DNA of 64,000 nucleotides from Whalleya microplaca (Eukaryota > Ascomycota > Sordariomycetes > Xylariales > Xylariaceae): NCBI GenBank assembly GCA_022497155.1, contig MU385710.1, positions 310,001-374,000 on the forward strand. Reading direction: 5' to 3'. Below the pieces are notes generated by a model, which was not told the DNA's origin, searched no databases, and saw only the letters and a list, made by a program, of their open reading frames with translations. The position numbers were made by a program, and so were the translations under genes. This document shows positions 1 through 64,000 of the stretch, piece after piece. Within the stretch, counting starts at the first letter, position 1. Every line of letters starts with the position of its first letter.

Positions 1-424
1 GAATTAAGATAGCGCAATATTGAACGGCATGGCTTGCGCATTCGCCCGGAACAAGCGCTTCCCAACGCAAAGGGGCGCCATGTTAGTGCCGGAAGCTTGA
101 CCACAATATGAATTGAAGTAATTCGCCGAAGATTGGTCCCTGAGCTAGGGATTACGAACCAACATTCTAGAAGTACTGGCCTTATTCCCACTACCTAGGT
201 AATTGTAAGTGGGCATGACCTCAATGAAGCACATCTCGTTATATCTTGTCCCTCTATACTAGGCATTGAAAACAATCTTCTATTAGTATCATCTAGAAAA
301 TGTAGCCGAACATTTCCCTGCACTCATTCTCATGCAAAGCAAGCCTTGTATCATGCGAACGTTAGAAAAAAGGCATAGCGACAGGCTGCTGTCATCCATC
401 TAATATAAGTATCCTCTGTTGTTA
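1..424. other. intergenic, window edge
   Basis: No open frame, RNA gene or repeat is apparent. It is the 3' flank of the minus-strand gene that ends at 425. Confidence 0.5.
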
Positions 425-2118
425 TCACAACTCTTTCGTCTCCGGATCTTCTTTGCGTTGGTGTGTTGCTTCTCCCTCGTATAAATGAGTAAAGTTTGCA
501 AAACGAAGTCCCCAGTAGTCATGCCGAGCGTATATCGTCGAGATGTTCCGGCAAGTAGGGTTGAAATGGTCCTCTGGATCTCCCCAGGGCCACATAGCGA
601 TAAAACAGAATTCGTGCGGTTCGCAGGATCCGCATTCCTTCCATTCGTACCAGGCCAGCCCATCCATCAAGGCCTTAATGATCTCCCTTGCGGAAAGAAT
701 TGACTGCTCGCCTGCATCAGAGTCTTCCACCAAGAGCTGGCGGACCTCAAACAGCGCCTCGCAAATCGTGGAAGTCGTGCTTTCGATTGCAGCCCGTATT
801 AGACGGTCTTCTAGAGTCTCCACTTTGGCCGATCTAAGGTAGAACTCGCTGCAGCGATACCGAGCAGACAAGAGTCCCGGGTCGGCCACGGCATAGTCGA
901 TATGGACATTCAGGAGGCTATTCACCTCGTATCTCAGAATGTCGATTGAATCTGCTTTTGCTAGAAGGGGAAGATGCTTGACATATCGACTGACAACCAT
1001 GTCTGTCACCCCTTGCCAATCAGTGGCCGCCTGCGTACGCAAGATCGATTTCTTTACCGAGTTGGCAACGTGCTGCCGCATGATGTTTAACTCTTCGTCC
1101 GTCGCTTGCAGCAACCTGGGGAGCTCAGGCCTGTCTGCATCAGGGTTTGTCAGGTTGACCGGATAAAAGAAGGCAGAGAACATGGAAGAATAGTCCAATG
1201 CCACACGCGATGATCCGATGCCGCTGCAACACTCAGTGTTAGCAATGATCATTCGTAGTAGTTCCCATAAATGAGCACGGGCAATACACACTTGTATCGT
1301 AGCGAAGCCGCCCTCGCCCACGCACCAATCACCATCATTTGGTCTCTCAAGACACCCGCATCGTCCAATCCGGGTGCCTGATTAGCAGAAAGGCGCCGGA
1401 GACCCTTGGTAAAATCACAGTATATGATTTCAAACCCTGCCTCCATACGTATGAGCCCATCGATACCCCATTCCTTAGCGAGTGCACACAGCTTCTCGGC
1501 CCTTTGCCAGTCACCCCAAGGGTCCTGCTGTCTCTCTTGGGTGAGCAGAATGTCTTGCGAATCATCCGTTCCCATGTCCGTCTTGGCTGCAGCCATGCCG
1601 TCGATGTAAAGCACATTCAACGGCCTGTCCGCTTGGTATATATGTAAATGGCCCGCAGTAGGTTCTCCAGGTGAACCTACCGGTGGCCGCCGAGGGGGGT
1701 CCCCATGTAATACACCAGTGATGTACAAAAGATCATCGCGTTGAGAACGGAGCTGGGATTGCCCATCGTATTCTGATGACTGCGATTTGGGAGAAGCTCC
1801 AGCTGCTACGATGAAACGAGCAAAGGCCTCGGCATGTTCCAGTTCAAATGCGACCCATTCAAAGCTCTTTGGGATCTCTCTAGAAGCAGTACCGTGATAC
1901 AGCAGTACACCCTCTGGGACTACTGCAGGGAACAAGGACATCCCATTGTGGTGGAAGGCAGAGCCAAATTCTCGCATCGCATTATGGACGGCGTTGAATA
2001 TTTGCGGCCCATTTTTGCGAGCGGTGTCGAGCCTCGGACCGAAGTTATTGGAGGACTCTGCGCTGTTAGCAGCAAGCGAAGTTGTAAGTAGTACGGTAAA
2101 AAGCAAGAGTGATATCAT
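425..2118 (-). CDS. secreted protein of unknown function, two exons
   Basis: Exons 2118..1292 and 1223..425 encode 541 residues. The start gives a clear signal peptide (MISLLLFTVLLTTSLAANS). The 68-nt intron has donor GTGTGT, a GCTAAC branch site and TGCAG acceptor. Splicing joins the two overlapping minus-strand frames in phase and gives the junction LRYNGIGSSR. The N-terminal half carries a YHGT motif near residue 75 followed by a region (AFELEHAEAFAR) that resembles the nucleotide-binding start of ADP-ribosyltransferase folds, but I cannot confirm the other catalytic residues. The C-terminal half is largely helical, with several Cys and a Trp-rich end. The arrangement resembles a conserved but uncharacterised family of secreted proteins in plant- and insect-associated ascomycetes; that assignment is recollection, not a search. 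The gene model is firm; function is open. Confidence 0.75.
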
Positions 2119-3662
2119 CGCAATAACGAGCCGTCTCCTACCTTTAATATAAAATCTACTCGAGAAAAAACAAACCGCCAGGGCAGTAAAAGCACGCGAA
2201 AGGGGTAGGCAATAATAAATATTACGTTTCGAAATGTTCTTTTACCTAAACTGGTCCTACCGAGACCAATGGGGCGCTATTGTTGTTTGCCTACTCCATA
2301 TTCTGCTGCCTATCCTGCACGTGGCGCATACGACATCATAGGCTTACGAAGCGTGCGCGAAAAGGACGAAATACTTACCGTTCGATTGATACATATGAAG
2401 TGAAACATATCAAAGCCGACATGTTTTAATCCTGTTCTGAGTACCTATCGATAGGTTTAAGGCATACATATATCTTAGCTCTTTGGGTTTACCTAAGCAT
2501 TGTCGTTAGCACTATGATAGAGGATATGTATGCTAGGACAATTAATGTACATTGTTTAGTCTTTTTGAGACAAGGGCCTCATTTCGACACAAACCATCAC
2601 ACCCGAGCATAGGAAGTAAAGGTACCGCCAGTCAAGAGGTTCACATCGAGAAATAACACCTTGATAAAATACTGCCACAACGACTTAGCTTAAGAAACAT
2701 AGATCCAATGCAGAGGACGTGGTTTAGTTGAAGGTTGAAATCTAGGCTCAACATAAATATGGCTGACAGACTTGACATTGAACTTGTGTGTATGTATGTA
2801 TATAACACTACATCAAGTCCCCGAGCTCCTTTCATGGGGCATACCTACAGCATGCATCGCTACCGCATCTAAGCTGCCGAGTAGTACACTCCCCTAACCC
2901 CCTTCCCTCCCCTTCCTGAGCCCCTATTTCAGCCAGCCTCCAGCACCTACCTACCTACCTACCTACCTACCCACCTAACTACCCAAATTAAGGTCCTTTC
3001 AGCAAATATACCATATATCTCCATCTATTTCCAAAATTAATAACCACACCAAGCAAGCCCTACATACCACCTCCACAAACCCGTAGCTGAAGCCCCCTTT
3101 CTCGGCTCCTTAGACTATCCATCTATCCATCCCCGACGCAGCTCGTGAGATAGCGGAACTCGAATGACGCACTACCCTTTTCCTTTGGTTTACATGTGAG
3201 CATTTCCCCCCTTCTACCCTGCACGAGGCTGTGATATGTAGTGGTGTTGCGTTACATTACGTTGCATCACGTCACTCCAGCTAGGTAGTGACCCAGGCGG
3301 CCGACGGAGTTGAATTACCATCCTACATCTATAGAGAGCCACCGAGACAACATCTCTAGATCCCTTTTCGTCGACAACCACAAAGCAATAGAAAGTTTTT
3401 CTCGCGGGAGCATGTAGATAATTGCAACCTCTATTTAATAGTATTTTTATGACTTTTTGCCTCGTAAAGGAAGGGTCGTTTTGGTTCTGTGGATATGGTG
3501 TTTCGCTCTTAGGCTATTTGAGCTTGATAGTGGGAATATACAACATAATATAAAGAAAGCGCGAGAAAGCAACTGGGGGTATATAAAGTTAAATCCCAAA
3601 GCCTATAGCTCCTTTATGTGCAACATGGTTTCCCGAACTTCATGGCCCCTACATGGCCCATA
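2119..3662. other. intergenic
   Basis: Upstream flank of the 425-2118 gene and 3' flank of the next one. Apart from a short CTAC tract (listed separately) and C/T-rich stretches around 2880-3130, no gene or RNA is supported; the small frames here have no recognisable protein content. Confidence 0.5.
2946..2971. repeat. (CTAC)n microsatellite
   Basis: About six tandem CTAC units within a pyrimidine-rich stretch, read directly from the sequence. Confidence 0.85.
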
Positions 3663-4625
3663 CTAAGGTCTTCCGGGATAGAAAGTAACGGCAAACCGAC
3701 CGTTAGTCGAGGAAATAACCGGATTCCCGTGATAATCATCTATGTACACCTTTTCATAACCAATCTTTTGAGCAAGCCAGTCTCTGGGAGCCGATAAAAT
3801 ATTGACGAGTGTGTTTTCAGTTCCCGCAATTACCCGAGTACCAGACGGCTTTACAGAGTATGCCGCATCAGGGGCTCCGTCCAGGACCCAGTTATCGAAA
3901 CCGACTTTCAGGTTCGATCCATCCAACGATTCCAAAGTCGCGGCGCCATCGCATCCTTTTATGAGAGATACGTCGCCCCAGATCGTACCTTGTGGGTCCA
4001 CCGTGATCTCAACCCAAGTCGCCAGGGGCCGAGCTAGGCCCATGAGATTCCACTTCTCAGTGCCACGGGTGATGCGACCTTGAAAATCGCTAGGTAGCGA
4101 TACAAACCGTGTTTCTCCTGATCTTATTCTGATATACTTTGCAGGTATATTATCGCAGCTATTCCTATAGACACTGGTATAACATTAGCAGCGGTCGTGT
4201 GTATGCTTCTTTAGACGCACTCTTAAGCTGTGAAGCTTCCACAAAGCTCGACATACATGCATGGCCAAGAATGCACCACAAACTTCAGACCACAGAGGCA
4301 GTAAGTAACTCGTAGATTCAAACATTACTTACAAGAATGTTCTATCTTCGTTGTCGGCATTCGTCAGTTCAACTCCCGGGCCGCTGTTATTAACATCGCC
4401 ATCGATCAGCTGAGATACTGAGGGGCAACTCGAGAATCGGGCTTCAATATTTTCAATTTTACTTGTAGCGTCATTCTGAGGCAATCCTTTCCGGTGACTG
4501 TCGATAGAATTTAAGTGGTTTATCGCCCTGACGGATCCGGATGTCGACGGATCCCTTACCAAGGCCGTGGGCAACGCCACAGCAATCGTTAAGCAGCCAG
4601 CGAGTTTAAAGAGGACCTTCAGCAT
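3663..4625 (-). CDS. small secreted protein of unknown function, two exons
   Basis: Exons 4625..4333 and 4164..3663 encode 264 residues. The intron (168 nt) has donor GTAAGT, a GCTAAT branch site and ATAG acceptor. Joining is in phase and restores a continuous domain from NSCDNIPAKYIRIRSGE onward. The start chosen at 4625 gives a signal peptide (MLKVLFKLAGCLTIAVALP); an in-frame ATG at 4673 would put 16 residues before it. A variable linker of about 70 residues precedes a compact C-terminal domain of about 160 residues rich in beta-strand patterns (TWVEITVDPQG, IWGDVSLIKGCDGA, RFAVTFYP), with few cysteines. The layout, secreted and with one beta-rich domain, is seen in fungal cell-wall or effector-like proteins. 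I do not recognise a named family. Confidence 0.72.
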
Positions 4626-7600
4626 CACTAAGATTAAGTGTTCTTCAAGAATATAAGTATGTATCCGTATCATAGACCTTCTCTGGAAGATAGCCGAAGT
4701 AGATGGCCCGCGGTTTAGATCGTGGTTGTCTCCTCTGTGACTGAGTAGGACCAGCGCTCATGGAATGAAATACATCCTCTTTATACATCACCAGACATTG
4801 AATCCATCACGGATTCTATCTTAACTACAAGCCTCAAATGGCATCCTAGGATTCTATCAGGAAACCTGTCACTAGAAAAAGATTTTCCTAATAATAGGTT
4901 GGAGGATGCTCGGTAAGGTATTTCTTGGATAACCCCCTTGCTATGCATAAAAATTAGGACTACTCAGGAGTCTACATGTTTCTAAGAAAGATTATTTCAG
5001 CTAGTCTAGTAACTTAACCTGAATACCAAGAGTAAGGGAACAGAGGACCCGCAATTTAGGAGCCTCAGCATGCGAAGACTCTACGAACGGCACATGGCAT
5101 GCAATTGTGAACCAACGTAGCGGCTCCAAGCCACGTAGTTAGATAGGTTTCATATACCCATATCATTGATCCTGAGTCACTCTTCCTCCGGGATGAGCCG
5201 GATTGTCATTGCCAAGCTACAGGCTACACCACCGGCCGATTCATATCCATAACACTAGGATCTCTATTGAACCTACGTACATATGTATCTGAAGGTGGAA
5301 ATCGACTACACGTACACTATTTATATTGAGGCTATCTTGAGCTTCAATCAAGATAACTTTATCTAGCTATCCGGATCTCCTACCTATCTATAATTAGATC
5401 AAGCCATCGCTTAGCCGCATCACAGATAGGCTATATGTGTAGTAGGCTTGGAGAAAGTGGAACATGGGTTAGGCAATTAATAAACCGCCAAACTGCGCGA
5501 AGTGATCCATGCGAGGAACAGAAGGATCACTAGAACAATCCAAAGATATATTCCATTTGAAATTCGTCTTCAAAATCTGCCTTGAATCCAGAGCCCACCT
5601 CCACAGGAACATCCTCAAGACAAGACTCAATAAAGTTTGATCAATCTCATCGTTAGGTATCTTGGACCAGATCGTAAGGTAGCATTGTCTTGATTGCGTG
5701 ATGGTGTAGGATTGTGGGCTTGCCTGACGACCCACATATCAGCGAAGATAGAAGCATCTGGACGTCATTTTCTTTCTCGGAGATTTCATGAGATAAAGTA
5801 TGTGGTGGCATATAACATCATTTCTGATTGGTTGATTAATTTCTTCTGACACACGTCAACGACATGTCTTCAAGGCAGGTTATTGATTATTTTTGTTTGT
5901 CCCCCAACGTACAGCTCAGCCATGCTGAGGTAGCCTCATGGAAGCATGGTGCTGTTCGAATGCCAACATGTTGTTATATACCGTGCCTTACACGTGCTTT
6001 ATGAAGCGATGTTATACGTAAATGGGCTGGTTTGACTGTGTAACATGAAGTGCCTCGGAATAAGAATCTGGATTACCAACAATATGCATGTGATGATTAT
6101 ACCCCTGTCGTCGTTTTCCAAGCTCTATCACAGCATGGTGGAGCACTGTAAGGTAAGTTGGTCATATTGATGCTGTTGAATGGAGCATGGCGAAATAGAT
6201 GAGAAAGCGACTCCTCCATTCTGATTGCTCGCTCTGGGAAAGACATGAAAGAGTACCCATAAGCAATACATTCCTTTCTTGAAGTGCTTCCACCTATGCT
6301 CAGGCCCGTATTTTATGTCTTTCAATAATCTTCTATCACCATATACCAGTTCTCCACACATTGTCATAATAATAAACAACCCTGACGTATGATCATAGAG
6401 TCATCCACGGCAACTTACAATTTGTGTACCCAAGTTATGAAAATAACAGATTTCAACTCTTTGTATTTTCTTTGAGTCTCTTCTGGAATACTTAGGTCGA
6501 ACTGGGTTTTAAATATTGCTAGGCCATGGGTATTCAAGTGTTTAGTGTTAGGCGGATGGAACCCATAGGCATTGATAATAAACCAAATAAGCAACACGAG
6601 TAGTGTTATAAATACCGCTCTATCCATTACATTTGAAGTATTAAAGCGTAAAAGTGACTATAATATTAAGACGCGAGTTGAACGGTGAGAGTTCTTGACG
6701 AGGGGAGCCTAGTTAGGAAACGGAGCGAGAGAAAAGGGGGGGTGTTCATGCCTGTTAACAAGAATATATTATAAATATTGGCAATCTGGTTATGAGATAA
6801 ATATCTTCAACTTTTAAGGGGTGTTGTGAAAAGCTTTGAATGGATTTCAACCTTGATAAGGGGTTGGTTGTTGAAATTGTGTGCTATATCCTGAAAGAAA
6901 ACAGTGCTATGCCACCCCTTTACAGATCACTTGAGTTTGATATGTTGGGTATCTCAATATCTATATTAGAATATGATGTAATATATATGAATATATTGGT
7001 TCACCAATGTACCACGTCGAGAAGGCTGAAGACGTATGTACCCACCATTCGAAATCCCCTAGTGACAAGATGATGTCGAAAAACCGAAAGCTTACCACAA
7101 AGCATACATTCGGCATCTGATCTATTTTATAGTGCTGAGTAGCTAGCGTAGTAATCCGATGAATTCGTCAGCTAAACTATATTTGACATGTTCTTTGAGG
7201 CTGATATTAAACTTCGACTAGCGGATAGAGTTTGTTCTAGTGGGTTTACAACAGCCGCATTAACTTTATCTTGTTGTGAAGTGATTTAACAGCGCAAGCT
7301 TCCCTTAAAATGCGTCAAAGTCGTTCATATTATTGAAAGTAAAGAAATCCGGGAAAGCCACAACTGGGGAGCAGGTACATAGAGTCTAGAGTGAAGAGAA
7401 ACTTGGGATTTAGTAACGAGCTGTCAGCTCTATGCATCGAGCATTAGGGACCTGAGAGAAGTACTGATATAGTTGAAGATATGCTATGGTAGTCAATACT
7501 CAATTTTGCTTTAAGTCTAATGATCATATGTTGTAAGCTTCGCACTTGTAACTAAAACCTCCGTCTCCCTTGTATTCGTAGGCAAGTCCTGTGGAAGACA

Positions 7601-10600
7601 CTATGAGTTATTTCACACGGAAGTAGAAAGTAGACCTTTTGTTACCAAGAATTGAGATGATATCACTTAGGATAATAGTAGTACAGACTCTTCGAATTAT
7701 TGTAGCAGGTGAGAAGACGCCTTATTGCTTTGTAATTACTCCATTCTAAATCTTTTCTATGTTTCGAGGCATAATAAGTAGCTCAAGATGTTAATATGTA
7801 CCTATACTGATATATTATGGCACCTCTAGGTGTAAGACACGACGCCAAGCTCTAACAGAGCTGCATGGGCTGTGAGACACCCTACCTCGACACTGTGTAA
7901 CCCGTAAATATTACAAGCACGATCCATCATACCCGACAGTCTGGTACGGATCAGGCCTGACGCCCTACGCAGTTGGCTCTTACGCAGTCAGCCGATCCAA
8001 ATGCACGAATAACTGTTATCCAAGACGAGGCATATATGTATGCACGCATTCGCATTCTAGACTAGCGCGTCAACCAGCATCTAGCTGAAATGAGTCAATG
8101 GTTGATGGTAGTTATTGAGAGAGCCTAACGACACCCATACGACGTGTTATACCATTCGTAACCCCTGCACCATACTTCAAGTGCAAGCGGACGCCATCGT
8201 CAGTGGCATGTCTGCATGTACACATACACACGAGCGTGGCGCGGCTGGGACGCAACAATAAGGTGATGGGCGGAATTACGTGACGTACGGCGTTTCGCGG
8301 CAAAGAGCTCCCGAAGCGGGCCGAACAGCGAACCTGATCAGCATTGGCGACGGGCTACACCCGGCTGACCGGACGAGCGATCTACAGCGGAAACGGGCGG
8401 GCTAGACAGTCGATGATGACTCGATGCAGTAAAGAAGCCGCGAGCGCGACTACCCGTTGCAAGATCCCCCTTGTGCGGGATGGGATTGGGCTACCCCATG
8501 GGCCATATATTGGGACTGTTATCATTGCCTGAACTGCGGTTAGTATACGTGTAACAGAAGATAGAAGGCGAGAAGGAATAGAGAAAGAAAGACAGAGTGG
8601 AGTTCTGGGTCGCAAACTAGTTACTTGGCCGACCAGATATGGCCCGTTGACGTATTTGTCTGTATATCGAATACCAGCGTTGCTGTTGGTATGTAGGTAT
8701 CTATCTTCAAAGCAGCTGCTGCATGTGCAGCTTGCATGCGCGTAGACAAATCTAGGGGTAGAAACAGTGGGATGACGTGACTGTCGAAGCTAGACGTTTC
8801 TATTTACTGGGCCGTCACACAGCCGAGCGACGGCGACGGCCAACGGTACATATCGTACCAACGTCTCTCGCCGCCGCGATCGTCACAGGAGCGCTGGGAG
8901 CGCCAGCGACAGCTTGTGTGGGTGGGTGGGGCCCGAGATCACTCTCTGCACGTAGCCGGAGAGGGAAGAGAGCGGCGGACGCGATGGAATTAGATGCGTC
9001 GATCGCAGAAGCAGGGTCTTAATTATATTATAAGGAAACCTACACACACTTGGGAATTTGGTCATATCTTACTTCTTCAATATGCGTGTCACGTTGGGTC
9101 GGCGTCGGCTTTGCGTCCGACTCCTTTGATATTGGGCAAGGGGCGAGGCCGATAGTAGTCGAGCTTGGCAATGAATTGCGCCATACGGGTGACCCTACGC
9201 TGCGAGATAGCAGGTATAATAGAACGCGAAGTAACCTACCTTTCCCACGTATGCCACGTTGTCCGCGTCGGTAGTGCGGCGGCAACGGATGAAGCGGATA
9301 GGGCGAATAGTAGGAAGAAATGTTCTGTGATACGATAATGGCACTGCACTACCCATATCAGACGGGCCCTTGCTTTCAAGCACGAGGGTGGTGGTGTAAA
9401 TGCGACGTTGTCAGATGGGTTTATAGATGCCTCGGCGGCTGTGCGGCGAGGACACAGAGTGCCATAGCTAAGGTAATAATTCAGACTCGTCTGTCGAAGC
9501 GGCGACATAGTGGGTTGGCGATAGGCTGGCTGAAAGGGGAACAGCCGGCTGGCAGGATATTAATAATACGCTGCCGAAATCTGCAATGAGCAGAATCGGC
9601 CACAGATCCAGCTACGAGCCTCGCGGATCGACTGTGGTTCGGGTTTCTTGGAACAAGTTGATTCCCACTCGGTAGACTATGACGAAACACGATCGCGGGA
9701 ATCGCCACCGTCAACGCATCTGCAGCGCTGCACTGCAACACATCTTGCTTCCCCGTTTGTTGCCTCTTTGAGATATGATGACCCCAAATTGCCCAGATGT
9801 TCGTGTGGCTGGTAGGCGTGGGCGACTTGATCTGCACCTCGGTGAAAAAAAACGCCCATGACTTGCAGTAGACTAGGTGGGCTCGATACTATATTATTAG
9901 GCTTCTAATAAGTAGTAATAAGCAGGTTCAAGACGGCGCACGTCGACTCTGCAAACCGCTGATCCACCGGTCCTAGACACGGCAGACAGATATTGCCCAA
10001 TGAGCGACACACCTGCTTGTGTGATATAATTTTCCGCACACGCGCGGCTCCTCGAATCCCTTATTTATCTTAGACTTGGCAGTCTAGAGACACTCTAGAA
10101 AACTTCTACGACCCTGGATCTACACAATTGGGGTGAGAACTTCGATCGGTTTGTATATACGGATCTACTGCGGGTAGGCCATCCTGAAGCTGGGGTAAGC
10201 GATGCTGACGCCCCGAGCTAAAATGCTGGAGATATGCACCTAGTGCCTAGAGGCCCTACTATTGAAACAATGGCCGTCCGCAGTTAGGTATGGTTCTCCG
10301 GAATCTCGAAGCTGGTGACTGGGTAGTTGAAACATATTCCGTACGGAGCACTCGCACTATCCGATGGCCCGAAAAATCAGGGACTACGAGGCGCTACCGG
10401 CTAGACAGTCGGATTGTCAGTTCCATCGTCGCTTCAGAGATAGCGTACATTGCTAATCACTGACTAATGGGCCTTCTCCGGCTGGTCTTCAGGACGGAGG
10501 ATGCAATGCTTGACACCGCAAGGTTTCATAGCTCCCAAGCTCCCAGGCACAGAATCCAAGCGACGTCATAGCTACGTAGATCCTGAAGAGAGTATTAAGT

Positions 10601-13600
10601 AGAATATGACTACCATACCGCCATCACAGCTTGTACGTACACGTAAACGCGTGAATGGCTAGGTCGCGAGCATTGAAGTTCATCTGAAAACCATTGAATA
10701 CATACCAAGCAAACCAGTCAGCCCAGTGGAGGATGCCCTATGTGAGATCGATTCCATTAGTCGGAACCTTTTCCCTTTTGAGCTACCCCATGAGCCGGGA
10801 CAGCATTGAGATCAGAGCTTGGTGGTTGCACAAACTTGAAAGTGATCGGCATATCTTAAAGTGGTATCCCTTGCTCTTGGCTAGACCCTGCCAATGACTG
10901 TGTTGTATGGGCACGGGGCGCGATGGTGTTCGTGAAAAGTCCGGGGAAGACAAGGGTGGTAGATTCGTGATGTGTGGATGGGCGGACGAGGATGGACAAG
11001 GGGCTGTGATCGGACTAGTCTGACTAGTCACGAGTGATGTGTGCCTTTCGCGGAGGTAGCAGCCATGCTAGCAGGTCACCGAAATAGAGATGTTGCGGAA
11101 GTACATACTCACTCGTAAGGACTGGTGAAGTATCATCAGCGTCACGTCAAGGGATGCCTTCTAGCTTTGACAAGCATTGCCAAGTAACCCAATGGTTCGG
11201 CATATTGATACGGAAGCCGTCGTAAAGTGCTTGACATATTATTTCCGCAGCTCCGAGTTTAGAACTGAGCTGAGGTAGGTATCGTGTGTAGAAGCTTGCT
11301 ACAACTTGGATTCGTGAAGTGCTAACGTCGAGATAACTTGGCTTTTTACTGACTATTATAGAATCCTTGGACGATACGTCAGGCCACTTAAGGTTCAAAC
11401 TTACACGACACACGCAGATGATAGAGCTGATCTTCCGGTTTTGGCAGATGTTTCCAGGAAAGCTGGACAGGAGAAGCTTGCTTCACCTTCATACAACAGA
11501 CTACATGTACTTACATACCTACTCTCGAGATCTTGGGGAAGCTTGTTGTCTACGTCGCACACACGTGGACGTCTAGCCGATTACAGATCTTAGTGCCACA
11601 TACGCGCGGGTGTTCAGTGAGAAGAACGCATGGTCATTTTCTACGACGTCTGCGGCTAATGAGAGTTCCCGGAAATCGACAACGTTAATAATGGATGAAA
11701 AAAAGAAAAAACAAAGACGTATACGTATGTATATGTGATATATCACCTCCCCCCCTAATCCCTGAGTTGCTGCGCACCTGACCTCTCACGGGTTTAACCT
11801 TCAACCACCCTAAAGTGGTTTGCAGCAGTGCCGAACCTGGGTGCGACTGCAATTAGTTCGCCTAGCTAGCGGAGGACAGTAATATTAACGACAGGCAACC
11901 TAGATCAGGGTCCTATGGGGGTAAAATGGCTGTTGACGACATGAATGGCTAGACTGCGCCGAGGATATAAATAATGTCGCCCTGCATGCTGATCGTTTTT
12001 GGAGAAAATTTGGAGATATATGGAGAGGGAAGGGAGAACATCTTCCCCAGATGCCGAAGCCGAAGCGATCGCGGACTGTTTGCTATGTATACATAATACG
12101 TGGTCTACCTAGTTATGTAGTGCCTATGTATGTGTGTATGTATGTAAGCGCTGCCATTGGATTAACTACCCATCCGACTAGAGATCCTATTATATGTCAT
12201 GGGATTGGCCAATTCAAAGTGCTCTGAAACTGGTTACATAGCACATAATCTCCCACGAGGTGTGACGCCTCGTGTCGTTTGGATTCAAGCTCCGTACAAA
12301 TAGAGGAACGATCCATGCCGCGTCCATGGCAAGGCTAGGGATCCTGGGTAGTTTCTCCAGCTCTCTCTGTTCAGTTCAAGTAATCTGCAAGTTCGGCGCA
12401 CAGGGCAAACACGCACCACGCGCCGCAATTGGAGCACGCGATTAATTAAGCAGAATAGCGGCTTCGCTTAATAAAAGCTCGCGTACATACTATAACACGT
12501 ACTATAGTAGTACAAAGAGAAGAGCTTCCCGAAGTATACGCGTATGAAAAAAGAAGGCATGTGTATTGTACGTACAGTACTGGAGGCTCCCCGGAGAAGT
12601 GGATCGATATATCTTGCGGTGTGAGATTGATGCCAAGGTGAGTAGTCAAGGTGAGGTCGGGACTCCAGGGTCTGATTCGTCGAGGTCCGCGCTATCCGCG
12701 GAGGAATTGGCCAGGGCATTCGGAGATGTGATATCATCTGGCGAGATCACAGTCACAGTCGAACATCAGCTTCACCAAGCAAGCGACATTACTGGGAAAT
12801 TCGTGGCCACTAGATTTGCTCATTGTCTGAAGCAGAGTGTCACCCATCCGCGTGACCTAGTATGATTGATACTCACCGCCACGGGAGAGTATCACAAGAG
12901 CGGATGAAAATGTCCTATGACTTTTCTCTGTGGCCGCGAGGCTTCGGGATTTCGGGTCGGAAGGCTTAGGAGATAGATACCTAGCTAGATGTCTTATTCA
13001 ATACGTCGACCTCAGAATTCCAGGAGACAGCATCCTGGCATCGTCGTTGTTATTGCTGTCGTAAGCAGTGAAATCACTACTGTTCAGCCTTCTGCAATAA
13101 AACGACGAGCAAAGAGAGGTTGGTCGTCGAGTTCGCGTTGTGACACACAGCCGAGGGATATACGAAATCCGAAAGTACATATGACTACAACTACTACGTA
13201 CTACATAACTAATCTGTAATCTGCAACCCTGTTCATAACGTAGTCCACCTTAGGTAGGATGCTTGCTAGCTGCGGCGATATGAGCAACTGGTGAACCTTG
13301 CGCTATGACATCGAAAAGCGTGGCGCACAGGGTTGGCCTTTAAGCCGTTGATACCCCAAATCTGTCTACGATACGACGTAGCCAGGACTCCTCGCTGCCC
13401 TAAGCGCAATCTCAAAAAGCCCGGTCGGTTCGGCTAGCCGAACCTGAAAGCCGAAGGCTCCATGTTCTACGGATTACAGTGGCAGCTTGCGCAAGTAGCG
13501 AAATCCACCGGTCTTACTTGAATTACATCTCATCAGTAGGCAAGCCACCGGCGGGAAGAAATTCTCGAGATTTTTCAGCTGGTGAATTGTGAAGGAGATT

Positions 13601-16600
13601 CGCAAATTCGGAGAAAAAGTCTACGGAGATCTGCTGAAGACGTACATAAATAGAGCGGCCGCAGATTTTCCTTGCCCGGATAAATTAGCCAATCCTAGGG
13701 TGTTATCGTAGCTTATTATTTGCTGTTGCCAGCACCTCCGTCGCCGCAGGAGGCAAAACCGTTCCTTGTACGTCCCGAATTCAATCTTTGCCCGCGAGCC
13801 ATTGGCTCGTCAATTGGCCAGAGTAACATCAACTGACCCTGCAAAGGGAGGAAAAAGATTACACTTCATCAGTTGACAGTAGTTAACGTAACAGGCACAA
13901 TGTGAGTTTGTTTATGCGGCAAGACCAGAGCGAGTTAGTTTCCCGATCCATGGTGTGCATATGTGTGTCAGTGTGTGAGTGTGTGTGTGTGTGTCGGAGG
14001 GCGTGCCTTGCCACGTTTTTTATTATTCTGGCAACTCTGATGTTGGAGGTCTAGGCTGTTCGTCCATAGGCCGGTCTCGTCGCACAGTACGCAGGTAACA
14101 GTCCACAAAGCTCGCAGCCCGTCACGGTGGTAGCATTCATGCCTTGCTTCGGGACAGGAGGACAACGGGTGCCGGCTCGTAGATTTCATCTCACAACATG
14201 GAGTTCTAAAGGGAATAATGATAAGAGCCAGCTCAAAGAATGGGCCGTTCTGCATAATAGTGATAATAAGAGTCTTCAACCGAGTGCCGGCCGAGAGGTA
14301 TCTTATGCCGGACATATGATGTGTTAGGGGAATTCATTATTCCGTAAACTATTATCGGTTTCAGCCCAACGAGGTTGCATGAAATCAAGCATGCCCATGG
14401 CCACTTATAGGAGGCAAGGCTCTCGATGAGAGAACCTTAGGGGTCCCCCCAATTTCACATATGTAAGGCGTCTACGTCAGTGCCTGCACGTCAGACTCAA
14501 ATGGACGATATTCAGGAACCGAATCGAAAAACTAGCCCGTAAAAGGATAACATTTTCGAGCACAAGAGATAAAGTAGTGGCAAAGGCTGCGATGTTCGGC
14601 GGCTATCAAGCGTTGGCCCGACCCGCAGTAACGTGGAGTTAGAAGCAGATGGTGTATCACAGCTTGCATGCGCTGACACGCCTAAGCCTGGGCCGATGAA
14701 CGAGAGGGCCACCCTCTGACTGATGAGTGTACATATCAAAGCCTTCTAGAACTCGACGTTGGTGTTCGGGGAATGGTGTATGCAATAGAAGGGCATACTA
14801 TGATATATTGGTCTGCGCCTGATCGGAGCCCACCGTTACAGAGATGCAGAGAGAGATGCAGAGATGCGCAATGCTAGATATTAGGTAGACCCTGGGCGAA
14901 TTCCCGATTACCAATATTCACACTGCGTATGGCGCTTTGTATACCCGAAAAGGACTATTAGCTAGCTATAGTACGTAATATAGTGTGAGGCCTAAGAGAC
15001 CTCGCCTGTGGCCTGGACAACGGCAGAACGGACACTAACAGACTTTCAGCAGACTGCGTATCCAGCGAACCTAATCACTGGGTCGTGTATTCGCAAAGAC
15101 GGGCAAGACGGGCAAGACGGGATGCATACATGTACTGACCTAACCTAATAACGTCCATGCAAGAAGTCGAGTCCACTGGGGGTTCTTAAGTTTCGATCGA
15201 CTGCTGGTGATAGCACGCACGCATACGTCCATCCACATATGTACATACATACATACGCACTATACTAGTACGCATGTATGTGGTATGGAGGTAGTATGTA
15301 GGTAGTATGTATGTACGTATGTATTCTAGGATGCAGTAACATTATTGGCAAAGTGGGCATAGTGCAGATATAGACAACACCAGAGTGGTCGAGACGAGGG
15401 ACGACGATGTGCCTGCAGGCCGCTAGGGACTGATTGAGAAGAGCAGCCCCCATCGACCTTCATCTAACCTGGGCAGCGTCCCGCCGTGCGGCGTTTGCCC
15501 CTCGGTCGCCTTCTACATATACGCAGTGGCACAGTGGGTAGGTAGGCAGGCTGGTAGGGTATGTAAGTAGATAGCCCCTCCAAGGGTCCTCGGTCTTCAT
15601 CCATACCATAACATAACATAACAGACAGACACAGTGGGTGGTTAGTTAGGTACGCAGTAGATAGATGGATCATGGATGGATAGTTGGAGCCTTGCTGCAA
15701 GTCGAAGGGTCGGGAAGAGTCAACCTCTAGTCGGTACCAGAAACTCGATTTCGCCGAGTTCGCTCCGTACGTGAAGGCAGGCAGGTATTCTTAGAAAGGA
15801 GATTTCCTCGGGTAATCCCACTATAAGTAATAAGTAATAAGTAATACATACAATACTTCTTATTACGTAGGCGTCGTAAATAATATTGAATGACGAGAAA
15901 AGAGCTGAAGAGATATATACATATTATAGTTGCGATGGAAGGATGGCGATAGATAATATGCCAAAGAAGGAGAATAATATCCGAGACAACCACGAATAGA
16001 GAGAGAGACTATGACAGACCGATAATAACCTGTTATGGCTGAAATTATGAACAACATAACCGGAACTTGACGACGTTGAAAAGAGAGTCGATGCAACTCT
16101 AATGCAACCTGAAAGTCATTGGATGTCAGGATGTCAGGATGTCTGGATGTCCAGTGTGTGTTCGAATTGAGAATTGACATTGGAAAAAAGGCTAGGAAGA
16201 TCTGTATAAGTCCCCTGTCGGCGGGTAGGTACTTGAGGGATCGGTACAGGATACTCCGATGGCACCGCGCTCCCACTATATTTCGACTGCACCTTGTGAC
16301 CACAGGGCCAGTCCCCGCTGTGGGTATTAGCCCTGGCGAGTCTCCATACGAGGACCAATGACATCACAGCTACTCACGGCGACCCTGCCTCAGACTTCCC
16401 TGCTGGTAAGCAAGATGCCCTGAAATTGGTGCCTCGCGCTTGCTCAAGATCAGGCCACCTGAGAACGCCGAGGGGTAGGTAGAGGTACCGGAGGGGATTG
16501 TACCCTCAGCGGCTCTTGGCCGTATCAAGTGACCTGCTTCGTGAACTCACAGCCCACCAACATGTACCTACCCACCTACCCACTTACACAGTATGCCTCA

Positions 16601-18067
16601 CAGTATGTACATACCTACCCACCCTGCCACCTCCCCCTAAGCTCGACGACTGGGCGCTGGCGAACCTGCCCTGGACGCTGGATGCTGAATGCTGGATCTC
16701 CCGGGCCACGGGCCACGGGCCACGGAATACGGAATCACACTGTGGCGACGTGCCTTTGGCCCTTTTTGCAGCGCCGTTTTGCGTGGGAAGGGGTTCATCA
16801 AATCCATCAATCAATCCATTGCAGCAGTGCAGGTGACAATAACCTGATCTATCTTTATTACACACCCAACCCAATTAACCCAATTGAATTATTTTCCAAT
16901 TCAGGGCTCGATTGGCATTCTCGAATTCTCCATTTACATACCATTATTTTCAAGTGATTAGTCAATGTTGGTTTTTTTTTTTTGACTTTTCGAGAGCTTA
17001 TGACATAGCAGCTGCATACGTAGGCTGTTACTATTCAGCTTAGACCATTGAAGGTTCACTCACGTACGCACCGTGCCTACGTACAGTACAGCATAATACA
17101 GTATACTACCGTATTAGGCGACTGGGCCTATCAGGCTATCAGCTTACCTACCCACGTACCTCTTATACATACTACATGTACTACTACTACTACTAGGTAC
17201 TTACTGTACCTAGCTAGCTCCAGTGTTCGAGCTCCAGCAAGCAGCACTTTTGCAGCACATTTCCCTCGCGTTCCCGCTGCCCCTCCATCCAAACCTGGGT
17301 TCTCTCTCTCGAAGCTCCCCTCGCTCCCCTCGCTCCTCTACCGATAACATAGGATAACCTACAGATTACATACGCAAAGTACCTACAGTACGCAGTACAT
17401 ACAGCCCACCACAGCCCACCACACCTAACCAATACCAATCCACCCGTTCTGTGTCAATTTCCCTCTGTCCCTCTCTCCGTTCCCCTCCATCCTCACCTCC
17501 TACTTACTGCGTCTCTCTCCAAATCTCCCCACCATCAATCAGACATCAGACAGACAGACAGACCGTCCAGCTACCTCCCAGCGACCTCTACCTTACCTCT
17601 CCCTCCCACTGGCGCACGGAGGGACGAACGTAAGGACGTACGTACATACTGGAATACACCACTGACCGGTACCATACACTACACACTTACACACCACACA
17701 CATCACACACACAAGCACACACACTCACTTCCCATCCATCCATCCACCCATCCATCCCTCTTCCTCCCACTTACACCCAACCCAAACCCCAATCAACCCC
17801 TCGATTCTCCTCGCCCGCCGCCTCCGCCCGCCGTCGAGTCTACCTCGGACCACGCTGCAAAACACCACACCTAGGACAAAAAACAAAAAGACTAAAAATA
17901 GGTGGCGATTGTTGTGAACTTCTCTTGAAGCTCCCATATCGAAGAACAAGAAGAACAAAAAGAACAAAAAGAAGCAGCAGCAGCAGAACAATCTGCGGTA
18001 GTAGACGGTTGGGCCCATCCCATCCCTCCCGCTTCTACACCTCCTCCTCAATCCCGCCAATTCAGTC
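4626..18067. other. 13.4-kb gene desert
   Basis: No convincing coding region in six frames. 4.6-8 kb is AT-rich. From about 8 to 16 kb the composition is more balanced and CpG-containing, so it does not look like heavily RIP-mutated repeat DNA. Short frames (for example 5469-5735 minus, 6415-6627 minus with an N-terminal hydrophobic stretch, and 9481-9837 minus) have no recognisable domain or splice context. The last 1.5 kb is a C/T-rich leader with CATC, CACT and CTAC microsatellites in front of the zinc-finger regulator, probably its promoter and 5' UTR. Confidence 0.5.
13971..13994. repeat. (GT)n microsatellite
   Basis: Nearly uninterrupted GT dinucleotides with one GA interruption. Confidence 0.85.
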
Positions 18068-21000
18068 ATGTCCAATCCATCGCCGCCCGCCACAGTTTCT
18101 GGAAACACCGCCGGCAACGATGACTCTGGTATGGCCCCTCCACTCTAAAGCTTCCGTTCTTTGTGTCTTTGCCCTCACTCTCTGCCCGCTGTCTACCCTC
18201 TGTCTACCCCTCCATCCATCACTCACTCCATCCATACATCCATCCCTCTACCTCCGACCTGCCCCTCCATCTACATACTGTATTGTATATACGATACAGT
18301 AGCTCACTCAATCACTCACCTTCACTCTCACTCGCTCACTCACTCACTCGAGTGCTCGAATGTTGTTTGAATATTCCAATGTTCCAATGTTCCAATGTTT
18401 CAATCTTCGAGTGCTCTGATGTATTCAACTCTCACAATGTTATACTATACTCACTCATATACCCCGCCATAAAGCTGGCTATGCTTCTTCCACTCTCTAC
18501 TCTATCTACTCTCTAATCTACTTTACTCTCTTCTCCTTTGCTCCCGCTGTTTCCATGCAAAAGTGAGTGAATGACTTGACTGACCTCGTTCTCCCCCATT
18601 GTAAAGCTTCGTCGATCACCGTGAACACCACCAAGGCTCCTCCCGCGCCCTTCCCTCCGCCCAAGACCGACAAGCCTCGTCCTCATGTCTGTGCCACTTG
18701 CCAGCGCTCCTTTGCCCGACTGGAACACCTCAAACGTCATGAGCGCTCCCACACCAAGGAGAAGCCGTTCGAGTGTCCCGAATGCACGCGATGCTTCGCG
18801 AGGCGTGACCTGCTCCTGCGTCACCAGCAGAAGCTTCACCAGACGACCACCCCCTCGTCGCGCCCGAGGAACCGCCGGGAGAGCACCAGTAGCACCGCCA
18901 CCGCCCAGAGCCGAGCTCGAAAGAACAGCGTAGCGAGTACAAGCACCTCCGTACCAGCCGGGAATGCCTCCATGCGGCCGAGGGCCAACACCATCAGTCA
19001 TGTAGACGGCAACCATGTGCAGATGATTGCGGCTGCGAATGCTTCGGTGGCCAGGACGCAGCAGCAGCACATGCCTCTCACCCACAGCCGGCACCAGAGC
19101 CTTGTGGGCTTGTCCCTCAATCACAATATGGACCATGGGTTCAACGGGATGTCCTCGGTCATGGGCCAGAGGGGGATGAGCCATGGGCTCCCCAAGCTGG
19201 AGACTCATGGCATCAATAGTATGGACTACAATGCTGGCCTGCGCACCGCGCCCCCCTTGCCTTTCCAGCCGGACTTTGATCTGGAGAATTTCTGGTTTAG
19301 CCAGCCTCACTCGACCATCAACCCGAATGCTCTTCACTACAACGAGTCCCCCCATTCCATGTCCATTGATCCCACGTCTCCCTTTGGCAATGGCGTGGGA
19401 GACATGTCCGGCACGCACATTGATGATAGCTTCGACTGGCTGACCGGGTTTGAGCATCAAATGTCGTTCAATAACCCGGGCGAGAATGCCGTTGACGGTT
19501 CTTCTCCCTCTGCCATGAGTAACACGAGTCAGAGTGGTATTAGCGACGTCATGCTGGATGGCTCGAATAATACCTCTGTGACGACTGCGACCAGCTCCAT
19601 GTGGCAGCCGGCTGTGATGGGCCCTCCCCAAATGGCCACTCCTTTTTCCATGGAAATGAGCAATACGGTGTTTCCGGATCTTCTGAGCGGGGCTCCCGTT
19701 TCTCCCCAGCCGTCTTCCCAGAAGACCATGAATGATATTTATTTTTCGACGCCGCCCCCATCCATGAGCTCTCTGAGCCCTTCCGTCATGCCAGGTCTGA
19801 CCACCCAGAATATGAGCCAGACCCTCAACTTTGAGACGGGCCCGGAGACTCCCACGTCGATTAGCGCTGTTCACCAAACGTATTCCCCCGTGACAACCAT
19901 AACGGATACCACGCGGAACGCGATCGTCAGTTCCTTGTCACAATGCGCCCCTTTCGGTAGTCGAAAATACTCCTTCACTTCGCCCAATTCACCTATATCC
20001 CCACAGTTGCAGACCACGCCGGACAGCGCACCTGAGAATCTGAAGAACTTACCGAGCACCCAGGATCTCCAGCGATACGTCGCCAGCTATCTTCGATATT
20101 GCCATCCGCACCTCCCGTTCCTACACATTCCTACCTTGTCGTTTGACGTCCCCTCCACCTCGGCCAATGGGCGATCTAACACGGTTGGTGGCGGTGGCTG
20201 CCTTATTCTTTCGATGGCTGCCATTGGTGCTCTGTATGAGATGGACCATACACAGTCCAGGGAACTGTTTGAAATGGCCAAGAAGATGATTCAACTCTAC
20301 TTGGAGGAGCGACGAAAAGCCGATATGCGAAAGGCCGATTTCCGCAGGACCCCGTCCTCTGACCAAGGATCGCAAGGGCCCGAGTCTTTCATCCATACCC
20401 CTCTATGGTTAGTACAGGCTATGCTCTTGAACGTAGTGTATGGGCATAACTGCGGTGACAAGATTGCAAGTGATATTGCCTCTACCCACTCGGCCGCCCT
20501 GGTCAGCCTTGCACAGGCTGCCGGTTTACTGCGACCGATGCAAGTAGATTCCGCTGACGCTAGGGACATTCAAATGAGTGATGCTGAAGGCAGTTGGAAC
20601 GGTGGAATCAAGGTCGAGTCGGAGGAACAGGCTGAGTGGCTAGCGTGGAAGACGATGGAGGAGCGGAAGCGAACCCTCTACGTGATCTTCATTCTGTCGA
20701 GTCTTTTGGTAACTGCTTACAACCATACACCGGCATTGACGAATTCGGAAATACTGCTGGATCTCCCATGTGACGAGGAATTCTTTGCGGCGGAAAGCGC
20801 CGCGGCATTCCAGCTGAAAGGCGGCGTGCGTGCTGCCGGGCATAACCGGACCACGTTCCACGAAGCTCTTGGTGAGCTGCTTCGCGCCAATGAAAAGCAG
20901 CAGAAACTCGTCTTTGGTAGCTCCCAGCAATCATTTGGATCGGCGGTTCACATGAATGACCTTCCTAAGAGTGAACTGAAACCTAGCACCCTGGGCTGTT

Positions 21001-22117
21001 TGGTGTTGATAAATGCGCTTCATAATTACATATGGGAAACCCGCCAACGCCATCATAACAAGGTATGGACGAACGAAGAAACCGAGAAGATGCATCGTCA
21101 CATTGAGCCGGCTTTGAAGGCGTGGCAATCCGCCTGGGCGAGCAACCCGCACCACAGCCTCGAGCGGCCTAACCCATTCGGAATGGGACCGTTGTCGGCT
21201 GATGCCATTCCTCTGCTCGACCTGGCGTATATCCGGCTTTTTGTCAATATGTCGCGAACTAAGGAGAAGTTTTGGCAGCGAGATTGGGATGGTCTTGCTG
21301 AAGAGCTTGCCCGTGGCGATGAGATTGTCCAGCATGCCGAACACTCGCCCTCGTCAAATGCAGAGTCAACCACTGATCCTTCCGATGCCTCTGCCACGAG
21401 CTCAATATTTGTCGACTCACCACCTACGCAGCCAACGTCACCCGAATTCAGCTCGGTTAAATTTCCTTCGACTGGATTAACACAACCCCAACCCCAAGGT
21501 CAAGCAAATGGCCGAACAGTTTCTCGCCGGGAGAAGCATCTTCGCAAGGCAGCCTTCTACGCGGCAGACTCCCTGTCCATGTCTGACAAATTAGGTGTGA
21601 CGTACGCGGAATTTACTAGTCGGGAACTTCCAGTGCAGTCTGCAATGTGCTCTTTCGATTGTGCTCAAGTCCTTGCGGAATGGATGGCTACGCTTCAAGA
21701 CCGTGTTGGGAGATATTTGGGAATACTTGGAAAGGATGACGTCGACTTAGGAGGAGTCCCTGCGATAATGCTTCTCGAAGACGAGGATGTCAAACTGATC
21801 CACAAGATCCAGGAACTTCTGTCTAGCGCTGAGATGAAAATGAACATGGACATCGTGCATGGCAACGGCAGCCTCGATTCCCGCCTCCAAATGGACAGCC
21901 ATGGTGGATATGCGACCAAGATCATGCGAGTCACGGCGTATATGCTTGACAAATCCGCCGTGTGGCCAGGTCAGTAATGAAGAGAGATGTTCAACTAAGA
22001 AAATCACAGGGATTGCTAACTATAATCTTAGTGCTCCATCTGATGGCGCGGTGCCTCGAGAGCCATGCGAACTTCATGGCGTCGCGTGCCGATAAGTCAG
22101 TTTTGGCTAGTGAGTAG
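18068..22117 (+). CDS. amdX: C2H2 zinc-finger transcription factor, AmdX-like
   Basis: Exons 18068..18128, 18607..21969 and 22032..22117 encode 1169 residues. Exon 1 gives the start [12 protein letters not shown] and joins to [10 protein letters not shown] through a 478-nt intron (GTATGG...TAAAG). The last intron (62 nt, GTCAGT, branch GCTAAC, CTTAG) replaces an early stop with the tail [11 protein letters not shown]...VLASE. Two adjacent C2H2 fingers lie at about 49-69 and 77-98 (CATC...H...H and CPEC...H...H). A long Ser/Thr/Asn/Pro-rich linker follows, then a C-terminal fungal-specific transcription-factor middle-homology region (about 510-1000). The pairing of Adr1-type fingers with that region matches ascomycete regulators annotated as AmdX, which act in the nucleus; the symbol rests on family resemblance. 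The first intron and leader are full of microsatellites, so transcript starts may vary. Confidence 0.88.
18361..18411 (+). repeat. short tandem repeats inside TF intron 1
   Basis: Four imperfect copies of an 8-9 nt unit (CCAATGTT) in the 478-nt first intron of the zinc-finger gene, preceded by a CACT tract. Read directly. Confidence 0.7.
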
Positions 22118-22982
22118 GGATCTAGGCTTAACGTTCACAAAAGCAAAAGTACACCCCTCCAGAAAACGCCATTTTGAGGCTGCGGGTACGCCCGTCTATC
22201 GATGGACCTCATCCATTCAGGAACTAGCCCGACATGGGAAGCGCATTTCTCAGAGGGCACACCAGGTCAAGCAGCGAATGCGGGCCGGGCCCCTTCGGCC
22301 TCAAGGAGGCTAACCCAAAAGCAGTGCCAGGAAGATTCCGAAGCCTTCCTGGCGGACTCCCACGTCCTGCTCAAGCGGGACATTCAAAACGGACGCAAAG
22401 CAGGCCGGCCCTATGCAGCCGGGTCACGACTTGTACATATGTGGTTTTCACGAGACAAAAGGAGAAACGTAGCATGTTGATACGACCGAGAGTTTTATAA
22501 GGGGGGGGTTTTATTGATTGACCTGACGAGAAAATCATATATGGGGGAGGGGAGGGGGGAGACAAAACGGGTGGGCAACATCCGAGGCACGATTTCTGAT
22601 CTGACATGACGATCCGCGGTGCGGTGCGTTTGACGGTTCTCGAAATATATGAGTACCAAGCAAGCTCTTACTTAGAAATGCGCCCACGATTTGGGCGGAC
22701 TTAACTTACGACGTTACGGAATAACGCGATGATTTCAAACGCTCCAAGCTTATAACAATTACAACAGCCTTGACGCCGTTGCCGTGACGGCAGCGGCGCG
22801 TATTAGGTACTGGGCCTCGAGCACTGTCGAAGAGGAGGGGTTTGAGGCGGGCAAGGTGGGTGGTCGAAGAGAGGAGGCAGGGAGACAGGGAGGCAAGGGA
22901 AAATTCAAAATAAAATATACAAAAATAAATATGAAAATAAAAATATCCGCGATGATGGATGGGATGGCTTGCGATTGCGGTT

Positions 22983-22998
22983 GGGGGGGGGGGGGGGG
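22983..22998 (+). repeat. poly-G run (16 G)
   Basis: Sixteen consecutive G bases in the region downstream of the zinc-finger gene. Length may vary between clones or assemblies. Confidence 0.9.
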
Positions 22999-23462
22999 TA
23001 GACACACTTCTATGTGCCCTTGGGGGTCCCCCTTTTTTGTATCCCACGTCGCTGGTTCGATCAATCGATCGATTTGGGTGATTGATCTGTATTGGTTGGT
23101 AGGCAGGCAGGCAGGTAGGTAGGTAGATATACCTTTTCCGCGGCGACCGACCGAACGGCTAGCCAGATGGGAATGAGAGTATACATACATACATTACAGA
23201 TACATTGCATATACATACGTACGTGGTGAAACAGATGAGAGCCTGTAGGAATTGATCGTGAGGAAAAGAGAGAGGGGGGTTGATCGATGCTGTGGTGCCG
23301 TGGGTTGTGGGTTGGTTGGTTGGTTGGATCTGTGGTGGGGGGTAGCTACCTTTTGGAGAGTAGAGTATGAGTATATTAGCTTAGCTTAACTCTTGCCTTA
23401 CCTTAGCTTGCCTTCACTTGCCTTACAAATCTTGCCTATGTCTTGGAGTATGCTGAGGACGT

Positions 23463-23498
23463 GATGGTGATGGTGATGGTGATGGTGATGGTGATGGA
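23463..23498 (+). repeat. (GATGGT)n hexanucleotide repeat
   Basis: About six tandem units. On the opposite strand this would read as poly-His in a short frame, which I take to be fortuitous. Confidence 0.88.
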
Positions 23499-25388
23499 AG
23501 TATGGCATGCGTACGGCTGGCTGGTTATTGGGTTGTAACGGTACTGTTGGCTGAGGCCTCGCGGAGTGGAGAAGGGGGAAGTGCTTAGGTAGCCCAGACA
23601 GAGGAGGGCAGTGAGTGCCTACCATGGTAGTTCAGGTCTTTCACGGGGCATGATGGGTGGTCTTACGAGTTATATGCTAGATAGGTAGTAGTCTACCTAC
23701 GTAGCTGGAAAAGGGGGTTTCAGCCACGACGCGCTTCAACTGGTATTATGTAGCTGCACATAAATAAAGGAGTTATAGGCTTTGGGATTTAGCTTTATAT
23801 ACGCCCGGTTGCTTTCCCACGCTTCTTCGTTATTATATTGTATATTCCTTGCGTATACGGCATTGTTCGTTTAGCTTCCTTGGTGTAATTTCTGTCCTAA
23901 CTCGAGATCGAAACATGCTTGGAAGTATCCAGCGATAGCCACTTTTTGTGTCTTGTTTTAAAATGCTAAGGTGCTTGGAAGAAAGCAATACATCGATAGT
24001 GACATAGTTATGATCACAGTCAGAGATTTCAAGCCGTTTTCTTTGTAGACAGTCATGGACCGAGGTTGCCAGACCATTCTACATAGCCCTCTTTCCATCA
24101 GTACCGTCATCTGTCCTCCAGTACATCTTTACTAAGCTACCGGCCCGGCTATATCAGGTGCACCAGCCCAAAGGCATTCTTGGCTTATTTCAATCGAAGT
24201 GTTCTCTGGTGGCAACGGGTAGGCACAAAGAAAGACAAAGCAAAGCATGTCGGTCCCTCGTGGTAAAGGCGCGCGCTTTCATGATGGATGTTTGCTGTGT
24301 AAACAATGCCATTAGACATTTTACACGAGAAAATGCCCCGACAATGCCTACGTCTCTGGTACTTATGTAATCGTGAACACAACCATTGTCAGCTTTATTC
24401 CACAGCACCATTCACATACACGAGTAGCAAGTTTTTAAATTGCTGACGTCTTTTTTTGTGGAATCTTTATATATTTGCAAGCCTGCGGTGTCTGGTTTCC
24501 AGGGACCAGAAAGAACACATCCCAAAACTCAACATCCTATATATATATCAAGTATATCCATCAATCTTCAGAACTAACTTAGTGAAACTCAAGTTTCGCC
24601 ATGCAGCCACTCACAAGCATGCTGTCCGTGTTCGCAGAGGCCATGGTTGGAAGTCTTGACAAGTCGATTGGGACGGCACAGCCTCTGCCAGAAGCTGGGC
24701 CGTTCCTGCAGCGTGGGCCAGACCAGGTTTGTCCACAGTGCCATAGACTGTATTGGGTATGCTGGTGCAACACGGAAGAGCAGGATAATGTACTTGACCA
24801 TGAATGTTGATACGTTGAGGAATTAAAACAGCGCTACATGGTCTCTGTGGAACTCATAATGTTTGGATGTTACATGTATAATTTCAATTTTGATTTACTT
24901 TATATATCACTATTTAGGTAGCTAATGAGAGAATTACATCTATACATATGACAAAGGCTACTCATAAGAGGAAAAAGTATTCGGCAAAGGTCAACTTCCG
25001 CGTCCGTAATTTGTAGATAAAGTACCTAGTAAAGAAAAAACACCTAACATTCCAGGTCAAACCACCAATTTTCTTACATTTAGAGAAAGAGGCAGCGTGG
25101 CGTAGCATTGTGATTTCCACTATTGGAAGAGCATTTACCACTAAGCTGAATAAATTTGGCAATCCCGCCACCAGTGACGATCAGCGAAAAAAAGGGGTTT
25201 GCCCAGGTCTTAGTAGGTAGTAGAACCCCCTATTCGCCCCTCCTAATTTGACTGCCTACATTATCAAATAAGTAGTCTTGGTATAGCGCGCCATTTACCT
25301 GCATCGTTCTCTCACTTAACGAAATGTCGTGTTGTCTCCACGAAGTTCACGCAATTGTGAATGATAACTATAGTCGACAGACTGGAGC

Positions 25389-26370
25389 TCAACGTAAGTG
25401 GAATCGAATTGATAGGACACCTGCGTCCTGTCCCACTGAGAACGTACAGCTACGGGAATGAATGTCTTCAAAGCTGGCGACATGACCTTGGGATTCTGAG
25501 ATAGCTGCTTTGGTGGGCAGTCATTTACCTCCAAGAGGTTTGGGTCCAATAGGGCCCTGCACGGAGAATTTCAAGCGAGAATCAAGATGTCTCCTAAGGG
25601 ATAGCAATGCTGATTGTGATCTTGCGGCGACGCCCTTAAATACTACAAAGACCACCGGCATGCAGGAGCAGATGATCCCAATGTTCAACTCGACAACCCT
25701 AGATTACGGTTAGTCAGTCAAAAATCGGCCTAGATCTGACTGAGTGTCTCCTACCCCAATGATTGTACCAAGACTCCGTGCCAAGTAGGGTCTGGTGTAG
25801 CCGAAGTTAAGAGTTTTAATCGATAAACGATTCCAGTGATAGAAAACGCCCAACCCCCTAGATAACGTTAGCAATGTTGATGTAAGGCTTCGAAGTATTA
25901 GCTATTACAAGAGACCAAGAAGAAATATTCCAGCAATACCAAACTTTTTCTTAAGAGAAAGTTGTAGCTGAAGGATCATTGTTAGCGGTAGAGTCAGAAC
26001 GTAAAGGTCGGTCCAGGAGGTAATAAATCCATAGTGAGTGTTCTGTTTCACGGAGTTGTCTAAAAAGCTGATCAAAAGCAAGATTTCGAAGAGCTCCTAG
26101 TAAGATGGTCAGATAAAGTGAATGCGAAAAGTAAGAAACTGTCACGTTTCAGTTGGAAAGGGTGAAGTAGGTAAGCAGCCCCTTTCTTAAACTTGAAAGA
26201 AGGTTGGTTGATGTTGCAAGCTACAAGATATTAAATATTCCTAGGAATGGTATGAAGTATGACATTAGTTAGTATTCGTATAGACAGTTCATCTGTAGGC
26301 TGACCATAATAGGGTAGCCTAGAGGCCACCACATTCTGGCCAGTACGCTGTTATAATGTTATTGGTCAGT
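25389..26370 (-). CDS. rhodopsin-like (Pth11-type) seven-TM receptor, 3' part
   Basis: Fungal rhodopsin-family integral membrane protein, traced from about TM5 to the stop. Readable parts on the minus strand: an AYWPECGG segment near 26360-26340 like the extracellular loop before TM5; then an exon to 25916 with SWTDLYVLTLPLTMI (TM5) and KKKFGIAGIFLLG (TM6 start). Exon 25857..25755 has WAFSITGIVYRL and DPTWHGVL; exon 25698..25529 has VVELNIGIICSCMPVV (TM7); exon 25486..25389 has a cytoplasmic tail ending in stop. Exon phases agree (g+gg, gg+g, g+gt). The TM6 donor is a weak GTCTCT. Introns are short (58, 56 and 42 nt). The family includes Pth11-like surface sensors. TM1-TM4 exons must lie upstream, toward 26.9 kb, but I could not fix them, so whether the gene is intact is unknown. 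Confidence 0.55.
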
Positions 26371-27557
26371 ACGAAGGATGCGCTTCCCCTTCACCTAAAA
26401 TAGACTTGCTGTTGTGCTACTCACATACTAACACCACATTGGTGCGATCCTGCACATCTGATTTCTCATGCAGCTAGAAGTATACCTCACCTTCAATTTA
26501 GAGATATTTGCCTGTTTTGGACAATGAACGGGCTGATGTGAGTTTCAAGCTGATCAAGAAGAAGGCACAGGAGTTGCCACACCCCTGCCTATTGGACAGT
26601 TTAATAATACACATGCAATTTACCTATTACTTTCAAGATAAGAAAACCAGTCCCCAAACCAGCTCTTTTCCACAGTGAACAGGAAGATGAGAAAGGAGGG
26701 AGGGGAAAAAAAGGCCAGGGCTCGCGAGTATGTACTATGTCGGCCATAGCGCTATCTCCGCGATCCCACCGTACAGCCCATTTCATGATATATAACAACA
26801 CTGTAGACTGCATCGAGCGCGCTCTACTCGAAGATGGGCATCGTACCTGAGACTTCGTCATAATCCGCTGCACGTACGGGAACGAGAGCGCATGGACTTG
26901 GCCCATGGAATCTCTTCGTTGGTACGCACGCGAGGTTCTAGAGTTCTAAAATGGTGTTGACCTGATAGATCGGTTCCAGCTCACAGTCATCGAAGACGGG
27001 CACTCCCTCGACGGTGCTTTCATGAGTGCTGCCCCCACTCAGTCGGGGCAAGATAAGGATGACGACGATGGTGGAGATGCATGATGTCTTGCGGGATGAA
27101 AGCACCTGGTATGGGAAATATCGCAGGCCATATGAGGTAGTGTGTCGCTGAGTGAGATGAAGTTGGATTGCATAAGTGACAAGCACCTACAATAATGGAT
27201 CCGCCTCACTGTTCTCAATGAATCCATCCTCATGTCTTTGAGTTTGACATATGTCGAGAGAGTTTCTAAAGATGTTTCTCACCTCATTGTTGTATCGTAA
27301 TCTCAATTATTACTTAGTGTGAAATAATCTTATGATTTTGAAATGTCTTCACATTCATCAGCCCTATTCACTTTGTGATCGTCATTCACCGGAGTCTATG
27401 ACCCTCGTATGCTTTTGGGACAAAATAACATAATTTTGAAATCAAGATAATCAGCGCGTCCTTTTATTTATGAACATCTGGAGCTTTGCGACAAACTTTT
27501 CGAAATAATCAATTCAGCGACTTCCATCATTTTTTCAAGGCCAGTGACATCTAAGAT
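26371..27557. other. unresolved 5' part of the receptor gene and intergenic
   Basis: Probably holds the first exons of the rhodopsin-like gene on the minus strand, but no exon could be set with confidence. The rest is AT-rich with no supported gene. Confidence 0.35.
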
Positions 27558-28842
27558 CTAATAACCCCGTTTTCTGCTGACACGGTTCATGAAATCCTCG
27601 CCCTTGCTCAATCTTTCGAGGTTGATGTCTAAGATGGCCAGGAGGCGTGTATTGTAGCTGGCCGAGTTACCACTGACGTGCGGCGTGATGATGACATTCT
27701 TCTTATGCCAAAGGGGGTGCTCCTTAGGCAAGGGCTCTGGATCTGTCACGTCGAGGGCAGCGCCTCGGATCCAGCCCTCATCCAGAGCGGTTATGAGATC
27801 ATCGGTCTTGATGACGGGTCCTCTCCCAATGTTCGAGACGAAAGTCTGCTTCTCGGCGAGGAGCTTGAACTGCGGCGCTCCTATCAGTCCGTTGGTTTGA
27901 GGCGTCAATGGCACGGCCAGCAATAGAAGATCAAGACCAGAAGTTAGGAATTCGTTGAGTTCTTCCGGTTTGGTGCCTGAGAACCACTTCGATGGTAAGG
28001 TGCCCTCTGGGTCGCCGAGTCCAGGGATATGATATGAATCATCTCGCCGCGATTCCGGGGTCGGTCTTGGCCTGTTTGTGTAGGCGTGGATGTCCATGCC
28101 CAGGGCCTTCGCAACTCGGGCTACTTGTCGTCCAATGCTTCCGTAACCAAGGATACCGCTGCCGATTGAAGAGTGGTATTAGCATTACCACCGAGTTAGC
28201 ATTCATAGAATGCATTTGCGACTTACATTCGCTGATTGACTGCGTCTTGGGTATCCGAGTCATCCCAACTACGTTCCCATTTACCCTCCCGCATGTTGTC
28301 GAGAAAGCGCGGAACTAGAAATATGAGTTACTGAGAAAAATTACATAATGTAGTGATTACTTACTGCGATGTTGAGAAGCAAGATACGTGGATATCACCC
28401 ATTCTGTGATTTGCGGACTGTTATCAAAGCTGAAGTTAGCCTCAGGTAATTTAAAAGTTCCGGTGATTTTGTGTAACTTGGTGCTCGGACATATGTCTTA
28501 CCCATGAACTCCGTTTGCCGTGCAGAACGCAATATCTGTGTCCTTGAAGAGGGGGTTATCGAGAATGTAGTTTGCTCCGGCACTCTGGAGCTGAACGAGC
28601 TCTAGCTTTGGGGCTGCTTCCTTGGTAGGGAATTTCGGACCCGTGAGCAAGATTGTGACTGTCTTCCAGTCTTCAGGAGTGACATTAGGTGGGAGTGTAG
28701 GCTCTTTCCAAGTGTCCCATTTCACATGGAAAACCTTCAGAGTGGGATATTTGCTGCGAACACTGTCGATATATCCAGGAGGTAGATCCCAAGGCACCAC
28801 CATGAGCAACTTGTGCCCGGTTAGGTCTTTATGTGAGGCCAT
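27558..28842 (-). CDS. D-isomer-specific 2-hydroxyacid dehydrogenase
   Basis: NAD(P)-dependent oxidoreductase interconverting a 2-oxoacid and a D-2-hydroxyacid, probably cytosolic. Exons 28842..28502, 28417..28365, 28314..28227 and 28158..27558 give 360 residues, a normal length. All three introns are GT-AG with compatible phases. Key features: the Rossmann motif GYGSIG at 165-170, NIGRGPVI, the acidic catalytic residue in DVTDPEP (Glu302) and the catalytic His321 in TPHVSG. The start at 28842 (MASHKDLTGHKLLMVVP) fits the family; an in-frame ATG at 28887 is possible. Substrate cannot be told from sequence: the family includes glyoxylate/hydroxypyruvate reductases and other 2-oxoacid reductases. 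The gene is divergent from the secreted cupin gene, with about 650 bp between their start codons. Confidence 0.9.
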
Positions 28843-29488
28843 TCCTACGCTACTTCCGGTGGGTTCGTTTGGATTGACGTTTCGCATTGCGTATGTATCT
28901 TGGACCAATATTCTGGGATGTGTTGTTGTCACGATGGCGGCTCAGTCCGATGTCGTGGGCACCATTGCTGAAGTTCCCCACCCTATCGGATATATCGCCG
29001 GCGATCGGTTAATATACCATCGCTACGGCGTATGACGCAATTGGTCGAATTTAACCTAGATGCTTCAATTCAATACATGTATTCCCCTTGCATATATAAT
29101 AGGGTGGGGTGTGTGGCGCGAACAAAGCTAGACTAATGAAATGTTGAGTTGTAAGCAATTCACAGATTATCATTGGTTAAGCTCAGAGTATAACCGACAT
29201 GAAGCTGTACAAGTTACTAGAAAATTAGAAATACGTACGACCTTGATCGGTCCCATGTAAAGCGCGAGCAGGATAGATGCGAAATAAGCAACTGGCGGCC
29301 GCTGTCAGCACTAACACCCCTGCATTCAAGTTATTTCCCCTTGACTGCCAATGCCAACTACATATAAGTATCAACATAACAAACATACCAAACCTCTCCC
29401 AACCTGCCAACCTTTCCACTCTGTAGACCTCTTCTACCGTCTTAGGCACTTACTTCAATCAATGTTATAAACAGCAAGATTTGAAGCA
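28843..29488. other. divergent intergenic region
   Basis: About 650 bp between the divergently transcribed dehydrogenase and cupin genes, so promoters of both should lie here. No defined box stands out. Confidence 0.4.
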
Positions 29489-30073
29489 ATGGTTCGCGTT
29501 TGGTTAGGATTGAGCACGCTCGCGCTGCTACTTGCGCCAGGGGCCTGCGCCGGCGATGCGAGTCCGAGTACTCCGGTAGACAGCCGCAGCGCGCAGGAGA
29601 TCATCAATCAGCTCAACCTCATACCAAACGACGAGAAGGGGTATTACGTCCAGAGTTTTGAAGACCCATACAAAATCAACAACCGCTCCGCCAGCACGGG
29701 GATTTACTACCTCCTGGAGGCTTCTGCCGGGTCGTCAATTTGGCATCGTGTCGACGCGGTTGAGCTCTGGCACTATTACGCCGGCGCGCCTTTGACGTTA
29801 TCCCTGTCATATGATGATGGCCAACCCATAACAGAGAAGGTGCTCGGGCCTGATATTTTCGACGGCCAGCAACCCCAGGTGGCTATATCGAAATTGCAGT
29901 GGCAGAGTGCCAAGTCTCATGGAAACTGGACTCTTGTAGGAACTACAGGTAAGAAGGGTATCTATGCTCGATGACTACTGATTACTGACCTCGCGTTACG
30001 CTTAGTTGCACCTGGCTTTATCCCGAGTGGAGTCGAGTTGGCGCCGCCAGATTGGACGCCCACAGGCGCATGA
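29489..30073 (+). CDS. secreted cupin_5 (DUF985) protein
   Basis: Exons 29489..29948 and 30006..30073 encode 175 residues; the 57-nt intron (GTAAGA...CTTAG) replaces a read-through tail with the family ending VAPGFIPSGVELAPP. The N-terminus is a signal peptide (MVRVWLGLSTLALLLAPGACA). The rest is one cupin_5 domain from QEIINQLNLIPNDEKGYY to the C-terminus, with SIWHRVDAVELWHYYAG as the hallmark His-rich strand pair and GTTVAPGF as the closing strand. This small beta-barrel family is widespread in bacteria and fungi; its biochemical activity is not settled, though resemblance to RmlC-type cupins suggests a small-molecule ligand. The added secretion signal is the notable point. Confidence 0.88.
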
Positions 30074-30543
30074 GCGAAGTATTATTATATTCGTTTTAGC
30101 TGGGGTTATCTGATTGTCCTCTTTCAATGAAGCCTTTACTTGTCATCAAGGGCCCGACAGGCGGCATGTCTACGGTCGGTACAAATGAATCTATATTTAT
30201 CCAGGCTGGTGGCTGTGTATAATATTAGAATATTTGGCTTGCTAGACTGATGATACAATCTAGACTTTCAAGATCCTTATTACACAAAGCTAAAATGAAG
30301 TCATATATAAGGTTTCAGTAACACTAATCTCACTGAAGGTTATTTCTATGAGCTTCGATTATAATATCTCGTATTATACCCAAGCTCCAGGACTCACGAA
30401 TGTAGCTTCTTATCTTTCAGGGCTCTGAATGAATTATAACGATGATATACAACAGAGCAACAAACTGTCAGTATACCTATATTCTGCCATTCAGTATACA
30501 CCCCCATTTACGTTGAATGGTACCATAATCTGGATTCTATCGG
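30074..30543. other. intergenic, convergent 3' ends
   Basis: AT-rich spacer between the convergent cupin and flavoprotein genes; nothing else seen. Confidence 0.5.
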
Positions 30544-32012
30544 CTACACGCGACTCCAAGTCCAAGGCAACTTCTTCGTGCCCGGAACATGCCTATCAGC
30601 CCACCCACTCAGCTCCGACAGATCTCGGACCGGCGCCGGGTGCGGGTCTTGATGGCCTTCCGGCACCTTGCCGTACTTCCACTTCCAGAGGTCCAACCAC
30701 TCCTGCCCTAACTTGCCCTCGAGCATATCGGCAACGTATTTGCCAATGACAGGCAGGAATTTGAAGCCGTGGTTCGAGCCAATGGTGCCGATGTACAGGT
30801 TCTTGGCCTTGGGATACGGACATATCCTGAAATTCAAATCGCCCGCAATCGCATCCCTGAATACAACGTCAGTATTGATTTTACATCTCAGTACTTGCAG
30901 TAGCAAGGATTAGTCAAGACGTACCAGCAAAGCTTAGTAGAGACAAAAGGCCGATCCGCCAGCTCGGGCAACATCTCGCGCACAAACGTCCGCATCTCCT
31001 CCTCGATCTCCTCCGGACACCCATCATAGGGGTAATCGCCCAGAGAGTGCGTGACCGACGCGCCGCCAGGCCGGAACGGGTTCTGGTAATTCGAGATGTT
31101 CCGACAGCTGCACAGCTTGACGAGCCCGTCCTCGTCCGGCGGGAAGATGATCGCCTGCTCGAAGTCGTCGATGATCGGCATGGCGGCGTACCGCGCCGCC
31201 TCGTGCGCCTCCAGCTGGATCACGGCGATGGCCGAGCTCAGCGCCGCTGCCTCGGCTTGCGAGTCTACGAGCGTCGCCGTGTTCGCGCCGCTGGCGAGCA
31301 CGATCGCGTCGGCGGTGTGCACTGTGCCGTCTGCGGTTACGACGCCGGTGCAGGTTGTGCCGTCCGCGGAGTAGAGGAGCTTTCGGACGTACCCGGCGTC
31401 GCCGGTGATGTACTTCACGCCCTTTTCTCGGGCCGCGTTCGCCATGCGGAGCAGAGCTTGGGCAGATGGGACCTGCCTTACGTCAGCATGAACGTTGACA
31501 GTCCTTGCTACTCTACCTAGACATAGAACGGTAGAATATTAGAAGTAACAGGCACGAACCCATCCCGCAGCCGGATTCCACAAATTAGTCCACCCCGGGA
31601 ACTCGCCCGTGAACACGGGCCACCTCTCCCGAATCTGCTCCGCAGACAGATACTCCACCCCCCCTCTCCCCAGCTTCTGCGCCAGCAACCGCGAGCTCTC
31701 GAGCCAGGCGCGCGTGTCCGCGTGCGCGGCCATGATCCACCCCGTTTCGCGGTAGAGCCCCGCGAACAGCGCGCCCGGGTCCGGGTCCTTCCACGCGCGC
31801 ATCGCCTCCGCGCCCAGCGCCGCGTACAGCGGGCTCGGGTAGTCGGCGCGGATCACCTTGTTCAGGTCGCAGGCCGCGGAGTCCTTGGACGGCGCCGCGA
31901 AGCGGTCCAGCACCGTCACGGAGCCGTAGCCCCGCGAGGCCAGGTGGTAGGCTGTCGAGGTGCCGAAGGCGCCGCCGCCGACGATGAGGATCGAGGTTGC
32001 TGGTGTGGTCAT
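30544..32012 (-). CDS. FAD-dependent oxidoreductase, sarcosine/fructosyl-amino-acid oxidase type
   Basis: Oxidises a secondary amine such as an N-methyl or N-glycated amino acid, passing electrons to O2. Exons 32012..31560, 31472..30925 and 30856..30544 give 437 residues; phases match (0, then tg+g). Splicing restores GWVPSAQALLRMA and LCWDAIAGDLNF. Features: N-terminal dinucleotide-binding GGGAFGTSTAYHL (about 12-24), the AACDLNKVIRADY region, and C-terminal GSNHGFKFLPVIGKYVADML as in monomeric sarcosine oxidases and amadoriases. Cys333 in KLCW sits where that family carries its covalent flavin link. The protein ends in WSRV, with no peroxisomal SKL-like signal, unlike several fungal relatives, so it is probably cytosolic. 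The donor after exon 1 is GTTCGT. The exact substrate is unknown. Confidence 0.88.
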
Positions 32013-33193
32013 GGTGGCGTGTGATGGTGCAGGTTCAGAGGTCTAGTATGCGAACGCAAGCCTCAATAGGGTTATCGAGGAGCTCTGTCAAGTTAAACAT
32101 CCGTGTATGAGCTAGAACCAGAACGTCCGAAGACGCAGGCCATAGTCATCCCAGAGTAGCGCACTCGGTCTTATAGAGTATATAAGTGGGTATACCGAAC
32201 GGAGCCCAACGAATGAAACAGTACTAGATGGCTATGGTTGGCATGCGGGGAAGTATACCGAATATGATTGATGGACTGCTCCTATCCGCGTGCATTCATA
32301 GCGGCCGAATATTGGAGTTCGGCCCACATGGTAGCTTTCCCCAGTATCCTCAACTTATCTTGAATCTTGATAGCACCGCAGCCCACGCGAGACTGCTTCG
32401 GAGGAAGCCGGTGGCTATTGCCGCCGCCTGGATTTACTTAATATTAAGTATCTTGAGCTTCGAATTGGTAAAGGTTGAGAGTGGATGAGACTTATGGAAG
32501 GTCGAACGTTTATTGTCTGGTCTCACGAGAGTTGGAAACCTGACTACCTGGCCTCCCCCTGGAACCCTGGGGAATGTGGTGCTCCTTGGTGACGTAGCTT
32601 TGTTTGTGGTTGCCCGCTGATAGGCCGTTAGAACGAGGGCTGTCGTCGAGAAGTCACTGGCAAGTGGTTTTAAGAGTTAGCGTTCCGTATGCAGTTGCTG
32701 GTTTCACGAAAATATATAACCCAAATTGAACTATCCAGACAACACCTATATAATTGCATCTCGTAACGTTCTCTGCGGAGATGCCAGACCTCACAATACA
32801 GTACATACGTCCCCAGAAGTGATAAAAGTACAATGCCTGAATCTATTGGTATCATTATGCGCTGCTAAAATAAGTACACTCGTACAGACAATCTTCATCC
32901 AATACTCTTCTCATACAAGATGCCACTCATCCCCCCCCATCTCAAAAGCAAGCCACGCCCGAGGGCAGATGATGGATCTTAATCATTGGGACCAATGCAG
33001 ATGCAGCCCATGCTCCTGTTATCGCATATATCAATCAATCCAGCCTCATTCAGTCCACGTGCAGGAACAGGACGAGGCAGTCGATAGACCAAGCGACCCA
33101 CTCGACGACGCCCTCGATGAACCAGGTGATCCTGAAGACGGACTCGACGCCCAGCAGGAGCGCCTGGACGGCCAGGCCGACGACGAAGTCGAG
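32013..33193. other. intergenic
   Basis: Promoter side of the flavoprotein gene and 3' flank of VAM7. Short frames only. The large plus-strand frames at 32726-34022 are antisense shadows of VAM7 extended by chance. Confidence 0.5.
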
Positions 33194-34297
33194 TCACGAT
33201 ATCTTCTTGGTGCGGTTCTTGGCGACGTTGACCTTGCTGCCGAGGACGTCGGCCTGGTGGTTGACGGCGTCGAGCATCTCGGTCTGCTCCTCGACCTCGC
33301 GGTTGATGGACTCGGCCATCTCGCGCTGCTTGCGGATGATGCGCGCCAGCCCGTCCACGTCCTCGTCCTGCTCCTTCATCATCTGCCGCTGCAGCTGCAG
33401 CACGCCGCCGTTGTCCAGCTCGCGCGTGCGCTCGCTCTCGGGTAGGGGGGCGCCCAGCACCCGCCCGCGCGTCGTCTTGGAGGGAGCGTTCCCGATCAGC
33501 GCCGCTTTGTCGGCCGCCGATGGCATGCCGCCCTTCTGCGAGATCTTCGACGCCGGCGAGATCGTCGTGCTCAGCTTCTCCAGGTCCTCCCTTTCGACCC
33601 GCGCCGCCGCCAGCAGGTCCTTGCGCCGCCGGATCTCGCCGTCTCCTAGCCTCTTCGCGTCCTGCATCCACCGTAGCCCGTCCCCGAGACACGTCAGCGT
33701 GCCCCCGGCCCTGACGAGAGCCTTCTTGGCAGCCGAGCCCGCCTCGATCGCCGTAGAGTTGTCGGTTGCGTTATCCCGCCTCGCCAGGTGCTGCCGTGCC
33801 TCCTGGAAGCTCTTCTTCATGTCCCGGTGTAGGTCCAGCCATGTCGTGGGGTCCTGCGCAGCGGCGGCGTTCGCGGCGTCTTTGTTTAGGATGCCGAATC
33901 CATGCCGTCCGCTGGCTACGCTGTTGCCGGCACTGCCTGTGTTGGGGAGGTTGAGAAAGGTGCGCCAGGCGGGCTTGTCACGCCATCGTCGGTCGGGCGA
34001 CTCCGCAATGGCACGCAGGTAGGACTCGAGGCCTCGACGGCGGTCTTCGGTGAGCTCGGGGGAGGAGACGCTGGACTTAAACCATGTCTTCGCGGGCAGG
34101 GGAGCAGGCGGTGGCACGCCAACCAAGGCGGTGAGGGTCTGGTGTAGGGCTGCGAAGTCAGAGTAGCGCTTCTGCACAACGAAGGTCGAGACGGGTAGAC
34201 GTAATGTGATATTGTACAGCGTGTATGGCTTCGATGAATTGTCGGTCGGCGTGTGCAGCGAGGTGGTGGGAATGGAGATCTCGACGGGCGGCGGCAT
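33194..34297 (-). CDS. VAM7: Vam7-like vacuolar SNARE (PX + Qc-SNARE)
   Basis: A 367-residue intronless gene. The N-terminal PX domain (about 6-120) includes the phosphoinositide-binding core around VQKRYSDFAALHQTL and the Pro-rich loop VPPPAPLPAKTWF. A helical middle region (about 155-260) follows. The C-terminal coiled-coil SNARE motif (about 298-360) includes the central Gln in LQLQRQMMKEQDEDVDGL and runs to the end, with no transmembrane anchor, exactly as in yeast Vam7. Known role of the family: PI3P-dependent recruitment to the vacuole and pairing with Vam3, Vti1 and Nyv1 for homotypic fusion. High local GC and strong third-position bias set it apart from its AT-rich flanks and explain the long antisense frames. 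Confidence 0.93.
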   Translation of the reverse strand: MPPPVEISIPTTSLHTPTDNSSKPYTLYNITLRLPVSTFVVQKRYSDFAALHQTLTALVGVPPPAPLPAKTWFKSSVSSPELTEDRRRGLESYLRAIAESPDRRWRDKPAWRTFLNLPNTGSAGNSVASGRHGFGILNKDAANAAAAQDPTTWLDLHRDMKKSFQEARQHLARRDNATDNSTAIEAGSAAKKALVRAGGTLTCLGDGLRWMQDAKRLGDGEIRRRKDLLAAARVEREDLEKLSTTISPASKISQKGGMPSAADKAALIGNAPSKTTRGRVLGAPLPESERTRELDNGGVLQLQRQMMKEQDEDVDGLARIIRKQREMAESINREVEEQTEMLDAVNHQADVLGSKVNVAKNRTKKIS

Positions 34298-35164
34298 TCC
34301 GGTGTAGGAGTGTATACTGTGAATTGTTGCCTTGCTGTCTATACTACAGACTACAAATATGGATGAGAGAAGAACTGGAGAGGTGTCTTTGAAGTGTCTT
34401 TAGCTTATGGAAGTGTTGGGAAGACGGGAATGGTTGGAAGGACTGAATATCACTGGTTGATGACGGAATGGGAAATGGAGGTGGACGCGTGCTCCATAAG
34501 AACAGCCGTCGACCTGCATAAATCTTCCATTAACCTGTACCTAGCCTGCCTAGGTGGTGGGGCCGGTACATCTATGTATGTATGCAGTGGCACCATGACC
34601 AGCTGAGCCCCGAATATTGCATAGCTGCAAGCATCTACATACGCCTATATACATGCATAACAGGGACTGGTGTCAGCTTACCAATATGAAGAGACAGACG
34701 AGAGTCATACTAGCCATAACCTGACTTCATTTCAAGGAGTGATGCCATGCTAGTGTGAGAGTATTGTTATGATAATTTTCAAGTCGTTGCCTTTTCTTGT
34801 TTTTGTTGCACAATTATACCTAGATATATTCTATATCGTAATCAATTAATGACCCCATTTGAACCAAGTATTTATACACCCATCGGATTGATCAACAACA
34901 TTATACATCACTATATCAAGTTGTACAGTTCATTAAGGCTAAACGTCAAGTCCCGCTCTCTAGATATTCTTCGGAGACTTCAACTCTTTCCAATTTACAA
35001 GGTAGCTAAGTGACAAGCATGAAGTAAGAAGACAGCATTTTAAGTTACATACAAAAATTGCTATCAGTACAGAAAAGCTCATGCTAAAACCCAAGGATCA
35101 AACGGAACAATCCAATGCAAGGCAAACTTAAACCTCCCCAAACCCACGAAAATCGAACAGATAT
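34298..35164. other. intergenic
   Basis: AT-rich spacer between VAM7 and the first KP4-like gene; no gene supported. Confidence 0.5.
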
Positions 35165-35572
35165 CTAACACAGCCCATTATCGCACTTCGGCTTGCTAAC
35201 ATAATTAAAGGTCAGCTCTCCCTTCTTCACATCGTTGCTCTTCGGGTAATCCGTCGGCACGCTGCCGCAGACGGTGCAGCCGTGCTCGACGATGTAGGGG
35301 GCCAGCTTCTTGAGCTCGGCGCCCTTGAGCCCGTTGGTGTTCTGCAGGAAGGCGCAGATGCCGCCCTCGACGCACGCGATGTGGTCGCCGTTCGCGAAGC
35401 TCTTGGCGTCGTCCACCGAGTTGATGAACCACCGCAGGTTGTCCGCCGAGAACGCGTCCGCCTTGCCGAACGTGCAGTAGAAGCTGCCCCGGCAGTTTAT
35501 CCCCAGCGCGTGCACGAGCGGCGTGGCCGCGAGGTAGGCCAGCGAGAGGCTGAGGGTTTGGATCGAGGGCAT
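35165..35572 (-). CDS. KP4-like killer-toxin family secreted protein, copy 1
   Basis: A 135-residue intronless gene. A signal peptide (to about Ala22) is followed by one KP4-like domain. Markers include GINCRGSFYC at the mature N-terminus, CAFLQNTNG and HGCTVCGSVPTDYP, ending in NGLC. Eight Cys in the mature part fit four disulfides. The family is named after a virus-encoded Ustilago killer protein that affects calcium channels of target cells; chromosomal relatives occur in many ascomycetes, where roles in fungal competition and plant interaction have been proposed. Activity of this copy is unknown. It lies head-to-head with copy 2 and shares its Cys spacing. Start chosen for the signal peptide. 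Confidence 0.9.
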   Translation of the reverse strand: MPSIQTLSLSLAYLAATPLVHALGINCRGSFYCTFGKADAFSADNLRWFINSVDDAKSFANGDHIACVEGGICAFLQNTNGLKGAELKKLAPYIVEHGCTVCGSVPTDYPKSNDVKKGELTFNYVSKPKCDNGLC

Positions 35573-36623
35573 GGTTGTGGTGGCTGGGAGGCTTGTTGTT
35601 AGAGTCTGTAAGAGAGAGACGCCTGGGCTAACGTACTAAGATGAATGTACTTTGAAAAAGCGAGGTGCTTGAGTGTAGGTAGTATATGAAAGGCTTGGTG
35701 TGAGGAAGTAAGCTGGCGCTAGGTGATATGCTGGTGGAGATTTGATGGTGACCGAAGCTTCTATATCCAATCTCTAGCGGGTTGATGTCGACTATTAAAT
35801 ATGCAAGCACTGTTCTTCTGTCTTTGAGCCGAGGCATGAGGTTGTGATAGTTGCAAATCAGATTGATATTTTTAGCACGCCTTGCATTGCCTGGATGTTC
35901 CATTCCAATTCAGCCCTGCATTCGCATCCTCATGAAGCTATTTACGATTCTTAAAAGCAGCCTGCGCCTATACCTCTGTTGGGGTAACAAGAACGAATGT
36001 CATAGGCTACTAGTCTATTGATTTCTTAAAGTTCATGATCATGAAAGCCTACGCAGGTTGGATTATACGGCAGGATTGATGATACTCACGGTTGATTGGT
36101 GGAAAGTAGTAGCGACCTTAGACGTGACGGCTGCGTCGGATTACTGGCCAAGCCCCAGCTGAGAATCTCCAAAGGTCTAAGCGACAACAAGATGCAACTA
36201 GTCATGAAGTTCTCACAGGTGATGCATGTTTATGGCACGGTTGGTGCTGCCTGCCAATGGCGCAGCTATCAGGTCTGCTGATGGGATTACACGAGATCTA
36301 GCTAGCGCTCAGTAGCGGTATTCATTGGTGAAAGCTGAAATATTTCAACAAACATCATGAAAATGCTCAAAATAGTTGCAAGGCATTGCTTTGGATATAA
36401 ATGACTATGGAGTATAAGTGTTCCCGTCGTCCCCGAAGTGAGTACCTAACAGACTACAGAATCGACAACATCACCTCACCCGCTTTGCACACTAGCAACT
36501 CTTCACAAGCAATCAATTACATATATTTCACAGGAGCTCTACTTATCATTAGATAGTCTCCAGCTAATCATCGCATTATCCTTCATTAACACTTCCTCCC
36601 CTTCCACTGTATAAACAGCCAAA
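35573..36623. promoter_or_regulatory. shared divergent promoter region of the KP4-like pair
   Basis: A 1.05-kb spacer between divergent start codons. A TATAAAT box at 36396-36402 is a plausible core element for copy 2, with a leader of roughly 190 nt. A clear box for copy 1 was not found. No gene seen inside. Confidence 0.45.
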
Positions 36624-37067
36624 ATGGTCCACACAACCTCCTTCGCCGCCGCCCTAGTATCAACCCTGCTTCTCGGGACCCAAGCCCTCGGCATCAACTG
36701 CAGGGGCAGCGCGCTCTGCAGCAGCTTCCTCAACGGCGCCGTGACCGGCAACGAGGTCGAGACGCTGGCGCAGTGGATCCAGGGCGTCGAGAAAGACGGC
36801 GTCAAGACCCAGGGCGTCGACGTCAATCGGTTCTACAAGAACGGCGAGCAGATCGCGTGCTACGAGCGCTCGCACATCTGCGTCTTCCTCCAGAACACCA
36901 ACGGCGCGCAGGGGTCGAAGATCAAGGAGCTCGCTAAGTATGTCGACGATCACGGCTGCAAGACTTGCGGGAGCGTGCCGACCGACTACCCTAACTCGAA
37001 TAATGTGAAAAATGGCGAGTTGACTTTCAACTACGTTACGAAGTCTTGTGGAAATGGGCTGTGTTAA
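36624..37067 (+). CDS. KP4-like killer-toxin family secreted protein, copy 2
   Basis: A 147-residue intronless gene with a signal peptide (to about Ala21) and a KP4-like domain beginning GINCRGSALC. It shares the HGC..CGSVPTDYP and GELTFNYV segments and the C-terminal NGLC with copy 1, and keeps the same eight Cys. It differs by an insertion of about a dozen residues after the second Cys (around GVKTQGVDVNRF). Divergence between the copies at silent and replacement sites suggests an old duplication. Secretion and the disulfide-rich fold are inferred from sequence; biological target not known. Confidence 0.9.
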   Translation: MVHTTSFAAALVSTLLLGTQALGINCRGSALCSSFLNGAVTGNEVETLAQWIQGVEKDGVKTQGVDVNRFYKNGEQIACYERSHICVFLQNTNGAQGSKIKELAKYVDDHGCKTCGSVPTDYPNSNNVKNGELTFNYVTKSCGNGLC

Positions 37068-37741
37068 AAGGTTGTGGTGCACTACAATAGTTGTCTTGGA
37101 TCATGGGATAGATTAACGGGAAAAGCTTTGTACGTTAGGAGGACCTCGGCTTGAGGGGAGATTGGCCTGTTTGTGCTTTTAGCTAGCTATGTGTTCATTG
37201 AAGTCATTTATATATATTATCGATTCACTGCCACTCAACATATTGCCCAGACGATTATAGCTTTAGACAACAAGACGTAGGTAGAGTCTTCATGATGTTG
37301 TTATAGAGTTGAGTTCCACCAATACTTGTGGAACTATTGCTCTTACCTCGCTCCACCCACCCACTTTTTAAGTTCTATCAGGTATCAATCCTAAAGCATT
37401 ACTGATCATTGATCTATCATATATGGCGTACTGTAATAGGTATTTAATTGAAACATAATTCTTAGACAGATACGAGAGTACTACATTGATGGTTGCGACG
37501 TAGTTGGTGATGTTGGCTGACTATGAGATTATCAGATATCAGATAGTAGGCAACGAGTCAAATTATCAAAGCTCAATTGTTTGGATAAAGTTTCTTAATG
37601 AACTCTATAACTCAAAGGCCAGCTAATCATACCTAGGTGGTCGTGCTAAGTACGATCTATTTTGGCTTCTTCGTGGCACGACGCTCATCATTGAACGGCT
37701 GAGGGAACGAGGTATAGTAATTTAAATTTTGGCATCAAATA

Positions 37742-37890
37742 TCAGAGCTTCGGCAAGCTAACATAATTGAGTATGCTACCTTGCAATTTAGACGAGATAA
37801 AAGTAGATACCATCAAGACTTGATATTCAGAGCTATCTCGTATATGTGCATGCCTTGAACTGCTGCACAGATAACGGTAGCAGAATCTCA
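37742..37890 (-). pseudogene. decayed third KP4-like copy (3' end)
   Basis: The minus strand reads LNYVSLPKL then stop. The DNA around 37748-37765 is nearly identical to the 3' end of copy 1 (the stretch coding for NYVSKPK). Upstream, similarity fades and stops appear in every frame, so only a remnant of the last exon portion survives. Extent beyond about 37.9 kb is uncertain. Confidence 0.5.
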
Positions 37891-38101
37891 TGACCCTAAT
37901 TTTCACTGCATACTCTGACGCTGACGAAGAGTAAAATAATAGAAGTATAGTATGCAATTCCCAGGTAGCATTAACTACATACGCTCTCCGTTATGGAGTT
38001 TCAAAACTATAAGGTAACGACCGTGTAGAAATGTTGCCCAACAACTCTTCACAGAGACCCAATACAACTATACGCAGTACCATAAAACTTTGAGCCCAAT
38101 T

Positions 38102-38237
38102 CTAACGTGCATTTGGATTATAGGACCCGGAGTAGATGCAAGTGGACCTCCCACAATCCTTCTTCTTGCTGACCGTCTTTTCGACCGTATCGCCATTCGC
38201 CTTTACAGTATAGGGAATGACTGTTTCAGTGTCACAC
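38102..38237 (-). pseudogene. orphan 3' exon of a small Cys-rich protein
   Basis: A sharp splice acceptor (GCACTAAC branch, GGCAG) opens a 136-nt frame reading CDTETVIPYTVKANG...CGRSTC...NPNAR and then stop, looking like the end of a small secreted protein with three Cys. A TATAAATAC box lies about 240 nt upstream on the minus strand. No upstream ATG gives a signal peptide or a compatible donor, so exon 1 appears lost or degraded. Family not recognised. Confidence 0.35.
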
Positions 38238-39629
38238 CTGCCATAGATGTTAGTGCGTCTTTGTGTATCGATGGTTAGACATAAGAACAAACATGTTGGA
38301 TATTTATAGACTTAGTCGGATGGACTTCGTGAAAGGATGATTTTGTATGTGGAGAGCTTTCTATAATGCGGGAGGATCAGCTGTATACTTCGTTGTGGAA
38401 TATACTTGTGAAATAGAAAGAAATTACCGAAAGCGTATCTCGACTAAGCACCTGTAAGAGGAAGGACAGAGGACCGTATTTATACGAAGGCTCTAGCTAT
38501 AATAGCCATATGATAAGAAGATAAATCTGCCTTGGAGCGTGGAATTATTTGGGCGTTCACGCTGTTTGCTCATATCCCAGCCATTATCATGGTTCAATCC
38601 GTTTGTCCCTTACTGCCGGGCAAATCTTTTGATGGGCGAGAACCAGCCGAGCCACAAATCGTTGGCCAGACTAAATTACATATTGAAACTGCATCGAGCT
38701 ATTAGAGGAACTTGTAGTGGTAACAAGTCGGTGCCTGATTCTGAGTCCGGCCGGAGTATCCAGCCAAAGTTGTTGGCCTATTACTCTGGCCTAACTGTAC
38801 CATGTTGTCTATCTCTCCTAGGCCCCGAACCGGGCCAGATGAATCCTCGAAAGGGCAACAGCTGCTTGAGCACGCGTCGTTGATGTTCTAGTAACTCACT
38901 GTGTAGACTAACGGGGCGTTCTAAGCCACACCCAGCGTCAAAATGAGCCTTCAGATCAGCCAGATCCTGCATAATACAGGCCGTTAGCAGCTCTATAACC
39001 GTAATACTTAGAACTGTATCATTAAGCATGCAAAAGGCTCTGGTGACAGCGTGTCAGTGCTTTGCCGCGAGGCTGGCGTGTTGGCCTACGGGCTACATGC
39101 TTAATTGAGTTTGCCCAGTGCATTAGTATGCCGCCGAGTCGCATTCACGGGCGATGCAGTTGCTATTAGGTGAAACCGCGGTCCATCAATCAAAACAGGG
39201 GACTTATACCTACCTTACTTAATGTCTAGTCAATGAGTTGGTTGGCGGTTACACAGCCGCTCTGTCACTTAGCTAGTCCAATCGTATATATGTATTAACT
39301 AGTTAATGAATAGTGCTTAATTGAGTTGATTGGCCAATATATGCGACCCGGCTTGTAGGCAATAGATCGTTTGATGCTACTAAGTAACAGGTGGGGATGG
39401 TATGTCGGTTTCAATACGCGCTGGTTGGCTGGCTTACGTGCTCTGTTACATACCTAGAGCCCATGCCGGCTCGACCCACCCCGTCTGGGCTCATTGGTAG
39501 GTACTCTGCCTTGCTCATCAGTCTCTTCATAATAACTTAAGTTCTGCCACTATTTTGCGTTATAGCCTTCCCCCTTCAACTTCATTGACTTCTCCTCTCA
39601 CATCCGAGAATCTCACTACCATTGCAATA
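38238..39629. other. intergenic
   Basis: Spacer between the orphan Cys-rich exon and the small kinase gene; only short unsupported frames. Confidence 0.45.
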
Positions 39630-40427
39630 ATGGCACCTAAAATTACTCATTTCAATAACCTGGACTTTGTTGCAGAGGCTTTCGACCCAAAGACCTCAGA
39701 CTTCCTATATACCACGTTCGCGGTCATTGAGAGAGACGATGGTGTCTACTTTGGCCAACTGAATATACCCAAGCTCAAGATCACATTTGAGGAGTACACA
39801 TCTGCACTTGTACGAATTCCCGATGCTGAAATCTACCCCCAGTTCCCCAAGAGTGGCGAGCTCACCCTAGCCCCAGAGGAGCTAGCCAGCAATCAATACG
39901 TGAAGCGGCCACGACTATTTCAATACGAGGAGTACAAGGCACAAGATTGCGTCGACGTTATTCCTGCTCTGATACTTGAAGAGGCGCACCACCTAGAGAC
40001 GGTTTCTAGACACCCACATCCCGGCATCGTCGGGTACCACGGATGCCGCGTGCGAAGGGGGTTCGTCACTGGGCTAGTCATCGACCGGCATGCCGGGGAC
40101 CTTAAGCAGTACGTCCGTGACAATTTGGGACCTCTTGATAAAGGGCCCTTCATGGAAGCCCTAGAATCGGCCATCAACCATCTGCATTCCCTTGGCCTCG
40201 CCCATAACGATGTTAACCCCTCCAATATCTTGGTCAATGCTGCTGGCATGCCGGTACTCGCTGACTTTGACTCCTGCCGCCCTGTAGGCCAAAAGTTGAC
40301 ATATAGTCGCGGGACACGGGGCTGGATTGATACAGACGAAAGCTATGACACGTCTGAGACTCGCCACGATACGTTTGCTCTTGAAAAAATTCGGGCGTGG
40401 CTGGACGAACAGAAGGCTGACTCGTAG
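39630..40427 (+). CDS. atypical small protein-kinase-fold protein
   Basis: Start at the ATG at 39630 (MAPKITHFNNLDF); 265 residues, no intron. The N-terminal part is a poorly conserved N-lobe. A helix resembling alpha-C holds EEAHHLETVSRHPHPGIVGYHG. The catalytic loop reads HNDVNPSNIL, so Asn replaces the usual Arg of HRD but the catalytic Asp and downstream Asn are kept. The metal-binding motif is LADFDS, with DFD instead of DFG. A short segment GTRGWID takes the activation-segment place. Similar small kinase-like proteins are common and unassigned in ascomycetes. It may be a weakly active kinase or a binding-only pseudokinase; a glycine-rich loop is not obvious. Confidence 0.75.
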   Translation: MAPKITHFNNLDFVAEAFDPKTSDFLYTTFAVIERDDGVYFGQLNIPKLKITFEEYTSALVRIPDAEIYPQFPKSGELTLAPEELASNQYVKRPRLFQYEEYKAQDCVDVIPALILEEAHHLETVSRHPHPGIVGYHGCRVRRGFVTGLVIDRHAGDLKQYVRDNLGPLDKGPFMEALESAINHLHSLGLAHNDVNPSNILVNAAGMPVLADFDSCRPVGQKLTYSRGTRGWIDTDESYDTSETRHDTFALEKIRAWLDEQKADS

Positions 40428-41535
40428 ACTGGCTGTACTTCTTGTGGCCTCTGCGGTGGGTTATTCTTATCATCAAACATTGATATGAACACTCTCCTTT
40501 TTGATTTGAACTATTAAATTTTGTTGTCCGAATCTTGGGCGAAGCTTTTCAGATGAATCTGATACATTTTCTTATAGGAGCTCATGCGGATTTGTTTAAA
40601 TTTATACAACTTTAGATACCAGTAATGAGCGGATAATAAAATACAATATCCTCATTTAGAAGATCCAATTGTGAATATAATTACCTATCTACAAGTTCTG
40701 ATGTAGGTATTGTAGCTAATGGCGTTTCTGGTGTATTCTGGTAGACTATGGAGGTCGATGAAACCTGCAAAGCCGCGCCGGAGGTTTCAATATCAGATGG
40801 CCTGACCATATACAATACAGAGTCTCGCATGCCTCATGCTGAATTGGGAATTATTTCCATCTCTATCATTTTCAGCTCCTATTGCGATGGGGCGTCATGT
40901 TATGGAGCCGAGCACAGCCCTATTCCCGCAAGGGCGCCTTTGTGGCTAGCCTTAATTAGCCAAAACTAGGGGAGCCATCAAGTTAAGCTAATCCAAGTAG
41001 TTATTAGATCGATGTGATTGGAATGCATTGATTTGACAAATTTCTTGATACGGCGTATAGACATTATAGCGGTCAGCTGAAGGCGTAAGCACGTAAAACG
41101 GTAGCTCGTCTGACAACTGCGGCTGACGACTAACCACTAAAAACACAGGAAAGAGGCGGTAGGTCTAAAGATCTTCAAATAATCGAACAGTTCAGTCAAG
41201 GTTTGTTTAAATGACGAATTGACTTGGTTAATTCCAATATATACCACAGAATTCGGCTGCAAGTCTCAGACCCGGGGAGGCTGCGACACTAATTGATAAA
41301 CCCATCAAAGCTTCATTTCCTGATTAGCCTGTGAGCTAATAGGTCAATCTATAAATCCTTCAAGGCGTTCTTCGTGGCATTGTTCGGGTCGTTCTTCAGG
41401 TCCTATTTTAGTACACGATAACCTCAGCTTTCATAGGCGGCTTATTGGCAACTATAAACATTAGCCTTCTTCTTAGAGCTCGGCGGGTGGAAGTATATAA
41501 ATGTTGATTTTGGGTTCGAAAATCATCGTCGCTCA
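40428..41535. other. intergenic
   Basis: 3' flank of the small kinase and promoter of the GH43 gene. Apart from the TATA box listed next, nothing is supported. Confidence 0.5.
41494..41500 (+). promoter_or_regulatory. TATA box of the GH43 gene
   Basis: TATATAA 42 nt before the first ATG. The short distance makes the in-frame ATG at 41563 a possible true start. Confidence 0.45.
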
Positions 41536-42737
41536 ATGTTCCTAGGTGTATTCCTGAACACAATGCCAATGTTTCGTGTCCCAAAATTGGGGGATATCTC
41601 CCTCATTCTGACCACTTTGTTCTCCTTATCGACAGCCATTCCGGCACTTCCCAGACAAACTCAGGATGATAATAAGTCATGCAAGAACATATTTTTTGGT
41701 CCCCTTGTGGAACGGTTTCCGGATCCCTGTTAGTCACATACAAGTTGAAGCTTTGATAGTAGACTGACTGAAGTTGTGTAGCTCTAATCTATACGGACAA
41801 AGTCTGGTATTCATTCGCGACAGGAACAAACGGCAAGCAAGGTACATGGATTGAGGGCGCATATTCCAAAGACTTCGAGACATGGACTTCTCTCGACGGC
41901 GAAAGGATCCCAGACTTACCTAAGGCAAATTGGACCAAACAGGAGGGAACTAACTCCGTGTGGGCCCCGGATGTAATGCAGAGAACAGACGGAGAGTTCC
42001 TCATGTACTTCGCTGCCTTGGACGGGTCTGCATCAGGTGGCCGGCACTGTGTCGGGATCGCGCGGTCCGACGACATCAGCAAGACTTTCTCCGCGGAGGG
42101 GCTCGACGCTTTTGTCTGCAATGCTACGCACGGCGGAACCATAGACCCGGCATTCTTTAGGGACCACGACGAGAAGGATGATAACATCGCGGCTTACGTC
42201 GTCTACAAAGCAGACGGCGGCCGCGTCGGAATACCGACGGAGTTGCTAATACAACAGGTGGACAAAGACGGCAAATTCGAGGGCATCAGGAAGGCCAAAA
42301 ACAGTGATGGCTCGACCAAGGATCCGGTTCTGCTTCTGCGAGCCGAGTCTAAAGACCATAACGTCGAAGCGCCATACATAATTCGTCGAGGGAAGACATA
42401 CTTCCTTTTCTTCAGCACGCACTTGTACAACGAAGCTGCATACGACATTCAATACGCAACCTCGGATAATGTCCTAGGCCCATACAAGAGGAAGTCGGTA
42501 GCTCTATTGACCAGCGACACGGCTCCGTACAAGGAAGACTGCAAACTAGATGGTGAGAAGACTTACTTCTTCGGACCCGGAGGCCCGAGTTTCCAGAGCA
42601 TCGGGGATAACAAGGTCGTGTTCCATAATTATCATTCACCGGCGAATGCAACTGGGAAAAGGGGGCTATGGACAGGCACCTTTGAGATCAAGCAGGATTC
42701 CGAGGACGGTCCCACTGTGGTTTGGACATCATCTTAA
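41536..42737 (+). CDS. secreted glycoside hydrolase family 43 protein
   Basis: Exons 41536..41728 and 41782..42737 encode 382 residues. The 53-nt intron (GTTAGT, GACTGAC branch, GTAG) splits the conserved DPSLIY motif and splicing restores it. An N-terminal signal/anchor (ISLILTTLFSLSTAIPALP) indicates secretion; in-frame ATGs at 41563 or 41569 would place it nearer the N-terminus. The three GH43 carboxylates are visible: Asp63 in FPDPSLIY (base), Asp128 in VWAPDV (modulator) and Glu260 in VEAPYI (acid), spread over a five-bladed beta-propeller-sized domain. Family members cleave alpha-L-arabinofuranosides or beta-xylosides of plant wall polysaccharides. No carbohydrate-binding module is present. 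The exact substrate is not predictable here. Confidence 0.9.
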
Positions 42738-43907
42738 TAGACTGTATAGCTTTTCTTCTTTCAACTAGTATGCATTTATGATTATCGAATCTCCACACGG
42801 CATACTATTGTTATGGGGCTAGTACGCCGTACCGGGTAATAAGTGGCATATAAGATGCTCTTTTTCTTTTCTATAATCACGCAGCTTTAGATACATAGTC
42901 ACTAGATAATTCGATTCCATTCCTTTTGATCAAGCACTATTATATGACATATTGAAGTTATATTTGCCCTATCGATACGTATTGGCTCCCCTCGCATTTT
43001 ATACACCATCACCCTTACCCACGATACTATCACGGTTTTGCTAGGCTTTTCTCATAAGGCCTTGTGAAATGACATTACACTATCCATCGGATGTGCATTG
43101 AAGATATTACGGGAAGTAATGCGTTTACGCTGCGGCACTAACAAGTAATTGTATTCCCAAGAAGAATGTTCTTAGAGTAAATTATTCGTATAATAAGTAG
43201 GCAAACATACACAGCCGCTGCAGCATCTCAGCTGTAACACGTCCCTGAGCCATAAGATTATCGTTGCATATTGCCTCCTTCGATGTTGTGAGACTCCAGA
43301 GCGGTCAATTGCGATCCAATCGGGACTGTTTTCGGCCATTCGGCCATTCGGCCTAGTTAGCTGCAAGGGGCGGTTATACGAGATATTAAACCCCTGAAGA
43401 GAATCTAGGATAGTATCGTGCGCGTTTCTATAGTACACATACCTAATTCACTTAACTAAAATACAAAGTGACACGAGGCTAGAGTTGTACTACATTACAT
43501 GCAAGGAATGAATCTGAATACTCTTCATACAGCTACAGGTTTTCTCTATTAACTACATATCATCCCAACACGATACCCGTGCCAACTAGTACTCAGTGAA
43601 GGCTTCGTAACGCTATATAAAGTATCGAATATACATATACAAGTTTTCATTGACATCTAACAGGCATACTACTTACTAGCTTTTACAGCTTTGCCTTAAT
43701 AGCCTGAATCTGGGAGACCTCGGGTAAGCAGATCCCATGACTATCTATTGCGGTAATCTATGATATATCTATGATGTATCTATGGGTCAGAATTTTATGT
43801 TGGTTGAAGATCTAAAACCGGTTTCTAAGAATGTGTTCTAGTTGGAGGTTGTTTTAGGTAGTTGGTGTAAAGCCTAAATCGACGTGACACATCGCTTAAG
43901 GTATGTC
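42738..43907. other. intergenic
   Basis: AT-rich spacer; only short unsupported frames. Confidence 0.5.
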
Positions 43908-46900
43908 TTAACTGCCACGAACAATCATGTCATCGCGATCCGGGCCTGTTCCAATCCATTTGACCTGTTCGGCATTAGTAAATGTCTACATTCAAGCACG
44001 GGTCGGGAAAGGGATGTCGGAGACTTCTTTCGACGATCTCCAGCGCAGAATGTTACATACCTGGACTCCAATGAAATTCTCAATAAACTAGTTTTATGTT
44101 AGTATTATTCACATTGCCAGGCTAGTGTCAGGTTTACATACCTCGACGTAGTCCCGAGCCTCTTTTGGCAGGTCATCCCAGTTCCGCGTCTTTGTTGTCG
44201 GCTTGAGCCAACCTGGCATTTCGTGGTAGATGACTTCGACGCGCTCTAACTGGCTAAGGCTCGCCGGAAACAGGGGCACCTTCTAAGGAAGAGGTGAGTG
44301 GGACTGACTAGGGAGGAGATATATTCATTCTGGGATGGCATTTCGTACCTGGCCTGTCTGATCCTTGTAGCCGACAGCAATTTCGATGGTCCTAATTTTT
44401 TTTAGAAGGGGGAATAACTTCGATATGTAGAAACTAAAGAGGTTGAAAGACATCACTTGGAATGGATGTCCTTGGCAGGAGGACTGGGCCTCGAGATAAA
44501 CGGAAGAGGTAACCATGAGCACGGAGTGCGCTTACGGGAACGAATCAAGGACGTCCAGCTAAATTAGAGTTAGCCAGTCAGGCTATGTATAGGAATTGAT
44601 GGCATTCGAACATACCTTTGTGAGGTTGAGTGCCGTGTAGTGATTGATAGCCTAGGTAGTATTAGTAGGGTTATGTAGGACAAAGTCATATAGAACCACC
44701 CATACCGTACTGTACTTCACAACGACAAGGTCTGGAGAGGGAGAGTTAGCACATTATGAAAAAGCCCAGGAGAGCATACAAAGGAAACACGAGTCTCAGA
44801 TGGAATAAAACATAGATTTCCAAATGAACTGCCAGTTCTCTAGGTAAGTCTGATGAACAGTGGCTCACTAACCAAGCCTATTCCGAGCGAGTTAGTTATA
44901 CGTCAACCTAATACGATTTAATTCATCAGCTTTTGCTGCAGAGTCACTCACCAGCCACATCGTCACTTTCTGCCAGTTGAGACTCCCTTTCCACTCAATT
45001 TAGCGCCTACTCGTGCTCAACCTAGTGATTACGTACCCATTCTCGGCCGATGTCCTGCAGCTTAGTGCCCACCCTATCAGTGCCATGTCAGTGTTTCAAA
45101 CATATAAATATCCCGTATCCGCAGGGCACAATAAATGACTTGTACCGAAGACGAAGAAAAGCTTCTGAGGAGAATTACTTACTCTCCAGTGTCTTCCGTT
45201 ACGAAGGGCCCCTAGCAAGGAATAAGTTAGCAGCGAATCCGGTTGTTGGCTTCCCAATGCTACAATGAGCCGGTGATGAGAGATACGATACTGACCTCTC
45301 CAACTCTCGTTGTGTACGCCTTCACCACCCTAAACATCGCGTCAGTCAATGCATGCCTGAGTAACGCACGAAATAAACGCGCTTGGTAAGAGGTTCCCCA
45401 ATGATTCATCGGGGTGACGTTACACGTATACAGAATACAAGAACTTAACTTACCCAATGATTTCGCGGATCTTTCTTGGGTTGATGGCTAGGCCCGGGAA
45501 AACGCCGCCAAGCCCGGTGTTCGAGGAGGTTACATAGGAATACTATCATATGAGCATCAGTATATCGTCAATGGAGTCTTGTAAGAGCTACTACAGCTTG
45601 GTTCTCTTTCTTAACACGCGGGATTGACAGGCTGTCTATCCGCGAAAGGATTTTGGCAAGGGAAACTGGAAGTGGGTCATTGAAATCAACGCACCGTTCC
45701 ATAGTCAATGTCCAACATAAGTGCATTAGCACCTTCAATGAGGATATCAGTGTTCCTGTCCTGTGCCTCCTTGAGGAGTGCAACACCATCCACACTATAC
45801 TTGGCAAGCTGAGTGCGGTAGCTTTTGAATCTTTCCAGCTCGTCTTCAAGATCCTATCGTACGTCAATATTACATCCCTAGGATTATCAAAGCAATCCGA
45901 ATTAGGTCATCTATCAGAAGACCTAAGCGATGAGGGAAATATAGACGACGAAAGCTTCACATACTGTGCATCTGTTAGTACCTATCATGACTACCATGAG
46001 TAGAGTTCCGAGGTTTATTCTAAAGCCAAAATCTCAGTCCTCTATGTATCAGAATTTGTTATGCTTACCATATTTCAGAAGATCACCTTAGCGTTTCAAG
46101 TATGACGAATGAAGCTGGCGTAGTTTCCTCTGGTATAGGTTAGTCCAGACTATCAAACACAAACTATACTACCTAATACTCTGTATAGCCATATATTGGA
46201 GCGGAAAGTATTGAAACGCTGAAGAAATCAATTAATTGACATACTGCTAAAAGGTTAGCCACTTGGTCAAGAAGCAGAGATTTGGTCTTAGGATCGGAGA
46301 GATCGAACTTACCCTCGAACAATTCGGCGTCGAAGACTTCTGCCAGTTTTATACCGCTCCGCTATTCAAACGAGAGTCAGTATTTATTTATTTTCAACGG
46401 GCCAGACTTCGAGAGACCAGTTCTGGAGTGATTGAAAATGGTAGATTGGGCTTTTTGACGGATTCGAATAGATGACGGTGAACTTCTTAATACGTACTGA
46501 GGCCTTGGTAGGGTAAGCTAATTCAAGTTAGTATTCAACTATATAACGGAAGCCTTACTTTCTGGTCATGAGCCTTGACGCCCCAGGGGGTGGGAGAGGA
46601 AACGTACAGAGCCCTATTCCACGGCCAGTAGTGCCAAGCTTCCGAGACCCAAGCTCGACCTTTTCTAACCCATCGACCGCAATATGTAAGTCTACATATG
46701 TATTAATATTCTATACCATAGTTCGCAACGGTGACTTCTACGGTGGCCTCTTTCGTGAAGGAAGCACTATGGTGTGTTGGAAAAGAAGACAAATGATAAA
46801 TATGTGTAGATATGAGGAATAAAGCTGAATCCAGCAGATGTCCTGAACATGCATCTGGACCACGAAGGGAGACGCTTCAACATACCAAGGTCAATGCTGA

Positions 46901-48146
46901 CCCGGTCGCTCACGAAAACACGGTCCTACTGTGAATATCAGTATCTTGTATTGACACTTGTGGACTTACATCTAGAGGATCCATCCTGATTCCATACAGG
47001 CCTTATGCCTAGCTATTTAGAAGTGGAAGGGTACAGAAATGAATCACATACTGTGGTGGGTTAGTCTAAACAATGCAGCAGGACGAAGAGTGGTTGAACT
47101 GACCATGTACGTTTTCAAGGCCTTTTTCTTCGAGCTGCGCAAGCTCAAAGAAGAACGTTGCCACGTGGAAGACGACCCCAGAGCTATTATGTAAGTACAA
47201 CTTTTGCAAAGCAGGGACAAAGGTCCTACAATTATACAATATTGTCATACGTACTACTGAGAGGTCAGTCGCTACACCAAATCAAACGGTGAAAGACCAT
47301 GGAAGAAATAAAACTATGATGTCTTAGAACAACAGGATTTTGGTACATACCCCAATTAGGTTCAAACATTGAGGGTTCATTAAGCCACTGGGAAGGAGGT
47401 GGAAGCTATGTTTGGTTAGGCCTGTCGAGGCAGATACATAGATGCGGCACATGCCTGTAGGATACGCCATTGGCTCTATGTACAGCAATCAGTAAGTTTG
47501 ACTACTTCGCCCGTTGGTGGGAAGAAGCTTCGTCAACCCACACAATGGAATGGCCTGCATTATGGCCACCCTATATACAGTTTCAGCAACGACTGGCCCA
47601 TGGCTCATATAGAGAAGGTTAGACGCACAGCAGCACGAGCACAAAACTTGGCATTACTTGCCAGAACATCAACTCGTTTTCCCTTCTATAATGTCAAGAT
47701 CAGCATGAATGGACAATTACACTATTGGGTATGAGAAGAGAGGGATCCTGTGTATACGAGACTGAGGGAGAAAGTGTCGACTTCGGAGTTTACATGGGGG
47801 TTCGGGGAAGAGAAGGCCAGGGGGTAAAACATACGCCCTCATCGCCTTTAAAGAGTAGAGTTAGTCACAGCCTCTATACATGGTCAACGGTGCATGCAAC
47901 AGCGAACAAGACATGTACGTGGGCATTCCGCAAGAAATAGAAAGGAGTGTACTGTACCCCATGAGGCCCCGAGACTGGGACACCAGAGTTAGTATTTTCT
48001 CTTTCTGAAAGTTTAGCGAATTATCAGGAGGTCTAAGTCTAAGACATAAGTATCTCAGGAGCTTTTGACTCCCTAATATGCCCCAAGTACCTAGGACAGA
48101 AAGGGTGATAAATGACTCTAGATGGTACTCACACAATAGTCGCCAT
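43908..48146 (-). pseudogene. adenylosuccinate synthetase homologue with 29 exons, apparently decayed
   Basis: Family reaction: IMP + Asp + GTP to adenylosuccinate (AMP synthesis). Exons on the minus strand: 48146-48133, 47974-47958, 47845-47835, 47685-47629, 47570-47542, 47475-47455, 47405-47351, 47183-47104, 47001-46970, 46925-46886, 46691-46608, 46517-46498, 46361-46245, 46129-46069, 45971-45961, 45853-45695, 45542-45454, 45329-45296, 45211-45183, 45073-45037, 44986-44952, 44877-44873, 44731-44706, 44651-44616, 44558-44536, 44391-44349, 44282-44142, 44087-44061, 43964-43908. Nearly all introns are GT-AG, many with CTAAC; the intron after exon 6 is GC-AG. The conceptual product has all signatures: [91 protein letters not shown]. 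It is about 462 codons, some 20 more than usual, mainly from an insert at 46245-46310. Lesions: TAA at 46090-46088, TGA at 44965-44963, and one G too many at the exon 7 end (47353-47350). Confidence 0.82.
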
Positions 48147-49914
48147 GTCAAGTGCCAAGAATGTTCCTCAATTGACTAAGTGTAATGATTCACTGACAGC
48201 CTAAACAAGCTGTCAAGGGAGCAGCTTTTAAGTCTGTAAATATCAACAAAATAGAAGGACCCCGCGATCCAATTGACCTCATAGGCCCTCCGACGGTTTA
48301 CTTCGGCGTTCGTTATTCCGTGACCCACTCTGTGCGAGAATGCCAGTTGATCATTGGCCTATCATCCTCTGAAAAGCTTAGACCCTCTAACCCAAGGGAT
48401 GGCATCATGGTGGGCTGTCCCCCTGTCACTGTTACTGTCACGATGTTGTGGAAAACTTTATCCCACATGTGAGGGCGGGCGCCATGCAGGTAAACCTTAC
48501 ATAACTCCATCCTATACCTAGAGATGAGTGCAAGATTAATTAGTTCCACAGGTCTCTACAATAATGCACTGTATTGTCTTATGTTCATAACAGATTATAG
48601 TCAGATGACACGAATATTCGCACGATTCTAGAGTACAGACAGAAACTTTTGACGGGCACAAGCCCGACTATCTATAAGTCGGTCTTATCATACACACATA
48701 ATTGTCTATAGATACACTCGTTAAGTTGTTCACTTGTTAGACTAATTCATCTTATTATGACTTAAAATAGGTGATGACAAGTAAAATTGAGCCACCATTC
48801 CACAGGCTAAGCCACCAGCGGGGTATTCATGAAAACCGAGACTGACCCAATAACTTAACTACTAGATAAGTTTCATGACAAAGTTATTCCTAGTAAATTC
48901 AAGTCATATATGTATATAAGAGGAAAACCGTGTTAACTCGCCTATTCGCTGTATTTGATCTATACTGTACGATCACCGACTATTGGTTCTAATAGTGTCA
49001 TGACGTGAAAAAGCAATGGACCGAAGTGTCCTATAATAGTGGAATGATCAGTATCTCAGTGAGATGTTTAAGCAGATCGGTCCGTTCGGTTTCTTTTTCT
49101 ACCGCCTGCTGGACTAAGAGGGTTTGTTGAATGCTACATGAGTTACATGAGGTGGATTTATTGACTTGCCCAACGTTCGACGACTCGTGACTTTCCAGCG
49201 CGCCGGTACGTTACATGCATTTGGTGGCGCAGCCTCCCTAAATTTAGATCCCGCGTAACCTATAAAAGTAGATAGTTCCGTATTTAAGCGAAAGAAGCAT
49301 ACAGTGGTCGCATATGCCGTATAACAGACAACGAGATATCGATCGTATCTATCGTATTTCATCTTACATATCTGCCCATTCCTCAATGCCAAGCTTTTGC
49401 GGCTGGCCTTAAAGGTCCTGTCGTGTGAGGCTGGGTCTTGACAATCTACCCCAGTCAGCCCAGCCACTTTCTACAGTTTATCGGCAACTATTCCGATCTG
49501 GGCATACCGCTATTATCGTCGTCCCTCTTTTTCTGATATCCCACCGCTGTGAGTCGCCAAGGTAACGACTCTGCACCACCCCGCTGTGGGATACGAGATC
49601 TTGGCGGCCCAACGCAGTCCAAGATCGGCTTTTCACAACGTCATTTTCCTCCGGCGTCCCTTGCTGCGGTGGTTGTTTGACTACCTCACCGTCACCGGTC
49701 CAACACGAGATCTTCCTTCCACGATGAGGCCTCTGTGATTTCTACATATAAGTATAAACGGTTGCCTGCTTGCTTTGAAGACTCCATTAGCCATCAAGCC
49801 ACAATATTATATTAAAGCCAACCCTACTAATCACACGTTAATCAACTACAATCAAGAGACCCCTCATCGCACATCATCAATATTTGCCACCTCAAACTAC
49901 AACTCATCACCACA
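48147..49914. other. intergenic
   Basis: Between the divergent synthetase homologue and the Alt a 1-like gene. A 117-residue minus-strand frame (49114-49467) has no recognisable domain. AT-rich around 48.5-49 kb. Confidence 0.45.
49747..49758 (+). promoter_or_regulatory. TATA box of the Alt a 1-like gene
   Basis: A double TATAAG/TATAAA element about 160 nt before the start codon, followed by a leader of A/C-rich sequence. Confidence 0.4.
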
Positions 49915-50549
49915 ATGTTCGGCCTCGTCTCAACCCTCACTGCCATCCTGCCTTTGGCAATGGCAGCACCGCTCCAGCTCGCCACCCGCGACGCCAACCC
50001 CGGATGCTTCGATGCCTCGTTCGGCAACTTCTCCTGGTCGGTGGAGAACTTTGACTACCATGCATCCTACATCTTCACGACGCCCGCCCATCAGAACTCG
50101 TGGGGCTACGTGAACTTCAACCTGACGAACCCAGCTCTCGAATACCAGGCCGTGTGCAGTGCCTCCAGCAACCAGCTCTCCGACTTCTTCTACGGCACTA
50201 TGGCATATAACTGCACGGAGCCGGACGGCACGTCAGCCGAGACCAAATTCGATTTCAGCCGGCCCAGTGGTGTCTTGAATGTCAACCAGACCTGGGACTG
50301 CAGTGACAAGGACCCCCAGTACCCGTAAGTCTCCCATGATTCATCAAAGTGTTAATGCAAATTCTAACATTCGTCGATAGCGTAACGGTCTGGGCTTATG
50401 GCACCGCCAACTTGACTCTGGACTGCACTGATGAGACGTGGACCAACCCCAACTGGACGACTCCCGGCACTATCTACTCCAGCCGCACGGTGCAGTGCAA
50501 GCCGGTGACTTTGCCTCTCAAGCCTTACGAGATGAGATCTGTTGCTTAA
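49915..50549 (+). CDS. Alt a 1-like (AA1-like) small secreted protein
   Basis: Exons 49915..50324 and 50381..50549 encode 192 residues; the 56-nt intron has GTAAGT, CTAAC and GATAG and joins in phase (cc+c). Signal peptide MFGLVSTLTAILPLAMAAP, then one beta-rich domain. Features: FSWSVENFDYHASYIF, several NxT/S glycosylation sites, paired Cys (VCSAS...YNCTEPDG; WDCSDKD; LDCTDET; VQCKP), ending in LKPYEMRSVA. The pattern matches the fungal AA1-like/Alt a 1-like secreted family, whose best known member is an Alternaria allergen that binds phenolic ligands and may act in host interaction. Assignment is from motif memory, so the family is likely rather than certain. The strong codon bias and compact promoter suggest high expression. 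Confidence 0.82.
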
Positions 50550-51171
50550 ATTGACGTTGAATGAACATGGGTGGATGTTTATGAAGCATAACGAATTAGA
50601 ATTGGATATACTGGGCATGATCATGATATTTATGACTATATTAGACATATAGTGACTACGAGGTCACGGAGATAAAAGTAATTATAATAATGAGAAAAAC
50701 TATCTTGATATCATCTTATTAGTGATAATCACATTGTACGGAGTAGCCTCATGCGCTATATAGGATCCTACTATGTCGTGGCTATTACCTTTCGGTACCT
50801 TCGAGTAGTTGCTGAAAACAGTGTATCTGTTGTTGGGCTAAAAATATGAATAGCTTTGTCCTTTGAGACGTTATGTGTGGCTTTGTCTCGAGGTACTCTT
50901 TTACTGGTTGTAAGTTTACAAGGTGATGTGCCACAGTGAAAATGAAAGAAATAACAACTTATACAACAAGCGTCTTTCAAGTAGGCTATCCAAGCACCTT
51001 ACAAGGCTAAGCTACAGCACTCTAGCTACTCCCCCGATACGTCCTGGTAAGGCACTTTGGGCAGGCAAACTACTCATCCGAATTCACCCCTACTCAGGTT
51101 TTTTCTATTGGGAAATAGAACACATAGCTAGAAGATCTAGATCTAAGCAGCTCACGGCTGCCAGAGCCGAA
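50550..51171. other. intergenic, upstream of kinase 1
   Basis: The kinase frame stays open upstream to 50923 but the sequence there lacks protein character, so the start at 51172 was preferred. Confidence 0.45.
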
Positions 51172-53343
51172 ATGCCCGATCTCGGCCAGGAACTTGAGGA
51201 GGTGATTATTATAAGTAAGCCCAGTGTCACAGAAGCTGGACTTTTTGACATTCAAAGCCCCAACGAAGATACTAGAGGGCATCTGGAGCCGCCAAAACCT
51301 ACCCTGTCTGAAGACGAAATCAAGCCTAAAGCAGCTGAACCCAGTTCAGAGGAGGTAGATGCACAAGATGACGAAATAATCAGTATTAACAAAGCGCAAA
51401 CAACAACGAAAATAAGTCAAGAGAATGCCGAACTCGAAAAACTGTTTCAATGCCCCAACTACGCTACTCCAGGCATAGAGAACATTGAGAGTCTCCGCGA
51501 TTATGTCCCTGGTGGTCACCATCCAGTTCATTTTGGCGATATACTTGATGACCGCTTCGAGGTTGTTCACAAGGTGGGGTGCGGCGGATTCGCTATCGTG
51601 TGGCTCTGCTTCGATCTGAAAAGCGAACAGTGGCGAGCGGTGAAAATTATCAAGGCGGACCAGTCGCATGAGGAAAGGCCGGAACTGAAACTCGCAGCTC
51701 AATTGAAAGAAGATAAGAGTTTCGAACCAAGTGAATGGGAAGCTTACCACATTGCCCTTCCTTTAGAACATTTTTGGCTTGAGGGTCCTAATGGCCGACA
51801 CCTTTGCGAAGTCCTTCCTCTTCTTGGGCCATCTATAAAGTCAAGGTGGGACAGCAGATTGGACGACCAGCGACTTTTTGAGATCAAAGAACTTCTCTAC
51901 CAAGCTACCGAAGCACTGCAGTTCCTCCACAGGAGAGGAATTTGCCATGGTGACTTTAGAAGTGAGAATATGTTGCTAAGGCTGGAGGACCTGTCAAAGG
52001 TCGGGAAGGAGGAAATGATTGATCTACTCGGTGAGCCTGTTTGTGAGATGGTCAGGGTATATAACGGCCCTGAACCTGGTAGTATGGCCCCAAAATACGT
52101 AATAGAACCGGTGGATCTGACAGCTTTCGCGAAGAATGAGGTTGCTATTATTGACTTCGGTGAGTCCTTTACAGTTGGGAACCCACCCGATTTTCTTGGA
52201 ATTCCCTGCATGTATGCAGCACCAGAAGTCCGTCTTGGAGGCCACCAGCCAGGCCTGAGCATCGATGTATGGTCGTTAGCATGCACCATTTTAGACGTTC
52301 GAGGGAACTACACGATCATGGGCGCTACTTTCCCCAGCTACGTAATGCTCTTAGAGGTTCTGCTTGGCCCACTTCCTGAGCCATATAGAGCCAGCTACTT
52401 GAAGCAGCTAGATGATGCCCAGCTGCAGGGAAAGCAGATACCCATCGTGTCCGACTTGGCGAAGGAAGGGAATGGTAACAACAAGCCATTAGTACCAGTC
52501 ACTAATATTGAGACGTTTAAGCGCCTCAGTGACCGGAAAGATGAAATTGGTCGAAAGACCGGATATACAGATCGGTTCTGTCAAACACTAGCACAGACCA
52601 GTCAGTACTCAGGCCCGCCGCTAGATGACGGCGGTAATGAAATCCGGGATTCAGAATGGGTAGAAATCCAATTCAAGATACCGGATGAAGAAGTTATTAT
52701 TCTGGGAGATCTTCTCCGTAAGGTTATCAAATACGAGCCCGAAAATCGGATTAATATTGATACTATCTTACAACATGAATGGTTCAAAGAAACAAATGGT
52801 TGGACGGGGGAGGTAACTCGATCTTCCAGTCCATTCATATCCGAGCCAGGTGATATTTTGGAACAAAAAGAGACCGACGTTGAAGATGGTGAGGATGCTA
52901 GATCCCATCTTGAAGGGGAACAAGATAGGATTGGCAAACAGGGGAATGGAGAGAAAAGTGCAGAGGGCCTCGATACTCCCCTGATTCCCGATTTTGTTAT
53001 AGATACTCTAAATGGCACGCTAACGCAAGAGCATAAGCCTTTGAATGCTAAGTTCTCGCGGTTGAGCCTCCCAGCTTGTCTGGATGCATCGCACCAATGG
53101 ACAAAACTCCGCCAGTCACGAGCCCTTCATAATCTCCAAAATACCATCTTCTCTCGAAAATTTGTCGTTTACATCACAATCGGATCAGTTCTCGCCACCG
53201 CTCTATTGGCTATACTCGTCCAGATTCTTCTTTCCAGGAGGCAGGTTCAGATGGCTTTAACTCGGAGGCCTTGTCAGCATGAAGTGTTTATTACCCCGAC
53301 TATGGTTCGATCGTCGATATCAACCTACTTTGAGGGTCAGTAG
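51172..53343 (+). CDS. SRPK-like protein kinase with C-terminal TM segment, paralogue 1
   Basis: 723 residues, intronless. The acidic N-terminal region (1-110) is followed by YVPGGHHPVHFGD, the signature preceding SRPK-type kinase domains. Kinase elements: glycine loop KVGCGGFAIVW (about 134-144), Lys158 in RAVKII, catalytic loop CHGDFRSENML (HGD instead of HRD, Asp261), IIDFGESF (DFG at 328-330) and YAAPE (about 348-352). A long insert precedes the C-lobe segment IPDEEVIILGDLLRKV. After the domain comes an acidic linker, then one hydrophobic helix (about 664-687, VVYITIGSVLATALLAILVQ) and a 36-residue tail ending TYFEGQ. The start at 51172 (MPDLGQELEE) was chosen over the longer frame. SRPKs normally phosphorylate SR proteins and are soluble, so a membrane-anchored version implies a different role. 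Paralogous to the genes at 55.7 and 60.4 kb. Confidence 0.85.
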   Translation: MPDLGQELEEVIIISKPSVTEAGLFDIQSPNEDTRGHLEPPKPTLSEDEIKPKAAEPSSEEVDAQDDEIISINKAQTTTKISQENAELEKLFQCPNYATPGIENIESLRDYVPGGHHPVHFGDILDDRFEVVHKVGCGGFAIVWLCFDLKSEQWRAVKIIKADQSHEERPELKLAAQLKEDKSFEPSEWEAYHIALPLEHFWLEGPNGRHLCEVLPLLGPSIKSRWDSRLDDQRLFEIKELLYQATEALQFLHRRGICHGDFRSENMLLRLEDLSKVGKEEMIDLLGEPVCEMVRVYNGPEPGSMAPKYVIEPVDLTAFAKNEVAIIDFGESFTVGNPPDFLGIPCMYAAPEVRLGGHQPGLSIDVWSLACTILDVRGNYTIMGATFPSYVMLLEVLLGPLPEPYRASYLKQLDDAQLQGKQIPIVSDLAKEGNGNNKPLVPVTNIETFKRLSDRKDEIGRKTGYTDRFCQTLAQTSQYSGPPLDDGGNEIRDSEWVEIQFKIPDEEVIILGDLLRKVIKYEPENRINIDTILQHEWFKETNGWTGEVTRSSSPFISEPGDILEQKETDVEDGEDARSHLEGEQDRIGKQGNGEKSAEGLDTPLIPDFVIDTLNGTLTQEHKPLNAKFSRLSLPACLDASHQWTKLRQSRALHNLQNTIFSRKFVVYITIGSVLATALLAILVQILLSRRQVQMALTRRPCQHEVFITPTMVRSSISTYFEGQ

Positions 53344-53520
53344 TAGCATTTAGGATCCGCTCATCCAAATTGCCCGTCTCAAAACAGCTTTTCACCGTAT
53401 CGACTGACACTTGCTAGGCTTAATAATGTTCTTCGGATCTGGAAAGACGGATGGTACATGTGATTGCACATTTGCGTAAATACATGGAATTAAAACTCAA
53501 AGAGAGTAAAATGAAATAAT

Positions 53521-53835
53521 GGTGGTTTGGTACGCGGGTTTCCCGTCGATGTCGTCTGCGATGCGTGGAAAGCGTTCCAAGGCGACGAGCACATGTACCT
53601 AGCCTTGATGACTGACTGCATTCTGTCCGTGTTGGACTTACTCCTGCGCAATGGTGGCTTGTACGATGCCCGCAGGACTTTCGCCTGGATTGAGCAATAG
53701 GTCCAGGAGCACCCGGGGGTTCCGGCCAAGCTAACTAAGTCACTCAAGGAAGCCATGCAGACACCGATATTCAATAATACCGTCACGCTAGATATTAAAT
53801 TCAAGCGGAAGTTTTCGAAGGAAGGGGTGCCGTGA
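53521..53835 (+). pseudogene. 3' fragment of an unknown gene with internal stop
   Basis: An open frame with protein-like composition (VDVVCDAWKAFQGDEH, TDCILSVLDLLLRNGG, NNTVTLDIKFKRKF) is interrupted by TAG at 53698-53700 and ends at 53835. GC is clearly higher than in the flanks. No start or upstream exon is visible. Family not recognised. It looks like a relic of a gene inserted or left behind downstream of kinase 1. Confidence 0.45.
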
Positions 53836-54789
53836 ACTTTTACGCGAGCCGAGAGTCGTATGTTAGATCTTGACGCGAGGAGAAAATTCAAGGATGGACA
53901 GGCTAAAGGTGTTTTATAATCTAATAAATTACTTTATATTTCTTCTTAGACTATGCCTTTTAGTCGACCTTACTATCTATCTGCCAAGTCTCGACTAACT
54001 TGACCCCCGTACTATTGCCTCCAATTCAAGATCTGATCACTCTATATTACGGCTAAATCGTCAACTAGTTTGCAACTTTTAATGAAACAGTAGTCTCGTA
54101 TCTCTCTAGTAATTATGGAATTTTAATCAAGCACCTATAATAGCCTGCTATATATGACACATTAATCATCATATATGCAGTTAAGCTTAGGATCTGTCAG
54201 AACTTGAAAAGAGGGTTGGTGGGGCAAATAGTCCCACTGCTACTATATTATTAGTGGAACTTAGCTATACATATAACAACATCACAAACACCATGACTAG
54301 ATCTTATTATGTATCTCAACCTGTCACGATAATAGGGGTATTAAAGATATTGCTCCGAGATCCATCGGCTTAAAAGAGATCTTCTGTAACTAGAAGATCC
54401 TTCGGATCTTAGATCTTTACACAATTTTACTAGAGTGATCACGGCAGCACCTAAATGATCTTTGCACACACTGTAACTGTGATACAACCTGTATCAAGCT
54501 GGACAAAAAATGAAAAGCAATATCACCCAAAATCACTAGATAAACCGAGATTTTGACATTTCGACATTGATTTTGGCGTATCATACCATATCTCAAGTAT
54601 ACCCAATTTTGCAGCCATACTGTCTTGGGGTAGGGTGCTAGTGTATAAGATATAGGGGGAGCCAATACGTAGCAATGGAGTCAAAATAACTGCAGAGTCA
54701 TATATAATATCTCTTGATCAGAGAGAAGAGGTGTATATTGACTAGTGGCCGACTAGCTAAAGCTGTGCAACTGAAAGAAAAAGAAAACC

Positions 54790-55363
54790 AGGTATGTTAT
54801 ATGCCACTAACTAATAGGTACAGCGTATCAGCCCCATAACAATACCTGTCCACTTTTTAGCACCAGAGGCCTTTTTCAACTGCAAGTCGGGGCTTGCGAG
54901 TAATTTATGGTTATTTGCATGCACTATAGCAGACGTTATATTTCTGGAGATCTTTTTAGGGGCATTACCAGAATTATATAGGATAGTATATGCCAAGGAA
55001 CTCGATACTGAAGTCCTCGCCGACTCTGACGAATATACAATAACTATAGAGCAATTAAAGGATTACAGAAACAGAGAAACGAAAAATAGTAAGTTCTCTG
55101 ATTACTTATAAGCGTGGATTAGACACGATAGGGGACATCTGAAGTTGGCAGAAAAAAAGGATGGCGCCGATAATAACGGCAAGGACGACAAGAAGGAATA
55201 GATTCGTATAAAGCGCCAAGTCCCCGTCGAAGAAGTCCCAATACTTGGTAATCTCCTTAGCAAGATTTTGCGATATAACCCAGATGAGAGGATCAGCCTG
55301 GACTTGATAATAAGTCATAAATGGTTCAAAACAAGCGTGCCCTATTTAGATATCTTAGCATAA
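54790..55363 (+). pseudogene. remnant of a fourth SRPK-like kinase
   Basis: Three blocks match the live paralogues. At 54862-54940 the DNA aligns with the APE-to-DVWSLAC segment of kinase 1 but is broken by stops. At 54947-55111 the frame reads EIFLGALPELYRIVYAKEL, matching LLGPLPEPYR, and then stops. At 55217-55363 it reads VPVEEVPILGNLL...HKWFKTS, matching the C-lobe end. The catalytic loop and all N-terminal parts are missing, and many changes are C/T or G/A. A deletion plus point decay explains it. Confidence 0.75.
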
Positions 55364-55651
55364 GTTTAGATTTGTGTACTATTTTCAGTATGTAATCTCG
55401 CCTAGTCGCACTTCCGCTCTTCTATAAAGTAGATATATTTGTTTAAGCTCATGATTATAACAGCACAAATTTCACTATTGAAATGTTTAAATAGCTGAAC
55501 AACATGCCATCCCCAAGTCTCATTCAGTTTCCTGAATGCCGAGTACGCTAGTATTATACTTGACTGAGTGTTAGTTACATATTTGTTTAGTGCCCTTTGG
55601 TGGGCGCGAGAAAATTGAGTGCAACAACCATGTGAGGTGCATACCTTCGAA

Positions 55652-57526
55652 TCATGTTGACGCGGGAGGCCGAGCTGTAGCCGGAATGAGTAGAACGTCT
55701 TGATGACACGGCTTAAAAGGATCCGGACTGTGGACTACCACCACCGGTCTGCGATAGAACGAAATTGTGAGAAATATGGCCCAAAAAACGAAAGCAATGG
55801 TAAAACCGAGGGACAAAGGGAGAAGTAGACGCTGGGGGAGGGTGGCCTGCCATTTGCGGAATATCTGGGAGGGCCGGGCCTTTTCCCAGTAATGCCGTAT
55901 GTCCAACCTGTTCGGTAGCCGAAATATAGATATTCTTTTGTGCTCTTCTTGGCGTTTTGATGCTGCATCTATATTGCAATGCTCAGTTGACTCGGGAGCC
56001 GTCTTTATCACATTTAGCTCCTCGGGGATAGCCAGGCTGGATTTCAGGTCTTCCTGACATTGCTGTTCAGCATTAGAGTCTTGAGATATAGCGATTTCAG
56101 GACAGCTTGATTCTTTTAGCGATGCTTCTGGTTGTCTAAACCATGGGTGTTCTAGAACGGCGTCGATGTCAATCCGATCCTTGGGATCGTATTTGAGAAC
56201 ACTTTCAAGTAGGCCACCAAGCATACGAACTTCTGCATCTGGTACTTTGAAATGGACCAAAGTCATAGACCTCGAACGATCTCTAGTGCCATCCGAATTT
56301 CTCGGGTAGTCGTGATACTGTTGTTCTCCGGCAAGCTCTATTCGGATAACCCCTTCATGTCCAAGCAATTTTGAATCCTCCTCGTAGCTCTGCATTACCG
56401 ACTCATACTCATCCCGCGGACTGACTGGCCCTAACGTGTCGTTTGGCTCATTTCCTTCTGCAAAACCTTCAAATGGATCCTCTCCGTGTTCCTCCTGATA
56501 CTTCTTCCGCCGGGTGGCGAGAACAGAACGGTACGGCTCTGGAAGTGGACCAAGTAGCTGCTCCAAACTACATATATATTCCTGCTCACTGTCTCCAAGT
56601 ATTGCCTTTCCCACCCGAATCTCCATTATAGAACAAGCTAGTGACCATACATCACTGCTGAAACCCGGCTTAAGTCTGAAACGGGCCTCAGGAGCCGCAT
56701 ATTTGTTGGGGATACCCACAAAGTCCGGAGGGCTCTCAACATGGAATGATCCCCCAAAGTCAATAATTGCAACTTCATCGGCTAAACCCAAACATGAGAT
56801 GTTTTCCACCTGGCAGACTGCGTACTTGGGATAATTTGGACCGGGAAGTTTCCCTGATATAGTTCGTAATTCTTCAACTTCTGGTTGTCCCAGCAATTCC
56901 AACATCTTTTCTTTACTTATATGGCTATTATCCTTTACCCGAAGTAGAATATTGTTGGGTCTGAAGTCCCCATGACATAGCCCGTGATGGTGAAGATATT
57001 GAAGCCCTCTTGCAGTTTGTAAAAGTAGCTTCCTCACGCGTGAGGGTTCTCCTCTTGTTGCAGCATCCAGTCTTGGCCCAAGTAATGGCATTACAAGACA
57101 AAGATGTCGACCGTTTGGTCCTGACACCCAGAAATGCTCAGATGGCAGGACAATATGACTGGCTTCCCAATCATATGGCTTCTGGTCAGAGTTTCTAAGA
57201 ATATTTAGAAATTTCAAATCTGGGCAATCCTCATCAGAGTCATCGGCAGCAAGAATCTTGATTGCTTTCCAGTCATGATTTAGATTATCAAAACAAAGCC
57301 AAACAATCGCAAAGCCACCTTGACCAAGTTTGTGGATAACCTCAAATCGATTGTTCAGGATGTCTCCAAGGTGGACTGGATGATGCCCACCTTCCGTATA
57401 ATCCGAAATGTCCTCGATAAGTTCGCCGGTTCCTCTATTCACTACGATATCCTCTGTGATTTCCGCAGGTTCACCTAAGTCTTCCATCGGATGTGAAATG
57501 GGCGGTGTCGTAATTGAACTTGACAT
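55652..57526 (-). CDS. SRPK-like protein kinase with C-terminal TM segment, paralogue 2
   Basis: 624 residues from the ATG at 57526 (MSSSITTPPISHPMEDL), intronless. It has the shortest N-terminal region of the three. Kinase signs: YTEGGHHPVHLGD, glycine loop KLGQGGFAIVW, AIKILAADD, CHGDFRPNNIL, IIDFGGSF and YAAPEA, then LLGPLPEPYR and VPDAEVRMLGGLL near the C-lobe end. A hydrophobic segment (LLLPLSLGFTIAFVFWAIFL) lies about 45 residues from the C-terminus. The tail has KPCHQDVLLIPA, matching RPCQHEVFITP and SPCYQEAFIIP of the other two, but lacks their final TYFEGQ. Substrates unknown; DFG and the catalytic Asp are kept, so activity is likely. Confidence 0.85.
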   Translation of the reverse strand: MSSSITTPPISHPMEDLGEPAEITEDIVVNRGTGELIEDISDYTEGGHHPVHLGDILNNRFEVIHKLGQGGFAIVWLCFDNLNHDWKAIKILAADDSDEDCPDLKFLNILRNSDQKPYDWEASHIVLPSEHFWVSGPNGRHLCLVMPLLGPRLDAATRGEPSRVRKLLLQTARGLQYLHHHGLCHGDFRPNNILLRVKDNSHISKEKMLELLGQPEVEELRTISGKLPGPNYPKYAVCQVENISCLGLADEVAIIDFGGSFHVESPPDFVGIPNKYAAPEARFRLKPGFSSDVWSLACSIMEIRVGKAILGDSEQEYICSLEQLLGPLPEPYRSVLATRRKKYQEEHGEDPFEGFAEGNEPNDTLGPVSPRDEYESVMQSYEEDSKLLGHEGVIRIELAGEQQYHDYPRNSDGTRDRSRSMTLVHFKVPDAEVRMLGGLLESVLKYDPKDRIDIDAVLEHPWFRQPEASLKESSCPEIAISQDSNAEQQCQEDLKSSLAIPEELNVIKTAPESTEHCNIDAASKRQEEHKRISIFRLPNRLDIRHYWEKARPSQIFRKWQATLPQRLLLPLSLGFTIAFVFWAIFLTISFYRRPVVVVHSPDPFKPCHQDVLLIPATARPPAST

Positions 57527-59001
57527 TGCCACCTTGCCTTTCCAGCTGCCTCCCCAACCAAATTTGATTGCTTATTGAAGATCCTAGGATGCAGGTGATG
57601 TTAGGAAAGGTGAGTTGCCAATGATATGCAACAAGTATGTATGAATGCGAACCAGGACCATTATCTTACCAGTTTTGGAAGCTGTAGGATTAATATAACA
57701 AAGACAATATATAGTAGCTCATAGTGATAGGTCAGTTCAAATATGCCATATATAACAGCACATCAAAGCAAGCTAAGACATTTCAACATGGCTGTTTTTG
57801 GCTTAGTTTGCAAGCCACAAAGATAATAAAAGTGACCGTCTTGACATTAGAACAATAACTGCCATAGGTAGTTTGATGACACGTACAAGGCTATGGTCGG
57901 AATTATAGACAATAGAGCTAGATAAGGACAAGCATGCAAGGGCACTGGGTAGGCAAAGGTGATATTGAGACGACCTGAACTGGAATTCTTCCATATACTC
58001 CCTATAAAAGTCAAAGCACATCAAGCTCAATAATTTACATCGTAGTTATTCCAAGAATCTGCTTTTGAGTATTTCTATTAGGCATTAATATGACGCTTAT
58101 TTGCTGATAGTGGTGGAATCGAGGTATTGATAGTAGCATTGAGAAGATACGGGCGTTATATGTTTAATTAGACATTATATGATTGGTCCTAACTGACGGA
58201 TTACAGGGATGTGGCTGTGATCATTCAGGTGGCTGGGCGCCCCATAAGCTGTGGCTTATATATAGGAGGCTCTGCCTCCTCTGACTCTAGTGATGATACT
58301 TCTCTAATAACTACTACTATACTACTCATAACCTGCGTCTATTTCATCACTAATTAAGAATATTAACAATCCCTATGCTAGGGTCTATGTCATTGGTCTT
58401 AGCTTGGTAGCAATATACTCTAGTAAATCAGACTTTTAACCTGATATAAGTACCTTGTGGTCTGGCTCCGCAGGGTTAGTGATATATCCCCAACACATTA
58501 TTGTATCACATATATACCATGTCAACCTTAGAGGCTCCATTTGATATTAGTTTTATCCATGCAAGATTTAATTATCATAGATACACCCTGCTATAGTTAT
58601 TACATGTATCTTCTGTAAGGAAACGAATGATGGAACCTCGCCTTTCTTTGGCATACCCCATAAAGAGAGATCGCTACCTCTTGAATGGTTTTTATATCAA
58701 AGCTGATAACGAATGCGGTCTATACTTCTTTCAGAGTCTATATAAAGATGCCATTTCAAGAGAACCAAAGGCTAACATCCTTCATACCTTTCTGTCTCTA
58801 TGCAAATATAAGGTTTGAGTAAGGCAGCTATACAAAGACTCATAGCATTATTATCCTGAGCCTTTGTATGTATAAAGAAGTAAATAGGGACGAAACGATG
58901 ATATATAGTCCAACTATTGCACCTGGTGTCAATATTTAGATGCTGGGTATTGAAATAAACTCCACCATTCTTGAATAATCTATAGAAGTATCTTAAGGGA
59001 C
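57527..59001. other. intergenic, AT-rich
   Basis: No supported gene. A perfect 7-bp inverted repeat with a 3-nt loop (AGGAGGC TCT GCCTCCT) lies at 58264-58280. A 63-residue frame at 58627-58818 has no context. Confidence 0.45.
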
Positions 59002-59714
59002 ATGTCGAACACTAAATACGAAAATATTCGGTGGCAGAAAGGCATGGCGTGGCCTCGGGGTCAATTACATTCTGACCGAGACATGAATAAAGGCCAATTC
59101 AGAACAGTCGGCCTGGGCACTTGGTCAGACCCAAAGGCATGTATATGGCATATAGTGGTCCAGAGCGAACTGAATAGTCTGAAATACTTACATAATAGTC
59201 ATATAGATCACATGGCGTAGACAAAAGAAGTTACGAGACGCTAAAACCCTGGCAAGCGCAATTAGAGATGAAAGTTATGTTCGTCAGGTTGCAAAAGATA
59301 TAGGGGCGTCATATGCATGGATTATGTAAGTATTGATACTGTTCGGAGTATTATACAAGTATTTATATATTTGGTAGCGAAGGAGATCATCCGAGCGCCT
59401 CGGTACATGCTATGGGTTTCCGGAATCTTATAGTATCCGACGAACCTCATATTACTGTTCGATTTGGTCGCAATTCAGATATAGTTAGCTTAACTGCTCA
59501 CATATATACCGTAGAGCGGAAGCACCCAGAAGCTCCGAATCCAGAATTTTATATAAACGGCCCGTACCCGGATCACCTCATACCTCCTAATAGTCAAAGT
59601 ACACCTTGGATACCACACACCGCTTTGCCATATTCACTGCAAATGAAGAGCGCTAGAAGCCAACAAGAAAGGAAAAGGGAGGCAAAGAAGGGAAAAGCCT
59701 CCGGCGCGCTCTAA
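59002..59714 (+). CDS. unknown small protein, copy 1 of a local paralogous pair
   Basis: Exons 59002..59136, 59207..59325 and 59378..59714 encode 196 residues. The first donor is GC (AAG then GCATGT); the second intron is GT-AG, 52 nt. The model rests on paralogy with the gene at 63.2 kb: same exon phases, and corresponding blocks at each boundary (IRWQKGMAWPRG, GTWSDPK, RDESYVRQVAKDIG, PHITVRFGRNSD, PNPEFYINGPYP). The end is Lys/Arg-rich (QQERKREAKKGK). There is no signal peptide, TM helix or recognisable domain. The two copies are strongly diverged, yet this one has no frame lesion under the model, suggesting it is still expressed or only recently inactive. Function unknown. Confidence 0.6.
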
Positions 59715-60351
59715 AGCATTCTAAATTGAATGACCAAGCGTTATATTCATAAATCGACCACCAGTTACTCGTACTAGTCTCATACAGTTGCATATTTTCC
59801 TAGGATACATGGGTAAAGTATTCTATCCAAATTAAATAAATAGTGATATCCTTGCAGATCAGATAATCAGATTATAATCACATACCACGTATCTTGATAG
59901 TTGCTTCTGAACAGGAGTTTCAATGCAATTAAACTAAGGCGTCTGGGGGAAGATAAAGGTCACGTGAATTCAAAGGATTCCCTGGATACAGTGAAAGATC
60001 TAAGTTCAGTGTCTTTTGTATGTAATTTACTTTACAGGGCTACCTTCTACATATATATCATATCAGTCAGTTTTCTCAACACCTATCCATCAATATGAAT
60101 AACCAATTGTTTCTCACAGCGCCAAAGCATCGCCAGTAAAGCAAATTGAATGATATTGTGTACGCAAGATCACTATTTATTCATTGAACTGTCCTTTAAC
60201 TTTTCTTCGTATATTTACGCAACTGGAGACCCACAGATATTATTAGTCTTTCCAGGTCCTGAGAATGTGATTAAGCCTACCTCAGAAATGTTAGTCGACA
60301 ATGCGGAATGTTGTCTTTATATATAAGTTTTATGTACACTGGTCTCAAATA
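59715..60351. other. intergenic, AT-rich
   Basis: Convergent 3' flanks of the unknown gene and kinase 3; nothing else seen. Confidence 0.5.
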
Positions 60352-62454
60352 CTACTGACCCTCAAAGTACGTTGTTGTCAACGATCGAACCGTAGTCGGG
60401 ATAATGAATGCCTCCTGGTAGCAAGGACTTCGAGTCATAACCATCAGTGACTGTCTTCTAGATAGAAGAATATAAATGACTATAATCCACAAAGCGGTGG
60501 CGAGCATAAATCCGATTATGAAGTAAATAACAAAGTTTTTTGATTGGATGGTATTTCGAACTTTATAAAATGCTTGTGAGCGGTGGAATTTTTCCCAATG
60601 TTGTAATAGATTCAGGCAGGCTGGTAGATACAAGGACTTGGCCTCTAAAGATTCTGCTTCTTTCTGATATGCTGTAGGCTGAGAGATTTCGATAGATGTG
60701 GTTTGGTTTTCAACCTCGAATCTACTGCCTTGCTCTATCTCATCACTAATATGTTTGCTAAGCAGAGTTAATCTGTTTCTATCGAACCATTCATGCTTTA
60801 AGACTTCTTCGATATCAATCCGTTCCTCAGGATCATATTTTATGATTCTCCGTAATAGGTCCCCCAGAACCTTGACCTCTTCGTCGGGGACTTTCAAAAT
60901 AGTCTCCTTCCATTCTCCGTAGTCGAGATCCATTTCATTATGATTGAGTAGAGGGAGATGATACTTTCTGTCCATTCCGATCTCTATGTCAATGCGGTTC
61001 GTGTATCCAAATTTCTCCGCTTTATACTCGACGAACTTTATCAATCGATCGTATGCTTCCGGTCTGGTTACCGGTCTTAAGGGTTCATCTGAGCCCTCGG
61101 ATTGGCCATCTGGGAAATATAGTCCCCATTCGAACGATACTTCGGTGGGGCCCCACATCAACCAGTTCAAATCATTTTCACCCAGCTTTGATTGCTTTTC
61201 AGCAGTATAGTCCCTCCAATCCCTTCCAGCGTCTTCCAGATCTTCCTTAAGTCGACCATAGTACGCACTTCGGTATGGCTCAGGCAGTGGTCCCAGCATT
61301 ACTTCTATGCACAGTGCATAACTGGGATGATTGTAACTAAATAACTCTGCATTGGCCCGAACCTTGAGAATAGAGCAAGCAAGGGACCAAATATCGGCTG
61401 GCATCCCAGGGTCGCAACCAAAAACAGCCTCTGGTGCACCATACTTACAAGGGATTCCTGAAAAGCTTGGAGACTTAGATGCTCTGAACGACTCTCCAAA
61501 GTCTGTGATGACGAGGTCATTTGTGATTCCCAAACATTTCATGTCTACAGGAACGACCTTATATTTGGGTACCATTGGGCCCGGGTGAACACGAGAGACA
61601 GTTGATACAGACTCAAGTTTCGGGTCTCCGAGGATATTTTTCATATCTTCTTTCATGATATGGGAAATATCTTTCAACCGTATTAACATGTTGTGAGGAG
61701 TTAAATCGCCGTGGCAAATTTCCTGTTTGTGAAGAAACCTTAACGCTGTGGCGGCTTGAAAAAAGAGGTCATTGAGCCTAGAAATGCCCTCCTCGGTATC
61801 TTGAGTTCTCCATTTATAATCAATCGAAGGTCCAAGAACAGGAAGAACCTCACAAAGATGCCTACCATTTGGCCCATCGATCCAGAAATGCTCCAGCGGC
61901 AATGTGATATGATTGGCCTCCCATTCGCTGCGATCGAAGCCTCCCTGCTTTTCGAGATACTTCAACAACTGGAGCTCCGCTCTCTCCTCGTACGATTCGT
62001 CTGCCCGGTTGATCTTTACAGCCCGCCATTCTTTGTCCTTGATTTCATAACATAACCAAATTGTGGCAAAGCCACCAAATCCAAGCTTGTGTATGACTTC
62101 GAAGCGGCCGGCTATAATATCCCCTAGGTGGACAGGATGAAAACCGCCAGGATGATAACTGTAAATGTCTTCCGTATCCTCGCTGGGTAAGCCAATATAT
62201 TGCGGGATATCGACTATTCTTGGGATTTGATCATCATTCTGGACAGTGGCTACTTCGTTCACATATTCATTGCAATCGAATGTTGTGTGTGTAAGATCTG
62301 GTGAATTTGCTGCTTCATCAATGGCAAAGTCCGGAGTACTAGTTCTGAGCAGTATAGAACTATTTACGAATGCTTTATTCGAAAGTTCGTTACTTTTAGT
62401 AGAGACGGCATCCTGGGGAGCATCTGATCTGCCAGAGCTGGACGACAATGCCAT
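60352..62454 (-). CDS. SRPK-like protein kinase with C-terminal TM segment, paralogue 3
   Basis: 700 residues from ATG 62454, intronless. A Ser/Thr-rich N-terminal region of about 100 residues is followed by YHPGGFHPVHLGD, glycine loop KLGFGGFATIW, RAVKINRADE, catalytic loop CHGDLTPHNML, ITDFGESF, YGAPEA, LLGPLPEPYR-type segment (MLGPLPEPYR) and KVPDEEVKVLGDLL. A single hydrophobic helix (FVIYFIIGFMLATALWIIVIYILL) is followed by a tail nearly the same as in kinase 1, with SPCYQEAFIIPTTVRS and final TYFEGQ. Kinases 1 and 3 are therefore closest in the tail. The conserved short tail on the far side of the membrane hints at a shared partner or sorting signal. Activity is likely since the Lys, the catalytic Asp and DFG are intact. 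Confidence 0.85.
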   Translation of the reverse strand: MALSSSSGRSDAPQDAVSTKSNELSNKAFVNSSILLRTSTPDFAIDEAANSPDLTHTTFDCNEYVNEVATVQNDDQIPRIVDIPQYIGLPSEDTEDIYSYHPGGFHPVHLGDIIAGRFEVIHKLGFGGFATIWLCYEIKDKEWRAVKINRADESYEERAELQLLKYLEKQGGFDRSEWEANHITLPLEHFWIDGPNGRHLCEVLPVLGPSIDYKWRTQDTEEGISRLNDLFFQAATALRFLHKQEICHGDLTPHNMLIRLKDISHIMKEDMKNILGDPKLESVSTVSRVHPGPMVPKYKVVPVDMKCLGITNDLVITDFGESFRASKSPSFSGIPCKYGAPEAVFGCDPGMPADIWSLACSILKVRANAELFSYNHPSYALCIEVMLGPLPEPYRSAYYGRLKEDLEDAGRDWRDYTAEKQSKLGENDLNWLMWGPTEVSFEWGLYFPDGQSEGSDEPLRPVTRPEAYDRLIKFVEYKAEKFGYTNRIDIEIGMDRKYHLPLLNHNEMDLDYGEWKETILKVPDEEVKVLGDLLRRIIKYDPEERIDIEEVLKHEWFDRNRLTLLSKHISDEIEQGSRFEVENQTTSIEISQPTAYQKEAESLEAKSLYLPACLNLLQHWEKFHRSQAFYKVRNTIQSKNFVIYFIIGFMLATALWIIVIYILLSRRQSLMVMTRSPCYQEAFIIPTTVRSLTTTYFEGQ

Positions 62455-63240
62455 GTTCCTGGGATAGAGTATGTGTACTATGACTTCTACGTTGCCTTGG
62501 ATGAAGAATGTGTAAAGAAGCTAGCAATCGGACTTCAATATATATAATCGCACGTCCCATCAATAGGAAGCAGGATATTTGGTCTGAAAGAGAAAGTCGC
62601 GAACATTCTTTGTATTGCAATACAACTGCTATTAAAGTGACGATTGTATGAAAGGGCTGGCCTGACTGCGACACTGTCAAACAACGGTACAAAGGGCTCA
62701 CATAATTTAGATATAGAGTATAAATGTAATATCTCAACTATAGTGTATCATGTCTTATGTATCAACCCTTTCATACCTACCATGGTCTTATTACTATGTC
62801 ATCGACATTGTTAATGCCTTAGCGCTTGACTGCATGGTTCCATTCACGGAACTACACTAAATGTCAAATGAAAGTACTATCGTGTAATGCCTTAGAGATT
62901 CATTAATATATCACACAGTTTAATGGTAACCAAAAGCTATAAAGCGAGAAACGTCAAAAGTTACAATACTTTCGGTAGAAGTCGCCGTAGGTAGGCGGCT
63001 GTGCGATTTACTTGCTGTACTATAGCTTATCCAAGTTCTAGATGCACTTAGACTTTGTAATAATCATCATATATTTATCATAATCTTTGATATCTTCCGC
63101 ATCAAGCTTTTCAGGTAATGCATGAGTGTGTCTCAGAGAAGCACACAGTAATGCTAGTATCCAACTATACAGTTATCTTGATTGAGGAACATTACAATGT
63201 ATAAATTGAAATAGCGTTCTAATATCTGTTATAAGTATGC
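62455..63240. other. intergenic, AT-rich
   Basis: Promoter side of kinase 3 and 3' flank of the second unknown gene. No gene supported. Confidence 0.5.
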
Positions 63241-63954
63241 TTATTCATTAATAGATTTCAAAGCCCGCCTTTGTGCCCGTTGAGTTCCCGTGGCATATTT
63301 CAGGGTGTACACCGGGGTTTCGGAAGGCTTAGGGATGATGGCCTCTGGTGGGGTTTTGTTAGGGGGATAATAACCCCATACAAAATATTCAGGGTTATAA
63401 CCACCTGGCTGCTTACGTTCATGTGGATGGGTCAAACGCCCATCAGTTACATAAACATGAACCGTAACATTTACTGTGTCTCCTGTTTTGCCGAGGCGAA
63501 AGCTTATATGGGCTTCGGCACCTGTCTTAACCTTTTCTCCGGTCCAGGTCGTAGTATTCGATATACCGTGATATGGAGCTCTGTGGGTGCTATTAGTTCT
63601 GCCACTCTAATTAAAGCAAGGCATTTACCTACATCATCCATATGTGATTACATTGCCATTTTGCAGCAATTTTTCGTGCCCATGCTTCATCACTCTCTAA
63701 ATCCTCCATTTCCTTCACCGGCAGTTGGCTGTTGAAATCGTAGGTCCATTTGATCTAATGTAATATGTAAGTAGTACCATTTACGATATATAAGCTTTTC
63801 TAGATACCTTAGGATCAGCTACAGTCCCTCTACCAATATTCCTATAAGGTGTTTCATCCTTTCTCTTCATATCAGGACTAAGGTTACCTCCCCGTGGGAA
63901 GCTCATCTTCTCAGGTAGCCATCGGAGGTTTGGCAAGTCCTTTTTCTGTTTCAT
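63241..63954 (-). CDS. unknown small protein, copy 2 of a local paralogous pair
   Basis: Exons 63954..63808, 63754..63633 and 63589..63241 encode 205 residues. Introns are 53 nt (GTATCT...TTAG) and 43 nt (GTAGGT, ACTAAT branch, ATAG). Blocks: NLRWLPEKMSFPRGG, YRNIGRGTVADPK, SDEAWARKIAAKW, then TWTGEKVKTGAEAHISFRLG and TVNVTVHVYVTDG, which look like paired beta-strands, and a Pro/Tyr-rich end (GYNPEYFVWGYYPP). No secretion signal, TM helix or known domain. Exon phases and boundaries agree with the copy at 59.0 kb. The gene is complete inside the window; its promoter runs to the window end. Confidence 0.68.
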
Positions 63955-64000
63955 GATTTCGTATTTTAAGGCGTTCTAACCAATACGACCAACTAGTTAT

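Follow-up and report, generated by a model that had tools for sequence, protein, structure and literature searches.

Known intron-rich genes and nested introns in fungi

The best-fitting precedent for a single gene far richer in introns than its genome is an α-amylase gene that passed from bacteria to Basidiomycetes, whose copies are reported to contain 8–22 introns each (13.3 on average) in genomes averaging 3.8–5.7 (PMC3584928). In ascomycetes, 3–4 introns per gene are usual (PMC9024468), and introner-like elements – families of similar introns spread across many genes – have been proposed there as a source of intron gain (PMC4457414, PMC9860276). A different kind of intron-rich arrangement is the [D1,2] stwintron, or nested twin intron, in which an internal U2 intron lies between nucleotides 1 and 2 of the external donor. 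Such elements are known in Hypoxylaceae and Xylariaceae (PMC12403724, PMC9024468, PMC8469720); related Xylariales carry proliferating ones, and a few genes are described as holding more than one (PMC12403724).

The window analysed here – a 64-kb stretch of the genome of Whalleya microplaca – contains an adenylosuccinate synthetase (AdSS) gene that resembles the α-amylase gene in being far denser in introns than its genome, with introns that are scattered along the gene and whose source sequences are not traceable. It differs from that gene, as described in PMC3584928, in being an ascomycete gene and a fungal paralogue, with 26 intron positions and 30 introns, four of them nested; with the published stwintrons these four share the host order and the nested layout. 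We consider the best overall explanation, at a probability of about 0.78, to be that the locus represents an old, intron-dense AdSS lineage with four stwintrons, probably surviving as a young pseudogene in Whalleya. The passages of PMC12403724 considered here describe no set of four stwintrons in one 30-intron gene, and none of the titles and abstract openings listed by a search of mainly open-access literature concerned an intron-dense AdSS.

The locus bears on the question of how a single gene can accumulate introns by the dozen when the rest of its genome has not done so. It forms a compact system, with an intron-poor paralogue in the same genome and a close orthologue in another species, and adds four unrelated nested introns in a host order with known stwintron mobility. 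This makes it a naturally occurring test of how introns come to pile up in one gene.

A full-length AdSS paralogue modelled in 27 exons

AdSS forms adenylosuccinate from IMP, aspartate and GTP. The spliced model on the minus strand recovers a full-length paralogue with a CDS of 1275 nt, a mean exon length of 47 nt and intervening sequences (IVS) of 49–216 nt (Table 1). Its product is collinear with the enzyme and includes the GDEGKGK P-loop and the GGHNAGH motif. Two separate exon pieces exceed the cut-off of the Pfam family PF00709 (E 9.2e-10 and 1.1e-9), and of 421 residues compared with a protein annotated in Xylariaceae sp. FL0662B, 389 (92%) are identical in the product, with a single internal gap of one residue.

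Consensus donors and branch sites are found at most introns and recognisable splice sites throughout, the weaker ones being the donors of IVS 2 and IVS 24, the GC donor of IVS 6 and the branch sites of IVS 18 and IVS 23. As the aligner requires GT or GC and AG at intron ends, intact splice dinucleotides are partly built into the model; the exon order, read from the DNA, is that of AdSS, and the individual junctions are predicted. An earlier, sequence-only reading of this DNA had stated that all conserved blocks of the enzyme occur in order and that most introns have consensus donors and branch sites, both of which are borne out. The gene is also split by many short introns, as proposed there, but not into 29 exons by 28 introns; similarly, the intron lengths of 44–194 nt and the exon sum of 1389 nt given there do not agree with the model.

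Table 1. Features of the AdSS locus, in window coordinates
Feature	Position	Strand	Remarks
AdSS paralogue locus, probable pseudogene	43908..48146	-	27 exons, 26 IVS
Exon 1	48133..48146	-	14 nt, start codon
Exon 2	47958..47974	-	17 nt
Exon 3	47835..47845	-	11 nt, part of GDEGKGK P-loop
Exon 4	47629..47685	-	next intron (after residue 33, phase 0) at position common to C18
Exon 5	47542..47570	-	
Exon 6	47455..47475	-	21 nt
Exon 7	47352..47405	-	
[D1,2] stwintron A (IVS 7), putative	47184..47351	-	G 47351, internal 47350-47254 (97 nt), external rest 47253-47184, p 0.002
Exon 8	47105..47183	-	
[D1,2] stwintron B (IVS 8), putative	46926..47104	-	G 47104, internal 47103-47051 (53 nt), external rest 47050-46926, p 0.001
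Exon 9	46886..46925	-	
Exon 10	46608..46691	-	
Exon 11	46498..46517	-	20 nt
Exon 12	46314..46361	-	
[D1,2] stwintron C (IVS 12), putative	46130..46313	-	G 46313, internal 46312-46244 (69 nt), external rest 46243-46130, p 0.001
Exon 13	46070..46129	-	in-frame TAA 46090-46088 (codon 172)
[D1,2] stwintron D (IVS 13), putative	45854..46069	-	G 46069, internal 46068-45964 (105 nt), external rest 45963-45854, p 0.001
Exon 14	45695..45853	-	
Exon 15	45454..45542	-	
Exon 16	45296..45329	-	
Exon 17	45183..45211	-	
Exon 18	45037..45073	-	
Exon 19	44952..44986	-	in-frame TGA 44965-44963 (codon 302)
Exon 20	44873..44877	-	5-nt micro-exon within conserved WLD stretch
Exon 21	44706..44731	-	
Exon 22	44616..44651	-	
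Exon 23	44536..44558	-	
Exon 24	44349..44391	-	
Exon 25	44142..44282	-	
Exon 26	44061..44087	-	next intron (after residue 406, phase 0) at position common to C18
Exon 27	43908..43964	-	normal stop codon

Four putative stwintrons

IVS 7, 8, 12 and 13, the four for which plain-intron splicing gives no clean result, are best read as [D1,2] stwintrons A–D. The stwintron-like layout, with an internal GT–AG intron between G1 and T2 of the external donor, is present in the sequence of all four, and the pairs of internal acceptor and external donor score 6.3–8.2 (p 0.001–0.002, from 1000 shuffles for each intervening sequence); the best pair among the 12 other IVS of at least 90 nt scores 2.6. This reading restores the frame together with residues present in kin, and is preferred to the 2-nt 'exons' that the aligner placed at 47255–47256, 46970–46971 and 46245–46246. 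Both introns of each stwintron have acceptor and branch-like sites, although the branch site of the external acceptor of A is weak (score 0.5), as is the internal donor of B (GTCAGT). The one 'surplus G' of the sequence-only reading would then be the first nucleotide of an external stwintron donor, and there are four such Gs rather than one.

Counted double, the stwintrons bring the U2 introns to 30 at the 26 positions and, with a second intron inside the donor at four of these, the predicted transcript would have to undergo 30 splicing reactions. In every stwintron it is the internal intron that would leave first, and its removal would join the stranded G to TACGT or TATGT, forming the external donor for the second reaction – an order that we infer from the sequence and from published stwintrons.

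Unlike the published sister stwintrons, which are similar in sequence and propagating (PMC12403724), the four described here are mutually unrelated. Within them the internal intron shows no similarity to the external one (p 0.13–1.0), and clear near-terminal inverted repeats are absent, the best near-terminal 10-nt complement being 8/10, in A. Similar copies, symmetry and complementary near-terminal 10-nt repeats, by which propagating sister stwintrons are recognised, are thus not seen in A–D.

Intron density and paralogue age

Judged by intron motifs, the locus attains a density of 11 non-overlapping introns in 3 kb. Elsewhere in the window the highest count is 5 (231 overlapping windows on both strands), and a 200-kb sample of the 48.1-Mb genome has a mean of 1.55 and a maximum of 6 (600 overlapping windows, both strands). 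The other AdSS gene of the genome, an intact paralogue on contig C18 (here called C18), has four introns; two of the 26 positions are common to both copies, and the other 24 are absent from C18. As far as sampled, intron density is therefore particular to the window gene, as the sequence-only reading had claimed, and lies far above both genome sample and paralogue, as would be expected of gene-specific massive intron gain.

A tree uniting the window copy, the FL0662B protein and C18 is rejected (AU p 1.5e-6), and no second DNA copy was found in the genome; these comparisons speak for the window AdSS as an old paralogue and against its recent duplication nearby. It belongs to a small, scattered clade that mixes Xylariales, Diaporthales, Hypocreales and a dothideomycete. 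In seven alignment rows labelled as kin, 9 of 13 annotation breakpoints lie at most one residue from a window intron, against 15.6% expected, although breakpoints within one protein are not independent; proteins outside the labelled kin also exceed expectation (12 of 33). The annotated Neonectria ditissima protein lacks the exon 6 residues, with breakpoints within 1/3 residue. These breakpoints in annotated kin proteins – apparent annotation errors, on which the case for sharing rests – suggest that several intron positions are common across fungal orders and make old, shared introns likely; many introns of the window gene probably predate Whalleya. Descent from an intron-rich lineage, as entertained in the sequence-only reading, may lie behind this, but no intron-rich donor lineage emerged.

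We infer from this pattern that a second, old AdSS lineage became extraordinarily intron-dense, with 26 positions over a coding length of 1275 nt. The majority of the introns probably arose one at a time in an ancestor of the small ascomycete clade, patchy in its distribution, to which the gene belongs, and probably so long ago that the copies are no longer recognisable.

Origin of the introns and state of the gene

A lenient spliced aligner does chain chance pieces; with C18, the canonical gene, it reached 181 on the wrong strand, and higher intron penalties and controls were therefore run. At an intron penalty of 10, the AdSS profile scores 980 on the minus strand of the locus; the opposite strand gives 59, and none of ten controls (five other stretches of the window, both strands) exceeds 70. 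With a product matching a protein annotated in another genome and consensus donors and branch sites at most introns, the protein match already refutes chance chaining, and we give virtually no weight to the idea of a decayed gene in which exon-like pieces were strung together by chance and no real intron-dense gene exists. Extreme density and the proliferating stwintrons of related Xylariales (PMC12403724) might instead suggest that introner-like elements struck in a recent burst, with a single family of mobile introns inserting repeatedly into the gene in Whalleya. Yet the 26 IVS are no more alike than shuffles (best all-against-all score 24, within the 21–31 range of best scores from 30 shuffled sets), and the gene DNA has no other copy in the 48-Mb genome in a search that passes over simple repeats and words of very high frequency. 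The direct repeats that target-site duplication would leave at exon–intron borders measure at most 3 nt either side at all 26 sites, though old ones could have faded, and the stwintron comparisons above likewise speak against a mobile family. Repeats of at least 25 nt are absent from 40000–52000, and tandem duplication of flanking exon sequence is at most a weak candidate source (2 of 26 introns at p ≤0.02). No intron family of the introner kind being found, the introner-like activity that the sequence-only reading offered as one option is very improbable. Horizontal transfer from another fungal lineage, with the gene already rich in introns on arrival, is a more serious contender, if still the less likely course: the clade mixes orders, and Nemania abortiva pairs with Cryphonectria (support 100/100), but the nearest kin found are all Pezizomycotina, and hidden paralogy with losses would yield the same tree. 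Such transfer is compatible with an old intron-dense lineage, as it concerns the route of the introns and not their origin. It is decidedly doubtful that a rare AdSS lineage, ultra-intron-dense with nested introns, was long kept and moved between orders with the splicing load itself selected; if true, the load might keep exon stretches below the length at which homology-based silencing acts on duplicates (repeat-induced point mutation) or, alternatively, the product might depend on a particular splicing state.

The reading frame of the model is not intact, being interrupted by two in-frame stops (Table 1). These are present in the sequence and make the window copy probably a young pseudogene, whose frame would have been lost recently through two nonsense mutations while its splice sites remained recognisable; function, apparently lost here, is presumably provided by the intact C18. 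Errors in the assembly or a peculiarity of the strain could account for the stops, and the gene could be functional in Whalleya if either does, or if editing or exon skipping bypasses them. Recognisable splice sites throughout and 92% identity to FL0662B agree with this, and exon 13, with the first stop, could be skipped in frame (60 nt, phase 0 on both sides), but exon 19, with the second, is 35 nt long and not a multiple of three. Changes on the Whalleya branch also affect highly conserved columns: of the polarised changes, 16 fall to Whalleya and 10 to FL0662B, and of the 157 columns conserved to 95% or more across 149 further proteins, 7 are altered in the window copy and 3 in FL0662B. By a rough manual calculation (18 changes, about 956 nonsynonymous sites, 120 essential splice nucleotides), a branch neutral throughout would be expected to take about 2 splice hits, with a chance of about 0.1 of taking none, so that the splice sites speak neither for nor against a pseudogene. 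On balance a functional gene seems unlikely, and a young pseudogene is preferred. The stops, the nested introns and the pseudogene reading do not figure in the sequence-only reading.

Surroundings and annotation of the locus

An AdSS homologue is described in a Hypoxylon cluster (PMC12616698). The window gene was considered as a self-resistance gene of a biosynthetic cluster, a reading rejected on finding no core biosynthetic domain in the 10 ORFs scanned (of 17 with at least 200 codons in the window; unspliced ORFs only). When the window was searched permissively by tblastn with a bacterial PurA, most of the pieces found were chance matches, and a bacterial promoter scan is uninformative in a fungus.

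The GenBank protein of Whalleya microplaca (P0002), whose exon positions were derived by threading it onto the window, comprises 24 exons; of the 23 introns between them, 16 coincide exactly with introns of the model. It lacks exons 2–3, has exon 23 replaced and treats the four stwintron regions as plain introns, spliced in frame at other sites with loss of conserved residues; both stops are stepped around only by means of other splice sites with such losses, which argues against a functional gene. It offers an example of mis-annotation, departing from the conserved enzyme at the four stwintrons, micro-exons 2–3 and exon 23.

Locus and gene model

The genome of Whalleya microplaca, an ascomycete of the Xylariales, comprises 48.1 Mb in 114 contigs, and the window corresponds to C1:310001-374000. 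A six-frame search with PF00709 (7 candidates scored) returned six matches at two loci – the canonical adenylosuccinate synthetase (AdSS) gene on contig C18 and the window locus, where the match is split into two separate pieces. Splice-aware alignment to an AdSS profile across 43501-48700, performed by dynamic programming with an intron penalty of 10, scored 980 on the minus strand and 59 on the plus strand, and the ten controls (five other window stretches, both strands) scored at most 70. Manual refinement of this alignment yielded 27 exons of 5 to 159 nt (mean 47 nt; 51% GC) with a coding sequence of 1275 nt, separated by 26 intervening sequences (IVS) of 49-216 nt (43% GC). The intron-dense AdSS gene of the sequence-only reading is real and striking, with its 29 exons, 28 introns and 1389 nt revised to these figures.

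An independent check on exon choice comes from a different genome, that of Xylariaceae sp. FL0662B: its annotated protein matches the window product at 389 of the 421 residues compared, and the alignment contains one internal gap of a single residue. The weak splice sites of the model are the donors of IVS 2 and 24, the GC donor of IVS 6 and the branch sites of IVS 18 and 23.

Features of the window and of the canonical AdSS locus
Feature	Position	Strand	Remark
AdSS gene, refined model	48146-43908	-	
IVS 6	47454-47406	-	GC donor (GCATGT), not GT; identical intron from threading of P0002, the GenBank protein of the locus
TAA	46090-46088	-	in-frame stop, codon 172 of the model
TGA	44965-44963	-	in-frame stop, codon 302 of the model
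Canonical AdSS (L001)	G000:C18:696695-698225		4 introns; intact; identical to GenBank protein P0121
Protein-kinase ORF (long)	39501-40427	+	
Protein-kinase ORF (long)	50914-53343	+	
Protein-kinase ORF (long)	55652-57571	-	
Protein-kinase ORF (long)	60352-62520	-	
Glycosyl hydrolase family 43 ORF	41772-42737	+	
C2H2 zinc-finger / Fungal_trans transcription-factor ORF	18567-21977	+	

With about 20 intron positions per kb of coding sequence, the gene can be set beside values given in the literature: vertebrate genes have 6-7 introns per coding kb (PMC3174169), Pezizomycotina have a mean of 3-4 introns per gene (PMC9024468), and massive intron gain on record for a single fungal gene reaches 22 introns (PMC3584928). 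A strict intron-motif scan found as many as 11 non-overlapping introns within 3 kb at the locus. Elsewhere in the 64 kb the maximum is 5 (231 overlapping windows on both strands), and a genome sample (600 overlapping windows, both strands) has a mean of 1.55 and a maximum of 6. As this sample – 20 stretches of 10 kb from contigs C2-C11 – covers 0.4% of the genome, further such genes could exist.

Predicted nested introns

Four intervening sequences (IVS 7, 8, 12 and 13) do not resolve cleanly as plain introns: there, the aligner either requires three 2-nt exons or loses two to three conserved residues, and P0002 uses different sites, with residues lost or gained. Each carries one additional G ahead of its apparent donor, and in all four the terminal AG of an internal intron directly abuts TACGT or TATGT, so that removal of the internal intron would join the extra G to a consensus donor. 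Such a layout – a U2 intron inside the donor of an external intron – is that of the [D1,2] stwintrons of Hypoxylaceae and Xylariaceae (PMC12403724), and it accounts for the 'surplus G' that the sequence-only reading had set aside.

On our own site weights, the combined internal-acceptor and external-donor scores of the four are 6.3, 8.2, 8.2 and 8.2 (p = 0.002, 0.001, 0.001 and 0.001; 1000 shuffles each), and the 12 remaining IVS of at least 90 nt reach 2.6 at most. The predicted transcript would contain 30 introns, each stwintron counted as two. Unlike members of the propagating stwintron family, these four lack internal symmetry (p 0.13-1.0), and their near-terminal complementarity reaches at best 8 of 10 bases.

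Origin and age of the introns

A recent introner burst would be an unlikely source of the introns, given that the IVS show no mutual likeness beyond chance (the top score is 24, and the top scores of 30 shuffled sets span 21-31), that a whole-genome search skipping simple repeats and very common words found no further copy of the window-gene DNA, and that no exon-intron border repeat exceeds 3 nt on either flank. Comparison of the IVS with their flanking exons gave two weak matches in 26 tests.

Annotated proteins from the gene's own clade carry skips and insertions resembling splicing errors. Seven rows were labelled as kin when breakpoints were counted, two of them (Sodiomyces) from outside the clade; the Nemania abortiva row has no breakpoint, and of the 13 breakpoints in the remaining rows, 9 are no more than one residue away from a window intron (expected 15.6%). 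The Neonectria ditissima protein is missing exon 6, with breakpoints that match to a third of a residue or better; an insertion in the Cryphonectria protein coincides with intron 15; and the Sodiomyces alkalinus protein diverges at introns 19 and 21 in the multiple alignment, its insertion lying 1.67 residues from the nearest window intron when aligned pairwise. Counterexamples are the C-terminal breakpoints in Cryphonectria, at distances of 9 and 15 residues, and the first breakpoint in Neonectria punicea, at 4 residues. Overall, the coincidences suggest, indirectly, that a large part of the intron density is older than Whalleya. Since 12 of 33 breakpoints in the rest of the 150 compared proteins also fall within one residue, many fungal AdSS genes may have some of these positions in common. 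Of the four introns of the C18 paralogue, two occupy positions also used in the window gene, both in phase 0 and following window residues 33 and 406; C18 therefore lacks the other 24 of the 26 window positions.

State of the window copy

P0002 threads exactly onto the window as 24 exons and 23 introns, 16 of them identical to the refined model; the two disagree in exons 2-3, in exon 23 and in every one of the four stwintrons, and P0002 bypasses both in-frame stops only via alternative splice sites. The gene has intact relatives. Polarised changes number 16 on the Whalleya branch and 10 on that of FL0662B, and at 157 columns conserved to at least 95% in 149 other proteins the window copy deviates at 7 and FL0662B at 3. 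It is probably a young pseudogene, dead in the examined strain, with assembly error a possible alternative. We infer its splicing, intron age and loss of function; the gene itself is best filed as a new, extreme form of gene-specific intron accumulation with [D1,2] stwintrons.

Relationships and neighbourhood

In the protein tree, the window gene clusters with FL0662B, Nemania abortiva, Cryphonectria and two Neonectria (98/94), Microthyrium joining less firmly (92/83), and the AU test rejects a tree that unites C18 with the window gene and FL0662B (p 1.5e-6). A profile of these six proteins recovered all six within its top seven matches; among the best 120 of 7,996, four new proteins (P0152-P0155) rank far lower.

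The C18 AdSS is of the protein type found in Hypoxylon sp. EC38 and Daldinia. Hypoxylon pulicicidum is reported to have an AdSS homologue within a biosynthetic cluster (PMC12616698).

Sordariomycetes AdSS gene trees conflict with taxonomy: with support of 100/100 in both cases, Nemania abortiva pairs with Cryphonectria and Nemania diffusa with Metarhizium; Trichoderma evansii and Coniella fall with the Daldinia/Hypoxylon/C18 type. The conflict could stem from repeated transfer, replacement, hidden paralogy or mislabelled records.

The four long ORFs, which have protein-kinase matches, lie within about 25 kb of each other, surrounding the AdSS locus.
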